Assembly (NCBI GenBank): GCA_002842035.1
Contig: PHBP01000005.1
Span: 1 to 64,000, forward strand
Source of the DNA: Candidatus Cloacimonetes bacterium HGW-Cloacimonetes-2
GTDB taxonomy: Bacteria; Cloacimonadota; Cloacimonadia; Cloacimonadales; Cloacimonadaceae
DNA: 64,000 nt
Direction of reading: 5' to 3'
The translations under genes were made by a program, and so were the position numbers. Shown one piece after another: positions 1 to 64,000 of this stretch; the stretch's first letter is position 1, and each line of letters begins with the position of its first letter. Below the pieces are notes generated by a model that worked only from the letters and a program-made list of their open reading frames with translations, had not been told where the DNA came from and searched no databases.

Positions 1-74
1 CAACTAAACATGTGTGCATGTCATATCTTACTTTCCTGTAATGTGATATCATCTGTTGTCCAAGTGAGAACGAT

Positions 75-101
75 TTGAAGTTTTCGGTGAGGGTTTATAC
101 T
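75..101 (+). promoter_or_regulatory. Candidate clpB promoter
   Basis: A TTGAAG box at 75-80 lies 15 bases before TATACT at 96-101. This places the transcript start near position 108, just before the CIRCE-like operator at 115-141, which is the usual arrangement for HrcA-repressed genes. A second candidate (TTGACA at 150-155, weak -10 near 171-177) lies downstream of the operator and cannot be excluded. The first 74 bases of the window hold no recognised feature. Confidence 0.45.
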
Positions 102-114
102 CGTAAACAAGAAA

Positions 115-141
115 TTAGCAGACTACACGATAGACTGCTAA
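115..141. promoter_or_regulatory. CIRCE-like HrcA operator upstream of clpB
   Basis: The sequence is TTAGCAGAC, nine bases, then GACTGCTAA: an inverted repeat matching in 8 of 9 positions and close to the CIRCE consensus (TTAGCACTC-N9-GAGTGCTAA). The right half is identical to that of the element before groEL at 22335-22361, which supports a shared heat-shock repressor using a slightly diverged operator. hrcA itself is not in the window. Confidence 0.7.
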
Positions 142-202
142 AAAATAGCTTGACAGCTATCACTATGCACTTAAATTGTTACCAGACAATGGAGGTGTAG
201 AT

Positions 203-2785
203 ATGAATACACAAAGATACACGATTAAAAGCCAGGAGATGCTGGCAAGCTGCCAGAATCTGGCACGCGAGTTGCGGCATCAGATAATCACTGATCTGCA
301 TTTACTTGCAGCTATCCTGCGGATCCAGGACAGCATTGTATTGCCCATACTGGACAAACTTGAGATCAATAGAGCAAAAGTCACCGAGGATACTGAGAAA
401 GCTCTGGCGCGCTTGCCAAAAGTAAGCGGTGGTGAGATCTATCTATCCGGAGAGTTTCAGGATATCCTGAGCCAGGCAGAGCAAATTGCCGATAGGATTC
501 AGGATCAATACGTCAGCCTGGAGCATATCTTTGTCGCCATACTGGACAAAGGCAAAGAGGCGGCGAATATTTTACGCAACCACGGGATCAATCCCGATCT
601 GGTCTTTCGTGCAATGCGGGATTTGCGCGGCAATCAAAAGGTGGACAATCAGAATCCGGAAGCCAGCTATCAGGCTTTGGAAAAGTACGCCCGCAACCTG
701 ACCCGTCTGGCGCGTCGGGACAAACTGGATCCTGTGATCGGGCGTGATGAAGAGATCCGCCGTACGATCCAGATCCTTTCCCGTCGCAGAAAAAACAATC
801 CCATCCTGATCGGTGAGCCCGGCGTAGGCAAGACTGCCATTGCGGAAGGCCTGGCAAGGCGGATAGTGGCAAAAGACGTTCCCGGCAATCTGCTCGGCAA
901 AGAGCTGATGGAGCTCGACATGGCAGCTTTGGTGGCTGGGGCGAAGTTCAGAGGAGAGTTTGAAGAACGCCTCAAGGCGACCTTGGCAGAGGTGGAAAAG
1001 TCCGAAGGACGCATCATCCTCTTTATCGATGAGATCCACACTGTAGTAGGAGCCGGGGCAGCCGAGGGCAGCGTTGATGCCTCCAATATGCTAAAGCCTG
1101 CCTTGGCAAGAGGAACTCTGCATTGCATCGGCGCTACTACCATAGATGAATTTCGCAAATACATCGAAAAGGATCCGGCTCTGGAGCGCAGATTCCAGCC
1201 GATTCTGGTGAGTGAGCCGAGCGTTGAGGATACGATCTCTATCTTACGCGGAATACGCGAGAAATATGAGCTGCATCACGGGGTGCAGATCACCGATGGT
1301 GCCTTGGTGGCGGCAGCTACGATGTCGGATCGCTATATTGCAGATAGATTCCTGCCGGACAAGGCGATTGACCTGGTGGATGAAGCTTGCTCCCAGCTTT
1401 CGATGGAGATGGACAGCCTGCCGGTGGAGCTCGATGAGGTGCAACGCAGGATCAGGCAACTCGAGATCGAGCGGCTTTCTCTCAAAAAAGAGACAGATCA
1501 GCAGTCAATGAAGCGTTTCAAGCTGATCAGCGATGAATTGGCAAGACTTACGGAAGAGGAAAAGATGCTTTCTGCCAGATGGCAAAACGAAAAGAGCTTC
1601 CTGACCGAAATCCGCAAGATCAAGGAAGAGATCGAAGAGCTGAGGCTGGAAGCGAAACGCAGCGAAATGGCGGGAGATTACGAAAAAACTGCCCAGATCC
1701 GATATGGCAGCCTTGTGGAAAAAGAGAGACTGCTGACAGAGATGAGCGATAAGCTGAAGCATCTTTCCGGCTCTCAACAGCTTCTGAAAGAAAAGGTGGA
1801 TGAGGAATTGATCGCCGAAGTGGTCTCCAAATGGACCAAAATCCCGGTCAGCAAACTGATGCAGAGCGAGCTGAAGAAGTTGCTCGATCTGGAACAGATT
1901 ATGTCACAGCGAGTGATCGGACAGGAAGAGGGCATCACAGCCCTCGCCAATGCCATCCGCCGCAACCGCAGTGGATTGGGCTCATCCCAGCGTCCGATCG
2001 GTTCCTTTATCTTTTTGGGACCCACCGGAGTCGGCAAGACAGAGCTGGCAAAGACCCTGGCAGTATTGCTTTTTGATACTGAAAAGGCGATCATCCGGCT
2101 CGATATGAGCGAGTATATGGAAAAGCATACGGTTTCACGCCTGATCGGAGCTCCTCCCGGCTATATCGGCTATGATGAAGGCGGTTATCTGACTGAGGCG
2201 GTGCGCAGGCGCCCTTACAGCGTCATACTCTTTGACGAGATCGAGAAAGCGCATCCGGATGTCTTTAATGTGCTCCTGCAGATCCTGGATGATGGGAGAC
2301 TCACTGATGGCAAGGGAAGGACTGTTGATTTTAAGAACACTGTGATCATAATGACCTCAAACGTTGGCTCTCATTATATTTACGAAGCCGGCTCGGTGCC
2401 GACGGATACTCTGAAGCCTCAGTTGATGCGGATCCTGCAGGACTATTTCAAGCCGGAGTTTCTGAACCGTGTGGATGAGATCATTACCTTCCACCGTCTG
2501 GAGCGTGAACACATCAAGCAGATTGTGGAGCTTCAGCTGGGATATCTGGCAAATCAACTGCGTGAGCACGGGATTACGATCCTCTGGGAGGATAGCCTTG
2601 TAAACTATCTTGCCGAGGCGGGATTTGATCCTTCTTTTGGAGCCAGACCGATCCGGAGATTGATCCAGAGAGATCTCGAAGATGAGCTTGCCAAGGCTAT
2701 TTTGGGCGGCACAATCGATCGCTCTAAACCTCTGAAACTGAGTTACTCAGTTGCTGAATCGAGAATAATTGTAGAAAACAAATAA
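203..2785 (+). CDS. clpB: ClpB disaggregase (Hsp100 AAA+ ATPase)
   Basis: ATP-driven hexameric chaperone of the cytoplasm that, with DnaK, pulls proteins out of aggregates. The 860-residue product has the full ClpB plan: Clp N-domain (about 1-150), first AAA+ module with Walker A GEPGVGKT at about 204-211, the long coiled-coil middle domain (about 400-520) that distinguishes ClpB from ClpC and ClpA, and a second AAA+ module with Walker A GPTGVGKT at about 606-613 and a C-terminal D2-small domain. The start at 203 is chosen because GGAGGT at 191-196 sits just upstream; an in-frame TTG at 176 lacks a ribosome site. The gene stands alone with a CIRCE-like operator, implying HrcA-controlled heat-shock expression. 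Length and motifs are normal for the family. Confidence 0.97.
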
Positions 2786-2792
2786 TTCCTGC

Positions 2793-2821
2793 TTGACAGA
2801 AATCTGGACTGTCCTCATATT
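2793..2821 (+). promoter_or_regulatory. Candidate promoter of the large secreted protein gene
   Basis: TTGACA at 2793-2798 is followed after 17 bases by CATATT at 2816-2821. The box pair closely resembles the groEL promoter (TTGACA at 22309). It would give a 5' leader of about 180 bases before the gene at 3009; nothing structured was recognised in that leader. Confidence 0.5.
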
Positions 2822-3008
2822 GCCTTAGATGGAGAAATCTATCCAAGTGCAAAGCGTGTGTCAGTCCTTTTTTTTGTGAATGCGGATATTTTTTTTGCCG
2901 CTGTAATATGGGCATTATCGGTTTGTAAAGGGTGATGTGTCGCCCATACCGATGATACTAACTAATTAGGATAAACCCAAAAAAAACAAATGGGAAAAGG
3001 AGATACCT

Positions 3009-6000
3009 ATGAAGAGATTATCATTACTCCTCGTGATGATATTCATCCTACTCGGTAGTCTGCTCGCCACCGAAGTAACAATCGGTGCAGGTAATGAGCA
3101 AGCTCGAAAACCCGTTGATATGTATTGGAAGAACTCATTGTTCCAAACCCTTTACTATCCGGATGAGCTTACTTTTGCCGCAGGTACGATTACCGGCGTC
3201 AAGTTCTACAACAATTTTGCAACTGATCTTCCTAGCAAGCCTATCAAGATCTGGTTGGGAACCACCACTCAAGCCACTCTCAGCACTTACATTCCCTCCA
3301 CACAGCTGACTTTGGTCTTTGATGGTATGGTCAATTTCCCTATGGGATCAAACACAATTGACATCACATTTAACACGCCATTTATGTACACTGGCAACAA
3401 CCTCGTGATGTTTGTGCAGCGTCCGATGGATACCGATTATTTCAGTTCCTCGGATTACTTCCTTTGCCAGACCGTTGGTACTGCCCGTTCTCTGAATCAT
3501 CAGAGCGACTCCACTACCTTCGATCCTGCTGCACCTCCCGCTTCTCCGACCATTTCCGGTCAGTTCCCCAAGACAACTTTCGTATATACCGGCCAACAGA
3601 TCACCAACGACCTCGGCGTCCTTGGTATCACCGGTAATATCACCCCCAGCGTCGGTGCTCCGACTACTTACAACATCACAGTCAAAAACAACGGTACCGC
3701 TACTCAGACTAACTACACAGTTAAGCTGATGAAAGAAGGCAACGTTGAGATTGCTTCCGTCCCCGGAACCTCCATTGCTACAATGCAGACCCTGAGCTTT
3801 GGTATTCCCTGGACTCCTACCGCCACCGGTCCTACCTACGTCTATGGTAAGGTCGAGATGGCTGGCGACGAAATCGCCACCAACAACCAAACCTCAAACC
3901 TGAACGTCGATGTCCAGGCTGCAGGTACGGTTGCTGTAACAGTCGGCGGCGGCGGTTCAACCGGCCGTATGCCTGTCGATATGTTCTACAAGAACTCCCT
4001 GTTTGAGACCATCTATCTGGGCTCCGAGCTCAATATCGGCGGTTTGCTTACAGGTATCCAATTCTACAACAACTTTGCCACCAACCTTCCCAATATGCCT
4101 ACCAATATTTGGGTTGGCGAAACCACACAGGCAGATCTGTCCGGCGGTTGGATTCCTTCCACCCAGCTTACCCAGGTCTATAGTGGCAACGTGAACTATC
4201 CTGCAGGCGCAAATAACATCCTGATCACCCTTACCACTCCCTATCCTTATGGTGGTGGCAATCTGGTCGTGATGGTCGAGCGTCCGATGGATACTCAGTA
4301 CTACTCCTCCAGCGATCTCTTCGTTACCCAGACGGGTACCGTTGCCAATCGCACCCTGAATGTCTATAGCGACACCACGGATTACGATCCTGCCGCTCCT
4401 CCTGCCGCCACCGGCAGCGCGATCTTCCCCAAGACTACCCTTATGTTCATCACCGATGGAATGGGTGCTCTTAGCGGAACCGTTTACGGACCCGGCGCAA
4501 CACCTCTGGCAGGTGCCACCGTTACCGTCGCAAACTCCACTCTGACTTATACCACAGGTGCCACCGGAACTTACAGCTTCCCTTACATTGCTGAGGGAAC
4601 ACACCAAGTATCCGCCACCAAGCACGGTTATACCGTTGATACCCAGACCGTGACCATCGTGGAAAATCAGACCACTACCCAAAACTTCACCGTCGCCCTG
4701 CTACCGCAGGTAACCGTTACCGGTATGGTAGTCGGTAGTGACCAGCCCACAGTCGGCTTGGTCGGTGCCACTGTTACCCTTACAGGTTACGAGCCTTACA
4801 CTGCCACCACAGTAGCCGGCGGTACCTTTACAATTCCGAACGTCTTTGCCAGCCAGACCTATGAATACACTGTTAGCTACACCGGTTATCAGAATGCCAC
4901 CGGTCAGGCAGTCGTCGGAACCACAAACCTCAATATGGGCACCATCACCGTCAACGAGATTGCCTTCCCCGCTACTCAGGTTGTTGCTACTGAAGCCGCA
5001 AACTTCAGCAACGTGACAGTTACCTGGGCCGAGCCCGGAACAGCCGGTGGCGAATGGCTCTCCTATTGCGGTGACAACGATGACAGTATCGGAACCGGCG
5101 GCGTCGCTGATTTCGACGTTGCCATCCGTTACCCCGCATCAGCTCTGACCGACTATGCCGGAATGAGCCTGCACACAGTCAAAGTCTGGCCTGCTCAGGC
5201 TGGAACCTTCTCCATCCGTGTTTGGACCGGCGGCACTGCCACTGCTCCTGCCCAGATGGTTGTTGACCAGCCCTTCACAGCCGTTCTTGGCGAATACAAC
5301 GAAATCACCCTCAATACCCCCGTTCCGATCACCGGTGCTGAAGAGCTCTGGTTTGGTTATCGCTGCAACGTGACTGCCGGTTATCCCGCAGGTTGCGATG
5401 CCGGTCCCCAAGTGGAAGGTTTTGGTAATATGATGTACTGGCAGGGTGCGTGGACTACGCTTTCTGCTCTTGCACCCACCCTTACCTACAACTGGAACAT
5501 CATGGGTTACGTTGGATTCAGCGGTCCCACCCGCGAGCTTGAGCTCAGACCTCTTGCTTTCAACGCCGACCGTCACAACACCGGCACTCTTGCCACCAGT
5601 GGCATCAGAAATGCCAGCGTTAGCGCTTCCAGACCCGAGAACAACGACCGTGTAATGACCGGTTACAAAGTCTGGCGTCTGCTTGCTGCCGATCAGGCCA
5701 ACGAAGCCAACTGGACTCTCCTCACCCCCAACACCATCACTGCACTTACCTATGTTGACAATGCCTGGCAGCCTCTGCCCAGCGGCGTTTACAAGTATGC
5801 AGTCAAATCCATCTACACCAACAATGTGATGGCTGCTGCCGCCTTCTCAAATGAGATTCACAAAGGTATGATGGGCACCCTGACCGGAACCGTTACCGAT
5901 CTTGGCAGCGGCACCCCGATTGCAGGCGCTACCGTTGTCGCCGGTGATTACAGCGGAACCACCAACGCAAGCGGTGTCTATAGCTTTGGCGTTTACCAAG

Positions 6001-8198
6001 GCATTTACACTGTAAACTGCGCTGCTCCCGGCTATCAGGCTGCTTCTCAACCCGCAGTCAATATCGCCGGTCTGCAGACCACAACTGTAAACTTCCAGCT
6101 TGCTGAAATTGCTCTTGCCCCGACTCAGGTCGTTTCCGAGCAAGTTCAGAATAATACCGTCGTCAACGTCTCCTGGATGCCACCGGATCCCAATGCCGTG
6201 GATATGACAGAAGACTTCGAAGGCACCTTCCCTCCCGAAGACTGGACACAGATCATCACCGATACCAGCGCTGCCGGAACCACCGGTGTGCTGCCTACCT
6301 GGTGCCAGGTCGGCGAAGTTGCCCTCACTCCTCCCGTTCCGCCTCATGGTGGAGCTGCTCAGGTTGGTTTGTGGTGGAGCTATAACCATCAGGATGAATG
6401 GCTCATTACTCCTGAATTCTCCTGCCCTCCCACTGCCTCTCTGAACGTCTGGAGCTATGTCTATTATGGCAGCACCAATGACGACCACTACTATGTCAAA
6501 GTCTCCACCAATGGTGGAACCGATTGGACCACACTGTGGGATGCCAGCACCCTTACCGGCGGCTGGAACTACTATGCCACTCCGATCACCGTAGATCTTG
6601 GCGCCTATGCCGGTCAGCAGATCAAATTGGCCTTCCATGCCGATGATCCTCCGTCAAACGATGGTCTCTGGTATGTCTGGTTCATCGACGACCTGACAGT
6701 CGGCAATGCCGATACAACCCTCAGATTCCCTGCCAGCCAGTTGACTTCCGTCTCTGCCGGCAACATGATCAAATACGAAAACGTGACCAATATCCCCGCC
6801 GTCGCCAGCCGTGCTGCCCTTACCAAGGGTGCCGAAGCTGTCGTCGAGCCCGTGATCGAATCCAACTACAGCTACAATCCTCCTCGCTCCCTCGTCGGCT
6901 ACAAAGTCTGGCGTCTGCTGCAAGGACAGGAAACCAACGAAGCTGTCTGGACTTCCCTCACCCCCAATTCCATCACAGCTACCGGTCATCAGGATACCGG
7001 TTGGGCTGGCGTTCCTGACGGAACTTATAAATGGGCTGTCAAAGCCGTCTATACCGGCAACGTAATGTCCATGCCCGCCTTCTCCAATCCTCAGACCAAG
7101 CTCACCCAGGTTGGCACCATTGCCGGTCTGGTACGTAATCCTCAAAACCAAGGCATCGCTGGTGCCACAGTTGTTTGCGGAACCGTCACTGCCACCACCA
7201 ACGCCTCCGGCGCATACGTGATGACAGTCGGCGCCGGCACAGTCAACGTTACCGCCTCTGCTCCCGGCTACAATGCCGTGACTCAGACCGGTATCGTAGT
7301 TGTCACCGGACAGACCACCACCGTGAACTTCACCCTTCCCGTTTCACAAATCGCGTTGCAAGATGGCTTTGAAAGCTATACCAACTTCACGCTCGATTTC
7401 GCACCCTGGACTTTGGTTGACGTCGATATGAGCACAACCTATGGTATGACCGGTATCACCTGGGAAAATGCCTATGCTGCAATGGCTTATATGATCTTCA
7501 ATCCGAGCGCCACAGTGCCCGCAGTCACCGATCTTGCACCTCACGGTGGAGCCAAGATGGCTGCTTCCTTCGCTTCCACAACTCCTCCCAACAACGACTG
7601 GATGATCACTCCTCTGGTCGCCGGCGGCGGAAACATTAAGTTCTGGGCTCGCTCCTATGTCGATACCTACGGTCTTGAGAGATTCAAGGTCGGTGTCTCC
7701 AGCGGCAGCACAAACCCGAACGACTTCACCATCATCAGCGGCGCTAACTACGTCCAGGCTCCTGTCGATTGGACTCAGTTCGAATACGATCTCGCAGCCT
7801 ACGCCGGTCAGCAAATCCGCATCGGTATCCAATGCCTCTCCAATGACGCCTTCATCTTCCTCGTTGACGATGTCGAAATCATGGGTGGCACAGATGCTAC
7901 CGACCCGACCGTACCTTCAGTCGTCACCAACCTGTATGGTAACTATCCTAACCCCTTCAATCCGGAAACTACCATCCGTTACAGTGTCGCCGAAGACGGT
8001 CCCGTCACCATCGACGTGTTCAACAGCCGTGGTCAGCTCGTGAAGACCTTGGTTAACGACAGCAAGGCTGCCGGAAACCACAGCGTCGTCTGGGATGGCC
8101 GTGACAACAACGGCTCCAGTGTTTCCAGCGGTATCTACTACTACAAGATGTACGCCGGCAAATACAGCAGCACACGCAAGATGATCCTGATGAAATAA
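3009..8198 (+). CDS. Giant modular secreted protein with type IX sorting tail
   Basis: A 1,729-residue exported protein of unknown target. An N-terminal signal peptide (about 1-20, ending SLLATE) precedes two copies of a roughly 160-residue module (about 33-194 and 317-481; both contain a PVDM..KNSLF motif, a FYNNFAT motif and a DPAAPPA motif). Four carboxypeptidase-regulatory-like beta-sandwiches (GxV....PIAGATV type) lie at about 485-565, 565-650, 956-1035 and 1369-1445. Two fibronectin-like segments contain GYKVWRLL, and two cleaved-adhesin/MAM-like jelly-roll domains lie at about 1064-1240 and 1451-1630. The last 90 residues (about 1640-1729) carry YPNPFNPET, SGIYYYKM and a lysine-rich end, typical of a FlgD-like/Por-type sorting domain that directs cargo through the type IX system to the cell surface. 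GGAGA at 3000-3004 supports the start. No catalytic motif was seen; adhesion or surface structure is an inference. Confidence 0.85.
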   Translation: MKRLSLLLVMIFILLGSLLATEVTIGAGNEQARKPVDMYWKNSLFQTLYYPDELTFAAGTITGVKFYNNFATDLPSKPIKIWLGTTTQATLSTYIPSTQLTLVFDGMVNFPMGSNTIDITFNTPFMYTGNNLVMFVQRPMDTDYFSSSDYFLCQTVGTARSLNHQSDSTTFDPAAPPASPTISGQFPKTTFVYTGQQITNDLGVLGITGNITPSVGAPTTYNITVKNNGTATQTNYTVKLMKEGNVEIASVPGTSIATMQTLSFGIPWTPTATGPTYVYGKVEMAGDEIATNNQTSNLNVDVQAAGTVAVTVGGGGSTGRMPVDMFYKNSLFETIYLGSELNIGGLLTGIQFYNNFATNLPNMPTNIWVGETTQADLSGGWIPSTQLTQVYSGNVNYPAGANNILITLTTPYPYGGGNLVVMVERPMDTQYYSSSDLFVTQTGTVANRTLNVYSDTTDYDPAAPPAATGSAIFPKTTLMFITDGMGALSGTVYGPGATPLAGATVTVANSTLTYTTGATGTYSFPYIAEGTHQVSATKHGYTVDTQTVTIVENQTTTQNFTVALLPQVTVTGMVVGSDQPTVGLVGATVTLTGYEPYTATTVAGGTFTIPNVFASQTYEYTVSYTGYQNATGQAVVGTTNLNMGTITVNEIAFPATQVVATEAANFSNVTVTWAEPGTAGGEWLSYCGDNDDSIGTGGVADFDVAIRYPASALTDYAGMSLHTVKVWPAQAGTFSIRVWTGGTATAPAQMVVDQPFTAVLGEYNEITLNTPVPITGAEELWFGYRCNVTAGYPAGCDAGPQVEGFGNMMYWQGAWTTLSALAPTLTYNWNIMGYVGFSGPTRELELRPLAFNADRHNTGTLATSGIRNASVSASRPENNDRVMTGYKVWRLLAADQANEANWTLLTPNTITALTYVDNAWQPLPSGVYKYAVKSIYTNNVMAAAAFSNEIHKGMMGTLTGTVTDLGSGTPIAGATVVAGDYSGTTNASGVYSFGVYQGIYTVNCAAPGYQAASQPAVNIAGLQTTTVNFQLAEIALAPTQVVSEQVQNNTVVNVSWMPPDPNAVDMTEDFEGTFPPEDWTQIITDTSAAGTTGVLPTWCQVGEVALTPPVPPHGGAAQVGLWWSYNHQDEWLITPEFSCPPTASLNVWSYVYYGSTNDDHYYVKVSTNGGTDWTTLWDASTLTGGWNYYATPITVDLGAYAGQQIKLAFHADDPPSNDGLWYVWFIDDLTVGNADTTLRFPASQLTSVSAGNMIKYENVTNIPAVASRAALTKGAEAVVEPVIESNYSYNPPRSLVGYKVWRLLQGQETNEAVWTSLTPNSITATGHQDTGWAGVPDGTYKWAVKAVYTGNVMSMPAFSNPQTKLTQVGTIAGLVRNPQNQGIAGATVVCGTVTATTNASGAYVMTVGAGTVNVTASAPGYNAVTQTGIVVVTGQTTTVNFTLPVSQIALQDGFESYTNFTLDFAPWTLVDVDMSTTYGMTGITWENAYAAMAYMIFNPSATVPAVTDLAPHGGAKMAASFASTTPPNNDWMITPLVAGGGNIKFWARSYVDTYGLERFKVGVSSGSTNPNDFTIISGANYVQAPVDWTQFEYDLAAYAGQQIRIGIQCLSNDAFIFLVDDVEIMGGTDATDPTVPSVVTNLYGNYPNPFNPETTIRYSVAEDGPVTIDVFNSRGQLVKTLVNDSKAAGNHSVVWDGRDNNGSSVSSGIYYYKMYAGKYSSTRKMILMK

Positions 8199-8226
8199 CG
8201 CCTCGCGCGCTAAATCATAACGAAAG

Positions 8227-8256
8227 ACCCCGCTGAAATGGCGGGGTTTTTCTTTT
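8227..8256 (+). terminator. Intrinsic terminator after the large secreted protein gene
   Basis: A perfect seven-base-pair stem (ACCCCGC at 8227-8233 with GCGGGGT at 8241-8247) around a seven-base loop runs into a T-rich tract (TTTTTCTTTT). It closes the single-gene unit 29 bases after the stop codon. Confidence 0.9.
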
Positions 8257-8502
8257 AGTGATGAGTAACAAGTGACGAGAGTGCCAGAACTGCGTCACTT
8301 TAAGTTAGAAGTTAGTGCTGCGCTCTGTTCGAAGAGCGTTGCTACGCATTAAATGAGGATTTGAGGATTGATAGGAATATGCTAAGTGGTGGAGTGGTGG
8401 CTGCGCTTGGCTCGAAGAGCGTTGCTACGTATTTATCTCTTCTGTTCACTGTTTTCTGATCCCTGTTCACTGATAAGCCACAGCGATTGCAGATCGCTAC
8501 CT

Positions 8503-8577
8503 GTTTTGACTTAAACAAATGCCCCTGCAATCTAACAGAGATACCGGAATATCACCGGCATTTGTTTGAGTTAAAAC
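8503..8577 (+). repeat. Long palindrome, AAACAAATGCC type, copy 1
   Basis: Arms of 21 bases at 8503-8523 and 8557-8577 surround a 33-base centre. They match in 19 of 21 positions, and both differences are G.U pairs if the plus strand is transcribed, so the plus-strand RNA would form an unbroken stem. The outer ten bases (GTTTTGACTT) are shared with a second palindrome type elsewhere in the window, while the inner arm differs. Confidence 0.85.
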
Positions 8578-8626
8578 AAAAGCCCGTCAAAACAATAGCG
8601 TGCTGGTCATTGCTGCCCTCTTGTGG

Positions 8627-8673
8627 GTGCGTCATCCTGACGCACAGTTTTTCTGAGCGACAGGATGTCGCTC
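8627..8673. repeat. Paired REP-like hairpins, copy 1
   Basis: Two eight-base-pair hairpins with three-base loops lie ten bases apart: GTGCGTCA/TGACGCAC at 8627-8645 and GAGCGACA/TGTCGCTC at 8655-8673. The first is followed on the plus strand by AGTTTTTCT, giving it the look of a weak terminator. The same pair occurs inverted at 47199-47245 and 53998-54044. Confidence 0.8.
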
Positions 8674-8760
8674 CCACACTAACACACTCCCACGCTTCTT
8701 TTACTCCTTGTTAATCCTTCCCTTTTGAAACCACTGGCAAAACTCTGACACTGCTCTGGA

Positions 8761-8808
8761 GATCCCCTTGTCGCCACTAGGGAATCACTAGGGGATCACT
8801 AGGGGATC
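8761..8808. repeat. 11-mer array, copy 1
   Basis: One inverted 11-mer (GATCCCCTTGT, 8761-8771), a CGCC spacer, then three direct 11-mers (ACTAGGGAATC, ACTAGGGGATC, ACTAGGGGATC) up to 8808. The inverted unit and the first direct unit can pair as a hairpin with a CGCC loop. The flank (GAAACCACTGGCAAAACTC, 8728-8746) is conserved in the other copies. Confidence 0.9.
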
Positions 8809-8903
8809 ACATAAGAATTCAAGCAGGGAGCATCATAGCGTAGCGCTTGACAAGTTAATGAACTTTACCAAGCTTGCTGCAGCCCCAAAAATAAGGAGCA
8901 GAA

Positions 8904-9800
8904 ATGGATTATTATCTTGGCTTGGATATAGGCGGAAGCAGCATCAAATATGGCTTGGAGGATGCAGAAGGCCAGCTAATCCTCTTCAGTTCCATCCCCC
9001 TCAGAGAGCGAAGTCTGGCAGAATTCCGGGCTATCACCCGCGATATCTTGCATATATGCCAAAGCTACACCCTTGATGGCGCAATCGCCGCCATTGGGAT
9101 CGGCAGTCCGGGCCAGATCGATCATCGACGCGGAATAATCATCGGCAACAATCCCAATCTTCCCTTTTGGACGATGATCTCGCCCACTGCAATAATGCCG
9201 GAAGATCTCGATCTGAAGGTCGTTTTTGATAATGATGCCAATCTGATGGCTCTGGGCGAAGCCAGCCATTATCCTGCAGGGCACAACGTCCTGGGAGTCA
9301 CCATCGGCAGTGGAATCGGCTGTGGATTTTGCATTGGAGGCAAGGTATTTGGCGGTAGCCGGGGTTATGCGATGGAATTGGGACACATCACGAGTATTAT
9401 CGATGGCGCAGCTTGCAATTGCGGCAGATACGGCTGTTTGGAAGCATATTCCTCGCTGAATGGGATGCGCAATCGCCTCTGCGAGATCGGGTATAAAGCC
9501 AATGACTGGAATTTCGTCCAGCTCTTGCAAGCAGCAGAACTTGATAAAGAGGTCAAAGCCATACTGGACAAAGGGATAGAGCTCTTTAGCCTGGCTCTGG
9601 CAAATCTGATGATCATACTGGAGCCGGATCATTTGGTAATAGGGGGTGGAGCCTCTGAAATTCCGCTTTACCCGGTTCAGGAACTGATCGACAAAATCCA
9701 ATCCCTGCTGCCTCCTGAGCTCACAGATATCAGCATCGATCTTGCCAAACAAGGCAATAAAGCCGGAGTCTTGGGTGCAATCAGGCTGGCAAGAGGCTAA
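8904..9800 (+). CDS. ROK-family sugar kinase (glucokinase/N-acetylhexosamine kinase type)
   Basis: Cytoplasmic ATP-dependent kinase that phosphorylates a hexose or N-acetylhexosamine. The 298-residue product has the phosphate-binding motif DIGGSSIK at 8-15, the catalytic aspartate in FDNDANL (D111), and the ROK zinc site H161, C171, C173 and C178 in the CNCGRYGCLE stretch. The length is normal for a kinase; there is no N-terminal helix-turn-helix, so it is an enzyme and not a ROK repressor. AAGGAGC lies just before the ATG. It heads the glycan operon, with 13 bases to the next gene. Its sugar cannot be read from the sequence; mannose, GlcNAc or glucose released by the downstream enzymes are the likely candidates. 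Confidence 0.92.
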   Translation: MDYYLGLDIGGSSIKYGLEDAEGQLILFSSIPLRERSLAEFRAITRDILHICQSYTLDGAIAAIGIGSPGQIDHRRGIIIGNNPNLPFWTMISPTAIMPEDLDLKVVFDNDANLMALGEASHYPAGHNVLGVTIGSGIGCGFCIGGKVFGGSRGYAMELGHITSIIDGAACNCGRYGCLEAYSSLNGMRNRLCEIGYKANDWNFVQLLQAAELDKEVKAILDKGIELFSLALANLMIILEPDHLVIGGGASEIPLYPVQELIDKIQSLLPPELTDISIDLAKQGNKAGVLGAIRLARG

Positions 9801-9813
9801 AAACAGCTTGCCT

Positions 9814-12255
9814 ATGATCAGACGAATCCTGATCATCCTGTCATTTCTGCTGGTAATTTGCCTGTATGCCGTGCCAGCCCCGGTAGTCTTGAAAGTCTTT
9901 GAGCTTCCCGATCCCCGCGCCACAGATGCTTATTCCAAGGCCAATCTGGCGGTTGTGCAAGCTTTTCGCTCCAAGTATCCCCACATCGAGCTGCGAGCTT
10001 TTTCCGGTATCAAGATCGAAGGGATGGATCTGGATAGTGGGCCTCTGATGGCTATCGCCGGAGGAGTGGCACCGGATATTCTCTACGTAAACTTCCGCCA
10101 GAGTGATACTTATATACAAAACAACTTCCTCTATCCACTGGATGAATTCATCGCCCGGGAAAATCCTGAAGATATGGCGCTAAGGGTGGAAGCACCTGTC
10201 TGGCAGGTGATCCGACGCATTCGCAAAGGAGACGATAAAGAACATACCTGGGCCTTGCCCTACGAGACTCTGGTAAGGGTCTTGCTCTATCGCAAGGACG
10301 TCTTTCGCAGAGCAGGTTTGGACCCCAACCGTCCCCCGCGAACTTGGGAGGAATTCCGAAACTATGCCCGCATCCTCAGCGATCCTGCCAATTCCAATTA
10401 CGGCACGGTTCTGGCTGGTGGTTCTCAGGCTGCTTACGACTGGCTACCCTTCCTCTGGGCTGCTGGCGGTGATGCAGTTAGCTACGACTCTGTAAACCGG
10501 CAGTGGAACGCCAGCTTTGCCTCTGATGCCGGGATCACTGCTGTGGAGTATTACCTGAGCCTTCTCACCAGCGAGTGGAAGGACTCTGCCAGCCGTTCCC
10601 AACGTGGCTTTGCCATCCGGGAAGGCGATTGGGGCTATCTCTGGATGGAAGGCAAGATCGGTATGAAGATGGACTATCTCTCCCAGCAGAATATGGGCGG
10701 GAGATACGATCCCAATCTGTATGGCTTTGCGCCTTCGCCAGCCGGACCTTCCGGACGCGGTGGCAGCGAGATCAATTGCCGAATGATGGGCATCTTTAGC
10801 GGAGCAGGAATAAGTAACAATGCAGGCTTGGGAAGCCGTGATCCTGCCTTGGTGCGTGAAGCTGCCTGGCAGTACATACAGTTTTACGATAGCGAAGAAG
10901 CTCGCAAGATTCGCCTCAAGGTAATGATCGAGAGCGGTTTTGGCAAGATGCAGAATCCCGTCTTCCTAAAGCGCTATGGCTATGAAGACTATCTGCGCTT
11001 TGCGCCTGCGGGGTGGTTGGAGACCTTTGAGACTGCAATGCGGGAAGGCAAGCCGGAGCCCTATGGCGACAACTGCCAGAAGGTTTATGAATTTATGACC
11101 TATCCCTTGGATGAGCTGATCAAGCTGGATCTGGCAGGCAAGCTGGGGAAGACCGCAGCAGAGCGTCGGAGCAAGATCGGCTCTATCCTCAGTGCGGCGC
11201 AGTCCAGAACCAATCAGGAAATGATCGGAATCGTTGCGCCCCGGCAGCAGGCTCTTCGAGAACGCTTAGCTTCTGTGATAGCAGCTCTGATCGTCTTTGG
11301 CTTTGGCTTTACAATTTGGCGAGTCTGGAAGATATTGGCGCCCAATACAATCGCATCGGATTCCGGGAAAAAGAGCAGGATTCCGCTGCTTGTACTGCTC
11401 TTGGCTCCGGCGGTGATCAGCATCTTTGTATGGAAATACGTGCCGATGATCACGGGTAGCCTGATGGCAGTAAGGGATTTCCGGCTGGTGGGTGAGAGTC
11501 CTTTTGTGGGCGTGGGTAATCTGGCAGAGGTGCTATTTGACGCCACCTGGTGGGCATCAGTACTGCGAACGCTTTATTATATGCTGCTCAGCCTGGGGCT
11601 GGGCTTTTTCCCTCCTATAATCCTGGCAATAATGCTGCAGGAAGTCTCCCATGGCAAGATGCTCTATAGGGTGATCTACTACCTTCCGGCGGTGATCAGC
11701 GGGGTGATCGTGATCTATCTCTGGAAGCTGCTTTATAGCCCGAATGAGAGCGGTGCTTTGAATCAGTTGATTATGAGTATCGGCTTGCCCAAGAGTATGT
11801 GGATACGGGATGAGCATCTGGCGATGCTCTGTGTGGTTATTCCGGGGATCTGGGCAGGAATGGGACCGGGCAGCCTGATCTACCTGGCAGCTCTAAAGAA
11901 TATCCCAAATGAGCTCTACGAAGCATCTGATATAGATGGAGCGGGGTTCTTTGCCAAGCTCAGATATATAGTTTTCCCCAGCCTCAAGGGGCTGATCATT
12001 ATTCAGTTTATCGCCGCCTTCATTGTGGCTGCTCAATCCAGCGATTTCATCCTGGTGATGACCTTTGGCGGTCCGGGAGAAGCTACCCGGGTGGCAGATC
12101 TGCTCATCTTTGAGAAGGCATACTTGTATCTCAAATTTGGGCTTGCGACCACTATGGCGTGGCTCCTGAGCCTCTTTCTGATGGGCTTTACCGTGCTGCA
12201 GATCAAGTATCTCTCCAGAATGGAATTCAAGACCGCCAAAGGAGAGCAGGAATGA
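9814..12255 (+). CDS. Fused sugar-binding protein and ABC permease (MalE-MalF type)
   Basis: A single 813-residue polypeptide joining two normally separate parts of a carbohydrate ABC importer. Residues 1-20 form a signal-like hydrophobic start. Residues about 25-470 are an extracellular solute-binding domain of family 1 (PDILYVNF, ALPYETLVRVLLYRKDVF, GDWGYLWMEGKIGM). A membrane segment at about 485-505 leads to a MalF-like permease (about 522-805) with roughly six helices and the EAA loop ELYEASDIDGAG.F....FP at about 700-722, which docks the ATPase. The start at 9814 is the ATG 13 bases after the kinase stop; an earlier in-frame start would lack the exported N-terminus. The stop overlaps the next start by four bases. 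Tethering the binding protein to the channel is unusual for this family. No ATPase gene is nearby, so a shared MsmX-like ATPase elsewhere is inferred. Confidence 0.88.
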   Translation: MIRRILIILSFLLVICLYAVPAPVVLKVFELPDPRATDAYSKANLAVVQAFRSKYPHIELRAFSGIKIEGMDLDSGPLMAIAGGVAPDILYVNFRQSDTYIQNNFLYPLDEFIARENPEDMALRVEAPVWQVIRRIRKGDDKEHTWALPYETLVRVLLYRKDVFRRAGLDPNRPPRTWEEFRNYARILSDPANSNYGTVLAGGSQAAYDWLPFLWAAGGDAVSYDSVNRQWNASFASDAGITAVEYYLSLLTSEWKDSASRSQRGFAIREGDWGYLWMEGKIGMKMDYLSQQNMGGRYDPNLYGFAPSPAGPSGRGGSEINCRMMGIFSGAGISNNAGLGSRDPALVREAAWQYIQFYDSEEARKIRLKVMIESGFGKMQNPVFLKRYGYEDYLRFAPAGWLETFETAMREGKPEPYGDNCQKVYEFMTYPLDELIKLDLAGKLGKTAAERRSKIGSILSAAQSRTNQEMIGIVAPRQQALRERLASVIAALIVFGFGFTIWRVWKILAPNTIASDSGKKSRIPLLVLLLAPAVISIFVWKYVPMITGSLMAVRDFRLVGESPFVGVGNLAEVLFDATWWASVLRTLYYMLLSLGLGFFPPIILAIMLQEVSHGKMLYRVIYYLPAVISGVIVIYLWKLLYSPNESGALNQLIMSIGLPKSMWIRDEHLAMLCVVIPGIWAGMGPGSLIYLAALKNIPNELYEASDIDGAGFFAKLRYIVFPSLKGLIIIQFIAAFIVAAQSSDFILVMTFGGPGEATRVADLLIFEKAYLYLKFGLATTMAWLLSLFLMGFTVLQIKYLSRMEFKTAKGEQE

Positions 12256-14129
12256 GCATCATCGGCAAGGTCGGACGTAAATCTCCCAAGGTGCGCATCC
12301 TCAATCTGGCTCTGCATCTGATCCTGATCCTGGGCTCTCTTACGATGATCTATCCCTTTGTATTGATGATCTCTTCTTCGCTCAAGAGCAATGTGGATGG
12401 AGTCCGGATCACCTTGATTCCGCCCTATCTGCACAGTGATGAAGCCTTGTATCAGAAGTATCTGGAAAGCCGGTACAACGAGGAAAGCAGCCGCTTGATG
12501 GATAACTATCCGGGTAGCTGGATTTCCTTTGCCGAGGTGGAGCTAGAGGAAGATAAAGCCAATCCTGCCCTCTATGAACTCTGGAAGGACTTTTTGAGGG
12601 ATAAGCAAGAACAGATCAGCGTCTTTCACTACTATGTGGCAGAGCACTATGGACGAGGTATCTATCCTCTGGCGCAGCGATTGTTCCGGGCACAGCTCAG
12701 GGAAGAAAACCAGAACAGCCTTGTGGAGTTTAACAACCGCTATGGCACGGGAGCCGTGACCTGGGAAGAGATTGTAGTGGAAGAAAAGGATATCTATTCC
12801 CGCAATTTCGTAAGCAGTGACGAGGGTTATCTGGGACGCTTCCGACGCTTTAAGGAGACCACTCCCTTGTGGATGAGGTATTACGTTAATCTAGACGGTA
12901 GCTTTGTGAATAACGAGCTTATCCCGGCCTATGGCGGTAAGCTGGAGCTCTTTAACCGGGCTCATCAGACCAGCTATAGTGCCTGGAATCAGATCCGGCT
13001 GCCGGTCTCAGTGCCGGCTCCCGGTGATTCCCTGCGTGAGATTTGGCTGCATTATGTGCGCTCTGGCTTGAATCTGCAGCATCTCAAGCTGGCGGAGGAA
13101 GCTGGGGAGGATTATCGGGGCTATCTGCGGGGGAAGTATGGTAGCATTCTGCTCCTGAATCAGGCGTGGAAGACTGGTTTTGATAGCTTTGGTGAGGTGC
13201 AAATCCCCGCTCGTATGCCCGAAAGCGGTGCGGAAGCTGATGATCTGGCGTTTTATATCCAGAGTCTGGCAAGACCTGAGCATCTGCGCATCAATAGCCT
13301 GGCGGAGGATTTCCGCAGCTATATCTATGCTCGGATGGGTTCTCTGGAGACAATCAACACTTTCCTCAAGACCGATTATACAGAGCTGAGCCAGATACCT
13401 TTTCCCAGCCTGGAACAGGATTACTATGCCTTTGAGGCTCGGAAGGGAGAGATCAGGCGGGAGTTTCTCTGGCGCAATTATGCGATGGCACTGGATCAGA
13501 TGCTTTCTGATGCCAGATCTTTGCGTAATACAGGCATCTATGTGCTGCTCTCGATCCTGCTGGCAATCACGGTCAATCCCTTGGCAGCTTATGCGCTTAG
13601 CAGGTTTAAGCCACGCTTCAGCTACCAACTCATTATGCTCTTTATGCTCACGATGGCTTTCCCGGCAATGGTGATGGGCATCCCAAACTTCCTGATGCTG
13701 AAGCGCTTGAATCTGCTCAATACCTTCTGGGCATTGGTCTTGCCTGCAGCAGCAGATGGATACTTTATCTTCCTGCTCAAGGGCTTTTTTGATAGCCTGC
13801 CCAAGGAAATTTATGAAAGCGCCAGCATCGATGGAGCAGGTGAATTTCGCCTCTTCTGGCAGTTCACCCTCTGGCTCAGTAAGCCCATCCTGGCGGTAAT
13901 TGCCCTGGGTGCCTTCAATGCTGCTTACAGGAACTTCCTGTTTGCCTTTATAGTATGTCAGGATCAATCGATGTGGACTCTGATGGTGCACATTTATACC
14001 TTGATGCAAAGAGCCAGCACGGGAGTGGGCTATGCCGCTCTGGTGATTGCCGCGATTCCCACACTGCTGATCTTTGTCTTCTTCCAGAATATCATTATCA
14101 AGGGGATTGTCGTCCCTATGGAGAAATAA
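12252..14129 (+). CDS. ABC sugar permease (MalG type) with a large repeat-bearing insert
   Basis: Second membrane subunit of the importer. The 625-residue product is about twice the usual size. Helix one (about 18-42) is followed by about 375 residues predicted to lie outside the membrane (about 50-425), then five more helices with the EAA loop EIYESASIDGAG at about 519-530. The insert contains about five units, roughly 65-79 residues apart (near 66, 145, 221, 288 and 353). The clearest contain YGGKLELFN....TSYSAWNQIRLP, YGSILLLN.AWKTGFDSFGEVQIP and MGSLETIN..LKTDYTELSQIPFP. This motif recalls a helix-turn found in GH42-type glycosidases (YGs...LN.aWgT.f.s...I..P); that resemblance is from memory. 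No catalytic pair was identified. A substrate-capturing or docking role is an inference. The stop abuts the GH38 start. Confidence 0.85.
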   Translation: MSIIGKVGRKSPKVRILNLALHLILILGSLTMIYPFVLMISSSLKSNVDGVRITLIPPYLHSDEALYQKYLESRYNEESSRLMDNYPGSWISFAEVELEEDKANPALYELWKDFLRDKQEQISVFHYYVAEHYGRGIYPLAQRLFRAQLREENQNSLVEFNNRYGTGAVTWEEIVVEEKDIYSRNFVSSDEGYLGRFRRFKETTPLWMRYYVNLDGSFVNNELIPAYGGKLELFNRAHQTSYSAWNQIRLPVSVPAPGDSLREIWLHYVRSGLNLQHLKLAEEAGEDYRGYLRGKYGSILLLNQAWKTGFDSFGEVQIPARMPESGAEADDLAFYIQSLARPEHLRINSLAEDFRSYIYARMGSLETINTFLKTDYTELSQIPFPSLEQDYYAFEARKGEIRREFLWRNYAMALDQMLSDARSLRNTGIYVLLSILLAITVNPLAAYALSRFKPRFSYQLIMLFMLTMAFPAMVMGIPNFLMLKRLNLLNTFWALVLPAAADGYFIFLLKGFFDSLPKEIYESASIDGAGEFRLFWQFTLWLSKPILAVIALGAFNAAYRNFLFAFIVCQDQSMWTLMVHIYTLMQRASTGVGYAALVIAAIPTLLIFVFFQNIIIKGIVVPMEK

Positions 14130-17100
14130 ATGCACAATGAGAAGATTCACATAGAGCGTATCAAGCGCTTGATCGAAAGACAAAAACCTCTGATTCACAC
14201 GCTAAAGAGCGACATACCGGCTTATCTGGTGAACTGCGAGAGTCCTCTGTCTCACCCTCATCACGAGGGCTGTAATGCTCTAAAAGAGATCATTAAAGGA
14301 GAAGTCTGGGGCAAGAAATGGGGAAGTGCTCACTTTGAAGTGAAAGTCACAATTCCCGAAAGCTTTGCCGGGCTGAAGGCTGGCTTGTGGTTTGATTGTG
14401 ATGGTGAAGCCTGCGTGATGAAGGATGGAACGCCCTACCAGGGACTCACACCCAAGGTTGATTGGTATCACAACGCTGCTAAATACTATGTTCCGCTCTC
14501 TGATGAAGCCAGATCCGGCGAGGAATATCATATACTCATTGAAGCCTCTGCCAATGATCTGTTTGGAGCCGGTAAGGAGGAATATGCCTTAAAGGAATGC
14601 GCTCTGGTGAGCCTTGATACGCAGCTACGCAGTGATTTGCTGGATCTGGAACTGCTGCTAAATCTCGCCACTGCTCTGCCGGCAGGGCAGGCACGGCGCA
14701 AGAAGATCCTCTGGGGGCTCAATGAAGCTTGTAATTACTGGCATTCAGATAGAGCTCAAGCCCGGCAGATCCTGCAGGAACTGCTCTCAAAGCCTGCTAA
14801 TGCCAGTGCGCTTACTGCCTATAGTGTCGGTCACGCGCATCTGGATCTGGCGTGGCTCTGGCCCCTGAGAGAATCCAAACGTAAGGGCGGCAGAACCTTT
14901 GCCAATGCCTTGCGCCTCCTTGAGCAGTATCAGGATTACGTCTTTGGAGCTTCACAGGCTCAGCTATACCTATGGATAAAGGACATATATCCCGGGCTCT
15001 ATGAAGAGGTGAAGGCAGCAGTCAAGACAGGCAGATGGGAGATTCAGGGTGCTTCATGGGTGGAATTTGACACCAACCTGCCCTCCGGAGAGTCTATCAT
15101 CAGGCAGTTTTACTATGGCAAGAAGTTCTTTTCCAGAGAGTTTGGTTTTGTGCCCAAAACGCTCTGGCTACCGGATTGCTTTGGCTTCAATGGCAACCTG
15201 CCTCAACTGATGAAAGGCTGTGGTGTGGACTATTTTATGACTCAGAAGCTGAGTTGGAACGAGAGTAACACTTTCCCTCACCATCTCTTCATCTGGCAAG
15301 GTATAGATGGTACCGAGCTTCCGGCACATCAGCTTCCTACCAACGACTACAACTTCTCAAACAACCCCTCTGCCTTCCTGCAAACAGAAGAACGCTATGC
15401 CCAGGCAGAGATCAGCGATGCCTATCTTAATCTTTATGGCATCGGTGATGGTGGCGGTGGACCCACTCTGAATCATATCGAGTACGGTCTCCGTCAGCAG
15501 AATCTGGAGGGTGTAAGCCGCTTCCGCTTTGCCCGCAGTGACGAGTTTTTCGACTATTACAAGAGCCTGGATTCTCGGCTCTTGCCCAAGGCCTATGGCG
15601 AGCTATATCTGGAGTTTCACCGCGGCACCTACACCTCTCAAGCCCTGATGAAGCTGAACAACTTCACCAGCCAAAGGCTGCTAAGCCTGGCAGAATTCCT
15701 GGCTGCTGCCGGCTCTCTGCCCTACCCCGAGGAACTGCATCCCATCTGGGAAGACACCTTGCTGCTGCAGTTTCACGATATCATCCCCGGTTCTTCCATC
15801 ACAATGGTCTATGAAGATGCCCACCGTATCTCCGCAGAGAACCACACAAAGCTCCTGGCTCTGGCGCAGCAATTGCTAGAACACGAGACGAATAGAGCTA
15901 TCACGGTGATAAACGATAGTCAGTGGGACAGAACCGAGTGGATAGAGCTGGATGCTGGACTATCTGCCGCTGACAACCAATATATATCCGATAGAATAGA
16001 GAATAACAAGGAGATGATCAAGCTGCAATTACCACCCTTCTCCCGGCTCAGTCTTCCACTAAGAGATGCAGAACAGAGTCCTGCCGCAGATACTCCTTCC
16101 CTCATCACAGAAAACAGCTTCCTCAGGGCAGAGATCAGCCCCCGCGGCAGCATCCTGAGCCTGATCATCAAGCCTGAAGACCGCGAGATGCTCCTGAAAG
16201 AATCCAATCTGCAAAAGCTCTGGGAGGATAAACCCAATAACTGGGGTGCCTGGGATATCAACCACTTCTATCACGATACTGTGCCCCAAGAGGCTATAGA
16301 TGGCAAGCTGATTACAGAGCTCTGTATCAACCGCCCAGGCAAGCTGCAAAGACTGGTGCAAGACATCCCAATAGGTGATCTGATGCTCAGGCAGACTATT
16401 GAGCTGGGTGCCCAAGACCAGTTCCTCAGAATCAAACACGAGATCAATTGGCAGACCACCCACCGGATGCTGCGCACCCATTTCTACCCCAAAATCAAAG
16501 CAAATCAAGCTACTTACGAGATAGCTATGGGAACAATCAAGCGCAGTACCCGTCCTAAAAACGCCTGGGAACTGGCTCAATTTGAGGTTCCTGCCCATAG
16601 ATTTGCTGATTATTCCCAGAGCGACTACGGCTGTGCACTGCTTTCCAAAGCCAAATACGGCTATCGCATTGTGGAAGACGAGATGGAACTCAACCTGCTA
16701 CGTAGCCCGGCCGACGTTGATCCCACTGCCGACCAGCATCAACATACTTATGAATACGCTTTCTACCCGCATCGCGGCTCATTTGAGGATTCCCGGGTAC
16801 TGCAAATGGCACATTGCTATGCATACCCCCTTGAAGTAATGCTAGGAGGAAAGACCGCACCAAGCCTGGAGCAAATTGGTATCAAGCTCGAAGCTACAGC
16901 GGTCAAACTCGATACCATCAAACCGGCTTACGGTCGCGATGGCATCGTGCTAAGGCTTTATGAATACCGCGGAGGTTCTGCCAAAGCCCAGCTTACTCTG
17001 CCCCAGGAATACAAACACGCCTACCGTTGTATGATGACAGAGGAGATCCTGGAGCCAGTGGATTTCACTGATGCTCTCACGCTGCAGTTCGAGGCTCACC

Positions 17101-17138
17101 AGATCATCACCATGCTCTTTACCAAGGAACCCCAATGA
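14130..17138 (+). CDS. Alpha-mannosidase, glycoside hydrolase family 38
   Basis: Hydrolyses alpha-linked mannose from oligosaccharides with retention of configuration, using a zinc ion. The 1,002-residue protein has the N-terminal GH38 barrel with the zinc-binding HAHLDLAW (H237, D239), the nucleophile D349 in WLPDCFGF, and the later zinc histidine in QFHDIIPG, followed by the middle three-helix and large beta C-terminal domains. No signal peptide is seen, so it acts in the cytoplasm on imported sugar. Its ATG follows the permease stop directly and its stop overlaps the GH20 start by four bases, consistent with coupled translation. Length and motifs are normal for bacterial class II mannosidases. 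Confidence 0.95.
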   Translation: MHNEKIHIERIKRLIERQKPLIHTLKSDIPAYLVNCESPLSHPHHEGCNALKEIIKGEVWGKKWGSAHFEVKVTIPESFAGLKAGLWFDCDGEACVMKDGTPYQGLTPKVDWYHNAAKYYVPLSDEARSGEEYHILIEASANDLFGAGKEEYALKECALVSLDTQLRSDLLDLELLLNLATALPAGQARRKKILWGLNEACNYWHSDRAQARQILQELLSKPANASALTAYSVGHAHLDLAWLWPLRESKRKGGRTFANALRLLEQYQDYVFGASQAQLYLWIKDIYPGLYEEVKAAVKTGRWEIQGASWVEFDTNLPSGESIIRQFYYGKKFFSREFGFVPKTLWLPDCFGFNGNLPQLMKGCGVDYFMTQKLSWNESNTFPHHLFIWQGIDGTELPAHQLPTNDYNFSNNPSAFLQTEERYAQAEISDAYLNLYGIGDGGGGPTLNHIEYGLRQQNLEGVSRFRFARSDEFFDYYKSLDSRLLPKAYGELYLEFHRGTYTSQALMKLNNFTSQRLLSLAEFLAAAGSLPYPEELHPIWEDTLLLQFHDIIPGSSITMVYEDAHRISAENHTKLLALAQQLLEHETNRAITVINDSQWDRTEWIELDAGLSAADNQYISDRIENNKEMIKLQLPPFSRLSLPLRDAEQSPAADTPSLITENSFLRAEISPRGSILSLIIKPEDREMLLKESNLQKLWEDKPNNWGAWDINHFYHDTVPQEAIDGKLITELCINRPGKLQRLVQDIPIGDLMLRQTIELGAQDQFLRIKHEINWQTTHRMLRTHFYPKIKANQATYEIAMGTIKRSTRPKNAWELAQFEVPAHRFADYSQSDYGCALLSKAKYGYRIVEDEMELNLLRSPADVDPTADQHQHTYEYAFYPHRGSFEDSRVLQMAHCYAYPLEVMLGGKTAPSLEQIGIKLEATAVKLDTIKPAYGRDGIVLRLYEYRGGSAKAQLTLPQEYKHAYRCMMTEEILEPVDFTDALTLQFEAHQIITMLFTKEPQ

Positions 17139-18565
17139 TCCCCAAACCGGTAGCGCAAACTATCTATACAGAGAGCTTCCCGGCTCCCCGTCAGTTTTCT
17201 GCGGGAGAGGGACTTACCACTATAGCAGAGGAACTGAACCACTTCCTCAATGGCTTGCAGAGCCAGACTACACCGGATGAATCAGGTAAAGCCTGGCGTC
17301 TGGAACTTCATACAGGAGCAGCTTATGAGCATCCCGAAACCTACCAGCTGGAGATTGATCAGGGCAGGATTCTGCTTTCCGCAGCCGATCCCCAAGCCCT
17401 GCGCTATGCCCTCAGCACCCTGAAACAGCTCTTATTCTCTGCTCACAAAACAGACGGCCTTATCCACAAACAACTAATTCGCGACTACCCCCGCTATCGC
17501 TGGAGAGGCCTGCATCTGGACGTAAGCCGTCACATCTTTGAGCCCGCCTTCATCAAGCAGTATCTCAAGCTGATGAGCGAGCTCAAACTAAACAAGTTCC
17601 ACTGGCATCTCACAGACGATCAAGGCTGGCGCATCGAGAGTAAAAGATACCCGCTCCTGCAGGAGATCAGCGCCTGGCGCAAAGAAGCCGATGGCGAAAG
17701 ATACGGAGGCTACTACACCCAGGGGGAGATCCGCGAAGTCGTGGCTTATGCCACAGAGCTTGGCATCGAGGTGATCCCGGAGCTTGATCTCCCGGGACAT
17801 ATGATGGCAGTACTATCCGCCTATCCCCAGTTTGCCTGCAATCCCCAAGCCTTTGATACAATGAACGTTTGGGGTATCTCCGAGGACATCCTCTGTGCCG
17901 GAAAAGACTCCACAAGGGATTTCATCCTGGATCTCGTTGACGAAGTGGCGGAGCTCTTTCCCGGAGCCTATTTCCACCTGGGTGGTGATGAAGCTCCCAA
18001 GGATAGATGGAAAGCCTGTCCATACTGCCAAAAGCGCATACGGGAACTGGGTCTGAAAGACGAAGAAGACCTGCAAAGCTGGCTCTTTGACACAGTCACT
18101 GCGCATCTGGCATTGAGGGGCAAGACTGTAATCGGTTGGGACGAGATTCTGGAAGGAAATCCCAGCCGCGAGACCATCGCTATGCTCTGGAGAGGGGATG
18201 CCAAAGCTGCCGCCCTGCAATCCGAGAATCGTGGCTACAGAGCTATCCTGGTGCCCAATCACTATTTATACTTCGACTGGAAGGCATCCGATGATAGCCC
18301 CGGTGCCTTTGGAGTGACCACCCTGCAAAAGGTCTGGCAGTTTCCAATTGATGAGTATTTCATTCAGCGTCCAGATTTGCTTCTGGGCGTGCAGGCCAAT
18401 CTCTGGACGGAGCAGATTTCCACTACCCAGCGTGCCTGGGAGATGCTGATTCCCAGAGTCTATGCCCTCTCCGAACTGGCATGGGGCAAGCAGTCTGATT
18501 ACCCTGATTTTGAAGCCAGAGCACAGCTTTGGGAGGATTACATTTCCTATGCGTTACCCCGATAA
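17135..18565 (+). CDS. Beta-N-acetylhexosaminidase, glycoside hydrolase family 20
   Basis: Releases terminal GlcNAc or GalNAc by substrate-assisted catalysis. The 476-residue protein has a GH20b-like N-terminal domain (about 1-110) and the catalytic barrel with GLHLDVSRH, KFHWHLTDDQGWR, the PELDLPGHM strand and the catalytic pair D285-E286 in HLGGDEAPKD, plus GWDEILEG. There is no signal peptide, so it is predicted to be cytoplasmic. It overlaps GH38 by four bases and the GH130 gene by 17 bases. In this operon it would remove GlcNAc from mannose-GlcNAc glycans taken up by the importer. Confidence 0.95.
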   Translation: MIPKPVAQTIYTESFPAPRQFSAGEGLTTIAEELNHFLNGLQSQTTPDESGKAWRLELHTGAAYEHPETYQLEIDQGRILLSAADPQALRYALSTLKQLLFSAHKTDGLIHKQLIRDYPRYRWRGLHLDVSRHIFEPAFIKQYLKLMSELKLNKFHWHLTDDQGWRIESKRYPLLQEISAWRKEADGERYGGYYTQGEIREVVAYATELGIEVIPELDLPGHMMAVLSAYPQFACNPQAFDTMNVWGISEDILCAGKDSTRDFILDLVDEVAELFPGAYFHLGGDEAPKDRWKACPYCQKRIRELGLKDEEDLQSWLFDTVTAHLALRGKTVIGWDEILEGNPSRETIAMLWRGDAKAAALQSENRGYRAILVPNHYLYFDWKASDDSPGAFGVTTLQKVWQFPIDEYFIQRPDLLLGVQANLWTEQISTTQRAWEMLIPRVYALSELAWGKQSDYPDFEARAQLWEDYISYALPR

Positions 18566-19508
18566 TCCCATCATCCACAGAGGCTTGGTCCCTCAGACCG
18601 ACAAGCGTATTTTTGACCCCAGCTCCGTCTTCAATCCCGGAGGCTACCTGCAGGAAGGATACTATAAGCTGATCCTCCGGGTGCAAAACCGTGCTCGTGA
18701 GACCTTTCTGCTGCCTGCCAAGTCCATCGATGGCATCACTTTTGAGATATCAGAGACGCCCTTGGATTTCTGCTCAATGGAAGACTTTTCCTACACTATC
18801 TACCATATCTACGATCCCCGTCCGGTAATGCTGGGACAGCGCTTAGTAGTTGTCTGCGCTATAGATACTGATTCCGGCTGCCGATTGGCTTTGTTTGAGC
18901 AGGAGGATAGCAACCGGCTCCGCTATCTGGGTATGCCGCTGGATCAGGAGCTGAGAAATGGCGTCATCTTCCCGGAGCAGATCGACGGAAAGTACATTAT
19001 GTTCGCCCGTCCCAACGACTTTGCCGGCTCCGACGGCGTAAAGTCCGGCAAACAGATTGTGGCGTATCAATCTCTCGATCTGCTACATTGGGAACAGCTT
19101 GCGGCAGTGTTCACGGGCAGAGCACACTATTGGGATGAACTGATCGGCTCCGGCCCCACACCGCTCAAAACAAGAGCCGGCTGGCTGCATATCTATCACG
19201 GAGTCGCCACTCACTTCGCTTCTGCAAATCTTTATCAGATGGGCATTTCGTTGCAGGATTTGCAGCGTCCCTGGATCACCCGTTCCCGCGGAAAGTACAA
19301 TATCCTGGAGCCAAGGGAATACTACGAACTTGTGGGACAGGTGCCCGGAGTGGTCTTCCCTTCTGCCGCTTTAAGCCGGGACTACGATTCCGAGGGCTTC
19401 CTCCTGCCGGGGGCCAAAGTGAACGTATATTACGGCGCTGCAGATACATCTGTAGCCCTGGCACAATTCACACTGGAAGAACTACTGGAGGCAGCTTATG
19501 CAAATTAG
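18549..19508 (+). CDS. GH130 glycoside phosphorylase/hydrolase (mannoside-specific)
   Basis: Family GH130 enzymes cleave beta-mannosides, most by phosphorolysis to mannose 1-phosphate; known members act on Man-beta-1,4-Glc, Man-beta-1,4-GlcNAc or beta-mannans. The 319-residue product has the five-bladed propeller hallmarks IFDPSSVFN near the N-terminus, YDPRPV in mid-sequence, and GSGPTPLKTRAGWLHIYHGV. The ATG at 18549 (MRYPDNPIIHRG) is preferred because it matches the family N-terminus; upstream in-frame sequence belongs to GH20. Phosphorylase versus hydrolase cannot be settled by eye. With GH38 and GH20 next to it, Man-GlcNAc from an N-glycan core is the most economical substrate (inference). 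Confidence 0.9.
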   Translation: MRYPDNPIIHRGLVPQTDKRIFDPSSVFNPGGYLQEGYYKLILRVQNRARETFLLPAKSIDGITFEISETPLDFCSMEDFSYTIYHIYDPRPVMLGQRLVVVCAIDTDSGCRLALFEQEDSNRLRYLGMPLDQELRNGVIFPEQIDGKYIMFARPNDFAGSDGVKSGKQIVAYQSLDLLHWEQLAAVFTGRAHYWDELIGSGPTPLKTRAGWLHIYHGVATHFASANLYQMGISLQDLQRPWITRSRGKYNILEPREYYELVGQVPGVVFPSAALSRDYDSEGFLLPGAKVNVYYGAADTSVALAQFTLEELLEAAYAN

Positions 19509-20583
19509 ACTTATCAGCCTGGTAATCACCCTCTTAATACTCGGCTTTACACTCTCCGCCGAGACTTTTCCCGTGCCCAGGGGCGATTTTGCTCCTCGCA
19601 ACTACACCGCAATGCGTCCCATTGATGAGATCGTGATCGATGGCAACCTGACTGAGTCGAGCTGGCAAGCAGCCGCCTGGACTGAGGACTTTGTGGATAT
19701 CGAAGGCGATCTGAAGCCACAGCCCTTTCACCGCACCAGAGTCAAGATGCTCTGGGATTCTTCCTACCTCTATTTTGGCGCGGTAATGCAGGAGCCTCAT
19801 ATCTGGGCAAAGCTCACCGAGCGCGATGCCGTTATCTTCCACGACAACGATTTTGAGATCTTTCTCGATCCTGATGGTGACACTCACGACTATTACGAAC
19901 TGGAGCTCAACGCTCTGGGCACGCTCTGGGATCTGCTCCTTATCAAGCCCTACAGGGATCGTGGGCAGGTGGCAGTAAATGCATGGGATATCAGATCGAT
20001 AGACTATGCCATCGGTATCGAGGGAAGCCTCAATGATCCATCCGATACGGACAGCCTCTGGTGCGTAGAACTAAAGCTCCCTCTATCAGTAATCTCCGAA
20101 CTTGCCAATATGCCTGTACCACCAAGGGATGGAGACTTTTGGCGCCTGAATTTCTCACGTGTGCAGTGGGATACCGATATCGTGGATGGTGAATATCGGA
20201 AGATTCCCGGCAAGCCTGAGTATAACTGGGTCTGGAGCCCTCAGGGTTTGATCGCGATGCACTATCCGGAGCGCTGGGCTTACCTCTTCTTTTCGGATCG
20301 TCCGGTGGGTAGCTATCCCGTCTCTTTCCAGATTCCTGCCCGGGAGGGAGTGCGGGAAGCTCTACGCCAGATCTATTATCTACAGAAACAATACTTTATG
20401 GATAATGGACGCTATGCCCGCAGCCTGCGTAGTTTGGGAGCAAAGCCGATTTATTGGCAGGGCAAAAAGCTCCGTCTGCGCTATGAAAGAACCAGTGCAG
20501 GCTATCTGATCACCAGCCCGGTAGCACCGGAGCTGCCCTCCTACCACATCCGCGAGGATGGAAAGATCTGGACTGCAAAGTAG
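19498..20583 (+). CDS. Secreted CBM9-like carbohydrate-binding protein
   Basis: A 361-residue exported protein with a signal peptide (about 1-21) and a carbohydrate-binding family 9-like beta-sandwich (about 38-265: IDGNLTESSWQ near its start, YFGAVMQEPHIWA, DNDFEIFLDPDGDTHDYYELE). These domains bind reducing ends of sugars. The last 90 residues contain REALRQIYYLQKQYFMDNG and RYARSLRSLG, like the globular part of pseudopilins (residues about 280-360), an unusual partner. The gene overlaps GH130 by 11 bases and ends the operon. It may present glycan to the importer; this is inference. No catalytic motif was seen. Confidence 0.8.
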   Translation: MQIRLISLVITLLILGFTLSAETFPVPRGDFAPRNYTAMRPIDEIVIDGNLTESSWQAAAWTEDFVDIEGDLKPQPFHRTRVKMLWDSSYLYFGAVMQEPHIWAKLTERDAVIFHDNDFEIFLDPDGDTHDYYELELNALGTLWDLLLIKPYRDRGQVAVNAWDIRSIDYAIGIEGSLNDPSDTDSLWCVELKLPLSVISELANMPVPPRDGDFWRLNFSRVQWDTDIVDGEYRKIPGKPEYNWVWSPQGLIAMHYPERWAYLFFSDRPVGSYPVSFQIPAREGVREALRQIYYLQKQYFMDNGRYARSLRSLGAKPIYWQGKKLRLRYERTSAGYLITSPVAPELPSYHIREDGKIWTAK

Positions 20584-20643
20584 ATTGACAGGATAGCCGG
20601 GACTGCGTCCCTTTGAGTTAGAAGTTAGCAGTTAGATAGTTGG

Positions 20644-20747
20644 AGCTGCGCATAGTTCGAACCTTTCACCAAACTCCCCCCCCTCCGTCATTCCTGCGAA
20701 CGAATCGACAAAGCGCCAGCTTTGATGAGTCGTGTAGGCAGGAATCC
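20644..20747 (+). repeat. 104-bp intergenic element, copy at 20.6 kb
   Basis: A segment running from AGCTGCGCATAGTTCG to GGCAGGAATCC that recurs nearly identically, inverted, at 42457-42560. It contains an ATTCCTGC/GCAGGAAT inverted pair around an inner CAAAGC/GCTTTG hairpin, and a run of eight C (nine G in the other copy). No coding potential was seen. Together with the 11-mer array that follows, it fills the 440-base gap after the glycan operon. Confidence 0.85.
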
Positions 20748-20821
20748 ATTAAATCAAACTGCGCGTAGCGCCAAGCGCTTTCTCTGTGGTAAATACCCCT
20801 CCTTTACTACTTATTAAATCC

Positions 20822-20912
20822 TCCCCTTTTGAAACCACCGGCAAATCACTCGCACTGCTCTGGAGATCCCCTAGTCGCCACTAGGGGATCACTAGGGGAT
20901 CACTAGGGGATC
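20822..20912. repeat. 11-mer array, copy 2
   Basis: The conserved flank (CCCCTTTTGAAACCACC) leads to GATCCCCTAGT (20865-20875), CGCC, then three perfect ACTAGGGGATC units (20880-20912). The inverted unit and first direct unit form a perfect 11-base-pair stem with a CGCC loop. At one stem position this copy has A-T where copy 5 (same orientation) has T-A. Confidence 0.9.
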
Positions 20913-21022
20913 ACCAAAGGATCCAAGCAGGAGCGAAAAGGCGAGCTCTTTCACAGAAAAGTATCTTGACTGAATTATCCCGCCTGATAGAGAGATATCA
21001 GGAACTATTAGGAGATATGGAA

Positions 21023-21466
21023 ATGACTACTAATGAAGATATTAAGCTCGTTTCACCCTGTGGTATCTACTGCGGAGATTGTGCTGTTTACAGGGTCAAG
21101 GACAATCCCGCATTGATTCCTGCACTGCTGTCCAATGGGCTTACCGAAGACCAATTCCCCTGCCCCGGCTGCCGTGCTGTGGAAGGTATGTGCCCCCATC
21201 TGGAGGGAAGGTGCGAAAACTTTATCTGCGCCACCAATCACGAGGTTCAGATGTGTTTTGAATGCGGTGAATTCCCCTGCGAAAAGCTGCATCCTGCGGC
21301 GGATCGGGCAAACTCCCTGCCTCATAATATGAAGATGTATTCCCAGTGCTATATCAAGCGGTACGGTGTGAAAGCCTGGATCGAGCATCTGCCCCAGATC
21401 AAGCTGCGCTATTTCACGGGCAAGATATCCTTCGGAAAGGGACCACAACTACCCGGCGAAGATTGA
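21023..21466 (+). CDS. DUF3795-type cysteine-rich protein
   Basis: A 147-residue protein of unknown function with the DUF3795 cysteine pattern: CGIYCGDC at the start, then CPGC, C.....C, and CFECGEFPC in the middle, suggesting zinc or iron-sulfur binding. The ATG at 21023 is chosen because AGGAG at 21010-21014 lies eight bases before it; an in-frame TTG at 20966 has no ribosome site. It stands alone between repeats and the SatP-like gene. No partner gives a clue to its role. Confidence 0.75.
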   Translation: MTTNEDIKLVSPCGIYCGDCAVYRVKDNPALIPALLSNGLTEDQFPCPGCRAVEGMCPHLEGRCENFICATNHEVQMCFECGEFPCEKLHPAADRANSLPHNMKMYSQCYIKRYGVKAWIEHLPQIKLRYFTGKISFGKGPQLPGED

Positions 21467-21685
21467 TCCCGTCGGTTTAGTACCATTTTTTTCTGACCGG
21501 CTTGCCCGGTAAAGCTGCTTTGTTTGCTCTGCCGAATAAGCCGGTCTTTCCTTATCACAACTCCCCCGCGACCCATACTCGAAATGCATATTGACAAAAT
21601 TCCCGCTCCAAATGGCTTGGAGCAAGCTCGGGCGTTGAAACTATTATGGCTCTTAGTCTTGAATCTGATAAATGGAGAACGGAAA

Positions 21686-22255
21686 ATGAATACTCAGAAG
21701 AACGCTAATCCCGCAGTTGTGGGACTTGCCGGATTTTCGCTTACTACCCTGGTGCTGCAATTTCACAATGTCGGATGGTGCGGATTGGGTCCTGTAATCG
21801 CCCTGGGATTGATCTTTGGCGGTTTGGCGCAGTTGATCGCTGGCTTTCAAGAGCAGAAGATGGGAAACAACTTTGGTTATTGCGCCTTTGTGTCATACGG
21901 CAGTTTTTGGATCGGACTGGCGATCATAATGCTCTTTAATCATTTCAAAGTCTTCCCCTCGAGCGCTACCGACGTAGGCTGGTATCTCTTTGCCTGGATG
22001 ATCTATACGCTCGGGATGTGGATAGCCTCAATGCGCATTCATACGATGATGTCGATCACTTTTCTCACGCTCTTGATCGGTTTCTTCCTGCTCGTTTTGG
22101 GGCATTTCGTCCATCCTGTCTGGAATATTGTAGCCGGATACGAGCTGATGCTTTGCGCAGGTTGTGCGATGTATATGATGTTTGCCATTATCATCAATGA
22201 CCAGGCGGGAAAAACAGTGCTTCCTTTGGGAAAAGCCTGGATAAAGAGTGCATAA
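21686..22255 (+). CDS. satP: SatP-like acetate/succinate transporter (GPR1/FUN34/YaaH)
   Basis: Inner-membrane channel-like transporter for acetate or succinate. The 189-residue product has about six hydrophobic helices, the family N-terminal motif NPAVVGLAGF (family: NPAPLGL), and GGLAQLIAGFQE followed by GNNFGYCAFVSYGSFW. The start at 21686 follows GGAG at 21674-21677; the longer in-frame extension upstream is not membrane-like. A seven-base-pair hairpin (21605-21611 with 21617-21623) lies in the 219-base gap before it, with no T tract. Acetate handling fits a fermentative or syntrophic lifestyle (inference). Confidence 0.9.
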   Translation: MNTQKNANPAVVGLAGFSLTTLVLQFHNVGWCGLGPVIALGLIFGGLAQLIAGFQEQKMGNNFGYCAFVSYGSFWIGLAIIMLFNHFKVFPSSATDVGWYLFAWMIYTLGMWIASMRIHTMMSITFLTLLIGFFLLVLGHFVHPVWNIVAGYELMLCAGCAMYMMFAIIINDQAGKTVLPLGKAWIKSA

Positions 22256-22308
22256 GAGCTGTTTTTTGGCCGGAAAAGGACTTGCGATTGAAAAAAATCA
22301 CTTTGCAC

Positions 22309-22336
22309 TTGACAGAAAATCGGCTATCTTGATATT
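22309..22336 (+). promoter_or_regulatory. groEL promoter
   Basis: TTGACA at 22309-22314, a 16-base spacer, and GATATT at 22331-22336. The -10 box touches the CIRCE operator at 22335-22361, so repressor binding would block RNA polymerase. Confidence 0.7.
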
Positions 22337-22361
22337 AGCACTCAAAACCTATGACTGCTAA
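22335..22361. promoter_or_regulatory. CIRCE operator upstream of groEL
   Basis: TTAGCACTC, nine bases, GACTGCTAA. The left half is the exact CIRCE consensus; the right half differs by one base (GACTGCTAA for GAGTGCTAA) and is identical to that before clpB. Known role: binding site of the heat-shock repressor HrcA. Confidence 0.92.
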
Positions 22362-22403
22362 TTACTAATTATTGAAAAACTAAAATTATGAAACTGGAGG
22401 TAG

Positions 22404-24038
<1,635 letters not shown>

Positions 24039-24062
24039 TCCATTCCTGAAAACCAATAGATC

Positions 24063-24098
24063 GAAACCGCGAAGTTTCGGCTTCGCGGTTTCTATTTT
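24063..24098 (+). terminator. Intrinsic terminator after groEL
   Basis: A perfect 12-base-pair stem (24063-24074 with 24081-24092) and a six-base loop, followed by TATTTT. Confidence 0.93.
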
Positions 24099-24169
24099 CT
24101 GTACGCCAGAGGATTATTCCCAAGCAAGCGTAATGCACTATCAGTAGTAGGTTTACTCTACCTTATACC

Positions 24170-24198
24170 TTGACTATTAGTGTAAGAATATTCATATA
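24170..24198 (+). promoter_or_regulatory. Candidate promoter of the OmpA-like gene
   Basis: TTGACT at 24170-24175, 17-base spacer, CATATA at 24193-24198, giving a leader of about 70 bases. Confidence 0.5.
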
Positions 24199-24275
24199 AA
24201 CAAATAAATGTTTTGCTTATTGGACTGAATCAATTATGCTTTACTGCAGAATGATAAATCTAAGGAGTAATAACA

Positions 24276-25262
24276 ATGAAACAGATCACCCTTATTGCCG
24301 TTATTGTGTTGATTCTGGGCTGGGGCGGACTGAACGCCATTCAGCATACGATCGGTCTCAGAGGCGGCGCCAGCTATCCTTTCGCAGATAGAGACGATGA
24401 GAACAATTTGAATCTAATGGGCGGGCTCACCTATGAAGCATGGCTCAAAGACTATCTGAGCCTGGGCATCGACCCTTACTATACAAAGCTTTCCGGAGAA
24501 GGCAGCAACGTTGAATACGACAAGACCGTGATTGGTGGCGATCTGAACGTGAAGTATCGTCCCATATCACCGACTCTGAGCTTGAACTTCCGTGATTCCT
24601 GGGTAAAGAGAATCTCTCCCTTTGTCAATCTGGGACTCGGCATCAGCCATTATGACAACGCTGCAGGCGACGGAAAGATCAATATCTCCGCTCCCAGTGC
24701 CGGGCTTGGCGCATCCATCCAGACTAGAAGCAATATCAACTTTGATCTGGGCGTCAAGTGGGTGCACGTCCTGGATGACAAGCTTGATAACTTTGAAGCA
24801 AACGACTTTAACGATCATTATCTGATGCCTTACCTGGGAATAGGTTTTACCTTCCCCAAGAAAGCAGAAGAAAGCACCGGAGATCCTTTCTCTACGCTGC
24901 TGCGTGACCGGATCAGTATGACCCAAAACTTCACCCTTAGAGGAGTGCAGTTTGAAAGCGGCAGTGCCGAGCTTACTCCCAATGCCAAGGTGCTCCTGAA
25001 CGACGTGGTGGCGGAGCTCAAAGCCAATCCCAATGTCAAGATCGAGATTCAGGGACACACAGACAACACCGGAACAGAAGAGCTCAATAACAGGCTGTCT
25101 CTGGAGAGAGCCAATAGCGTAAAGAGCTATCTGGTTGCAGCAGGCATCGAGGCAAACCGCCTCAGAACCAGTGGCTGGGGCTTCAGACGCCCGATCGATA
25201 CCAACGACACTCCCGAGGGACGTGCCAACAACCGTCGTATCGAATTCATCATTCTCAAGTAA
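24276..25262 (+). CDS. OmpA-family outer-membrane protein
   Basis: A 328-residue protein anchoring the outer membrane to peptidoglycan. A signal peptide (about 1-21) is followed by an eight-strand-barrel-like domain (about 22-195; alternating strands such as YLSLGIDPYYTKL and FVNLGLGISHYD) and a C-terminal OmpA/MotB domain (about 215-328) with the peptidoglycan-binding pattern EIQGHTDNTGTEELNNRLS, then RLRTSGWG and NNRRIEF. AAGGAG lies upstream of the ATG. The gene is flanked by its own promoter candidate and a terminator, so it is a single unit. Confidence 0.92.
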   Translation: MKQITLIAVIVLILGWGGLNAIQHTIGLRGGASYPFADRDDENNLNLMGGLTYEAWLKDYLSLGIDPYYTKLSGEGSNVEYDKTVIGGDLNVKYRPISPTLSLNFRDSWVKRISPFVNLGLGISHYDNAAGDGKINISAPSAGLGASIQTRSNINFDLGVKWVHVLDDKLDNFEANDFNDHYLMPYLGIGFTFPKKAEESTGDPFSTLLRDRISMTQNFTLRGVQFESGSAELTPNAKVLLNDVVAELKANPNVKIEIQGHTDNTGTEELNNRLSLERANSVKSYLVAAGIEANRLRTSGWGFRRPIDTNDTPEGRANNRRIEFIILK

Positions 25263-25280
25263 CTATCCTGATAGCTATGT

Positions 25281-25311
25281 AAAGCTCCCTTCACCGGGAG
25301 CTTTCGCTTTT
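25281..25311 (+). terminator. Intrinsic terminator after the OmpA-like gene
   Basis: A perfect nine-base-pair stem AAAGCTCCC/GGGAGCTTT (25281-25289, 25296-25304), six-base loop, then CGCTTTT. Confidence 0.88.
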
Positions 25312-25434
25312 AGACAGAGGCTTTCTGTAGGCGGGATGAGCTCTTACTGCCAGCTTGCCCGATCCTCAAAGAAAAGCTTTACAAAATAAGCACGGTGCAA
25401 AAGATAGTGATTATCAAAAATGAGGTGAAGTTCG

Positions 25435-25917
25435 ATGGATATCATCCTTGAACAACTAAGCTTTCCGGCAGACTGTAACGTGATTTTAGGTCAAAGTCAC
25501 TTCATCAAAACAGTCGAAGATCTCTACGAGATTATGGTCAACAGCGTCCCCGGCGTAAAGTTTGGACTGGCATTCTGCGAGGCATCCGGGCCCTGCCTGG
25601 TGCGCAAAGACGGCACAGAGAACGATCTGATCGAGATTGCTGTCGAGAATATGCTGCGACTGGGGGCAGGACACAGCTTCCTGATCATCATGCGCGGAGC
25701 CTTCCCGATCAACTTCCTCCCTGCGATCAAAGCCTGCCGGGAAGTCGTAAACATCTTCTGCGCCACCGCCAATCCAGTGCAAGTCATCCTTGCTAAAAGC
25801 GAGCAGGGAGCCGGCATCCTGGGTGTGATCGATGGCAACGGCCCTAAAGGCATAGAGCTTGATACCGATATCAGTCACCGCAAGAAATTCCTCAGGGATA
25901 TCGGATACAAACGCTGA
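25435..25917 (+). CDS. Adenosine-specific kinase family protein
   Basis: A 160-residue protein matching the family named after an archaeal adenosine-specific kinase (PF04008, from memory). It shows the conserved run [28 protein letters not shown], a GAGH motif near residue 80, [27 protein letters not shown] and GILGVIDG. It is full length and cytoplasmic. Its stop overlaps the thpR start, beginning a packed run with thpR, recA and recX. The in vivo role of the family in bacteria is not well established; a nucleoside phosphorylation or binding role is only what the name suggests. Confidence 0.85.
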
Positions 25918-26471
25918 TGTCAGTGCGTGCCTTTATTGCTCTGGAACTAGCTCCCAGCCTCTATGAGAGCCTGAACACACAGCTCTCTGAATGGAAACAG
26001 AGCTACCCGGACGGCATCAACTGGGTCAGACCGGAAAACCTGCATCTCACGGTGCTCTTTCTGGGCGATGTGGAAGAGGTGATCATCCCCGAACTGCGCG
26101 ATGCCCTCAAGCTCCAATGCCGCAATATCCGGCCCTTTATGCTGGGTATGAACGGCTTTGAGCTCTTCCCACCCAAACAGATCAGGATGATCTGGGCGCA
26201 ACTGAGAGCCGAGACCAGCGAGCTGGCAAAGTTTAACCGCAGACTGCTCTTTGAAACGATCAACCTCGGCCTCAATCCCGATCCCAAGGAACTGAGACTG
26301 CATATCACCATGGGACGCATAAAAACCCCTCAGAGCTCCGCTATGCAGCGATCCATCCTCGAGACGTCCCTGCATACCGACCTGCTGCCTTTTGACACTC
26401 TGAGCCTCTATAAGAGCGTTTTACAGCCTCAGGGACCACAATATACACTGCTCGAACAGATTAAATTATAA
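25917..26471 (+). CDS. thpR: RNA 2',3'-cyclic phosphodiesterase (LigT/ThpR)
   Basis: Member of the 2H phosphoesterase family, which opens 2',3'-cyclic phosphates at RNA ends. The 184-residue product carries the two HxTx catalytic motifs, HLTV (H43, T45) and HITM (H129, T131). Start and previous stop share one base (TGATG). It sits 12 bases before recA, an arrangement seen in several bacteria. Confidence 0.92.
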   Translation: MSVRAFIALELAPSLYESLNTQLSEWKQSYPDGINWVRPENLHLTVLFLGDVEEVIIPELRDALKLQCRNIRPFMLGMNGFELFPPKQIRMIWAQLRAETSELAKFNRRLLFETINLGLNPDPKELRLHITMGRIKTPQSSAMQRSILETSLHTDLLPFDTLSLYKSVLQPQGPQYTLLEQIKL

Positions 26472-26483
26472 ATGGAGAAAAAT

Positions 26484-27533
26484 ATGGACAAAGCCAAGAA
26501 CGCAGCTCTGACCAGCGCTATCAGCCAGCTCGAGAAGAAGTTCGGGACAGGCACAGTAATGCGCTTGGGAGACAAACCCAAAGCCGAGACTGATGTCATA
26601 CCGACCGGCGCCTTCAATCTGGATATCGCCCTCGGCATCGGCGGAATCCCCAAGGGTCGTATCATCGAAGTTTACGGAGCAGAAGCTTCCGGTAAGACCA
26701 CGCTTGCCCTGCACATCGCCGCAGAATGCCAAAAGCTGGGCGGAACGGTTGCCTTTATCGATGCCGAACACGCTCTGGACACACATTATGCAAAGCGCTT
26801 GGGAGTAAAGACCGAAGACCTCTTTTTGTCTCAACCGGATGGCGGAGAGCAAGCTCTGGAGATCACAGAGACTCTCGTCCGCAGCTCCGCGGTCGATCTG
26901 ATCATCATAGATTCTGTGGCAGCGCTGGTTCCCAAAGCCGAAATCGAAGGCAGTATGGGCGATAGCCACGTAGGTCTGCACGCCCGCCTGATGTCCCAAG
27001 CTTTGCGCAAACTCACCGCAATCGTCTCAAAGTCAAATACCGCAGTCCTTTTCATCAATCAGACACGTATGAAGATCGGCGTCCCCGCCTTTGTCAATCC
27101 GGAGACCACGACCGGTGGTATGGCGCTGAAATTCTACTCCTCGCTGCGTATGGAAGTCCGCTTTGCCGGGGCCATCAAAGACCCCTCCAAAGAAGGCGTT
27201 CTGGGTGCCAAAACCAAAGTCAAGATCGTCAAAAACAAGTTCGCACCGCCTTTCAAGACAGTCGAATTCCCCATCATCTTTGGCGAAGGTATCTCACAGC
27301 TCGATATCATTCTCGATATGGCTGTAAACCTTGATATAATCAAGAAAAGCGGCTCCTGGTTCTCCTATGGTGAGACCAGATTGGGCCAAGGCGCAGACAA
27401 GACCAAAATCTATCTCAAAGAAAATCAGGATCTCCTTACAGAGATCAGAGATACGCTGATCAAACAGGTCAGCCCCGAAGTGATAGACAAGATCGCCGAG
27501 AATGAGCCTGCTGAGGATCTCGACCAGGACTGA
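26484..27533 (+). CDS. recA: RecA recombinase
   Basis: ATP-dependent strand-exchange protein for homologous recombination and SOS signalling. The 349-residue product has Walker A GAEASGKT (65-72; the consensus is GPESSGKT), FIDAEHALD, the LLIIDS-type Walker B ([11 protein letters not shown]), the loops [10 protein letters not shown] and [10 protein letters not shown], and an acidic C-terminus. The ATG at 26484 is preferred since GGAGAA at 26474-26479 serves it; an ATG at 26472 would add four residues. It overlaps recX by 32 bases. No clear LexA box was recognised upstream. Confidence 0.98.
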
Positions 27534-28128
27534 AGCCCCTCGCACTGCGATCATAGAGCTTGATAAGGAAGTTTGGGGAACCCTGCCGATGCGGGTTCTC
27601 CTTCCTTTTTTAGGCTGCGAGCAAAGCGGTGAAATCTCTGATGACAGGCGTGAGGAACTGCTCGAGCTTGTCTTTGAACATCATCGCGCAGGTCTTTTTG
27701 ACTACCTGGCAAAGTCTGAACACAGCGAGTGGCAGTGCAAGCTCTTTCTAAGGCGTAAGCTTCTGCATCGCTATCTGATCGACAGGCTGATTGACGAGGC
27801 AAAAGACAAGAATTTCCTCTCAAACGACCGCTATGCCGAGATCCTGATCCGCAGCCTGGCTGAAATGGGCAAAAGCCGACGCTATATCATTTCCAAACTG
27901 CAAGTTCAGCGTATCCCCTCCACTCTCTACGAGCCCTACCTGCTGGACTATCTGCAAAGAGACGACAGCCTCGCGCGACTCGAAACCGAGGTAAAGAACA
28001 TCCTGCTGCGCTGCAGTAACTTGCCATTTATCAAACGAAAGGAAAAGGTCTTTACGACCCTGTATCGAAAGGGTTGGGAAATGGACCTGATCCGCGATGC
28101 CTGGGACAAGGCTCTTGAGCGTGAATAA
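27502..28128 (+). CDS. recX: RecX-like regulatory protein
   Basis: A 208-residue helical protein in the position of recX. RecX proteins bind RecA filaments and damp their activity. The core (about 75-205) has the expected three-helix tandem pattern, with ...[28 protein letters not shown] and [14 protein letters not shown]. The first 70 residues are variable, as in the family. It begins inside recA (32-base overlap), so translation is coupled. Confidence 0.88.
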
Positions 28129-28258
28129 GTGCTGCGCTTTGCAGGACTGAGTCCTTGCAGACAGAATTTAGCGCATCGCTTCTTTGGCAGAGATTTACTA
28201 TGCAACAGAGCTGACGATCTCTCAGAACTCTGCTTTTTCCCTGCTTCAATTCTTATGT

Positions 28259-28306
28259 GATCCCCTAGTGATCCCCTAGTGATCCCCTAGTGACGACAAG
28301 GGGATC
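28259..28306. repeat. 11-mer array, copy 3
   Basis: Three GATCCCCTAGT units (28259-28291), GACG, then inverted ACAAGGGGATC (28296-28306). Opposite orientation to copies 1 and 2; one mismatch in the potential stem. Confidence 0.9.
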
Positions 28307-28510
28307 TCCAGAGCAGTGCCAGAGTTTTGCCAGTGGTTTCAAAAGGGAAGGATTAACAAGGAGTAAAATAGTAAGGAGGGGTTTTCTTTACCACGAGAAA
28401 GCGGAGAACAGCGGAGAACAGCGCTAGGCGTAGTGGGAAAGTGATGGAGCGTGGGAGTGTGTTAGTGTGGGAGCGACATCCTGTCGCTCAGAAAAACTGT
28501 GCGTCAGGTT

Positions 28511-28584
28511 GTTTTGACTTATAATTCTGCCTTGGTATGCTCCGCTTTACTCAAATCTTTTACGGCAGAATTATGAGTTAAAAC
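28511..28584 (+). repeat. Long palindrome, TATAATTCTGCC type, copy 3
   Basis: Arms at 28511-28531 and 28564-28584 around a 32-base centre. The two arm differences are both G.U-compatible on the plus strand. Outer bases are shared with the AAACAAATGCC type; inner bases differ. Confidence 0.85.
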
Positions 28585-28625
28585 AATGCAATCAGTTTAT
28601 GCCGGGTATGATGTGACGCGCTTTC

Positions 28626-28700
28626 GTTTTAACTCAAACAAATGCCGGTGGTATTCAGGTATCTCTGATAGATTGCAGGGGCATTTGTTTAAGTCAAAAC
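28626..28700 (-). repeat. Long palindrome, AAACAAATGCC type, copy 3
   Basis: Arms at 28626-28646 and 28680-28700, 33-base centre. It is the inverse of the copy at 8503-8577, with three base changes in the centre. Arm differences are G.U-compatible on the minus strand. A GTCAAAACAGGTAG tail follows, as in the other copies. Confidence 0.85.
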
Positions 28701-28821
28701 AGGTAGCGCGCTGTGGCATATCAGTGAACAGGGATCAGAAAACAGTGAACAGAAGAGATAAATACGTAGCAACGCTCTTCGGACAGAGCGCAGCGCTAAG
28801 TTCTAACTGTCTATGTGCTAA

Positions 28822-31086
28822 CTACAATTTCAAAGCCTTTAGCGCTGCCTCAGGAGTGGCCGGGAAGCTGAGATCTGCCTCAGGGTTGACACTGCGGATA
28901 GCATTCTGGATAGCAAAAAAGACTGAAAAACCGTAGATAAAGGGCGGCTCTCCGGTGGCTTTGGAGCCCATCACACTGGCTTCCCCGGAACCCGATGTAA
29001 GTAGTTCCAGTTCCAAAACCTCCGGGATATCACGGATACCTGGTATCTTGTAAGTAGAAGGATTAACTGCAAGATATCTACCTTTGTCGTCAACCGGGAG
29101 CTCTTCCATTGTGCACCAGCCCATACTCTGAATGAAAGCGCCGATCACCTGCCCGCGATCGATCTCCGGATGCAAACTGCTGCCGTTTTCGTGAACGATC
29201 CAAGTGCCCAAAAGATGGTGGTCTCCACTCAAGAGATCCAGCTCAATGCGTGACAAAGCTGCGCCCCAAACGTAATAATGGAAAGGCTTTCCTTGCCCAA
29301 GTTCGCGATCAAAATGCAGATCGGGAGTCTTATAATAACCATAAGCGCCCAATGCAATACGTTGATTGTAGGCATAACGCACCAGCTCAGAGAAGCTAAC
29401 ACGCTGTTCCGTAACAGGATGACCAATCTCTGCGGATTGGAATTGGAACTCCTCCTCGGGCAAATCAAGGCCAAACTGCTCGCGGAAGTAGTGACTGGCT
29501 GCCTCTCGCAGATTACGCCTGATCTTCTCTGCTGCGATACGTGCGGCATTGCCATTGATATCACTGCCAGTGGAAGCGGCTGTTGGAGAAGCGTTTCCGA
29601 TACGCTGGCTGTTGGAACTTTCCACGTGGATCTGCTCAAGCGGGAGACCCAATACGCGGGATACAACAATCGCAACCTTGGTGCTAAGCTCCTGTCCCAT
29701 CTCGATACCACCTGTCGTAACTGAAACGCTGCCATCGATATAGACCCAGACAAGGGCAGAGCCTTGATTGAGCAAAGCGGTGGTAAATGAGATGCCAAAC
29801 TTTACGGGTACCAGTCCCAAGCCCTGTTTCCTGTGTGTGTGAGAGGCGTTAAAGTCCTGCACCTCTTGCTTTAAGCTTTCATAAGAGGAGAGCTGGCGCA
29901 GACGGGTGAAAATCTGGGGCATTGGAGCTTGTCTGATCTCTTGGCCATAGGGAGTCTTATCTGCTGGCTGATAGGCGTTTAGAAGCCTTATCACAAAAGG
30001 ATCCAGCCCGGTTTTTTCAGCGAGACTTTCCATAATGTTCTCGATCACAAAGATTCCCTGAGGTGCTCCAAAACCGCGAAAAGCAGTGTTGGGAGGCAGG
30101 TTGGTGCGGCAGGCACGTCCACGGATACGAATATCAGGGATATTGTAGATATTTTCGGCGTGAAATAGAGCTCGCTCCAGAATAGCAATCGAGAGATCGG
30201 CATAGGCTCCACCATTGGATAAAAGCTCTATATCATAAGACTTTACCCGTCCATCTGGGCTATAGGCAAGGTTCCAGTTAGAGAGGAAGGGATGGCGCTT
30301 GCCGGTGACTTTCATATCGTGATCGCGGGGGAGCAGGACCTCCACCGGACGCTTCGAGACATAGGCACCGAGGGCTGCCATAGTAGCCCAAATGGTAGCG
30401 TTTCGTTCTTTACCACCGAATGCACCGCCCAAACGGGGTACTTCGATGATGATGTTGTGAGCAGGGATGCCCAGGACGTGCGCAATCACCTCCTGGCATT
30501 CCATCGTACTCTGAGTTGCGGTATGCACGATTATCTGCTTGCCTTCCAAGGGAATAGCACGAGACCGCTGAGTCTCCATATAGAAGTGTTCCTGCGCTTC
30601 GCTACGTGTCCTTCCGTTCAGTTTGAGCAGAGAATCAGGCTGGGGATTCCTGCGAACAATACGACGCTCCGGGATGTACCACTCTTCTTTCAGGTCGGCT
30701 TCTTCAATCTCCAGGATAGGTTTAAGCTCTTCATATTGCAGCTGGATACGTGAAGACGCCTCTTCCGCGATTGAGGGATCAGTTGCCAGGATCATCACCA
30801 AAGGTTGGCCCAGAAACATAATCTCATGCTCCGGGAAGAGAGGCTCGTCTTTGATCACGTGACCGATCATATTCTCGCCGGGGATGTCTTTGGCAGTAAT
30901 AACGTGTTTTACTCCAGGGATTTGCAAGGCAGGGGAACTATCGATGGAAATGATGCGGGCGTGGGCAACGGGAGAATAGAGGAAGGATGCGTAGAGCATC
31001 CCGGCAAGGGGTGCTTCATCGCCGATAAAGCGGCTGGAGCCCGTGAGGTGGAGTTTTCCGGAGATGTGGAAAGGTTCTTTCTTCAT
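28822..31086 (-). CDS. xdhB: Xanthine dehydrogenase-type molybdenum subunit
   Basis: Large subunit of a molybdenum hydroxylase that oxidises purines such as hypoxanthine and xanthine. The 754-residue product has the N-terminal hammerhead domain and the Mo-cofactor domains with LGGAFGGKE, AFRGFGAPQG, GGIEMGQ, a T..GSDINGNA segment and the active-site glutamate in KATGEPPF. It overlaps the small-subunit gene by four bases (start inside that gene's stop). Family membership is secure; purine specificity is inferred from the neighbouring methylthioadenosine genes. No cofactor-maturation gene (XdhC type) is adjacent. Confidence 0.9.
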   Translation of the reverse strand: MKKEPFHISGKLHLTGSSRFIGDEAPLAGMLYASFLYSPVAHARIISIDSSPALQIPGVKHVITAKDIPGENMIGHVIKDEPLFPEHEIMFLGQPLVMILATDPSIAEEASSRIQLQYEELKPILEIEEADLKEEWYIPERRIVRRNPQPDSLLKLNGRTRSEAQEHFYMETQRSRAIPLEGKQIIVHTATQSTMECQEVIAHVLGIPAHNIIIEVPRLGGAFGGKERNATIWATMAALGAYVSKRPVEVLLPRDHDMKVTGKRHPFLSNWNLAYSPDGRVKSYDIELLSNGGAYADLSIAILERALFHAENIYNIPDIRIRGRACRTNLPPNTAFRGFGAPQGIFVIENIMESLAEKTGLDPFVIRLLNAYQPADKTPYGQEIRQAPMPQIFTRLRQLSSYESLKQEVQDFNASHTHRKQGLGLVPVKFGISFTTALLNQGSALVWVYIDGSVSVTTGGIEMGQELSTKVAIVVSRVLGLPLEQIHVESSNSQRIGNASPTAASTGSDINGNAARIAAEKIRRNLREAASHYFREQFGLDLPEEEFQFQSAEIGHPVTEQRVSFSELVRYAYNQRIALGAYGYYKTPDLHFDRELGQGKPFHYYVWGAALSRIELDLLSGDHHLLGTWIVHENGSSLHPEIDRGQVIGAFIQSMGWCTMEELPVDDKGRYLAVNPSTYKIPGIRDIPEVLELELLTSGSGEASVMGSKATGEPPFIYGFSVFFAIQNAIRSVNPEADLSFPATPEAALKALKL

Positions 31087-32534
31087 TTGTTCCTCCCAGA
31101 GAGCTCTGTCAGATAGCCTATTACTTGGTTGGCAATGAGTTGCTTGCGATAATCAGCCGAACCGCGAACATCCGAGATGGGGGTAAATTCCGCGGCAATC
31201 TGCGAGGCGAGCTTGGGGAAATCGATATCAGATGGGCGTTTCCCGGTCATATCAGAAGGAGCCGAAAAGGAGAGCATAGGTACTGCCGCAGCACCACCGT
31301 ATGCAAGCAGGCTTTTTGTGATTTGCCCGGCAGAATCGAGCTCGATGCGGATGGCGGAGGCAATAGTGGAGATATCCACAGATTTGCGTTTGGCGGCTTT
31401 ACTGATGCGCACAAAGGCGTCAATTGGAAGGGGCGGGATGATGATCTCGCGGATGATTTCGAAGGGTTGAAGAGCTGTTTTCCGGTAGCTTAGGAAAAAG
31501 TCTTTTAAAGGGATAGTGCGCTGTGAATCAGTACTTTGCAAGACGAGGGAAGCTTCTAATACCAGTAACAAGGGAAGGCTGTCTCCGATCGGGGAGGCAT
31601 TGGCGATATTGCCCACTATGCTGCCGCTATTGCGGATCTGTTCCGAGGCTATCAGGCGGATCAGTGAGGCAAAGCAGGGGTAGTCTGTTTTGACGATACC
31701 GGAATTGTAAACATCGCTATAAGTAGCTGTTGCGCCTATATGCAAGCCGTCTCTTTGCAGCTTGATGGAGCGTAGCTCCGGGATTTGGGTGAGATCCAGC
31801 AGAGCCGGGAATTTGCGCCGCGAAATATTCACTTGGACCATAATATCGGTTCCGCCGCAGATGGGGACGGCAGCTGGATGGTCGCTCCAGAAGGCGAAGA
31901 GCTGTTCCAGTGACTGCGGCAGCAAGTACTTGCAGGCAGGATAGATAGCATCGCTCTTCTGCTGTAAGTATTGTGGCTCGGTCTTGATGGAAAAGAGCTC
32001 TGGCTCAATCTTGCGAGCCCAGGCAGGGACGGGATCGATGCCCTTGGCACCCAGCTCCAGCATTGCTTTGAGGATAGAATCATAGCCGGTGCAGCGGCAG
32101 AGATTACCCTCCAGCGCTGCAAGGAACTCATCCCGACTGGGCTTTGGCTTCATCGCCAGCAGGGCAAAAGCACTCATCACGAAGCCGGGGCTGCAATAGC
32201 CGCATTGGGTGGCGTGGTGATTTAGCATCGCTTCCTGGATAGGATGCAGTGCATCGGGCGTGCCCAGTGATTCGATTGTTATCAGATGCTTGCGGTGCAA
32301 ACGAGCAGCCGGAAAGAGACAGCTATTGACTGCCTCATATACGATTGCGCCTTCGCGGGCAGAGCCAATGGCGACGGTGCAGGCTCCGCAATCACCTTCG
32401 TTGCAACTGCACTTGGTGCCGTGAAGCTGCAGCTTGCGATGGAGGTAATCGAAAGTACTTTGACCGGGCGGGATTTCGTCCTGAATGCGTGTTCCATTGA
32501 GCCAAAAATCTATCTTTGTGAAGGTGTAATCCAC
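31083..32534 (-). CDS. xdhA: Xanthine dehydrogenase-type FeS/FAD subunit
   Basis: Small subunit passing electrons from molybdenum to FAD. The 483-residue protein joins two [2Fe-2S] domains (about 10-170; C.CNEGDCGACT, then TQCGYCSPGF and GNLCRCTGY) to a CO-dehydrogenase-type FAD domain (about 205-375; ICGGTDIMVQ, SGSIVGNIANASPIGD) and its C-terminal cap. The start is GTG, chosen because AGGAGG lies directly before it. It forms a two-gene unit with the Mo subunit; smpB ends eight bases upstream. The fused FeS-FAD layout is like Rhodobacter XdhA. Confidence 0.92.
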   Translation of the reverse strand: MDYTFTKIDFWLNGTRIQDEIPPGQSTFDYLHRKLQLHGTKCSCNEGDCGACTVAIGSAREGAIVYEAVNSCLFPAARLHRKHLITIESLGTPDALHPIQEAMLNHHATQCGYCSPGFVMSAFALLAMKPKPSRDEFLAALEGNLCRCTGYDSILKAMLELGAKGIDPVPAWARKIEPELFSIKTEPQYLQQKSDAIYPACKYLLPQSLEQLFAFWSDHPAAVPICGGTDIMVQVNISRRKFPALLDLTQIPELRSIKLQRDGLHIGATATYSDVYNSGIVKTDYPCFASLIRLIASEQIRNSGSIVGNIANASPIGDSLPLLLVLEASLVLQSTDSQRTIPLKDFFLSYRKTALQPFEIIREIIIPPLPIDAFVRISKAAKRKSVDISTIASAIRIELDSAGQITKSLLAYGGAAAVPMLSFSAPSDMTGKRPSDIDFPKLASQIAAEFTPISDVRGSADYRKQLIANQVIGYLTELSGRNK

Positions 32535-32542
32535 TAATCCTC

Positions 32543-32977
32543 CTATGAGTTACGATCTTTTTCACGATCCAGATCACGCTGTTGGATGCTATCGCGTTTG
32601 TCGTGCAGTTTTTTGCCTTTGGCCAGAGCCAGGCTGAGCTTGCAGAGACCGGCATCGTTGATGTATATCTCCAAGGGTACCAAGGTCATACCTTGCTCAT
32701 CGACCTTGGTCTTGAGGCGTTTTATCTCGTTTGAATGCAGCAGCAACTTACGCTTGCGCTCTGCCTGATGATTGAAGAAGGCTGCGTTTTCCCAGGGGCT
32801 GATATGGAAATTGAAGAGCCAGCATTCACCGTGCTCAATCTTGGCATAACTATCTTTGAAATTGAGTTTTCCGGCGCGGATGGATTTGATTTCGGTGCCT
32901 TTGAGCACGATTCCGGCTTCGATCTTTTGAACGATGAAATAGTCGTGGCTGGCTTTGCGGTTCTTAAAGCTCTTCAT
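32543..32977 (-). CDS. smpB: SsrA-binding protein SmpB
   Basis: Binds tmRNA and stalled ribosomes for trans-translation. The 144-residue product shows KASHDYFI, LKGTEIKSIR, the LLHSNEI stretch and a basic, unstructured C-terminus (ALAKGKKLHDKRDS). It is full length. The start overlaps the stop of the upstream deaminase gene by four bases, giving coupled translation. Confidence 0.97.
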   Translation of the reverse strand: MKSFKNRKASHDYFIVQKIEAGIVLKGTEIKSIRAGKLNFKDSYAKIEHGECWLFNFHISPWENAAFFNHQAERKRKLLLHSNEIKRLKTKVDEQGMTLVPLEIYINDAGLCKLSLALAKGKKLHDKRDSIQQRDLDREKDRNS

Positions 32978-34284
32978 AATTCCTTGATGAGTTTGGCTTT
33001 GTAGTCTTTGGCGCGAGCAATCAGATCCTGCTCCGAGACTTTGGTGAGTTTACGATCCCGCATTACGACGCGTCCATTGATAACGGTATCGCGAACGCTA
33101 TGCGCTCCAATGGCATAGACTAAGTGTGAGTAAGGGTTGTAGAGAGGTTGAGACTCAAGATTTTCAGTATCGATGATGATCAGATCTGCAGCTTTTCCTT
33201 GCTCCAGGGAGCCGGTCTGATCTTCCAAACCAAGCGCTCGGGCAGCATCGATGGTTACCATCCTGAGCATTTCTTCCGCTCTGAGGAAAGATGGATCACG
33301 GTTTATCGCCTTGTGCAGTTTGGCTGTAAAATCCATCTCCGCAAAGAGATCAAGATTGTTGTTGGAAGCTACTCCATCCGTGGCAAGCGCCAGATTGACT
33401 CCTGCATCGCGATATGCCTTGATCGGAGCAATTCCCGAGGATAGTTTGAGGTTGCTATCTGTGCAAAGAGCGATGGAAGCCTCTGATTCTGCAAGCAGTT
33501 CCATCTCAGCATTGTCCACCCAGATGCCGTGAGCAAAGACCGCCTTGCTCTCAAGGATACCCAATGACTTGAGATAGTGAACCGGACGCATTCCGTGTTC
33601 CTTGAGACAGTTATATGGCTCCGCTTCAGCCTCGGAGAGATGGCTGTGGATCAGCAAGTTATGCTCCTGGGCAAGTTCCGCCACGCGAGCCAGAGTCTGC
33701 GTGCCACAGGTGTAGATAGCGTGTGGAGCAAGGCTGAAGGATACCAGTTCGTTGTCCCTAAACTCCTCTTTGAGCTCGAGCAGTTTGGTGCCAATAGGAT
33801 GTTTTGCAGCAGTATCCTTGGCATCGATCATAGCTTCGGAGACGATCACGCGCAGTCCTAAACTACTGCAAGCATCTGCAATTGCACGCATTTGAAAATA
33901 CATATCATTGGTGAGAACGATCCCATGCTTGATCATCTCTGCCGCACCGTGGAGGCTGGCATCATAGACAAAGTCGTGATTGATCAGTTTCGCTTCCAGA
34001 GGCCAGATATACTTATTGAGCCAGATATCAAGGGGCAGATCATCTGCCAGTCCCCGGAAATAGGTCATCGGAATATGAGAATGAGTATTGATCAAGCCTG
34101 GTATCACGAGGCAGCCGGTGGCATCAATAAGTTCTTCTGCCTCATAGATATCCTGATTCTGTGGATAAATATCCAGGATGCGTCCGCCGGCAATCGCAAT
34201 AGACTGATTCTCCAGGATACTCATCCAGTTATCCATTGTCAGGATGCTACCGCCCTGGATAATCAGATCACACTTGATGCTCAT
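32974..34284 (-). CDS. mtaD: 5-methylthioadenosine/S-adenosylhomocysteine deaminase
   Basis: Metal-dependent amidohydrolase converting methylthioadenosine or S-adenosylhomocysteine to the inosine form. The 436-residue product has the metal ligands in NTHSHIPMTYFRG, the second in HSHLSEAEAE, the GVASNNNLDL stretch after LATDG, and a typical small beta-domain at both ends. It overlaps mtnA (four bases) upstream and smpB downstream. With MtnA next to it, methylthioadenosine salvage by deamination is the likely pathway. Confidence 0.9.
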   Translation of the reverse strand: MSIKCDLIIQGGSILTMDNWMSILENQSIAIAGGRILDIYPQNQDIYEAEELIDATGCLVIPGLINTHSHIPMTYFRGLADDLPLDIWLNKYIWPLEAKLINHDFVYDASLHGAAEMIKHGIVLTNDMYFQMRAIADACSSLGLRVIVSEAMIDAKDTAAKHPIGTKLLELKEEFRDNELVSFSLAPHAIYTCGTQTLARVAELAQEHNLLIHSHLSEAEAEPYNCLKEHGMRPVHYLKSLGILESKAVFAHGIWVDNAEMELLAESEASIALCTDSNLKLSSGIAPIKAYRDAGVNLALATDGVASNNNLDLFAEMDFTAKLHKAINRDPSFLRAEEMLRMVTIDAARALGLEDQTGSLEQGKAADLIIIDTENLESQPLYNPYSHLVYAIGAHSVRDTVINGRVVMRDRKLTKVSEQDLIARAKDYKAKLIKEL

Positions 34285-35315
34285 ATCTGCACCTTCTGGG
34301 AGGCTTCTTTCGCCTTGAAGACGCCTTTTGGCGTAATGATACCGGTGATATACTTGGCTGGAGTGATATCAAATGAAGGATTCAAAGCAGGAGAATTGGG
34401 ATTGGAGAGGTACTCGCCACCAAAGAGCTTGATCTCCGCTTCGTCTCGGATCTCGATCGGTATCTGCCTGCCTTCGCGGCAACTGAGATCGAAAGTGGAA
34501 AGAGGCGCAGCAATATAGAAAGGAATCTTGAATTCGCTGGCGAGTACAGCCTTCTCAAATGTGCCTATCTTATTGGCAATGTCACCATTCAGGCAGATGC
34601 GATCAGCGCCTGTGATCACCAGGTCAATCTCCTTTTTCCAAAAGTAAAAACCAGCCGCTGCATCAGTTATGATAGCGTGAGGGATGCCTTCCTGCTCCAG
34701 TTCAAAGGCAGTCAGACGCGAGCCCTGCAAGCGTGGACGAGTCTCATCGACATAGACGAAGATGTTTTTCCCTTTGCGGTGAGCCATTCTGATGGCTGCC
34801 AGGGCAGTGCCCCAATCGACTGTTGCTAAAGCACCCGCATTGCAGTGAGTAAGGATACGCGCTCCGTCCGGGATAAGTTCCGCACCGATAATCCCGATCT
34901 TGCGGCAATCTTCAGCGCTGATATTGGCAAATTCATTTGCTGCCAGGAGAGCTACATTTCGGGCATGATCGTAATCCGGGATAAATTTGAGAGTCTGCTC
35001 ATAAACGAAATCCAGGGCATTATGCAGATCGATCGCGGTAGGACGGCTCTCCAGGAGCAAGCTTCGTGCCTCTCTCAAGCTGGCACGGAATTGGTTATTG
35101 GGAGCGTTATGTGCTGCCAAAGCCATTCCATAAGCTCCGGCGGCACCTATGGCAGGTGCTCCGCGCACTGTCATCCGGCTAATATGATCTGCTACTTCCT
35201 GATGAGTCTGACAGCTAACTGTCTTGAAATCAAAAGGTAAGAGATTCTGGTCAATCAGGTGCAGCCGTCCTTCTTCAAACCAGACGCTGCGGTATTCCTT
35301 GCCGTTAATCAGCAT
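34281..35315 (-). CDS. mtnA: S-methyl-5-thioribose-1-phosphate isomerase
   Basis: Isomerises methylthioribose 1-phosphate to the ribulose form in methionine salvage. The 344-residue product has TVRGAPAIG, the catalytic cysteine region THCNAGALATVDWG, GADRICLNGDIANKIGT, and IPFYIAAPLSTFD. The ATG at 35315 is chosen because GAGGAG precedes it; a longer frame runs into the upstream gene. It overlaps that upstream gene by 11 bases. Later methionine-salvage genes (mtnB, C, D, K) are not in this window. Confidence 0.94.
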   Translation of the reverse strand: MLINGKEYRSVWFEEGRLHLIDQNLLPFDFKTVSCQTHQEVADHISRMTVRGAPAIGAAGAYGMALAAHNAPNNQFRASLREARSLLLESRPTAIDLHNALDFVYEQTLKFIPDYDHARNVALLAANEFANISAEDCRKIGIIGAELIPDGARILTHCNAGALATVDWGTALAAIRMAHRKGKNIFVYVDETRPRLQGSRLTAFELEQEGIPHAIITDAAAGFYFWKKEIDLVITGADRICLNGDIANKIGTFEKAVLASEFKIPFYIAAPLSTFDLSCREGRQIPIEIRDEAEIKLFGGEYLSNPNSPALNPSFDITPAKYITGIITPKGVFKAKEASQKVQI

Positions 35316-35925
35316 TCGGATTCCACTCCTCAAAGCCCAATACTTCCCCTCCAGTAATGCTTTTGATTGCTCCACCATCGTTCATATCGCGGCACGGACC
35401 AGGCTCGATCTCTGCACTGTCTGTATAACCCCGTTTTTCCCAGAATCCCGGTACGTAATGCGTCATAAGCTCTATCTTAACAATGCTTTTAGCAGATTTG
35501 TAGCCCCATAGATAAGGGATAAAGGCACGGATAGGACCGCCGTAGTCTTCAGTGAGTGGATATCCATTGAATTCCCACGCTGCTAATGACTTGTCCATCA
35601 TAGCAATATCTATCGGAATCGAGGTATCATAGATCAATCCATGAGACCAAAACCTTACGTATCGTACACTTTCCATTGCACCTACGGTATCGAGCAGCGT
35701 CTTAAGCGAGACACCTCCCCAGAGTCCATTGACCGACCACCGCGTAACGCTGGTAAGCCTGCCTTCTACCGTGGTCTTGGGCAAGAGCATAAGTTGTGTC
35801 CAGGTAAAGGACTGCGGACGCTCGCAAGCTCCAATGATCTCGAGCTGCCAGCTATCGCGCTCCAGGGATCCCGGATGCCCTTCTGCCCAGAAGATCGGTG
35901 TGTCAAAATCAGTTAAATATGGCAT
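35305..35925 (-). CDS. Molybdopterin-binding oxidoreductase domain protein lacking the Mo-ligand Cys
   Basis: A 206-residue protein of the sulfite-oxidase/YedY molybdopterin domain family (PF00174). It shows VTRWSVNGLWGGVSL, YDTSIPIDIAM, EFNGYPLTEDYGGPIRAFIPYLWGYKSAKS and a C-terminal GFWEKRGY. In active relatives a cysteine before VTRWS ligates molybdenum; here the residue is serine (S59, codon AGC at 35751-35749, one base from TGC). There is no signal peptide. AAGGAG precedes the ATG. It overlaps mtnA. Either it uses serine, binds a cofactor without redox activity, or has another role; the sequence does not decide. Confidence 0.8.
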   Translation of the reverse strand: MPYLTDFDTPIFWAEGHPGSLERDSWQLEIIGACERPQSFTWTQLMLLPKTTVEGRLTSVTRWSVNGLWGGVSLKTLLDTVGAMESVRYVRFWSHGLIYDTSIPIDIAMMDKSLAAWEFNGYPLTEDYGGPIRAFIPYLWGYKSAKSIVKIELMTHYVPGFWEKRGYTDSAEIEPGPCRDMNDGGAIKSITGGEVLGFEEWNPNAD

Positions 35926-35936
35926 ATAAAAACTCC

Positions 35937-37427
35937 TTAATCGTAGTCAATTGGACAGGCAAAGAGATTCTCGACGATATCAGTAGGCGTGATGGCAGCT
36001 GTATCCATACGCATTACAAGTGCTTGAGCAGTATCTCCCAAGAGATATGATGCGTTGATCGCTGCCTGTCCCAAAGGCATACCTTGCGCCTCAAATGATG
36101 CAATGATACCTGCCAGGACATCGCCACTCCCACCTGTTGCCAATCCGTCATTCCCATTCAGATTGAAAGCCACTACTGTGGAATCACAAAATACAGTATA
36201 ATGGCTTTTCAGTAGCACCGCCAGTTTATTCTCAGTGGAGAATGTCTGTAAGTAATTGATAGGATCAGTCTTTAGCTCCTGCAATGAGATGCCTGCCAAC
36301 CTGCAGAATTCTCCCCAATGCGGCGTCAGTACCAGTTCTCTATCTGCCAATTGCTCCATCCATTCCGGATTATCTGCCAGCAGATTGAGCGCATCAGCAT
36401 CTATAACCATAGGTTTGCGGCAATTCTCAAGGACATAGCGCAGCACGTCACGTGCTTGCGCAGATTTGCCCAGCCCGGGCCCTATCAATACCGAGCTAGC
36501 CTGCTTTATGGCTTCCGCAAGCCTGGCATAGCCATCCTGTGGGTCATAAGCACTTATTAGCACTTCCGGAGAAATCTGTCCGTAGATATCTGCCAAATCC
36601 GGATGATGAAACAGATAAACATAGCCCGCTCCGCTCTTTAGCGCAGAGCGTGTGCAAAGGATTGCCGCACCGGATAACCCCGGGGAACCGGCAATAATCA
36701 CGACTCTGCCATAGCTGCCTTTGTGGGCATCCCAATGCCGTACCGGATACTGATGATTATCCCTTTCGATCAGAACAGCAGGATTGTGTTCTGTTATGTA
36801 AAACACTGGTATGCCAATTCTTACGAGAGAGAGATCGGCAATTCTATTGGTCATATGAGCGTATTTGTAAGCCTCGATTGCGATACAGGCATCCGACACA
36901 ACACAGCTCGGGCTATCCCCACCATCAGCCGGCATACCCGAGGGAATATCGATACTGATTACAAAGGCGTCGGATCGATTGATCTTGTGGAAGAGATCCT
37001 GATGCAGCTTATCCGGTTCACCCTTGAAGCCAATGCCAAAGATTGCATCAATGATGAGTGAGTAGCCTCCCGGTTCCCAGCTTTGCTCCGGACTTTGATG
37101 CTCTATAATCTCAATATCCAAATACTTACAGAGATCATAGTTGATCCGGTTGTCCTCAGTTTGATGTCCCTGCCCTACCATCACCACCTGCGGCTCATAA
37201 CCACGGTTATTCAGATAGCGGGCGATCACCAGGCCGTCTCCGCCGTTGTTGCCATAACCGCACAAGACGGCAATCTTGCCAAACATCAGGGCTGAGAAAC
37301 GCTCCAAGATCAGCTCTGCACAGGCTTTACCTGCATTTTCCATCAGCAGTCTGGAAGGCAGCCCCATCTCTTCGATTGTTCTATGGTCCACTGCCTGCAT
37401 TTGCTTTGCGCTTAGAACCCAATTCAT
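35937..37427 (-). CDS. nnr: Bifunctional NAD(P)HX epimerase/dehydratase
   Basis: Repairs hydrated NADH and NADPH. The 496-residue product fuses an N-terminal YjeF epimerase domain (about 1-215; GNNGGDGLVIARYL, IDAIFGIGF, SIDIPSG) to a C-terminal ADP/ATP-dependent dehydratase (about 225-496; KGSYGRVVIIAGS, LIGPGLG, VIDADALN, LTPHWGEFCRL, GSGDVLAGIIASF). It overlaps the histidine kinase gene by four bases. Length is standard for the fusion. Confidence 0.96.
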   Translation of the reverse strand: MNWVLSAKQMQAVDHRTIEEMGLPSRLLMENAGKACAELILERFSALMFGKIAVLCGYGNNGGDGLVIARYLNNRGYEPQVVMVGQGHQTEDNRINYDLCKYLDIEIIEHQSPEQSWEPGGYSLIIDAIFGIGFKGEPDKLHQDLFHKINRSDAFVISIDIPSGMPADGGDSPSCVVSDACIAIEAYKYAHMTNRIADLSLVRIGIPVFYITEHNPAVLIERDNHQYPVRHWDAHKGSYGRVVIIAGSPGLSGAAILCTRSALKSGAGYVYLFHHPDLADIYGQISPEVLISAYDPQDGYARLAEAIKQASSVLIGPGLGKSAQARDVLRYVLENCRKPMVIDADALNLLADNPEWMEQLADRELVLTPHWGEFCRLAGISLQELKTDPINYLQTFSTENKLAVLLKSHYTVFCDSTVVAFNLNGNDGLATGGSGDVLAGIIASFEAQGMPLGQAAINASYLLGDTAQALVMRMDTAAITPTDIVENLFACPIDYD

Positions 37428-38974
37428 CTCTTCCCCTTATCGTGATGCAGAGGCAACCTGATCTCAAACGTAGTACCTTCATTTACAGTACTTTCCAAGA
37501 CTCTGATATGCCCGTGGTGATATTCCTCTATGATTCTCTTGGCAAGGCTGAGCCCCAAGCCCCAGCCACGCTTCTTGGTGGTAACACCCGGCTCAAAGAT
37601 CTTTTTCCATTGCGAACGCGGCAAGCCTTTGCCCTCGTCCCGTATATGCAGAAAGACCCATGGATCTTTTTGGGAGGCAGTGATGATGATATTCCCGCCC
37701 TTTCCGGTCATCGCATCTACGCAGTTCTTGATCAGATTTTCCAGAGTCCATTTGATCAATTCCGGATCAACCATTATCATTAGACCCTCGATCTTGCTGA
37801 TCAGATGGATGTCTATCCTGGCACCCAGATGGGGCATCCTATCGCTAAAATATGCTACCATATCCTTCAGAATGCTGTGCATATCAGTTGGCACCGGAGC
37901 ATTCTGAGAGCCCACTTTGCCAAAGCGCGAGGCTACATTTCGCAGATGGTTCAAATCCGTTGTCATATAATCGATTATCTTGCCGAGTTCCTCTTTGTTC
38001 AGGCTATCCTTTTCTCTCAGGTAGTCGATCCAGCCCATCAGTGAAGTAATCGGTGTGCCAAATTGATGCGCGGTTTCCTTGGCAAGCCCTATCCAGAGGG
38101 TATCTTTCTCGGTTCTGCGCAGCAGCAGTAATCCGTAGGAACCCAATAGGATCAGGAAAACCGCAATAAAGAGCTCCAGAAAAACGAAGGATCTGATATA
38201 TGTAAGCGACTTTGGTGCAGTAAAATAGATATAGCCAAGGCTATCGGCCTCATTGCTGAGGGGTACCTCGCGCATATTTTCCATCTGAGAAAGCAGATTC
38301 TCTCTTTGCTGAGCATTGAAACCATCAAAGCTACCCCGCTCCACATTTTCCAGGTTGTGCCAAAAGAGAGGCTTTTTATTGCGATCCGCCACTACGACTG
38401 CCTGATCGATACGAGTGATAAATTCCTCAAAAGAGACCGGTTTACTATAAAAAGCATAACCCGTAAGCTGACCCATATCATAAAGCGGTGTCATCATCAT
38501 AGTTTGCATCTGCTTGAGCAGATGCTCTTGCGATTGCGGACTCAGATCCGCAAAGCTGCTATCCGAAGCTACCTTGACTCTGGTCCAAATCGTGGGAATT
38601 GAATCCGGCCCTGCGATGATCACGGAAAGCGGTATCTTTTGGGTAAATTCCCGGCTTACATAGTCCCACATATCCTCGGCAAAGCTGTCGTGCGTGCTGA
38701 TTTGCAGATATCGCCCAAAGACTTCAGTAAGGAGCTCGGCATACTTTTCCGAATTCTTCATATAGGTCTCGGTATAAGCGATGTATTGCGCAAAGACCCT
38801 GGGCAGATACTCCTGCTCGCGCTTGGCATTTTGGATCAGGATCTGGGTCCAGATCGCAAAAAAGATAAAGATGATCACGCTGCTGAAGATCAAATATGCC
38901 CTCAGCATATGAAAACGATTAGGTCTCTTTTGCCTGATTCCAGATTCTGTCGAGTTCTTCGAGACTCGCTTCAT
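37424..38974 (-). CDS. Membrane sensor histidine kinase
   Basis: A 516-residue two-component sensor. It has a membrane helix at about 26-48, an extracytoplasmic sensing region (about 49-250), a second helix (about 252-283), a HisKA domain with phospho-accepting H303 in AHQFGTPITSLMGW, and an HATPase domain (N-box NLIKNCVDAM, G1 DEGKGLP, G2 KKRGWGLGLSLAK). The start at 38974 follows GAGGA but lies 56 bases inside mazG; an ATG at 38908, just after the mazG stop, is a good alternative. No response regulator is next to it. It overlaps nnr by four bases. Confidence 0.88.
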   Translation of the reverse strand: MKRVSKNSTESGIRQKRPNRFHMLRAYLIFSSVIIFIFFAIWTQILIQNAKREQEYLPRVFAQYIAYTETYMKNSEKYAELLTEVFGRYLQISTHDSFAEDMWDYVSREFTQKIPLSVIIAGPDSIPTIWTRVKVASDSSFADLSPQSQEHLLKQMQTMMMTPLYDMGQLTGYAFYSKPVSFEEFITRIDQAVVVADRNKKPLFWHNLENVERGSFDGFNAQQRENLLSQMENMREVPLSNEADSLGYIYFTAPKSLTYIRSFVFLELFIAVFLILLGSYGLLLLRRTEKDTLWIGLAKETAHQFGTPITSLMGWIDYLREKDSLNKEELGKIIDYMTTDLNHLRNVASRFGKVGSQNAPVPTDMHSILKDMVAYFSDRMPHLGARIDIHLISKIEGLMIMVDPELIKWTLENLIKNCVDAMTGKGGNIIITASQKDPWVFLHIRDEGKGLPRSQWKKIFEPGVTTKKRGWGLGLSLAKRIIEEYHHGHIRVLESTVNEGTTFEIRLPLHHDKGKR

Positions 38975-39686
38975 GAATATCCTCGCCATTTTTCTCGTAA
39001 TGCTCTTCGATGTAATTGAATCTGCGGACAAACTTGCGGCTGCATTCTTTGAGTGCAGCCTCGGCGTCGATATGCAGCTTGCGCGCCAGATTTACCAAAG
39101 TAAAAATCATATCCCCCAGTTCCTCGCGAATCTTTGCACCATCGCCAGATTCCAGAGCCTCTTCCAACTCCGCGGTTTCCTCTGCAAGCTTCTCCATTAT
39201 GGGCTCGGTATCCGGCCAGTCAAAACCCACCGAAGCTGCTTTTTCCTGAGTGCGTTGAGCGTGAATCAGTGCAGGCAAAGCGCGGGGAATTCCTTCCAAA
39301 ACACTCTTGCGCTCTTTCTTTTCCTGTTTCTTGATGCGTTCCCAGTTCATCTTGACGGTATCCGCATCGTTGACGTCCAGATCGCCAAAGACGTGCGGAT
39401 GCCTGCGCACCAGCTTATCCGTAATCTTTTGCAAGACCTCCGCCATATCAAAAGTCTTTTCTTCGGATGCGATCTGCGCCTGAAACACTACGTGCAGCAT
39501 CAGATCTCCCAGCTCTTCTTTGAGCGCTATATCATCCTTATCTTCAATGGCTTCCACCACCTCATAGAGCTCTTCGATAAAGTTTGGCACCAGCGATGCC
39601 GGAGTCTGTTTTATATCCCAGGGACAGCCGGAGACCGGATCTCTGAGCTGTCTTACGATTTCTACCAGTCTGTCAAATTCCTTCAT
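38919..39686 (-). CDS. mazG: MazG nucleoside triphosphate pyrophosphohydrolase
   Basis: Hydrolyses NTPs to NMPs and pyrophosphate. The 255-residue protein has two MazG domains with the EE..E..D signatures: CPWDIKQTPASL, FIEELYEVVEAI and EELGDLMLHVVFQA in the first; EKLAEETAELEEAL and EELGDMIFTLVNLAR in the second. The ATG at 39686 follows an AAAGG site. It overlaps the O-antigen-ligase gene upstream and the kinase gene downstream. Confidence 0.95.
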   Translation of the reverse strand: MKEFDRLVEIVRQLRDPVSGCPWDIKQTPASLVPNFIEELYEVVEAIEDKDDIALKEELGDLMLHVVFQAQIASEEKTFDMAEVLQKITDKLVRRHPHVFGDLDVNDADTVKMNWERIKKQEKKERKSVLEGIPRALPALIHAQRTQEKAASVGFDWPDTEPIMEKLAEETAELEEALESGDGAKIREELGDMIFTLVNLARKLHIDAEAALKECSRKFVRRFNYIEEHYEKNGEDIHEASLEELDRIWNQAKET

Positions 39687-41013
39687 TTTCACCTTTCATT
39701 TTGCCGCGCCACCACATAAAACCCAAACTAAACCAAAAGACCATACTCACAGAATAGACCTGTACAAATACATCCGTCATACAGCTCAACAGGATCATCA
39801 AAAGCGACAACAGCACCATAAAATCCAGATTACCCGGCTTGCCTTTGACGCAGGATAGATAAAAGCGTCTGAGGATGCTTCCGATGATCCAAAAATAGGG
39901 GATAAAGCCGAATATTCCCAGCTCCACCAGTACCTTCAAATAGAGATTGTGCGGATGCTCCGCATAGAGAAATCTCATTGGCACTACATTGGCATACCAA
40001 TCTTTCCAGACATAGATACCCATCCCAAAGAGCGGATAGCGGATAATCTGCCGGATTGCGTAGTACCACGCCAAAAACCGGATAAAGAGCGATTCATCAA
40101 GAGCCAGCCCCATCTGAATCCTTGCAAGCATCGAGGATGGGATTACCAAGGGGATAAAAGCCAGCATGACCAGTCCTGCCAGCCTGAGCCGCTTTACCCG
40201 CCACATGATGATGCCCCCGCCGATGATCACCGCCACCAGCGCCACCCGGGTGTAGGTGTACATCATCCCCAGGAAGATAAAGAGCGAGGCGAGGGCCCAA
40301 TACAGCTTGTGAAGCTGTTCCTTTGCCTCGAGCGCCAATCCGATCCCAAAGAAAAAAGCTATTGTGTAAAAACCATTGATCGTCATCGCGGTAACCCATA
40401 GCGAACCCAGGCGTTTACCCGGATTGAGGATACCCATAATCATCCCGATCAAACCCAATAAGGCTCCCAAGGCTACAACAGCTTTGAGCCACAGCAAGTA
40501 ATCACGCTTTTCTATCCTGGAATTGGCAAAATAACTCATCGTAATCAGCGGAACCATAATGGTAGAACAAAAGACCAAAGTAGCCATCTCAAAATCCCGC
40601 GCCCTTGCCAAGCCCTGTAGTCCCGATGCCAAGAGCATACTGAGGGCAAAAGGATATGGCAAAACCAGCTTCAATTGACCTTCCCGGTAAGAATAGGAGA
40701 TGATCAGATAGAGGATCAGAGTGAGTAGTAGCGGATAAAAGGTTAGCGGAAGGGGTTTGACCAAAAAGAGTACTACCCAAAGGTATCCGGCTCGAAAATT
40801 GAATCCCGCCAGCAGGCTGTAGCCCAACCAAAAGAGTACTGCCACAGCCAGAAGCCCTGCATAGAGAGCAGGCAAAGCTTGCGCCTGCACACCGGCAAAG
40901 ATACTCAGCCCGGCAAGCAGAGCCAGAGCGAGGTATCCCAATACCTTGCGCGGTAAACTCCCATGTCCGTCTCCGGCTAAGAGGTTCCCTGCAGCTAGTT
41001 CGGCTTTATCCAT
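39673..41013 (-). CDS. O-antigen ligase/polymerase-type membrane protein
   Basis: A 446-residue integral membrane protein with about 12 helices and the Wzy_C hallmark HPHNLYLKVLVELGIFG in a large outer loop, after the R-rich segment ALDESLFIRFLAWYYAIR. Family members join or polymerise lipid-linked glycans at the periplasmic face. It starts five bases after the Wzz stop, which favours a role in surface polysaccharide chain assembly. Ligase and polymerase cannot be separated by sequence reading alone. Confidence 0.85.
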   Translation of the reverse strand: MDKAELAAGNLLAGDGHGSLPRKVLGYLALALLAGLSIFAGVQAQALPALYAGLLAVAVLFWLGYSLLAGFNFRAGYLWVVLFLVKPLPLTFYPLLLTLILYLIISYSYREGQLKLVLPYPFALSMLLASGLQGLARARDFEMATLVFCSTIMVPLITMSYFANSRIEKRDYLLWLKAVVALGALLGLIGMIMGILNPGKRLGSLWVTAMTINGFYTIAFFFGIGLALEAKEQLHKLYWALASLFIFLGMMYTYTRVALVAVIIGGGIIMWRVKRLRLAGLVMLAFIPLVIPSSMLARIQMGLALDESLFIRFLAWYYAIRQIIRYPLFGMGIYVWKDWYANVVPMRFLYAEHPHNLYLKVLVELGIFGFIPYFWIIGSILRRFYLSCVKGKPGNLDFMVLLSLLMILLSCMTDVFVQVYSVSMVFWFSLGFMWWRGKMKGENEGI

Positions 41014-41017
41014 CGCT

Positions 41018-42181
41018 TCAAAGGGAGCTTCTGATCTCCCGGATGCGGTCTTTATTGCTGTCTATCACGTGTTTGATGATAACGATTACGCAGGCGAAGA
41101 TGAAGGCCATAATAGCCGCAAAGATGCAGATCAAAGCACGGCGCGGCCTTACCCGGACACCAGCTTCGCGCGGACTGTCCAGCAGCTCCAGAGTGGGCAT
41201 ATCTCTCAGCTCTTCCAGACGCGCAGCTTCGTATTGGGGATAGAGAAATTCAAAGACCTTGGTCTGAATCTCCAGATTGAGCTTGAGCTGGGCATACTGC
41301 GATCCCAGATCGGGCAGCTTGGAGATATCAATCAGATAACGCGGCTTGATACTGCTGCCGGAGCTTTCCAGCTCTCTGATCTGGCGGTTCAATTCGTTTC
41401 GCTTGGTCTCAATTTCCTGCAAGACAGGTGAATCCGGCGACATCGATTGCCTTGCCAGTTGATACTCCACATCGAGTCCCATCTTCTCCGCGATAATCTT
41501 GGAATAAGAATCGATCAGGGCTGTGCTCTGCGCTTCCAGATCGACCGCTTTGTTACGGCTCTGAAAATCGCGCATTGCAATGATCAGAGAGTCGATATTG
41601 GCACGGGTCTCGCCCACTCTGCCTTCGAGAAACTCCCGATTCATCTTGCCTTTGGTAAGCTTCTGATCGCGGTTGTACGTTTCCAGTTTTTCCAGGTAAT
41701 ACTTCACCATATCGCGGGAGAGTGTCTTGCTCTTGGATTCCACACTGATCTTCACAAGACCGGTCTCGTCGTCGATCCCAGCCCTAAACATCTTTTCCTG
41801 CAATGCTTCCAGGGCTTTATCCATCCGGGCCAGGCTATCCGGCTGGGTCAGTTTGAAATACTCGATTAGCCTGAATTTACGGATCACATCCTCGGAAAAA
41901 CCACGGGATTGCATCACGGTAACGAAATTCTTGGAATCCTCTCCTCCGGCGCTGCTGAAAAACGAGGAGGTCAGCCCAGATAACCCCGGCAGGTTAAAGG
42001 GCAACGAACTGGTGCTTTCCCCCACCGCGTAAAAGCTGGCGGATGATCTCCAGATCTGAGGGGTGACCAGGCTATAGATAACTGCTGCCACACCCACGAT
42101 TCCCACAAAGGCAATGATAAAGATCCGGTGCTTCAGCAGGATCCCGATCAGCTCAAAGAGGTCAAACTCTTTCTTTTCCAT
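41018..42181 (-). CDS. Wzz-type polysaccharide co-polymerase
   Basis: A 387-residue chain-length regulator with an N-terminal cytoplasmic start, helix at about 21-38 and a Wzz motif (LIGILLKHRIFII, TPQIWRSSASFY), a long periplasmic coiled-coil region (about 45-340) and a C-terminal helix preceded by SPREAGVRVRPRRALIC. There is no kinase domain, so it is not a full BY-kinase. GAGGA precedes the ATG. It leads the minus-strand operon with the O-antigen-ligase-type gene. Confidence 0.88.
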   Translation of the reverse strand: MEKKEFDLFELIGILLKHRIFIIAFVGIVGVAAVIYSLVTPQIWRSSASFYAVGESTSSLPFNLPGLSGLTSSFFSSAGGEDSKNFVTVMQSRGFSEDVIRKFRLIEYFKLTQPDSLARMDKALEALQEKMFRAGIDDETGLVKISVESKSKTLSRDMVKYYLEKLETYNRDQKLTKGKMNREFLEGRVGETRANIDSLIIAMRDFQSRNKAVDLEAQSTALIDSYSKIIAEKMGLDVEYQLARQSMSPDSPVLQEIETKRNELNRQIRELESSGSSIKPRYLIDISKLPDLGSQYAQLKLNLEIQTKVFEFLYPQYEAARLEELRDMPTLELLDSPREAGVRVRPRRALICIFAAIMAFIFACVIVIIKHVIDSNKDRIREIRSSL

Positions 42182-42343
42182 TACTTATCTATCCTCAAAA
42201 GGTTATTCATATATACTCGTTTCTATCCCCGGCGGCTCTGTAGCGTACTACTCTCAAAGCCCTATCAACAAAGACATTGTGGGTACTCCAAAGCCGGCAC
42301 ATACGTACCAAAGTTCAAGCCACAACTGCACAATTGTACAGGT
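42182..42343 (-). other. Leader of the wzz operon with three similar motifs
   Basis: The predicted 160-base 5' leader contains three related stretches on the minus strand: GGCTTGAACTTTGGTACG, GGCTTTGGAGTACC and GGGCTTTGAGAGTAGTACG. Only weak pairing (GGTAC/GTACC) was seen and no known riboswitch was recognised. The spacing and repetition could mark a regulatory leader, but chance is possible. Confidence 0.3.
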
Positions 42344-42349
42344 AAAAGC

Positions 42350-42377
42350 AAAATATGAGTAGCTGATATGCTGTCAA
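42350..42377 (-). promoter_or_regulatory. Candidate promoter of the wzz operon
   Basis: On the minus strand TTGACA (42377-42372), a 16-base spacer and TATTTT (42355-42350). Confidence 0.5.
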
Positions 42378-42456
42378 TCTTTTGTTTGGTGATGGCTTGA
42401 GAGATTGGGGAAAGAAAGCGCTTCGAGCAGTGGGATAGTGGTGGAGTGATGGAGTG

Positions 42457-42560
42457 GATTCCTGCCTACACGACTCATCAAAGCTGGCGCTTTGCCGATT
42501 CGTTCGCAGGAATGACGGAGGGGGGGGGTAGTTTGGTGATAGGTTCGAACTATGCGCAGC
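42457..42560 (-). repeat. 104-bp intergenic element, copy at 42.5 kb
   Basis: Inverted, nearly identical copy of 20644-20747, including the ATTCCTGC/GCAGGAAT pair and a nine-base G run. It is followed by a TAACT-rich tract (42560-42645; repeated CTAACTTCTAACT and TTAACTCA units) that fills the gap up to rnpB. Nothing coding is seen in 42380-42650. Confidence 0.85.
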
Positions 42561-42650
42561 TCTAACTATCTAACTTCTAACTTCTAACTGCGCAAAGCGC
42601 TCAGCTAATCACTATTAACTCATTAACTCACTAACTATTAACTAAGAAAA

Positions 42651-43054
42651 AGTCCCTCCCGGGATGATCGTTAAGCCGGATTCTGTTCACCCGCTTGCGC
42701 GGGCTGATGTCTATTCATCTGGACCCTGTCTCGCGACCCGGGTCCCCGTTTCCGGGGAAGGGTTCAAGCTGCCTACCCGGAAGCTAAATGCGCGGGCCAC
42801 GCAAGCTTCCCTATTTGGCATTGCACCGGATAAGGCTTTCCTGGCTGGAGGCGTCACTGCCGCCACCGGTGGTCTCTTACACCGCCATTTCACCCTTGCG
42901 AAGCGTATGGAAACGCCTCGCGGTTTGTTTCTGTGGAGCTGGCTCTGCATTGCTGCAGCTTCCCGTTAGGAAGTATCCCGCCCTGTGGTGTCCGGACTTT
43001 CCTCTACCCGGCAAAAGCCGGATAGCAGACATCTTCGTCTTCCCGAAGAGGGCT
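42651..43054 (-). ncRNA. rnpB: RNase P RNA (class A)
   Basis: Catalytic RNA that trims tRNA 5' ends. The minus strand shows the universal landmarks in order: GAGGAAAGTCCGGAC, CAGAAACAAACCGCGAGGC, GGGTGAAATGGCGG, GTAAGAGACCACC and ACAGAATCCGGCTTA. The ends are set by pairing: AGCCCTC..CGGGA at the 5' end (near 43054) pairs with TCCCGGGAGGGACT at the 3' end (to 42651) to form P1. P1 is followed by TTTTT, so it doubles as the terminator stem. The length of about 404 bases is typical. End positions are good to a few bases. Confidence 0.95.
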
Positions 43055-43061
43055 AATATAT

Positions 43062-43067
43062 ATTATA
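43062..43067 (-). promoter_or_regulatory. rnpB -10 box
   Basis: A perfect TATAAT on the minus strand eight bases before the inferred RNA start. No convincing -35 box at normal spacing; TTGAAT lies 20 bases upstream. Confidence 0.55.
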
Positions 43068-43116
43068 CCGGGTTAACCGGTAAAAGCATTCAAAAATAAA
43101 TGGCAAGGCTGCCGGA

Positions 43117-43830
43117 TCAGAGCTCTTCGAAGTGCTCCATCAGGATACGGCCGCAGCTTTCGCAGGTGATCATCTTACGGCGCAGTTGCAACTCTATCTT
43201 GATTTGGGGACGGATATTAAAACCGCAGGCATCACAGGAACCTTCACGATTGTAGGCAACAGCTTTGTTATTGCGGGTTTTGATCATATTGCCATAATGC
43301 TTGATTACTGATTTGGGCAGGTTGATGGCGAGTTCGTTACGAGCGGCGCGGGTCTCTTCGATCTTGCCTTCGATAGCATCGATCTGGGCTCGCAAGTCGC
43401 CTTCTTTTTCGCGCTTGAGTTGTTCCGCCTTGGCGAGAGCTTTTTTATCCTCTTCGATCTGAGCTTTGAAGGCGTTATCTTCTTCCATCAGTTCGAGTTC
43501 TGTGGATTCCAGATCGCCAATCTTGTCGTGCAAAAAAGAGATCTCGCTATTGAGGGCTTTATATTCTTTGTTGTTTTTGATATCGGTGAGCTGGGTGGCA
43601 TATTTCTTTGCTTGTTCCTGATTGCTCTTGATATCCATCTCGATGGCACGCAGTTTCTTACCAAGCTCGGCACGAGCTGTCTCGGTCGTGAGTAGATTGG
43701 CTGTGGCAATTTCCACCTGCTCCAAAATCTCGTTGAGCTGCTTCGGCAATTCCTGCTGCAACGCTCTGTATTGGCCTATCTTATCGTCCAGAACCTGCAT
43801 CTTTGCCAGAGTTCTAAGTTGTTCTTCCAT
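43117..43830 (-). CDS. Coiled-coil protein with C-terminal C4 zinc ribbon
   Basis: A 237-residue cytoplasmic protein: residues about 5-180 form two long antiparallel coiled-coil helices and the last 50 form a zinc ribbon with SCDACGFNI and TCESCGRIL (PF02591-type). Homologues are widespread and often called nucleic-acid-binding, but no specific function is established here. The ATG at 43830 is chosen because AAGGAG overlaps the earlier in-frame GTG. The nadC stop lies just inside its 5' end, so the two are coupled. Confidence 0.85.
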   Translation of the reverse strand: MEEQLRTLAKMQVLDDKIGQYRALQQELPKQLNEILEQVEIATANLLTTETARAELGKKLRAIEMDIKSNQEQAKKYATQLTDIKNNKEYKALNSEISFLHDKIGDLESTELELMEEDNAFKAQIEEDKKALAKAEQLKREKEGDLRAQIDAIEGKIEETRAARNELAINLPKSVIKHYGNMIKTRNNKAVAYNREGSCDACGFNIRPQIKIELQLRRKMITCESCGRILMEHFEEL

Positions 43831-43832
43831 CG

Positions 43833-44669
43833 TCACTCCTTGAATAATAAACTGATGTCCAGAGACTTGAATGAATGTGTCAAAGCACCGGAGGAGATGT
43901 AGTGGACGCCGATCCTGGCATAGGTCACCGCGGAGATTTCATCGATCCCGCCGGAGACTTCCAGCTCCACCTTCTTGCCGAATTTCTTTACGGCAGCTCT
44001 GACCTCGCTGAGTTTCATATTGTCCAGCATAACACGGTCAACGCCGGCTTCAACGGCCTCCGCGAGTTCGGTCAGATTGGTCACTTCACACTCAATTTTA
44101 TAAGTCGTATTATGTAGTTTTACGCGTTTTACTGCCTCGGTAATACCTCCGGCGGCACGAATATGATTTTCTTTGAGCAGGATCATATCGTACAAACCAA
44201 AGCGGTGATTAAAGCCGCCACCGGTTCTGACAGCATACTTTTCCAGCTCGCGCAATAGCGGAGTAGTCTTGCGTGTATCCAAAATGCGGATCTTGCTGCC
44301 TTCGACAGCCTTCACGATCTGATTGGTTTTGGTGGCAATACCGCTCATCCTCTGGATAAAGTTCAGAGCTGTGCGTTCACCCATCAAAATGGAGGAAGCA
44401 CGCCCTTCGATCCGCATAATTTCGTCTTTGGGGGCTACGCTATCTCCATCCTTGCGATAGAGGGTAATCTTGAGCTCGGGATCGACCGCGCGGAAGACCC
44501 GACGGGCAATATCTGTCCCGGCTACAATACCTTCTGCTTTGGCAATCATATAGGCAGTGCTGTAAACTGCGTCCAGATCGAGGCTTTGGGTGCTGATATC
44601 ACCGGTTCCGATATCTTCGGAGAGGGCTTCTTTTATGATTTCGTCGATTCTCATACTGCTTTTTTCCAT
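43833..44669 (-). CDS. nadC: Nicotinate-nucleotide pyrophosphorylase (carboxylating)
   Basis: Converts quinolinate and PRPP to nicotinate mononucleotide in de novo NAD synthesis. The 278-residue product has EDIGTGDIST, ERTALNFIQRMSGIAT, the quinolinate/PRPP site DTRKTTPLLRELEKYAVRTGGGFNHRFGL in parts, MILLKENHI, IECEVTNL, VDRVMLDNM and SGGI. A second in-frame ATG at 44654 (MRIDEI) matches the family N-terminus better and is overlapped by the stop of a short upstream frame. A terminator hairpin abuts the first start codon. nadA and nadB are not in the window. Confidence 0.95.
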   Translation of the reverse strand: MEKSSMRIDEIIKEALSEDIGTGDISTQSLDLDAVYSTAYMIAKAEGIVAGTDIARRVFRAVDPELKITLYRKDGDSVAPKDEIMRIEGRASSILMGERTALNFIQRMSGIATKTNQIVKAVEGSKIRILDTRKTTPLLRELEKYAVRTGGGFNHRFGLYDMILLKENHIRAAGGITEAVKRVKLHNTTYKIECEVTNLTELAEAVEAGVDRVMLDNMKLSEVRAAVKKFGKKVELEVSGGIDEISAVTYARIGVHYISSGALTHSFKSLDISLLFKE

Positions 44670-44755
44670 AAAAAAAGAGCATCTGCTTTTAGCAAATGCT
44701 CTTCAGGCAATTTATCTTGATTCTTAATACTTATCAGCTTCTTCTTGTAACACAT
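44651..44755 (-). CDS. Possible 34-codon leader peptide upstream of nadC
   Basis: A short frame begins with ATG at 44755, reads through the terminator hairpin, and stops with TGA at 44653-44651, overlapping the second nadC ATG (ATGA). The first residues are MCYKKKLISI. A GAGG lies upstream at loose spacing. It could couple translation of the leader to nadC expression, but such a short frame can arise by chance. Confidence 0.25.
   Translation of the reverse strand: MCYKKKLISIKNQDKLPEEHLLKADALFLWKKAV
44670..44703 (-). terminator. Intrinsic terminator in the nadC leader (attenuator candidate)
   Basis: On the minus strand a 12-base-pair stem (44703-44692 with 44686-44675) with a UAAAA loop runs into T residues directly before the nadC ATG. 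One pair is U.G on the minus-strand RNA but would be a C.A mismatch on the plus strand, which points to minus-strand function. Lying between the promoter at 44783-44811 and the gene, it would terminate most nadC transcripts unless relieved. Confidence 0.7.
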
Positions 44756-44782
44756 ATATCTTATATATCCTCTATTACTTAC

Positions 44783-44811
44783 CATATATTTAGATCGGGA
44801 TATTGTGTCAA
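44783..44811 (-). promoter_or_regulatory. Candidate nadC promoter
   Basis: TTGACA (44811-44806), 17-base spacer, TATATG (44788-44783) on the minus strand, giving a leader of about 107 bases. Confidence 0.6.
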
Positions 44812-44899
44812 GCAGGAATTTGGAATTGCCCCCAGTTTTTTTGAGCTTTGGCTGATAAAGCTATTGACTAAAATTGCAGACTCTGCCAGCTTGGGTAAT

Positions 44900-45937
44900 A
44901 TGAACTACATACTACCAATGATCTCTTTGTTATCGATATTCCTGCTTTTGGGTTCCTGTGCCCAAAACAGCGCAAATATATATCCACTGGAGCCGGTTTA
45001 TACCAGCCCGCCTGCATTATCTGCCGAGATGGGAGACCTCTTGCGCAGATCTCCGGAACTATGCAAGCTCCACATCATAGGTTTTTCCTCCACCGAAGGA
45101 ATCCCGATCCAGGCTCTGGAAATTGGCTCAGCCTCTGCTCTGCGAAAGATACTGGTAATAGGCCAGCATCACGGAGATGAAGTAATGGGTATCGAGATCT
45201 CGATGCAGATCGCCAGAAAGCTATTGGATGGCAGCGAACGCAGCCGACGTCTGCTAAGTGAATACAGCATCTGGATAGTTCCCACCATCAATCCCGAAGG
45301 CTGGCGTCTGGTACGTTCCGGCGACTATCAGTGGAAACGCAAAAACAACCGCGATACCAATGCCAATGGCATCCTGGATTTACGGGATGACGGAGTCGAT
45401 CTAAACCGCAATTACCCCATCTATTGGCAACATGACAAGCTCGTGGCGGTATCCGATCCCTATTACAAGGGCATCTCCCCCGCCAGTGAGACAGAGGTTC
45501 AGGCAATTATTGCTCTTGCCTCAGCCCAGGACTTTGAGCTAGCTATCTATTACCACAGCTCTGCCTCCGGAGCATATAGCGAAAAGATCTACCTGCCTGC
45601 CTATGATAGAATCAATCCGCGCCAGACTGCTTTGATGGAAAGACTCACAGAAAAAGCAGAGCTCTATGCCGCGATGGTGACCAAGGACTACAAACGTGGC
45701 AACTACGAGGTCGCAAAGGGTCCCTCCTCCCGGGTCGGCAATGCTCGCAACTACTTCTTTCACCGCCATTCCACTCTTGCTTTTCTGGTCGAGGTGGGCG
45801 GAATCAACCAAGAGGGCAGATCCGTAATCCATCCGGGCTCAAAGATGCTTCAGCGCAACCGTCTGCAACACAGCGAAGCTTTTTTGCGCCTGCTTTACGA
45901 TTATATCGGCGATGAGCCAAAGGACAACGCACAATGA
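44900..45937 (+). CDS. M14-family zinc carboxypeptidase lipoprotein
   Basis: A 345-residue envelope metallopeptidase. The N-terminus is a lipoprotein signal (lipobox LLGSC). The catalytic domain has zinc ligands H91 and E94 in HHGDE, WIVPTINPEGW, the arginine/substrate stretch RKNNRDTNANGI, DLNRNYP, the third zinc ligand in YYHSS and the general-base glutamate in FLVEVGG. The start at 44900 is chosen for the lipoprotein signal; longer frames upstream are not signal-like. It overlaps the next gene by four bases. Peptidoglycan peptides or environmental peptides are possible substrates. Confidence 0.88.
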   Translation: MNYILPMISLLSIFLLLGSCAQNSANIYPLEPVYTSPPALSAEMGDLLRRSPELCKLHIIGFSSTEGIPIQALEIGSASALRKILVIGQHHGDEVMGIEISMQIARKLLDGSERSRRLLSEYSIWIVPTINPEGWRLVRSGDYQWKRKNNRDTNANGILDLRDDGVDLNRNYPIYWQHDKLVAVSDPYYKGISPASETEVQAIIALASAQDFELAIYYHSSASGAYSEKIYLPAYDRINPRQTALMERLTEKAELYAAMVTKDYKRGNYEVAKGPSSRVGNARNYFFHRHSTLAFLVEVGGINQEGRSVIHPGSKMLQRNRLQHSEAFLRLLYDYIGDEPKDNAQ

Positions 45938-46983
45938 ACATTTTGGAAGCACTCAAAGACCGTAGCTCCCACACTGCCATCCTTTTGGAAAGCCTCTACG
46001 ATGGAGTCTATATCGTTGATCCCGAGCGCATTATCCTCTATTGGAACAAAGCCGCCGAGGAGATGACCGGATACACCGAAGATGAAGTTTTGGGCAAAAG
46101 CTGTTCCGACAATATCCTTAATCACATCGATGAAAACGGGATTTTGCTCTGTCGCGGGGAGTGCCCGATCCTGCAGTGTATGCGCAGCGGTTGCCGCAGC
46201 AGCGCCAAGGTCTATCCCAAACGCAAGGACGGCAAGCGCTTCCCGGTCGAGACCCACGTCTCCGCTCTCTACGATGATGATGGCACGATCATCGGCGCAA
46301 TCGAGGTCTTCCGCGATATCACGCATCAGGAAGATCACCGCATCTTGCTGGAAAAGTTCAATGCGATGATTAGCAAATACGTCTCCACAGCAACTTACAG
46401 CACTATTCAAGAGCAATTGAGCCAGAACCGGGATCAGGGCAGCACGCGCATCATCGATCAAAGCGTCTTCTATCTGGATGTCGTAAGTTTTACCACCTTT
46501 TCCGAAGCTAATAGCCCCCAAGATGTTGTGAAGATGCTAAACGATCTCTTTGGCATCTGCGAAGTCGTGATCCGCGAAAACTTTGGCGATATTGACAAAT
46601 TCATCGGAGATGCCGTGATGGCAGTCTTTGACGATGCCAACGACGCGGTTCGCTCAGCCATTAAAATCCTGAAGCAAGCCCTGCCGGAGATGAACCGCAT
46701 CAGAAGGGAAAACGAGGAGCAGGAGATTGCGGTAAGGATTGGTATCAACAGCGGACTGGTATTGCAAGGCGATATCGGCACTTCAGAGCGCAAAGACCTC
46801 ACCGTGATCGGCGATTCGGTCAATATCGCCGCCCGGGTGGAAAAAAGCTCCATTCCAAACCGTCTGATGATCTCGGAAGCTACTCTCGCCAGGCTCTCAG
46901 AGGACTTGTACAAAGAGTTTGTCTTCCATCACAGCGAGTTGCTCAAAGGCAAGACAGAAGAAATCAAGCTGTTTATCCTGTAG
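45934..46983 (+). CDS. PAS-domain class III adenylate/guanylate cyclase
   Basis: A 349-residue cytoplasmic enzyme predicted to make cyclic nucleotide in response to a PAS-sensed signal. PAS occupies about 10-130 (YIVDPERIILYWNKAAEEMTGY in parts, with a C..C..C-rich loop LLCRGECPILQCMRSGC typical of some PAS domains). The catalytic domain (about 165-345) has both metal aspartates (D182 in LDVVSFT and D226 in GDAVMAVF), K222 in DKFIGD (the adenine-type choice), and VNIAARVE. It starts inside the M14 gene, so expression is coupled. Confidence 0.88.
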   Translation: MNILEALKDRSSHTAILLESLYDGVYIVDPERIILYWNKAAEEMTGYTEDEVLGKSCSDNILNHIDENGILLCRGECPILQCMRSGCRSSAKVYPKRKDGKRFPVETHVSALYDDDGTIIGAIEVFRDITHQEDHRILLEKFNAMISKYVSTATYSTIQEQLSQNRDQGSTRIIDQSVFYLDVVSFTTFSEANSPQDVVKMLNDLFGICEVVIRENFGDIDKFIGDAVMAVFDDANDAVRSAIKILKQALPEMNRIRRENEEQEIAVRIGINSGLVLQGDIGTSERKDLTVIGDSVNIAARVEKSSIPNRLMISEATLARLSEDLYKEFVFHHSELLKGKTEEIKLFIL

Positions 46984-47005
46984 CTTCCAGCTTGAATCCA
47001 CTGGA

Positions 47006-47053
47006 GATCCCCTAGTGATCCCCTAGTGATTCCCTAGTGGCGACAAGGGGATC
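47006..47053. repeat. 11-mer array, copy 4
   Basis: GATCCCCTAGT twice, GATTCCCTAGT, GGCG, then inverted ACAAGGGGATC (47043-47053). The array is bracketed by CTGGAGATC and GATCTCCAG. Confidence 0.9.
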
Positions 47054-47198
47054 TCCAGAGCAGTGCGAGAGTTTTGCCAGTGGTTTCAAAAGGGAAGGAT
47101 TAACAAGGAGGAGAGGAGAAAGGAGGGGGTTTCTTTACCACAGAGAAAGCGCTAGGCGCTACGCGCAGTGGTGGAGGTGATGGAGTGTGTTAGTGTGG

Positions 47199-47245
47199 GA
47201 GCGACATCCTGTCGCTCAGAAAAACTGTGCGTCAGGATGACGCAC
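47199..47245. repeat. Paired REP-like hairpins, copy 4
   Basis: GAGCGACA/TGTCGCTC at 47199-47217 and GTGCGTCA/TGACGCAC at 47227-47245, inverse of copy 1. Confidence 0.8.
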
Positions 47246-47278
47246 CTACAAGAGGGCAGCAATGACCAGCAAGCTATT

Positions 47279-47354
47279 GTTTTGACTTATAATTCTGCCT
47301 TAGTATGCTTGGATTGACAAGCTGATCTTGAGCGGCAGGATTATGAGTCAAAAC
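47279..47354 (+). repeat. Long palindrome, TATAATTCTGCC type, copy 4
   Basis: Arms at 47279-47299 and 47334-47354 with a 34-base centre unlike those of copies 3 and 5 beyond the first ten bases. Both arm differences are U.G-compatible on the plus strand. Confidence 0.85.
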
Positions 47355-47467
47355 AGGTAGAGACCTGCGATCGCTGTGGCAAATCAGGACTTTGCCACCC
47401 CATTAAGTGCATAGCGCAGCTACAACTTCTAACTGTCTAACTTCTAACTGCAAGGACTCAGTCCTGC

Positions 47468-50400
47468 CTAATCATCCATCACCACAACTTTGAAAAAGGC
47501 TTTGGTAAGATTCGCCGGTACCACATACTGATTATCGGTGGTTGTGCCCAGAAGGGAGTAGCTTCCCTCTGGACTATCAGAGACATATACCTTGAAGTTA
47601 TCGTATTCCCCGGCGTATTCCCAGAGCAAGATCAGCTCTCCGGTATCGCTGCTTTGATAGAGGGAGAGGAAGGTTATCGGATATATACCATTTAGATCCC
47701 AGGTAATCCGGTTGTAACTGTCAAGCTCATAGGCAGATCCGGCGTAAGCACCGCTGTAGCCAATGAAATTCAGGGAGCCGGTATTTGCCATTTTGCCTAC
47801 GTTGTAAGCACTTCCCCAGCTATTGGCAGGGAATGCTGCTCCGGATATGGTGATCGTCTGGCTGTTATCGACCAATAGCAGCACTCCTCCGGGTATTCCA
47901 TTGGCAAAGCTGCAGTTTGTAAGGCTGTGTCCGGGATACAAGACAGAGCCGGGACGCAGGTAGAGTCCGCTGCTGTTCAAATACTCAAAGCTGGTGTATT
48001 CTGCGGCAAGAGTGCCGCCTGAGGATACTCCAAAGGCATAATATCCGCTTGATCCGGCTCGTGTCACCACAAGCGGAGCCATTGCACTGCCATCCAGATA
48101 TAAATAACCGCCGTTGTTTACGTTTAAGGTTGAGGCGGCTCCCATACTCAGGATGGAGCCAGCGCCCAGATGGAAGAGCGAGGAGATTGAGGCTCCTCCT
48201 ATGATGGTATGGCTTTGTGCTCCGCCTTCGAGGTATCCGCTCATCAAAGACAGACTTCCCTTGATCTCAGTGGGATAAGACAGATCAATCTGGGTATAAG
48301 GATCGTCTTTGTTTATCACCAGATCGCGAAGGTAGTTACCACCTGTAATGCCCAGACTGCAAGCATACTGACCGCTCAGATAGACCGTTCCGCTGAGAGG
48401 CTGGAAAGCTCCGGCTTCCAGAGCGTTGAAAGAGCGTCCGAACTTCAGATAGGCATTATTGAAGAAGCGAGTAGGGTGATTGTAGATATAGACACTGTTT
48501 CCGGTGATCTCGAAATTGCCATCCACTATATCCATCCCGCCTCTCAAGTGGTAATTACCTCGCTCGATCCAGGGTGAATCATTGTAAAAGTAACCACCGT
48601 TTATGATTAGCATACCGCCGGCAGGGAAGCTGAATATACCGTGCGAAGCCAGATATCCTGCCCCTATGTCGAGACAGCCCGATAGATCCAGATAGCCGGC
48701 TATCTCCAGTGTAGAGCCTTGCTGCTGATTGATCCTGCCCTGCGAATAGATTATGCAACTGGCTGTATTGGATGAATTTGCGCCCAGATTCAGGGTGTTG
48801 TCGCCATAGACTCTTAATGCTCCATTCACCCTGAGAATAGACCCTGTGGTGGTATTATAGTTAAAAACAGGGCCTTCACCCAGTCCGTTGATGCTGAGAT
48901 CACCAAATGCGGCCTGCTGGGAGGAATTGGTAATTGTAGATCCCTGCGGGGCATACAGGAGAGTGGAAGATCCGGTAAGCACTGCTGTGGATGATGGGCC
49001 AAAGCTCCAGCTCCCACCGCAGGAGATGCTGCCGGAATTCACGTTTGCGCTGCCGTTCCAGCTTACATTGTTCCCGATATTGAGGCTGCCACCGGCTGTC
49101 ATTTTCAATGAGGATGGAACATTGAAGTTTCCCGCTATATTAATGTTCTTTCCATTGACATCAAAGATACCGTTGTTGATGGTTAGATGCCCGTTTATCT
49201 CGAGATCTCTGGCACAACTAAGGGTGTTTGAGCGGGTAATGCGCGTCTGATTGCCATCCCGGTCTCTTTCGAACTCGGGAGCATCTGTATCCCTGGAGCT
49301 TGTTTTGTTGCAGATCACGTGATGCAAGCTGCTGCCGGGCATTAGATCCAGGACGCTGTCCGCACTGCCGTAGAACTCTAAGGTATTGCCTGTGGGTACA
49401 AAATCAATCCTCTCCACGATCAGGCTGCCGACCGTGCGAATAGTCCCGCCGGTGATGTTTTCTGTAAAATTGAACATATCGGGCACCAGGATGCCCTGGC
49501 TCTTTACGTCGAGGATTCCACCACTCATTGTCAGGCTGGCTGCGTCGATGTATGCCAGATAGACTATCCCGCTGCCACCGCTGATATTGAACACACCGCC
49601 ACTAATGGTAAGATTGCCTCTCAAATCAACAAAAGCTGAGCTGGACTGGTGATAATCGATCAATCCGGAGGAGAGGGTGATATTGCCAAAGATACCAGGA
49701 TCGTCCAGGAATGAGCAGCTAAAGCTACCTCCGGATACTCTGTAAGCACCGGCTGTCCAGTTGTAGTAATCCGCGACAATCATTTTTCCGGCAGGAACGC
49801 TCCAGTAAGAGCCGCTCTTATTGAGTTCCAGGCGATAAAAGTGCTCCGAATCCAGGGTTTGGATCGCATTCCCAATCAGGGTAAAGGTGCCGATACCAGG
49901 ATCAAAGCCTGCTTCACCCAAGCTATTCAGATAGTTGCCTGCAAGCTTCAGGTTGTATTGTTGATTATGAAAGACTCCGCCCAGCAACTGCAGATTGCCG
50001 TTTACTTTGAGATTGGAAAGCAGCGTAACAGCACCGGGATTAGTCTTGCTCATCACCAGATTATTCAGGTAAGCGCTACCGCTGGGGATACTGATATTGG
50101 AGGCTTGATTACCCATCAAACGCAGAGTTCCCTGAGTCATTGTAAACAGACCTGTTCCATAAGCCAGCAGGCTGCCGTAGAGCTTTAGATCACCTGGATA
50201 AACTTGCGTAAAGGAGCTGTTGTCATCCACATAGAGATTTCCCCCGACGGAAAGATCTGCGGTAGATTGGTTGCTGTATGCCACACCATTGGGAAAGGGC
50301 TTGCTTGAGCGCAAGTGATGGATCACAGCCGGGCTCTTCACGGTAATCAGGGAGTTCCCGGTTGAGTAAAACTCTATTATGCCATCGTCCATATCTACTG

Positions 50401-52363
50401 CTGATCCGCCCAAAAAGCTGAGATCGCCCTTTAGATAGATATGACCTCCCCAAGCGAAGGAACTTGATGATCCGGCTCCAAAATCCAGATCTCCATCTAT
50501 AAAACACACAGCATCCTGAGAGGCAGTGCCAAGCATACCATAAGAAACCAGATCATTCGTGATGTGGAGCTCAGCCGGACCCACAGAGAGCCCTGTGCCA
50601 TTATGCACGGTAATATGAGAAGCATAAGCATCCTGATGCACCACAGGGTAATAGTTATGTCCAGTAGGGGCAATATCTACCCATTCATTGGCTGTGGGAA
50701 CAGTCCCGAGGCTCCAATTGGAGGATATATTCCAGTTGTTGTCGGTATTACCTGTCCAGACATTCAGTCCTGATCCATGCACAACAAAGGAGATAGTCCC
50801 ATCGCCATTCTCGGTGATATCGGTAATCTTCAGATTACCTTCCTGAAAGCTCTGCCCACTAATCGAATAAAGCCAGGGTGTGGCAGGAGAATAGTTGTGG
50901 ATAGAGCCTCTGCCCTGGGCTTGAGAAAGCCCCGCAAGCCCAAGATAACCATCCACATCCAAGGCTCCATAGGGTCTGTAAACATATATCTCATCCGGTG
51001 GACCATCGCTATTGCCCTCAATTGGAAACTGCAATGTCCCCATCTGATAATACTGGGTAACTCTATAAACAATCAGCCCGGAGCCTGGCATACTGCTGCC
51101 GTATGCTCCGCTTTGCTGCCTATACTCCAGGATATAGAACTGATTTGGCAGATTGGAAGATATCCTGTAGGCGGCAAAAGGATTGTCGTTGATAGATTGC
51201 AGTGTATAGGAGGTGGGATTTGCGCCGGGTGTAATCGTGGTGATTGATCCGGTCCAACCGCCATACTTTTGCTTTTGAAAGGCAAAATGAGGCTGAGGAA
51301 TCACACCCTGGCTGCCCATCAGTTCCCAAGGCCCCACCGGATCCAGATCATCCTGGCTGTAATGGTACAGATCAGGAAAACCTATGGAATGAGAGAACTC
51401 ATGACACAAAACTCCCATCCCCTGTGGAGTCAAGCTGATCGGATCCACCAGCGAATTGGAAAGCTGTATATTGTAAGTTGAGACAATCTTGTTGTTGATA
51501 TAAACGGTCTCATAAATCCCTGGCAGATACTCCAGATACCACTGTTGAGGCCATAACATACTCGCCCATTGAGGATCGGGATCTCCCTGCATTACAAAGA
51601 TCACATTATCCACAAAACCATCATTATCGCCATCTACATTGATCCCGGCTGTTCCGGATGATCCCACTGTATTGACCGCAGTGCGAAACATCGAATGCAT
51701 CCTTGCTCGTCCCTCTGCCAATCCATCATAACCTATGGGATTGGTAATTGCATTGTAAGGCGAAAAGTATGCCCGGTTGTGCCCATCCTGAAAGCTGCGA
51801 ACTATCCCACCCACCGGAGCGGGACAAAAGCCCGCATTCACAGTCAACTGGTTATTGCTGTCTTCCAGAAAGTAGCCACGCATAGATTCCTGGCTGGTCG
51901 AATTGCACATTGTATCATACACCGAAACGGGTGTCGTGTATTCAGATTGCTCAAGAAACCGGATGAAGATTACGATGTTGTTGATTGTCCCGGTCGTGGA
52001 GGCTCTAAAGGAGTTTTCCGGAGCTTCGGCTTTAAGGCGTGCCAGCCTTTCGCCCAGGTCAGGCTCCGGCAGCAAGTGCTTTTTTATCCCCAAAGCCGCA
52101 GGATTGCCAGATCCCACCCGATACTGCGAGGGAACAGCCCGGTTGCCTTGCTCAAGCGCATAGACTGCATACCCTGTATTGGGATCTGTCAGCACAGTAT
52201 ATCCCTCGGCATCGTGCATCCTATGAGTGTATTCATCTCCGCTCACATAAAGTGCCAGTGAACTGCCATCAGGCTGAGCGAAATCAATCGATAACATATC
52301 AAATCGTGCTGCAGAAAGACTTGAAATCAAAAACACAAGAACCAATAGCTGTATACACTTCAT
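47468..52363 (-). CDS. Giant secreted M6-family metalloprotease with beta-helix-like region
   Basis: A 1,631-residue exported protease. A signal peptide (about 1-20, MKCIQLLVLVFLISSLSAA) precedes an M6 catalytic domain (about 100-480) with zinc motif H321-E-F-S-H325 followed by SIGFPDLYH and the WELMGSQG met-turn region. Residues about 590-1540 consist of repeating short G/S/N-rich strands (DLSINGLGEG, GNLTISGGVFNISGG, NNGIFDVNGKNINIAGN) that suggest a beta-solenoid. The end (about 1570-1631) is fibronectin-like. Unlike the protein at 3009-8198, no sorting tail is visible. GAGGTT serves the ATG at 52363. The target substrate is unknown. Confidence 0.87.
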   Translation of the reverse strand: MKCIQLLVLVFLISSLSAARFDMLSIDFAQPDGSSLALYVSGDEYTHRMHDAEGYTVLTDPNTGYAVYALEQGNRAVPSQYRVGSGNPAALGIKKHLLPEPDLGERLARLKAEAPENSFRASTTGTINNIVIFIRFLEQSEYTTPVSVYDTMCNSTSQESMRGYFLEDSNNQLTVNAGFCPAPVGGIVRSFQDGHNRAYFSPYNAITNPIGYDGLAEGRARMHSMFRTAVNTVGSSGTAGINVDGDNDGFVDNVIFVMQGDPDPQWASMLWPQQWYLEYLPGIYETVYINNKIVSTYNIQLSNSLVDPISLTPQGMGVLCHEFSHSIGFPDLYHYSQDDLDPVGPWELMGSQGVIPQPHFAFQKQKYGGWTGSITTITPGANPTSYTLQSINDNPFAAYRISSNLPNQFYILEYRQQSGAYGSSMPGSGLIVYRVTQYYQMGTLQFPIEGNSDGPPDEIYVYRPYGALDVDGYLGLAGLSQAQGRGSIHNYSPATPWLYSISGQSFQEGNLKITDITENGDGTISFVVHGSGLNVWTGNTDNNWNISSNWSLGTVPTANEWVDIAPTGHNYYPVVHQDAYASHITVHNGTGLSVGPAELHITNDLVSYGMLGTASQDAVCFIDGDLDFGAGSSSSFAWGGHIYLKGDLSFLGGSAVDMDDGIIEFYSTGNSLITVKSPAVIHHLRSSKPFPNGVAYSNQSTADLSVGGNLYVDDNSSFTQVYPGDLKLYGSLLAYGTGLFTMTQGTLRLMGNQASNISIPSGSAYLNNLVMSKTNPGAVTLLSNLKVNGNLQLLGGVFHNQQYNLKLAGNYLNSLGEAGFDPGIGTFTLIGNAIQTLDSEHFYRLELNKSGSYWSVPAGKMIVADYYNWTAGAYRVSGGSFSCSFLDDPGIFGNITLSSGLIDYHQSSSAFVDLRGNLTISGGVFNISGGSGIVYLAYIDAASLTMSGGILDVKSQGILVPDMFNFTENITGGTIRTVGSLIVERIDFVPTGNTLEFYGSADSVLDLMPGSSLHHVICNKTSSRDTDAPEFERDRDGNQTRITRSNTLSCARDLEINGHLTINNGIFDVNGKNINIAGNFNVPSSLKMTAGGSLNIGNNVSWNGSANVNSGSISCGGSWSFGPSSTAVLTGSSTLLYAPQGSTITNSSQQAAFGDLSINGLGEGPVFNYNTTTGSILRVNGALRVYGDNTLNLGANSSNTASCIIYSQGRINQQQGSTLEIAGYLDLSGCLDIGAGYLASHGIFSFPAGGMLIINGGYFYNDSPWIERGNYHLRGGMDIVDGNFEITGNSVYIYNHPTRFFNNAYLKFGRSFNALEAGAFQPLSGTVYLSGQYACSLGITGGNYLRDLVINKDDPYTQIDLSYPTEIKGSLSLMSGYLEGGAQSHTIIGGASISSLFHLGAGSILSMGAASTLNVNNGGYLYLDGSAMAPLVVTRAGSSGYYAFGVSSGGTLAAEYTSFEYLNSSGLYLRPGSVLYPGHSLTNCSFANGIPGGVLLLVDNSQTITISGAAFPANSWGSAYNVGKMANTGSLNFIGYSGAYAGSAYELDSYNRITWDLNGIYPITFLSLYQSSDTGELILLWEYAGEYDNFKVYVSDSPEGSYSLLGTTTDNQYVVPANLTKAFFKVVVMDD

Positions 52364-52676
52364 AATGAACCTCGCTATAACGCTGTTTTTGAGGCAATTA
52401 GGGGAATATTGACCCCAAAGCAACAACATCTGATGCGATAGAGCAATAACTGTCAAGATTTTGTTTTTTATCAGAAGCTTATCTTGAGTGGAATATTCTT
52501 AACAACTCCTCAGCGTTACCCAATAAGCACCGGATATTACAGTCTTGAGTCGCTACTCTAGCCGATAGTGCGAGCATACTGCTCTATATGACTATATCCA
52601 AAGCTCTTGCCCGATGCGTCAACTCCAATTATTCTATCTTATATCCGAAATAAATTACACAGGAAGGTTATACATA
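52364..52676. other. Divergent intergenic region
   Basis: The 313 bases between the M6 gene and the next secreted protein gene must hold both promoters. A TTGACA occurs on the minus strand near 52453 but without a good -10 box. No repeat, RNA or operator was recognised. Confidence 0.4.
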
Positions 52677-53780
52677 ATGAACAATATAGATTCTACAGCC
52701 CGCGAAATGCGGATATCTACAGATATCACTTGGTTTTTTGATTTGCCTAAACTATCGGTTATCATCATTGCCTGGAGCTTCCTAAGCCTAGTAACTTACT
52801 TGAGCGCAACAGCTAACCTTGCGGATTACTACTACGACCAAACCATCCGTCCCTATCAGGAAATCAGCGGAGGAACGCTTTTGGGCAACACTACGACTGA
52901 TGAACAGAGGTTCTTGAGCCTCTCCAACCCTTTGGGTGGAACCGCTCTTACCGGCGAAGGTATTCCCATAGGCTTTGATTTTATCTTTGCAGGCACCACT
53001 TTCGATCGCCTGGGGATCAATGCCAATGGCTGGATTTCACTGGGTAAATCTAGTGCAAGCCCTTCCGTCAATATGAGTTCCAACGATTACTTCAACCCAT
53101 TGTCATCTGTACCTGATATCGGTGATTTTGTTGCCAGAATCGCAGGATTTGCCCAAAATCTCCAAGCTCAGACCGGAGCATCTCTACGAATGGAGACCCT
53201 GGGAACATCACCAAACAGGATCACGGTAATCCAGTGGAAAAAGTATAGGATAGCCAATACCAACGGCAGCGACTTCAATTTCCAGATCCGTCTTTACGAA
53301 GGTACAAACCAGATCAGGATCGCTTATGGCAGCTTTGCCTTCACAGGCAACAACCGCCTGGTACAGGTCGGTCTCAGAGCTGCACCTTCAACTACTGCAA
53401 GCAATTACCAGCTAAGAGAGAGTATCTCAGGCAGCGACCTCGCATGGCTCAATACCACCAGCGGTCTTGTGCCCACAGCAACTATCAGATTCAGAGAGGG
53501 CACCGTCCCAATTGATGGCCAAATCTTTGCTTTTTCACCCAATCTCCCTTCCCTGATGCCAGCTCCCATAAGCAATCTAAGCATAACGCAAACTATTGAT
53601 AGTTTGATCTTTCAATGGGATGCCTCTGCTAATGCAGAATCTTATCATATCTATTCCACCGATGATCCTTACGGAGTGGAATGGGAACTAGAAGCAGTCA
53701 TAAACGACACTTCCTGGATCACCCCCCTGCTCGACCACAATATCTTTTATCGGGTACATAGCTTTTATTTGGGTCAGTAG
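52677..53780 (+). CDS. Secreted or membrane-anchored protein of unknown function
   Basis: A 367-residue protein with an unusually long N-terminal region before a hydrophobic segment (about 27-48, VIIIAWSFLSLVTYLSATA), which may be a signal peptide or an anchor. Residues about 55-290 form a beta-rich domain of the type with ISGGTLLGNTTTDEQ, GFDFIFAGTTFDRLGINANGW and VIQWKKYRI; similar domains occur in large secreted proteins of this bacterial group (from memory). A fibronectin-like segment ends the protein (about 305-367). AGGAAGG precedes the ATG at 52677; an ATG at 52707 would also leave the signal. No sorting tail or catalytic motif was seen. Confidence 0.7.
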   Translation: MNNIDSTAREMRISTDITWFFDLPKLSVIIIAWSFLSLVTYLSATANLADYYYDQTIRPYQEISGGTLLGNTTTDEQRFLSLSNPLGGTALTGEGIPIGFDFIFAGTTFDRLGINANGWISLGKSSASPSVNMSSNDYFNPLSSVPDIGDFVARIAGFAQNLQAQTGASLRMETLGTSPNRITVIQWKKYRIANTNGSDFNFQIRLYEGTNQIRIAYGSFAFTGNNRLVQVGLRAAPSTTASNYQLRESISGSDLAWLNTTSGLVPTATIRFREGTVPIDGQIFAFSPNLPSLMPAPISNLSITQTIDSLIFQWDASANAESYHIYSTDDPYGVEWELEAVINDTSWITPLLDHNIFYRVHSFYLGQ

Positions 53781-53824
53781 TATATCAGCGTCTGCGGATA
53801 TCGTCCCTGCTTGAATCCTCTGGA

Positions 53825-53872
53825 GATCCTCTTGTGATCCCCTAGTGATCCCCTTGTGGCGACAAGGGGATC
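53825..53872. repeat. 11-mer array, copy 5
   Basis: GATCCTCTTGT, GATCCCCTAGT, GATCCCCTTGT, GGCG, inverted ACAAGGGGATC. The last direct unit and the inverted unit form a perfect 11-base-pair stem with a T-A pair where copy 2 has A-T. Confidence 0.9.
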
Positions 53873-53997
53873 TCCAGAGCAGTGCCAGAGTTTTGCCAGT
53901 GGTTTCAAAAGGGAAGGATTAACAAGGAGGAGAGGAGAAAGGAGGGGGTTTAACCACAGAGAAAGCGCTGGGCGCTACGCGCAGTTGTGGAGTGTGG

Positions 53998-54044
53998 GAG
54001 CGACATCCTGTCGCTCAGAAAAACTGTGCGTCAGGATGACGCAC
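53998..54044. repeat. Paired REP-like hairpins, copy 5
   Basis: GAGCGACA/TGTCGCTC at 53998-54016 and GTGCGTCA/TGACGCAC at 54026-54044. Confidence 0.8.
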
Positions 54045-54077
54045 CCACAAGTGGGCAGCAATGACCAGCACGCTATT

Positions 54078-54151
54078 GTTTTGACTTATAATTCTGCCTT
54101 GGTATCCTCCTCTTAACGCAAATCTATTACGGCAGAATAATGAGCTAAAAC
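54078..54151 (+). repeat. Long palindrome, TATAATTCTGCC type, copy 5
   Basis: Arms at 54078-54098 and 54131-54151, 32-base centre similar to copy 3. This copy has decayed: two of four arm differences break pairing. Confidence 0.8.
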
Positions 54152-54191
54152 AATGCAAGCGGTCTTGCAGGGTATGTTGCTCCGGGCTTTT

Positions 54192-54266
54192 GTTTTAACT
54201 CAAACAAATGCCGGTGAGGGATGATTACCAGAAATAGATGAAGGAGGCATTTGTTTAAGTCAAAAC
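54192..54266 (-). repeat. Long palindrome, AAACAAATGCC type, copy 5
   Basis: Arms at 54192-54212 and 54246-54266, identical to copy 3, around a 33-base centre that differs from copies 1 and 3 at most positions apart from a GGTG start and a TAGAT block. Confidence 0.85.
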
Positions 54267-54610
54267 AGGTAGATTTCTGCAATCGCCGAGACATCTGTTT
54301 AGTCAAAACAGGTAGCAATTTGGGATCGTTGAGGTACATCTGGAGATTATCACCACAATACAGATCATTCTAAGAAAACAGCATCTTTATACTATACATA
54401 TTCTTACAAGACTATCAGCAGAATTGAAAGATCTTTACATATCCTACATAAGCACCTGAAAAAAAACACCATTGTTAATCTGTTACTCAAGCTAAGCTTA
54501 TGTGCCTCTGGATTTTCCGGTCTTGACAAAATATGGCTATCCAATTTCCTAAGTATCCTGTGCCTCTCCGCCCTTGGCTGACTTGCACAAGTCTATAGAT
54601 TTCAGATGTA

Positions 54611-54766
54611 TATAATGTGATCACCGGTTGATGTGGATAACTTGTGGATAAGTCCGGAGCCGGCCGGCAGCCTTGAGTGGCTTAATAATTACTAATTACC
54701 TTAAATAGCAATGGCTTAAGCGCAAATGGCGTCACAACAGGCACCTGCGTTATAAGCTGTGGATAA
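54611..54766 (+). promoter_or_regulatory. dnaA upstream region: -10 box and three DnaA boxes
   Basis: A perfect TATAAT at 54611-54616 (no clear -35 box) is followed by three perfect TGTGGATAA DnaA boxes at 54632-54640, 54643-54651 and 54758-54766. Boxes just downstream of the promoter suggest that DnaA represses its own gene. The stretch 54311-54600 shows a TTGACA at 54523-54528 but no other recognised feature. Confidence 0.75.
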
Positions 54767-54789
54767 ATATAGTTTTACGGGAACGATTT

Positions 54790-56127
54790 ATGATGGATCA
54801 AGACATTTGGCAGAATATTTTGGATAAGCTGGAGCTCAATATCAGCCCCCAGAGCTTCAGAACCTGGTTTTACAATACCAGCCTGGTCGATATGAGTGAG
54901 ACCGAGATGATGATCAGGGTGCCTACTCCCTTTACCGCTAATTATATGAATCAGAATTATGCGGATACGATAGCGGAAATTTCTCACGCACTATACAATA
55001 GGCGGTACAAGATCAGCTTTGTGAGCAATCATCACCGTCCGGATCCCGATCCGGATACTCAGCCCGGCTACAACCAAAACAAGGTCGCGCTCAATACCAA
55101 GCTCAACGATCGCTTTAGCTTCGAGCAGTTTGTGGTGGGAAAGAACAACAATTTTGCTTATTCCGCAGCCCGTGCAGTGGCGGAATCGCCCGGTTATACC
55201 TACAATCCGCTCTTTATCTATGGCGAAAGCGGAATGGGAAAGACTCACCTGATGCAGGCAGTGGGCAATTACGTGCTCAAAGAAGGACGCAATTGCAATA
55301 TCTATTACACTACCTCAGAAGCTTTTACAAACGAAATGATCGAGAGCATCCGCGGTAACAAGATGCCGGAATTCCGTGCCAAATTTCGCAAAGTTGATCT
55401 GCTCCTGGTCGATGACATCCATTTCCTTTCCCGCAAGGAAGGCACTCAAGAGGAGTTTTTTCATACCTTCAACGCCCTCTTTGACAATCGTAAACAGATA
55501 GTTCTCACCTCAGACCGTCCCCCCAAGGACATCCCGGATCTGGAAAACAGACTGGTGACGCGCTTTGAAAGCGGCTTGCTCTGCGACCTGAAGAATCCAG
55601 ATTTTGAGACACGTGTGGCGATCCTGCGCAAGAAAGCCGAGCCCGATAATATCGTCCTCAAGGATGAAGTCTTTAGTTTTATCGCGGAGAATATCACTTC
55701 CAGTGTGAGAGCCCTGGAAGGCTCCCTGATCCGCATCCTCGCCTTTGCTTCATATAACAAGCTCAATTCCGAGGATATCGACACGGAGACCTGCCACAAT
55801 ATCCTCTCCGATATGATCTCTGAGGTTCGCAAAGAAATCAGTCTCGATCTGATCACCCGAGAGGTCTGCAATTTCTACTCGATTACGATGTCCCAGATCA
55901 TCGATAAGAGCCGCAAACCCAATGTAGCTTTCCCTCGCCAGGTGGCGATGTATCTGGCAAATCTGCTGATTCCGCAGCTTTCGCTCAAAGAGATAGCAGA
56001 GTATTACAACCGCAAGGATCACACCACGGTGCTCTATGCCAAGCGGATGATGGAAAATCAATTTAGAACCGATAATGAATTCAGGGCTCAGATCGAGATC
56101 CTGATGAAGAACATTCGTTCCCAGTAA
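54790..56127 (+). CDS. dnaA: Chromosomal replication initiator DnaA
   Basis: Binds DnaA boxes at oriC and opens the duplex. The 445-residue product has domain I (about 1-80), a short linker, the AAA+ domain with Walker A GESGMGKT (145-152) and Walker B LLVDDIHF, and the DNA-binding domain IV with KSRKPNVAFPRQVAMYLA and NRKDHTTVLYA. Length is normal. The start could be 54790 or the next codon (ATG ATG). The usual neighbours (rpmH, rnpA, dnaN, recF, gyrB) are absent on both sides; it stands between a repeat cluster and oriC. Confidence 0.98.
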   Translation: MMDQDIWQNILDKLELNISPQSFRTWFYNTSLVDMSETEMMIRVPTPFTANYMNQNYADTIAEISHALYNRRYKISFVSNHHRPDPDPDTQPGYNQNKVALNTKLNDRFSFEQFVVGKNNNFAYSAARAVAESPGYTYNPLFIYGESGMGKTHLMQAVGNYVLKEGRNCNIYYTTSEAFTNEMIESIRGNKMPEFRAKFRKVDLLLVDDIHFLSRKEGTQEEFFHTFNALFDNRKQIVLTSDRPPKDIPDLENRLVTRFESGLLCDLKNPDFETRVAILRKKAEPDNIVLKDEVFSFIAENITSSVRALEGSLIRILAFASYNKLNSEDIDTETCHNILSDMISEVRKEISLDLITREVCNFYSITMSQIIDKSRKPNVAFPRQVAMYLANLLIPQLSLKEIAEYYNRKDHTTVLYAKRMMENQFRTDNEFRAQIEILMKNIRSQ

Positions 56128-56149
56128 TTCACAGGATAGGATAAGTTGA

Positions 56150-56375
56150 TGTGGATAAGTGTGGATAAGTCTTACAATCCCGGCAGTGCGAAAAGCTTTG
56201 TGGATAAGTCGATAACTAATCCTGTTTTATCCACAAGTTATCCACAAGTATCTGCTCTTTGGAAGAGCTTTGTAAGCTTGCACTTAAAAAAAAGGTTGAC
56301 CGTTTATCCTCTTATCCACAATGCCTACTACTGGATCTATTCTGATAAATCTAATTATTTAAAGGTTTAATTAAT
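56150..56375. other. Replication origin oriC
   Basis: Six perfect DnaA boxes lie directly downstream of dnaA: TGTGGATAA at 56150-56158, 56160-56168 and 56199-56207, and the inverse TTATCCACA at 56227-56235, 56238-56246 and 56312-56320. Two further TTATCC-like partial sites are present. An AT-rich stretch (about 56335-56375, TAAATCTAATTATTTAAAGG and beyond) is a plausible unwinding element. The three boxes before dnaA make this a split cluster, as in many bacteria. A 74-codon open frame across it is judged non-coding. Confidence 0.93.
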
Positions 56376-57593
56376 ATGAATTCATTCTTCAGATACACGG
56401 TACTCTTGGCACTGCTGATCGTCTTGATCTCAGGCTGTACCAGAAAGAACAATCTGACCGGAGACAATTGGTCGGACATCAGGCCTCAGGTCTTTACAGA
56501 CAGTCTCTTTACCCTGGGCTTTAGTTATGGCGATACGGTGAAGGTCTCGGGATTTGAAGGCAGTCTGCTGGCTGGCAATTTTGGCGGGGCAGAGGCTGTC
56601 ACAATGATGCGTTTTACCGGACTGCCGGAGACCAGTACGCTGTCGGCTGTAACAGAAGCCAAGCTGACGCTTACTTTGAAGCGGCGTTCCGCAGAGCCGA
56701 GAAATCCGCTGACTCTGGAATTCAAGAAGCTGCTCTGGCCCTGGACGGCAGATTCGACCTTTGTGATTGCCGATAGCTCGATGATTTCTTCGGGAATAGA
56801 ACCCTTCATAGTGCCCAATGTACCGGTCGGAACGGATAGCACTTTGACCATTACTGTTCCTAACGCTCTGATTCAAAACTGGAAGCATACGGGTACGACT
56901 GGGCTCAATCTGGCAATCAAGACAGATGAGGGTGGATATGCGGAGTTTTATTCTATCGATAGTGGCACTCAGGGTCCCAAGCTCACCTTTAAGTACAGGC
57001 TGACTACCGATAGCGCCACAGCCACAATGAGAACTTTTGAAAGTTATGCGATCTCGGATAGCTATCGGGTAAATACCACGATATCCCCTGTGGAAGCAAA
57101 TCGCTGGATCTTCCGTAATATCAGCCCCAGTCGTGTCTTTGCCAAATTTGCCATCAACAACTCCAAGTTTCGCAATATGCAAGGCGTGGCTCTGGATTCG
57201 GTGGCTCTGAAGCGGGTCACGATCAATCGGGCGGAGCTGATTCTTTATGTCAAAAACAATCCCTATTACTCGAATAACACCAATTACAGTATGCGTGCTT
57301 TCAATGTAAGCCGGGATTCCATCAACACGGCTCAGTATCTGGCTGCATCAGATTACCAGCTTTTGTCGTTGTCGTCCATCTCGAGCGGGCGCATCACTGC
57401 AGATTCGATAGTGGTCAATATCACCCCTATGGTGCAGGGCTATGTCTCCGGGGATTTGGAGAATTTGGGCATTATGATCCGCTCTCTGCAAGAGATGCAG
57501 AATTTTGGAGAGCTGGAGCTCTGGCATTTCCTCGATGCTCCTGCCGGTAAGAAACCTTATATCCGAGTGCGTTATACAGCTCCTTACCTTTGA
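56376..57593 (+). CDS. Lipoprotein of unknown function
   Basis: A 405-residue exported lipoprotein (lipobox LISGC, cysteine near residue 21). Two beta-rich halves (about 45-215 and 220-405) each resemble DNRLRE-like domains of surface proteins (SAVTEAKLTLTLKRR; TINRAELILYVKNN, with NLGIMIRSLQE near the end). No catalytic motif was seen. It starts the long plus-strand operon after oriC and shares its stop with the start of the PpiC lipoprotein. A role in the envelope with its PpiC and SurA neighbours is inferred. Confidence 0.75.
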   Translation: MNSFFRYTVLLALLIVLISGCTRKNNLTGDNWSDIRPQVFTDSLFTLGFSYGDTVKVSGFEGSLLAGNFGGAEAVTMMRFTGLPETSTLSAVTEAKLTLTLKRRSAEPRNPLTLEFKKLLWPWTADSTFVIADSSMISSGIEPFIVPNVPVGTDSTLTITVPNALIQNWKHTGTTGLNLAIKTDEGGYAEFYSIDSGTQGPKLTFKYRLTTDSATATMRTFESYAISDSYRVNTTISPVEANRWIFRNISPSRVFAKFAINNSKFRNMQGVALDSVALKRVTINRAELILYVKNNPYYSNNTNYSMRAFNVSRDSINTAQYLAASDYQLLSLSSISSGRITADSIVVNITPMVQGYVSGDLENLGIMIRSLQEMQNFGELELWHFLDAPAGKKPYIRVRYTAPYL

Positions 57594-58399
57594 TGAAGTA
57601 CAAGATAATAGCGCTATTAGCCCTCTTGATGCTCTTCAGCTTTGCCTGTAAGAAAAAGGAAGCTGCTTCTCCGATAATGGCACAGGTCAATGATGAAGTG
57701 CTTACCGAAGCTGCTTTCAGATCGCTCTTTTCGGATGCTGAGTGGGATACACTTTCGGCAGGCACCAAGCGCAAGTATGTGGAAGATTGGGTCTCGCTGA
57801 CACTTTTGGCTCAGGCTGCGGATGAGCAGGAACTGAGCAAATCCACTGCGCTGCGCGCCAGGCTGGATTTTGCCCAAAAGAAGGTCAAAGCCAATGCGAT
57901 GATAGCTCAGAGGCTCGCCAATATCAAGGTCTCCGAGGATGAGCTGTTTAACTATTTTAGGGTGCATCGCGGGGATTTTGGATCTAATCTGCAGGAATTC
58001 AATATCCAACGGATACAAGTAAGAGACAAAGCTGCCGCTGATCTGCTCCTGGGAAAACTGGCAGGCGGAATGAGCTTTGATGAGGCTGTGCGCAGCTATT
58101 CCATCGAGCCTCTGCAAACCGGAGGCGGGATGATGGGCTTTGTTACCAAAGCCGGTGCTGATTCCAGCTTTTGGAATGCCGCAGTGGGGCTAAATCCAAA
58201 TGAAGCCGCTATTTTGAACCGGGATGCAAACTGGTATGTATTTAGGGTGGTGGAAGAACGCTCCGGCACTCAGGAAGCTAATTTTGAAGATTTCAAGGAT
58301 GAGATTCGCCGCCGCATAATATCCGAAAAGGAAGAAGCAGTCTATCTGGACTTGGTGCGCGAACTCAAGCGTCAAAACGACAAGATTTATTACTATTAG
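57593..58399 (+). CDS. PpiC-type peptidyl-prolyl isomerase lipoprotein
   Basis: A 268-residue envelope chaperone candidate. It has a lipoprotein signal (FSFAC, cysteine near 19), a SurA-like N-terminal helical region (about 28-125) and a parvulin-like domain (about 135-235; FNIQRIQVRDKAAADLLL, GGMSFDEAVRSYS, GGGMMGFVTK). The ATG at 57593 overlaps the previous stop by one base (TGATG). It would help fold outer-membrane or exported proteins alongside the SurA-like product next to it. Confidence 0.85.
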   Translation: MKYKIIALLALLMLFSFACKKKEAASPIMAQVNDEVLTEAAFRSLFSDAEWDTLSAGTKRKYVEDWVSLTLLAQAADEQELSKSTALRARLDFAQKKVKANAMIAQRLANIKVSEDELFNYFRVHRGDFGSNLQEFNIQRIQVRDKAAADLLLGKLAGGMSFDEAVRSYSIEPLQTGGGMMGFVTKAGADSSFWNAAVGLNPNEAAILNRDANWYVFRVVEERSGTQEANFEDFKDEIRRRIISEKEEAVYLDLVRELKRQNDKIYYY

Positions 58400-58409
58400 G
58401 ATTTTGATA

Positions 58410-59669
58410 ATGAAAAAACTCGCCCTGATCATCATCGTGATCATCTCCATAACTCTGCTCAAGGCAGAGCTCCTGGACAAAATCATCGCCAAAGTAGGCA
58501 CAGATATCATCCTGCAAAGCGATCTGGAAAAGCAGATTCTGCAGATGCGCAGTGCCGGAGTGGATATCAGCACGGTTGAGCCCATCAATGTCCTCAGGGA
58601 TATGGTGGAGGAGAAGTTGCTGATCCAAAAAGCTCAGGAACTCAATCTTCAAGTGGATGCAGCCCGTATCCGCAGCTACGCCGAGCGTTATCTCCAGCAG
58701 ACCAAAGCAGGCTATCCCTCCGAAGCTGCCTTTAATGCTGACCTTGCAAGAATGCAGGTTACACAGCAGGAGCTGCTGGATTACTATATCGAGCAGATTA
58801 CAAACAACGCCCTTACGGAGATGCTGATAGAGCGCTATATCTCATCCAAGGTGCGAGTCGAAGATGATGAATTGCGCAGTTTTTACGAAGCTTCCAAGGA
58901 TACTCTGGCTGTTAAGCCGGTGACGTGGAAGGTTGGTATGATTATGCGTGAGATAGCAGCCAGCGATGATTCGGACAATCAACAGCTTACCGCAATGCGC
59001 GAGATCAAAGCCCGCCTCGATAATGGCGAGGATTTTGCCGCTGTCGCCACAGCCACCAGTGAATGTCCCAGTGCCGCCCGAGGCGGAGACTTGGGTTTCT
59101 TTGGGCGTGGTGTAATGGTACAGCCTTTTGAACAAGCAGCTTTTAGCCTGGGAGTGGGGCAGATCAGTGATATTATCCGCACTCAATACGGTTATCATAT
59201 CATCAAGGTCGAGGAAATCCGGGGAGATGAGATCCGTGCCAGACATATCCTGAAATTGGTCTCGCCCACAGCAGCAGATTCCGGAGCAGCCCGCCGGATG
59301 ATGGAGATGGCGCGGATGCAGTATGTCAATGGCAGCAAGACCTTTGCCGAACTTGCAGAACTCTATTCCCAAGAAGAAGAATCCAAGGCTCTGGGTGGAG
59401 TGATTGGAGAATTTAGTGCCGAAGAACTCCCCGAACTCTTTGCCAATACTATAATGCTCCAGCCTGTGGGGCAGATCAGCGAAGTCCTCGAAAACGAAGG
59501 AATGCTCTATCTCTTTGCCCGCTTGGAAGAAGTTCCGCAACGCCTCTTTGAATTTGAAGAGGTGCGCCAGCAGGTTTACGATTATCTTTTTAACCAGAAA
59601 CAGATCGAAGCCTATGGAGTCTGGATTGAGCAGCTAATGAACGAGGCTTACGTCCAGATCACGCCATAA
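58410..59669 (+). CDS. surA: SurA-like periplasmic chaperone/isomerase
   Basis: A 419-residue periplasmic protein: signal peptide (about 1-19), SurA N-domain (LLDKIIAKVGTDIILQSDLE, about 20-150), two parvulin domains (about 165-275 with ARGGDLGFFGRG, GVGQISDIIRTQYGYHIIKVE; about 280-385 with RARHILKLV, ALGGVIGEF, PVGQISEVLENEGMLYLF) and a C-terminal helix. SurA escorts beta-barrel proteins to the outer membrane. AGGA precedes the ATG at 58410. It follows the PpiC lipoprotein by ten bases and abuts pgpA. Confidence 0.9.
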   Translation: MKKLALIIIVIISITLLKAELLDKIIAKVGTDIILQSDLEKQILQMRSAGVDISTVEPINVLRDMVEEKLLIQKAQELNLQVDAARIRSYAERYLQQTKAGYPSEAAFNADLARMQVTQQELLDYYIEQITNNALTEMLIERYISSKVRVEDDELRSFYEASKDTLAVKPVTWKVGMIMREIAASDDSDNQQLTAMREIKARLDNGEDFAAVATATSECPSAARGGDLGFFGRGVMVQPFEQAAFSLGVGQISDIIRTQYGYHIIKVEEIRGDEIRARHILKLVSPTAADSGAARRMMEMARMQYVNGSKTFAELAELYSQEEESKALGGVIGEFSAEELPELFANTIMLQPVGQISEVLENEGMLYLFARLEEVPQRLFEFEEVRQQVYDYLFNQKQIEAYGVWIEQLMNEAYVQITP

Positions 59670-60154
59670 TGACCAAAAAGCTAAACATTTGGACTTTCCT
59701 GGGCAGCTTCTTCGGAGTGGGTTTTATACCAAAAGCTCCGGGTACCTTTGGAAGTCTGGCAGCTTATGGGATCTATCTGCTATTGCCGGCGGTTTGCTTT
59801 GAGCCAATGTACAGGCTCTGGTATTTACTGGCTTTGGCAGCTTTCTCGCTGATAGCCGTCCTGATCTCGGATCGTTCCGAGCGAGTTCTGGGTCACGATG
59901 CAGGCGCTATCGTTATCGATGAAGTAGCCGGCTATTTCCTGAGTGTTGCCTTTTTACCCAAAACCTGGCTGGTCGGGCTTTATGCCTTTGTCCTGTTCCG
60001 TGTTTTCGATATCGCAAAGCCCTTTCCGATCAGCCGTTCACAAAGCATCAAAGGAGGCTGGGGAGTAGTAATAGACGATCTGCTTGCAGGCGTTTACGCT
60101 ATCATCCTGCTTCTGATAATAAACAATATCTATCCAAAGTTTTTTGGAATCTAA
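59669..60154 (+). CDS. pgpA: Phosphatidylglycerophosphatase A
   Basis: Inner-membrane phosphatase completing phosphatidylglycerol synthesis. The 161-residue product has the family landmarks GSFFGVGFIPKAPGTFGSL, HDAGAIVIDEVAGYF and RVFDIAKPFPI followed by GGWGVVIDDLLAGVYA, with about four helices. Start and previous stop share one base. Confidence 0.95.
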   Translation: MTKKLNIWTFLGSFFGVGFIPKAPGTFGSLAAYGIYLLLPAVCFEPMYRLWYLLALAAFSLIAVLISDRSERVLGHDAGAIVIDEVAGYFLSVAFLPKTWLVGLYAFVLFRVFDIAKPFPISRSQSIKGGWGVVIDDLLAGVYAIILLLIINNIYPKFFGI

Positions 60155-60163
60155 GGAGAACAA

Positions 60164-60514
60164 ATGCACTATATACTGCTTCAAGCAACAGCCGACAGTA
60201 CCGCCACCATGCCAGGCGGGATCAGCCCTGTGCTGTCCCAGGTACTCTTCTTTGGCGCTCTCTTTGCCATAATGTACTTCCTGATGATCAGGCCTCAGCA
60301 AAAGCGTCAAAAGGAAACTCAGCGGATGCTGGACAGTCTGCAGGTTAATGACAAAGTCCTTACCTCCAGCGGAATCTACGGCCGCGTCATATCGATCAAG
60401 CCGGATAAGGACATTGTAGTGGTTGAGATCGACGATACCAACAAAGTCCGTGTCGATTTCCAACGCTCTGCCATCGTAGCTATTCTCAATCTCAATACAG
60501 AAAACAAGGCATGA
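60164..60514 (+). CDS. yajC: Preprotein translocase subunit YajC
   Basis: A 116-residue single-pass membrane protein associated with SecDF. It has the helix LFFGALFAIMYFLMIRPQQKR at about 28-48 in parts, and the small SH3-like tail DKVLTSSGIYGRVISIKPD. AAGGAGA precedes the ATG; the stop overlaps def by four bases. Confidence 0.95.
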   Translation: MHYILLQATADSTATMPGGISPVLSQVLFFGALFAIMYFLMIRPQQKRQKETQRMLDSLQVNDKVLTSSGIYGRVISIKPDKDIVVVEIDDTNKVRVDFQRSAIVAILNLNTENKA

Positions 60515-61071
60515 AGAATCCAGACCTGCTGCTTCCGATCCGCATCTATGGAGACGAAGTTCTGAGGCAGAAGGCCGTGGAAGTCACCGTCTTTGATTCT
60601 GAACTTCGTGAATTTGCCAGGAAACTGGCATATACGATGTATGAACGCGATGGCGTAGGCCTGGCTGCTCCTCAGGTAGGCCGCTCCATTAGAATGTTTG
60701 TCTTTGATCACCAGTGGACTCGCGAAGGCCATTCCAAATCCCCTGTCTTTGTGATCAACCCGGTGATCGAAAGTATGGCAGGGGAATCAGTTGGCGAGGA
60801 AGGCTGTATCAGCATTCCGGAGATTTACGCCAAGGTTCCCAGGGCTTCCACTATCACCTACACCTATCAGGATTTGGATGGCGTGCTCCATCGTGAAACC
60901 GCCACCGACTATCCTGCAATAGTCTTTCAACACGAGTTTGACCATCTCGATGGTATTCTCTTTACAGACAAAGTAAGCGATCTCACCAAGCTGAAGCTAA
61001 AGCGCAAACTGCGTGAGCTCGCTGCAACGACCGTCGATGGTATCAATATCCGGGCATACGATCCCGATTGA
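60511..61071 (+). CDS. def: Peptide deformylase
   Basis: Removes the formyl group from new proteins. The 186-residue product has all three motifs: GVGLAAPQVG (48-57), EEGCIS (metal ligand C99) and QHEFDH (H141, E142, H145). It overlaps yajC and lies 11 bases before fmt, the enzyme for the reverse chemistry on initiator tRNA; def-fmt pairing is common. Confidence 0.98.
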   Translation: MKNPDLLLPIRIYGDEVLRQKAVEVTVFDSELREFARKLAYTMYERDGVGLAAPQVGRSIRMFVFDHQWTREGHSKSPVFVINPVIESMAGESVGEEGCISIPEIYAKVPRASTITYTYQDLDGVLHRETATDYPAIVFQHEFDHLDGILFTDKVSDLTKLKLKRKLRELAATTVDGINIRAYDPD

Positions 61072-61082
61072 GCCGGTGGATC

Positions 61083-62021
61083 ATGAGAATAGTCTTTATC
61101 AGTAGTTCGGAATACGGTTGCCCGGCACTTGTATCCCTGGCAAAAGACCCGCTCTACAAGCCTGTTCTCGTGATCTCCCAACCAGATCGTCCAGCCGGAC
61201 GCAAGCTCAAGCTCAGCCCCTCACCCATCTCGCTACTGGCAGAAGAGCTCGGTTTACCTATGCTCAAGCCGGAACGCATCTCGGAGCCAGCTTTTGTAGC
61301 AGAACTTGCCACCTATTCCCCTGAGCTTCTGATCACAGCTTCCTATGGCGAGATACTGGGCAAATCCGTCCGCAACCTCGCTCCCTTGGGAGCTATCAAT
61401 CTTCATCCCTCACTCCTTCCGCGCCATAGAGGTGCGACTCCCATCCAGAGCGCTCTCAGAGCAGGCGATGAGCTTACCGGAATCACCATTTTCCGCCTCA
61501 GCCCCCGTATGGATGCCGGTCCCATTCTGCGTCAGGATACCGTTCCTATTCTCCCCGGCGAAAACTATAGCAGTCTTCACGACCGCTTGGCAGTCCTCAG
61601 CGCAGATTACCTGATTGATTTTCTAAATGACCTCAGTTCAGGCAAGATCACCCCCCAGGAACAGGATGATTCACTTGCCTCATACACCCACAAGATCGAA
61701 AAGCAGGATCAGCTGATCAACTGGCAAGATTCTGCCTATAATATTCTCTGCCATATCCGCAGCCTGTCTTTCAGCCCCGGAGCTTATCAGTATCTGGATG
61801 ATCTCCAGATCAAGTTCCTGGCTGCCGAGCTATCCCCTGAGCCCTCCTCCGGCGCTCCTGGAACGATTGCTCAAATGATTCGCAATATTGGCTTTACAGT
61901 CAATACGGGGGATCAACAGGTCTTGATCAGACAGGTCCAACCTGCCGGCAAAAAGATAATGGATAGCTGGGCTTTCAGCCTCGGTTCCCGCATCTCAACC
62001 GGCACAAAACTCTGGAAGTGA
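61083..62021 (+). CDS. fmt: Methionyl-tRNA formyltransferase
   Basis: Formylates the initiator Met-tRNA using 10-formyl-tetrahydrofolate. The 312-residue product has QPDRPAGRKLKL, the active-site INLHPSLLPRHRGATPIQ, DAGPILRQ and a C-terminal OB-like domain (about 205-310). The ATG at 61083 (MRIVFIS) fits the family; an in-frame TTG at 61068 overlaps the def stop. Confidence 0.97.
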   Translation: MRIVFISSSEYGCPALVSLAKDPLYKPVLVISQPDRPAGRKLKLSPSPISLLAEELGLPMLKPERISEPAFVAELATYSPELLITASYGEILGKSVRNLAPLGAINLHPSLLPRHRGATPIQSALRAGDELTGITIFRLSPRMDAGPILRQDTVPILPGENYSSLHDRLAVLSADYLIDFLNDLSSGKITPQEQDDSLASYTHKIEKQDQLINWQDSAYNILCHIRSLSFSPGAYQYLDDLQIKFLAAELSPEPSSGAPGTIAQMIRNIGFTVNTGDQQVLIRQVQPAGKKIMDSWAFSLGSRISTGTKLWK

Positions 62022-62024
62022 ACT

Positions 62025-62774
62025 ATGAAAGAATACTATTTCGCAGTAATTAAATTCCCCGTTTTAGTAAGCACCGTGTTGATTATCCTTGTAGGATTGT
62101 TTTTCCTACTGGCTCTGGGAAGTAATTCCCGCACAGGCATCTCCGGCAACGAGACCATCATCTACACCCTGGTTTTCATCTCGTTGGTCTTCCTGGTAAG
62201 CAATTGGATCCTGGTCCTGATGTCAACCCACAGCGTGATCAAACCTCCTTTTGTTCAGCGCTTTTCCCATTGGATGCTATCCCATATCTATTACCCGATG
62301 GCCAAAGCTCTCAATTTTATCACTCTACAAAAGACCCACACCCTCCAGGAGTCCTTTCTCAATTTCAACAACGAGATTGTGATGAGCAACTATATGCGCC
62401 TGGAGAATCCCAAAATGCTGGTGCTGCTACCTCATTGCCTGCAAGGCTCCGAGTGCAAGATCCGTATTACCAATGATATCAACGACTGTGCAGATTGCGG
62501 AGCCTGCGATATATGCACAGTCAAAAACGCTCTCTCCAACCAGCCCGTCAAAGTGGCAGTGGCTTCCGGAGGCTCCCTTGCCCGCAAACTGATCGCGGAC
62601 AACCGTCCCGATCTGATCATCGCAGTTGCCTGCCACCGCGATCTCACCGAAGGCGTCCGCGATGCCTGGCAATTCCCCGTCTATTCCATTCTCAATGAAC
62701 GTCCCAAGGGCCCTTGCTTTGAGACCACCGTCTCGCTCAAGGCCATTGAATTTGCTATCAACAGATTTAAATAA
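62025..62774 (+). CDS. DUF116-family membrane protein
   Basis: A 249-residue protein with two N-terminal helices (about 12-32 and 44-66) and a cytoplasmic DUF116 domain: LLPHCLQGSECKIRI, CADCGACDICTV (clustered cysteines), VAVASGGSLARKLI, AVACHRDLTEGV and NERPKGPCFETTV. The cysteine cluster suggests metal binding. Function is unknown. It starts three bases after fmt, so it belongs to the operon. Confidence 0.85.
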   Translation: MKEYYFAVIKFPVLVSTVLIILVGLFFLLALGSNSRTGISGNETIIYTLVFISLVFLVSNWILVLMSTHSVIKPPFVQRFSHWMLSHIYYPMAKALNFITLQKTHTLQESFLNFNNEIVMSNYMRLENPKMLVLLPHCLQGSECKIRITNDINDCADCGACDICTVKNALSNQPVKVAVASGGSLARKLIADNRPDLIIAVACHRDLTEGVRDAWQFPVYSILNERPKGPCFETTVSLKAIEFAINRFK

Positions 62775-62786
62775 AGGCACTTAGCT

Positions 62787-63605
62787 ATGCATAAATCCAA
62801 TGTCATTATCCTGATGATCATCGTGATCCTGATCAATGCCGGGATCAGCTTGGTCCTCATCAACCGCTTTTCAGGCGGTAACGATAATAGCGTAAACGCT
62901 ATGCCCGGACGGGCCAATCGTCTGGCCCAGGAGACAGATATTACCCGCGTCGTGGAGTCCGTCGAGCCTGCTGTGGTCAATATCATAGTTACTCAGACCC
63001 AGATCGTGCGCAGCGGCTTTCCATTTGGCGGTTTCTTCTTTGATTTCTTTGATATTCCCACCCGTCGCCAAGTCCAGGGCTTTGGCTCCGGTGTGATCTA
63101 TGATGCCAAAAACGGCTTTGTAATCACCAATGCCCACGTCGTAAAAGGCGCGGAGGAGATCAAGGTCGTCCTGCCCGATCGCAGGGAACTGGATGCCCGC
63201 ATCGTCAAGATCGACGATGTTCATGATATTGCCCAGCTTAAAGTTACAGCATCCAATCTGCCTGAAGCTCCTTTGGGTGATTCCACCGCTTTACTCACCG
63301 GCGAGTGGGTGATCGCCTTTGGAAATCCTTATGCCTATATGATGAACGACTACAAACCCAGCGTCTCGGTCGGAGTGATTTCCGCTCTCAACCGCAACTT
63401 TTCGATGCGCGAAGACAACCGTTCATACCGCAATATGATCCAGACAGATGCCGCCATCAATCCCGGCAATTCCGGCGGTCCGCTGGTTGATATCAATGGC
63501 AAAGTGATTGGCATCAATACCTTTATCTTTAGCGAAAACGGCGGTAACGTCGGCATCGGGTTTGCCCTCCCAATCAATACTGTAAAAGAGTTTCTTGGTA
63601 TCTGA
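62787..63605 (+). CDS. HtrA/DegP-like serine protease without PDZ domain
   Basis: A 272-residue envelope protease with an N-terminal anchor or signal (about 6-27) and a trypsin-like domain carrying the catalytic triad H117 (TNAHVV), D147 (HDIAQLKV) and S229 (GNSGGPLVD). Most HtrA proteins have one or two PDZ domains after the protease; here the protein stops right after VGIGFALPINTVKEFL. The stop overlaps the next start by one base. Quality control of envelope proteins is the expected role. Confidence 0.92.
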   Translation: MHKSNVIILMIIVILINAGISLVLINRFSGGNDNSVNAMPGRANRLAQETDITRVVESVEPAVVNIIVTQTQIVRSGFPFGGFFFDFFDIPTRRQVQGFGSGVIYDAKNGFVITNAHVVKGAEEIKVVLPDRRELDARIVKIDDVHDIAQLKVTASNLPEAPLGDSTALLTGEWVIAFGNPYAYMMNDYKPSVSVGVISALNRNFSMREDNRSYRNMIQTDAAINPGNSGGPLVDINGKVIGINTFIFSENGGNVGIGFALPINTVKEFLGI

Positions 63606-64000
63606 TGCGTAGATCATATACAGCTCTTTTTTTGCTGCTGATCGCGCTTGCCTTGCCAATTTGCGCCCAGAGCTCGCCTTACAACGCCCTTGGTGATACA
63701 CTCACCGTGATTCAGCAGCCTATCCTGAATATACCTGCCATCCACATTCCAGGCGAACAGATGCCGATTATCTGCACTGCCCCCGCCTCTACCACAAATT
63801 GGCAAGCCTGGCTGCTTCACGGCTCCAAATCCATTCCCCTGCAGATTACATCCACGCTCCAGCTTGAGAACCCACCTCGCTGGCAGCTCAATACAATCAT
63901 TCCCCAGGTACCGGTCTTTGAGCTCTATGATCTCAGGGTCAGCGCTTCCGGAGATCTGGATGATACTGCCTGGAATGCTGTCCAGGTGATCCCCAGCCGC
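63605..64000 (+). CDS. Exported protein, 5' part only (runs off the window)
   Basis: An open frame of 132 codons with no stop before the window ends. The start ATG overlaps the previous stop (TGATG). It has a clear signal peptide (about 1-22, MRRSYTALFLLLIALALPIC then AQ) followed by a beta-rich segment ending near LYDLRVSASG, DDTAWNAVQVIPSR. Such N-terminal domains can precede metallophosphoesterases, but nothing visible here proves a function. Confidence 0.75.
   Translation, partial: MRRSYTALFLLLIALALPICAQSSPYNALGDTLTVIQQPILNIPAIHIPGEQMPIICTAPASTTNWQAWLLHGSKSIPLQITSTLQLENPPRWQLNTIIPQVPVFELYDLRVSASGDLDDTAWNAVQVIPSR

Follow-up and report, generated by a model that had tools for sequence, protein, structure and literature searches.

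A Cloacimonadota operon with a fused, repeat-bearing ABC importer probably handles free oligosaccharides derived from N-glycans

Which glycan is taken up and dismantled by the compact glycosidase operon of Candidatus Cloacimonetes bacterium HGW-Cloacimonetes-2 is the question raised by the window analyzed here, a stretch of 64,000 nucleotides (contig PHBP01000005.1, positions 1 to 64,000). The operon probably imports and dismantles free oligosaccharides derived from N-glycans of the type found on animal, plant, and fungal proteins. Positions 8904–20583 of the forward strand hold seven close-packed genes with clear Pfam matches, encoding a ROK protein, two importer subunits, GH38, GH20, and GH130 enzymes, and a secreted CBM9 protein; neighbors overlap or abut, which bears out the single run described in an earlier note on this DNA. 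Probable starts are the ATG codons at 9814, 12252, 14130, 17135, 18549, and 19498, and the ORF tool offers longer alternatives at TTG 9742, GTG 12159, and ATG 18462. A terminator-like hairpin of 14 pairs (8222–8252, forward strand; pattern scan, consensus match only) lies between an upstream secreted-protein gene and the operon. Gene order and content are repeated in loci of other genomes: the importer pair, GH38, GH20, GH130, and CBM9 occur together in 14 of 37 related loci, the CBM9 protein is kept in 15 of the 37, and the ROK gene appears in a single one and is thus not a conserved part of the operon. Strong family matches for all parts, together with this recurring order, rule out chance or mis-annotation.

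The two importer parts named earlier are indeed importer genes, but they comprise a fused SBP-permease and an insert-bearing permease, in a run without an ATPase gene. The first (9814–12255, forward strand; 813 aa from ATG 9814) joins an SBP (SBP_bac_1, 3e-19) to a MalF/UgpA-type permease (BPD_transp_1, 2e-8) in one ORF, and among the 37 related loci, 28 encode the same fusion as a single ORF of 773–869 aa. Structure comparison of the modeled SBP part identifies an MBP-like SBP (best Z 32.4); the model gives no pointer to a ligand, and the absence of NgtS from the 50 matches listed for it excludes nothing. The second subunit (12252–14129, forward strand; 625 aa) is a MalG/UgpE-type permease with a large insert, supported by BPD_transp_1 (1.4e-9), PF02449 (4.3e-6), and alignment. 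In its MalF/MalG-type permeases and MBP-like SBP, the importer matches the CUT1 class. The ATPase is presumably encoded elsewhere: contig C6 of this genome carries a candidate partner, a UgpC-family ATPase that shares 55% identity with the one found next to the Delongbacteria importers.

The permease insert (12387–13475, forward strand; 363 aa) lies between membrane segments 1 and 2 and is predicted by AlphaFold2 to form a five-repeat helical solenoid with a GH42-like repeat unit (pLDDT 93, pTM 0.88); its internal repeats exceed 100 shuffles. VIA aligns the repeat with a subdomain of GH42 6ptm (Z 9.0 and rmsd 1.6 across 64 residues), an alignment that covers one repeat only, and Foldseek returns no PDB match to the insert model up to E 0.001. 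No new fold is claimed, because the VIA match spans a single repeat. GH42 beta-galactosidases are catalytic (beta/alpha)8 barrels with two glutamates; the insert model appears as an almost all-helical solenoid with no barrel, in which only the 64-residue unit aligns, and the insert as a GH42 enzyme was rejected on these grounds. SBPs can occur fused to permeases (PMC9045158), and a search of titles and abstract beginnings yielded no description of an SBP-permease-fused CUT1 importer or of a GH42-like permease insert. This architecture, with an SBP built into the permease and a predicted solenoid insert in its partner, is a distinctive feature of the locus and was missed in the earlier note. 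Nature here supplies an example of an SBP tied to its permease in a fixed 1:1 ratio, as well as one of repeats arrayed within a permease.

The leaderless GH38 alpha-mannosidase (14130–17138, forward strand; GH38 N domain 6.5e-81) is of the Ams1/MAN2C1 type, and its nearest relative is SpAms1 (1.4e-134). SpAms1 is a mannosidase of free oligosaccharides, for which zinc ligands His290, Asp292, Asp402, and His615 and the acid/base Asp493 are described (PMC7609781). Alignment reveals that all five residues are identical in the window GH38 (H237, D239, D349, D440, and the His of QFHD). Like Ams1/MAN2C1, the window enzyme has a jelly-roll domain at its N terminus together with the zinc ligands and the catalytic acids; it differs in being bacterial and in sitting in an importer operon, and its activity is a predicted one. 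The GH20 beta-hexosaminidase (17135–18565, forward strand; PF00728 1e-102), also without a leader, carries a GGDE motif that aligns with the solved beta-hexosaminidase 6q63 (6e-100). The ROK-family sugar kinase (8904–9800, forward strand; 298 aa, PF00480 2e-45) has a glucokinase as its best solved relative (1.5e-32) and contains CxCGxxGCxE, which we take to be a zinc motif. The CBM9-domain protein (19498–20583, forward strand; 361 aa, CBM9_1 2.3e-9) and the SBP fusion begin with a hydrophobic leader, and GH38, GH20, GH130, and ROK begin without one, all read directly in the sequence. Leaderless enzymes, together with the tie between importer and GH38 across the phylum, support the earlier proposal that the glycan enters whole and is cut inside. 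The accompanying proposal of a product phosphorylated by ROK could plausibly hold for mannose, given a PMI homologue in the window's genome, but does not extend to GlcNAc entering the usual NagA/NagB route: the genome has no NagB-family match and no NagA above cut-off, which weakens ROK as a GlcNAc kinase feeding that route.

The GH130 protein (18549–19508, forward strand; 319 aa from ATG 18549, PF04041 2.7e-33) belongs by alignment and tree to a divergent clade. Its identity is 34% to UhgbMP, 35% to TM1225, and 31% to RaMP2, and its best solved relative is TM1225, a beta-1,4-mannooligosaccharide phosphorylase. The clade splits from UhgbMP, RaMP2, and TM1225 together with support 0.994, in a tree that does not include BT1033. 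Phylogenetic placement had been suggested as a check on the N-glycan reading; the protein groups neither with Man-GlcNAc nor with mannan enzymes and is equidistant from both, and placement was rejected as decisive evidence because the protein falls outside all reference enzymes compared. GH130 subfamilies 1 and 2 are described as having Tyr before the catalytic Asp, in contrast to Glu in GH130_NC (PMC4599007). The Tyr-Asp pair is present in the window protein and 15 clade relatives, as in subfamily 1/2 (phosphorylase type). Equivalents of the catalytic Tyr-Asp, Arg150, Arg168, His231, Tyr242, and Asp304 of UhgbMP (4udg), TM1225, and RaMP2 are likewise kept, whereas those of Lys212 and His174 are missing and the protein stands in its own well-supported clade at 31–35% identity. 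Arg150, Arg168, and Lys212 of UhgbMP are presumably the three basic phosphate-binding residues of GH130 mannoside phosphorylases; Arg150 and Arg168 are kept and the Lys212 equivalent is missing in 18 of 18 clade sequences, leaving the basic triad incomplete. Phosphorylase activity of the window GH130 is therefore not assured, and the clade offers a way to examine the loss or alteration of phosphate use in phosphorylases.

Importer and GH38 are almost always found together: both occur in 40 of 124 phylum genomes, with importer only in 5, GH38 only in 4, and neither in 75 (Fisher p 2e-22, uncorrected for phylogeny). The two modules are nevertheless unlinked in some cases, as in L075 and L076, where GH38-GH20-GH130-CBM9 occurs without the importer. 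In L018, GH20 and GH130 form one ORF. The N-glycan substrate proposed in the earlier note gains support because related loci show PNGase F-like neighbors and a UhgbMP-type GH130 in the same slot, and because GH38 is closest to the free-oligosaccharide mannosidase Ams1. Specifically, a Delongbacteria locus (L041) encodes a UgpC-type ATPase, the importer, CBM9, and a GH130 with 68% identity to UhgbMP versus 60% to RaMP2 and 56% to TM1225, and L061 combines CBM9, the UhgbMP-closest GH130 type, and the importer. L057 has, in order on one strand, a gene resembling PNGase F (2.7e-15 to 1pnf), a window-clade GH130, CBM9, and both importer genes, and PNGase F-like genes adjoin GH20 in L062, L065, and L067. 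Glycan release itself fits less well: in the window's genome, which is 99.55% complete, searches for the GH18, GH85, PNGase F, and PNGase A families give no match. Among the 124 genomes, GH85 and PNGase A are found in none, PNGase F in 14, and GH18 in 10. Within the window's family, taken as genomes G000–G048 with G000 the window's genome, just one of the 29 genomes that carry the importer or GH38 gives a match to GH18 or PNGase F. Outside it, 9 of 14 carriers of a PNGase F homologue also have the importer or GH38 (p 0.0012); the association is weak across the whole phylum (p 0.044), and 10 of 14 PNGase F-like loci have none of the operon's genes nearby. The missing release enzyme, the missing NagB match, and a GH130 that is equidistant and lacks the Lys212 match all count against N-glycans. 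The N-glycan reading is supported rather than proven; what the sequences show is which genes are present, how they are ordered and conserved, how they co-occur, and which catalytic residues are retained.

The same lack of a known release enzyme, together with an uncharacterized GH130 clade of altered active site, would fit a different glycan that contains alpha-Man and beta-HexNAc, for example one from microbial surfaces, or mixed chito-oligosaccharides, with the resemblance to N-glycan systems being incidental. One related operon, L028, contains an internal GH18, a secreted chitinase-like protein whose best NCBIfam match is ChiD, far below cut-off. This alternative is unlikely, as it leaves the PNGase F-like and UhgbMP-type partners unexplained. 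Plant beta-mannan or glucomannan oligosaccharides form an improbable substrate, on which GH130 would act as a mannooligosaccharide phosphorylase, with side groups stripped by GH38 and GH20: TM1225 as best solved relative, the general oligosaccharide type of the importer, and the PMI homologue agree with it, but the operon has no mannanase or other mannan enzyme, and related loci carry a UhgbMP-closest GH130 or have PNGase F-like neighbors. Moreover, mannan breakdown requires neither alpha-mannose nor beta-HexNAc removal. Recycling of the cell's own glycan or glycoprotein sugars, in place of feeding on outside N-glycans, would suit cytosolic enzymes and a genome without a known release enzyme but is very improbable, since a dedicated SBP importer and a patchy distribution (importer or GH38 in 49 of 124 genomes) suit a nutritional trait better than essential recycling.

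The N-glycan reading most likely describes a system that works like the ABC-based ones of Streptococcus and Bifidobacterium, in a new lineage and with a distinctive importer. A Pfam scan finds no SusC/SusD pair among the 39 window ORFs, so the difference from Bacteroides-type loci noted earlier holds, but a SusCD-free ABC-type N-glycan system is already known from Streptococcus (PMC5215778). Streptococcus pneumoniae is described with a CPL locus (GH20C, ROK, GH38, GH125, GH92, GH29), EndoD, and the importer NgtS-NgtP1-NgtP2 (PMC5215778). Shared with it are the SusCD-free ABC importer, GH38, GH20, ROK, intracellular trimming (as predicted here), and probably an ATPase encoded elsewhere; the present system, from another phylum, lacks a GH85 EndoD and has GH130, the SBP-permease fusion, and the predicted solenoid insert. 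The high-mannose N-glycan cluster of Bifidobacterium longum contains three GH38 enzymes and GH125 (PMC10154615); GH38 for high-mannose N-glycans is common to both, whereas here the operon has one GH38 and no GH125, and the core link is presumably cut by GH130. Bacteroides thetaiotaomicron employs GH18 BT3987, GH92s, and GH130 BT1033 (PMC10154615, PMC10619541); a GH130 for Man-beta-1,4-GlcNAc is shared, as a predicted role here, but GH38 replaces GH92, the GH130 is divergent, and the operon lacks SusC/SusD, GH18, and GH92.

In the proposed route, glycans would be released by other community members, or in some relatives perhaps by their own secreted PNGase F-like enzyme. Gene architecture suggests that the SBP-permease and insert permease would bring the oligosaccharide through the inner membrane uncut, with energy from a UgpC/MalK-type ATPase encoded at an unlinked site. 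Cytosolic GH38 would then take off alpha-mannoses, consistent with its family and conserved catalytic residues, GH20 may remove terminal beta-GlcNAc or split the chitobiose core, and mannose could enter glycolysis through ROK and the PMI homologue. Cloacimonadota are uncultured and abound in anaerobic digesters, where the usual description is of bacteria that ferment amino acids and may oxidize propionate (PMC13082233); titles and abstract beginnings, with subscription literature mostly outside the search, yielded no description of a glycosidase, N-glycan, or PNGase system in the phylum. If the N-glycan route is true, Cloacimonadota would draw directly on the sugar carried by eukaryotic glycoproteins, and cross-feeding on released N-glycans would become testable.

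A tentative and rather doubtful joint reading would give the importer a structural class of its own among CUT1 ABC transporters, with the binding protein built into one permease and, in the other, a GH42-derived repeat array of variable length that keeps large, branched glycans positioned above the pore. The coupled GH130 clade would have given up phosphate binding to become an N-glycan-core beta-mannosidase, with the Asp-Glu of an invariant WDEL motif replacing the phosphate-binding lysine.

The operon comprises seven plus-strand genes between 8904 and 20583 whose neighbours overlap by at most 17 bases or lie no more than 13 bases apart, and Pfam assigns them, in order, to a ROK kinase, a solute-binding protein (SBP) joined to a permease in a single ORF, a permease, GH38, GH20, GH130 and CBM9. 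A pattern scan places a strong terminator-like hairpin 5′ of the operon (8222–8252), and a tRNA search of the window found none. The genome spans 2.5 Mb in 14 contigs at 99.55% completeness. The earlier note had described a locus with no SusC/SusD pair and enzymes without signal peptides, and both descriptions hold: a Pfam scan of 39 window ORFs returns zero SusC/SusD domains, and the N-termini of GH38, GH20, GH130 and the ROK kinase lack a hydrophobic leader. Such a leader is present on the SBP fusion and on the CBM9 protein (19498–20583), whose final ~80 residues receive no Pfam domain and resemble pseudopilin C-termini. The gene just upstream of the operon (3009–8198) encodes a big secreted protein that combines repeats of the carboxypeptidase-regulatory-like kind with a sorting tail at its C-terminus (Por_Secre_tail/FlgD_ig); comparable tails occur near several related loci.

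The MalG-type permease carries 363 residues between membrane segments one and two. An AlphaFold2 model of this insert, built from a 33-sequence alignment (pLDDT 93, pTM 0.88), predicts five repeats of ~70 residues each, mainly helical with one short strand. Internal similarity scores 79 against a shuffle maximum of 52 (100 shuffles); among four relatives, three score clearly above their shuffles and L022 barely (53 vs 52). A single repeat superposes on a subdomain of the GH42 structure 6ptm (Z 9.0, rmsd 1.6 over 64 residues, 27% identity), a Z near 9 being only moderate for a helical repeat, and the next matches are further GH42, GH14 and related enzymes. Separately, Pfam reports a GH42 match in the insert (4.3e-6). 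Fourteen of 33 relatives have an insert longer by 108–139 residues, probably representing one or two additional repeats. The SBP part is modelled as MBP-like, superposing on 5ci5 with Z 32.4 and rmsd 3.1 over 367 residues, and continues into a long helix expected to span the membrane. Elsewhere in the genome, a UgpC-type ATPase (contig C6, L008) shares 55% identity with the ATPase beside Delongbacteria importers, which fits the model of a shared ATPase that PMC5215778 proposes for NgtS-P1-P2.

Scanning with the insert-bearing permease yields 37 loci, mostly from Cloacimonadota, with some from Delongbacteria, one from Firestonebacteria, two from unclassified bacteria and one, an ordinary permease, from Herbaspirillum. 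A close relative, L009 (Candidatus Cloacimonadota), has a permease 88% identical to that of the window, and the window's genome is presumed, from such relatives, to belong to the same phylum. The SBP-permease is a single ORF of 773–869 aa in 28 loci; in the other nine it is broken (L010), cut by a contig end (five), missing from contigs with the other permease alone (two), or the permease is ordinary (L045). Importer, GH38, GH20, GH130 and CBM9 occur together in 14/37 loci; several others stop short of the full run. The importer pair stands without adjoining operon GH genes in L011, L012, L013, L017 and L020, L018 joins GH20 and GH130 domains in one 812-residue protein, and a ROK gene appears in one of the 37 (L010). 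Across 124 phylum genomes, the insert-bearing permease occurs in 45, GH38 in 44 and both in 40 (Fisher p 2e-22, shared ancestry ignored); the five importer-only genomes are 67–83% complete, and GH38 stands alone in G005, G065, G092 and G096. In genus g7 (G031, G032), GH38-GH20-GH130-CBM9 lie together on a contig other than the importer's (L076, L075), so that the two are unlinked yet both retained.

The nearest relative of the window GH38 is yeast Ams1, with zinc and catalytic residues all kept; Ams1 trims free oligosaccharides released from glycoproteins, according to PMC7609781. In L041 (Delongbacteria) the importer is adjoined by an ATPase, by CBM9 and by a GH130 that among solved structures matches UhgbMP best (4.9e-152; RaMP2 1.2e-129; TM1225 1.1e-121), and L061 (Cloacimonadota) repeats this arrangement minus the ATPase. 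Two ~320-aa proteins with similar N-termini, L061:1360-2325 beside GH130 and L077:5094-6050 beside GH38, are possibly an additional enzyme of the route; the former has a weak, below-cut-off GHL10/DUF4015 (glycosidase-like) match.

Along one strand, L057 carries the gene for a leader-bearing PNGase F-like protein (4604–6232; 1pnf 2.7e-15, PF09113 2.8e-16), then those for a window-clade GH130, a CBM9 protein and the importer pair; four more genes lie among them. The PNGase F-like protein keeps Asp and Arg at 60–61 and Glu at 206 and replaces Glu118 by Asp, in the catalytic numbering of PNGase F. In three loci GH20 adjoins a PNGase F-like gene, at a distance of 21 bases in L065, divergently in L067 and across one intervening gene in L062. 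The other 10 of 14 PNGase F-like loci show no operon gene in the stretch examined. PNGase F homologues accompany the importer or GH38 in 9 of 14 cases (p 0.044 over 124 genomes; p 0.0012 over the 75 outside the window's family). PNGase-released glycans retain two GlcNAc, which would offer GH20 a chitobiose to split.

The window GH130 and its relatives form one clade apart from UhgbMP, RaMP2 and TM1225 (support 0.994), to which clade members are 28–38% and the window protein 31–35% identical. The clade keeps Arg150, Arg168, His231, Tyr242 and Asp304, as well as the Tyr-Asp pair that PMC4599007 gives as a mark of GH130_1/2. Lys212 and His174 are absent from all 18 clade sequences, and an invariant Trp-Asp-Glu-Leu immediately precedes the site of the lost lysine. 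PMC4599007 also reports that GH130 hydrolases are marked by acids replacing basic phosphate-binding residues, and the assignment of the window enzyme is accordingly divided: a phosphorylase is somewhat the more probable, a hydrolase the less probable, still tenable reading. The slot beside importer and CBM9 that the clade shares with UhgbMP-type enzymes suggests that both cut the same bond.

Against an N-glycan substrate stands the lack of a release enzyme: GH18, GH85, PNGase F and PNGase A families give zero matches in the window's genome and none in 28 of the 29 family genomes bearing importer or GH38, so either these cells would need other organisms to release the glycan or their substrate is a different one. 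GH18 matches occur in 10/124 genomes, and importer or GH38 accompanies seven of these (p 0.044). L028 places a leader-bearing GH18 gene (12157–13950) within the operon between GH130 and CBM9; its product looks like a chitinase, evidence that speaks for a chitin-related side role no less than for an N-glycan one. In the window's genome NagB was not found and NagA had no match above cut-off, so GlcNAc would not be processed along the standard pathway; the genome also encodes a type I PMI homologue.

The operon would work like the ABC-based N-glycan systems known from Streptococcus pneumoniae and Bifidobacterium longum, with N-glycan-derived oligosaccharides as the putative SBP ligand, and is a candidate member of this group, no release enzyme having been found in the window's genome. 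Its divergent importer and GH130 set it apart from a plain addition to those systems. Elsewhere in the window, a minus-strand cluster (28822–35925) that may serve purine or nucleoside utilisation encodes subunits of the molybdopterin xanthine dehydrogenase type together with an amidohydrolase, an isomerase of the IF-2B family and a protein bearing a molybdopterin oxidoreductase domain.

Follow-up and report, generated by a model that had tools for sequence, protein, structure and literature searches.

The MalG-type permease encoded at 12252..14129 on the forward strand carries a large insert in its first periplasmic loop, built from five related units that resemble a segment of glycoside hydrolase barrels. 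The gene lies in the window, the whole 64,000-nucleotide stretch of DNA from Candidatus Cloacimonetes bacterium HGW-Cloacimonetes-2 that we analysed, and its product belongs to a CUT1-type (MalFGK-like) sugar ABC importer with a predicted role in transport. The preliminary description of this DNA had proposed a repeat insert in a permease of this kind, and the repeat is real: unit profile, fold model and shuffle control all point to five related units. We tentatively regard the insert, at rather less than an even chance, as a new repeat domain that arose from a multiplied barrel segment and serves MalG as a docking arm, together with a MalF-fused solute-binding protein. Such importers would then have a distinct architecture, found in several uncultivated phyla, with the length of the arm set by the number of units.

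The permease has 625 residues, is UgpE/MalG-like by NCBIfam, and contains a BPD_transp_1 domain above the Pfam cut-off at residues 444–619. Hydropathy places TM1 at residues 13–44 (12288..12383, forward strand), with a Lys/Arg-rich N-terminus. TM2 begins at about residue 423. The rest of the MalG membrane domain, from TM2 onward and including the EAA-type loop, occupies 13518..14126 (forward strand) by Pfam and MalG alignment, and the EAA-type 'ESASIDGAGEFRLF' aligns with canonical MalGs. Compared with canonical MalGs of 278 residues, the protein has approximately 350 additional residues, and the alignment assigns all of them to the first periplasmic loop, between '..LIP' and '..NY' of the TM1–TM2 segment. 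When the units are taken out, the remainder aligns with the canonical proteins. Given the usual orientation of TM1, the insert is on the outer face of the membrane; the outward-facing position first proposed for it holds, with the insertion carried by the loop between TM1 and TM2. No second copy of the insert was found in the window's own genome.

The five units all lie on the forward strand. Unit 1 spans residues 63–129 (12438..12638), unit 2 residues 140–211 (12669..12884), unit 3 residues 214–280 (12891..13091), unit 4 residues 282–347 (13095..13292), and unit 5 residues 350–396 (13299..13439), followed by a long helix into TM2. Each is recognised by the unit profile; unit 1 is also defined by predicted helices and a strand, units 2 to 5 by the fold model, unit 2 additionally by a profile link to unit 3, and unit 4 by Pfam. 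The unit profile has 58 positions (consensus FRKYLESKYGDLSRLNRAYGTSYSSFEEIKLPEKLPPSGALREDWLEFVREVANPHHL) and matches residues 67–117, 145–179, 221–278, 288–345, and 354–388. The resulting spacings of 78, 76, 67, and 66 residues agree with the 65–79 noted originally. A core motif had been proposed for about five units; the count of five stands by profile, but the strict core is exact in only three of them, at residues 227, 296, and 362. With a profile trained on units 3 and 4 alone, the held-out units 1, 2, and 5 score 13–15 bits, whereas the maximum over 1000 shuffles of the insert is 7.3 bits, so the repeat signal is above chance. By profile–profile comparison the five units belong to a single family, with probabilities of 98% for units 4 and 5, 96% for units 3 and 4, 90% for units 2 and 3, and 74% for units 1 and 4. 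Units 1 and 2 show no direct similarity to one another in this comparison (0.4% probability).

Structure prediction of the insert alone, suggested in the preliminary description as a check, gave an ordered array with one module per unit. The AlphaFold2 model of the outer insert and its flanks (residues 41–428; 12372..13535, forward strand), made from an alignment of 34 sequences, has a pLDDT of 90.1 and a pTM of 0.86. Each unit is predicted to consist of a helix of 12–15 residues, a helix of about 8 residues, a short helical turn, and a helix of about 12 residues. A three-residue strand closes units 1–4, and a 30-residue helix after unit 5 runs into TM2. The regularity of this pattern suggests a solenoid-like array. 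In a full-length model the insert keeps a pLDDT of about 90 and the membrane part falls mostly below 60, so placement of the arm is not readable from that model; the poor membrane part probably reflects an alignment that is shallow and nearly identical in this region. No Pfam repeat family was found in the insert, the model had no match among viral structures, and none of the PDB matches listed covers the whole array (TM-score at most 0.15, E above 0.08). The structural matches in the PDB are local, to GH14, GH42, GH50, and GH167 enzymes, such as 41 residues at 1.1 Å in the GH167 structure 9whd and 47 residues at 2.5 Å in the GH42 structure 8ibt. Two outcomes that the preliminary description had set against its own reading did not arise. 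The confident, ordered model rules out an unstructured linker, and a known single domain is ruled out by the lack of any whole-domain match among the PDB matches listed or in viral structures.

The likeness to GH42 enzymes that had been noticed in the sequence is borne out for one unit. Unit 4 scores 27 bits against Pfam GH42, above the cut-off of 21, and the match covers only profile positions 147–206 of 376. A profile search with one unit, also suggested beforehand, retrieved only glycoside hydrolases and close relatives from the PDB: the 25 distinct sequences at E < 0.1 comprise glycoside hydrolases and a related beta-1,2-glucosyltransferase, with a best E of 2.6e-07. The matched GH42, GH14, GH50, and GH167 enzymes each share one helix-turn segment with the insert unit ('frkyL..kYg.i..LN..y.T.y.sF.ei.lP'), whereas the insert has five to seven in tandem and lacks both the barrel and the catalytic residues. 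The presence of this segment in all four families and in the glucosyltransferase suggests a barrel fragment that may cross family boundaries. In the GH42 enzyme 1kwg the matched segment begins at residue 159. This is past the acid/base, which we take to be Glu141, and far ahead of the nucleophile, so the segment contains no catalytic residue. The insert lacks a complete catalytic barrel with its acid/base and nucleophile glutamates, and its model has no whole-barrel match; the missing catalytic pair had been noted at the outset. Membership of GH42 is therefore ruled out, the shared part being a non-catalytic segment of approximately 55 residues past the acid/base position. For this common segment the scores favour descent over convergence on a sturdy helix-turn.

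The preliminary description had put forward a receptor platform or a glycan-holding arm, and both roles are still putative. The enzyme relatives are also a reason to consider that the insert handles sugar itself, with barrel-derived units binding oligosaccharide chains and passing them to the fused binding domain. We consider such a glycan-holding or feeding arm unlikely. The PDB matches of the unit profile fit it, but the residues common to all units are the fold-making ones, which the enzymes conserve too. In the alignment to 1kwg, moreover, nothing in the units corresponds to the enzyme's five-residue loop 'afwsq', which presumably bears a substrate-contacting Trp.

Genes around the permease bear on the same question. 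From 8904 to 20583 the window contains a likely cluster for mannose/GlcNAc oligosaccharides: a ROK kinase upstream of the fusion gene (8904-9800, Pfam), the binding-protein–MalF fusion, MalG, and, on the forward strand and assigned by Pfam, GH38 (14130-17138), GH20 (17135-18565), and GH130 (18462-19508), followed by a CBM9-like protein (19498-20583) whose C-terminal part reads like a pilin/GspG-type tail. The GH38, GH20, and GH130 neighbours suggest a substrate containing mannose and GlcNAc. Separately, positions 3009-8201 encode a secreted-looking protein of 1729 residues with a C-terminal sorting-type tail (YPNPFNPETTIRYSV...). The window's genome has one OB_MalK protein, which is unlinked to the importer locus; a MalK-type ATPase adjoins the importer genes in loci L065 and L071. 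The order from the fusion gene onward (GH38, GH20, GH130, CBM9 protein) is kept in most Cloacimonadota loci, and the three glycosidases in the operon are consistent with a glycan arm. Against that role, the Firestonebacteria locus has folate/C1 genes as neighbours and no glycosidase nearby, and loci with five and with seven units have the same glycosidase neighbours. The shared operon likewise disfavours a 'glycan ruler' whose length is tied to substrate.

The insert is found in four phylum-level groups and in versions of five, six, or seven units by the unit profile, which answers a further suggestion of the preliminary description, to survey its taxonomic spread. It is present in 44 of 125 Cloacimonadota genomes, in 8 of 13 genomes from the phylum of a Delongbacteria-like relative, in about 10 of 45 genomes from the phylum of the Firestonebacteria relative (counting full-length matches), and in some dozen of 246 sampled genomes from the phylum of a groundwater bacterium, where weaker matches are single units inside other, long reading frames. 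Two divergent relatives were also seen. Locus L105 (907-3606) has seven unit matches, some of them well upstream of where the insert normally lies, in a gene whose start is cut off. Locus L080 (3588-5387), from the same genome as L072, is a second insert-bearing MalG with at least four unit matches and its own binding-protein–MalF fusion.

Placed in a tree, 90 units fall into groups according to their position in the array. Units 1 to 4 cluster with their counterparts, and the final unit of five-unit arrays joins that of seven-unit arrays, leaving units 5 and 6 of the seven-unit versions as extras just ahead of the last unit; the deep forks of this tree are weak because the units are short. 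Among 16 five-unit orthologues, identity is approximately 90% in the membrane core and 56% over the whole insert, and within the insert it is 68% for units 1–2 and 46–48% for units 3–5. The gap between core and insert, together with the changing number of units, could be read as passive expansion of a tolerated repeat that does no more than keep the two subunits joined, or that serves no particular function. That reading is very improbable in our judgement, given that the insert is retained in four phylum-level groups, that units 1–2 keep 68% identity, and that units are orthologous by position.

The constant partner of the insert is the gene directly upstream, whose stop overlaps the start of the MalG-type gene. 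It encodes a fusion of solute-binding protein and MalF-type permease (9742..12255, forward strand), with SBP_bac_1 (3.1e-19) and BPD_transp_1 (2e-08) identified by Pfam in one frame, which substantiates the neighbouring permease-fused binding domain noted earlier. The open frame starts with TTG at 9742, but translation more likely begins with the ATG at 9814. TM-like stretches lie at residues 21–56 and 507–533, followed by MalF. The MalF portion aligns with UgpA over its full length (16–290 of 295) and so lacks a P2-type domain. The fusion gene is directly upstream of the insert-bearing MalG at all 33 loci with enough contig (L039-L074), and all 44 insert-bearing Cloacimonadota genomes have a close relative of it; these co-occurrence counts come from relatives, and each genome is not independent evidence. 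Two further Cloacimonadota genomes carry fragments of the fusion gene. One fragment ends at a contig end inside the gene, and the other, in a genome that is 74% complete, has no MalG after it. In two further phylum-level groups, many divergent loci again pair the fusion with an insert-bearing MalG where the flank reaches, some flanks being too short to show the binding domain. The arm is found essentially only in the neighbourhood of the binding-protein–MalF fusion gene.

The reverse does not hold. A second type of binding-protein–MalF fusion (762–764 residues), present in other Cloacimonadota, adjoins an ordinary 278-residue MalG without units at five control loci (L107, L108, L109, L110, and L111), and Pfam identifies the binding-protein and permease domains in 4/4 of those scanned. 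These loci rule out the idea that the insert accompanies every such fusion. The insert is instead a feature of a single clade among the fused importers, and fusion by itself does not bring it about.

The bacteria are presumably diderm, and a stiff, outward-facing arm whose length varies could also recruit a component of their envelope. A glycosidase (secreted or a lipoprotein), an outer-membrane porin, or the cell wall could be bound in this way, with release of products beside the importer. Faster variation in the later units than in the first two is compatible with such recruitment, which we nevertheless rate as distinctly improbable: while other neighbours vary between groups, the fusion stays constant, and no other accessory gene occurs with the insert throughout the groups examined.

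We favour, at slightly under an even chance, a docking or positioning role for a rigid outer arm of MalG. The array of five to seven tandem helix-rich units in the first periplasmic loop would form this arm and would dock or position the MalF-tethered binding domain over the translocation pore. Units 1 and 2, the best conserved, may provide the main contact surface, the later units may lengthen the arm to a variable degree, and the arm may fill the role of the unrelated P2 loop of Escherichia coli MalF, which is absent from MalF here. We prefer docking because of the outer position of the insert, its autonomous fold, and its constant partner amid changing neighbours, and also because conservation concentrates in units 1–2 and MalF has no P2 domain. 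Two observations count against docking. The control fusions pair with an ordinary MalG, which shows that a binding protein can be tethered with no need for an arm of this kind, and the sole known relatives of the unit are sugar-acting enzymes, which fit a glycan role at least equally well.

The importer class and binding-protein–MalF fusions are already known. The E. coli MalFGK2–MalE system, also CUT1, has the same permease fold families and class of binding protein, and it too has an extra periplasmic domain beside the binding protein. The E. coli domain, the P2 loop, belongs to MalF, whereas in the present importer it is loop 1 of MalG that holds the additional domain, as a five-fold repeat, and no MalF chain matched the insert by sequence or among the fold matches listed. 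A maltose importer in which MalE and MalF form one fusion protein is attributed to Licht et al. 2019 where PMC7756565 cites that work. The binding protein is joined to MalF in that importer as it is here. The importer is reportedly from Bdellovibrio, and its MalG is not known to contain a repeat insert. In its passages on the Mal system, a Cloacimonadota genome paper (PMC8542988) gives a permease and a solute-binding protein and does not mention the insert. No description of such a repeat insert was found in the literature searched, which excludes most subscription journals. To our knowledge, no described importer has such a domain.

Automatic annotation may call permeases of this kind GH42 proteins, although they lack the GH42 catalytic residues. 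The versions with five, six, and seven units are a natural series for the effect of arm length. If the proposed origin is correct, this would be a rare case in which a segment of an enzyme barrel was multiplied into a repeat domain of a transporter. If the docking role is correct, the arm would be a second, independent way for a sugar importer to keep its binding protein in place.
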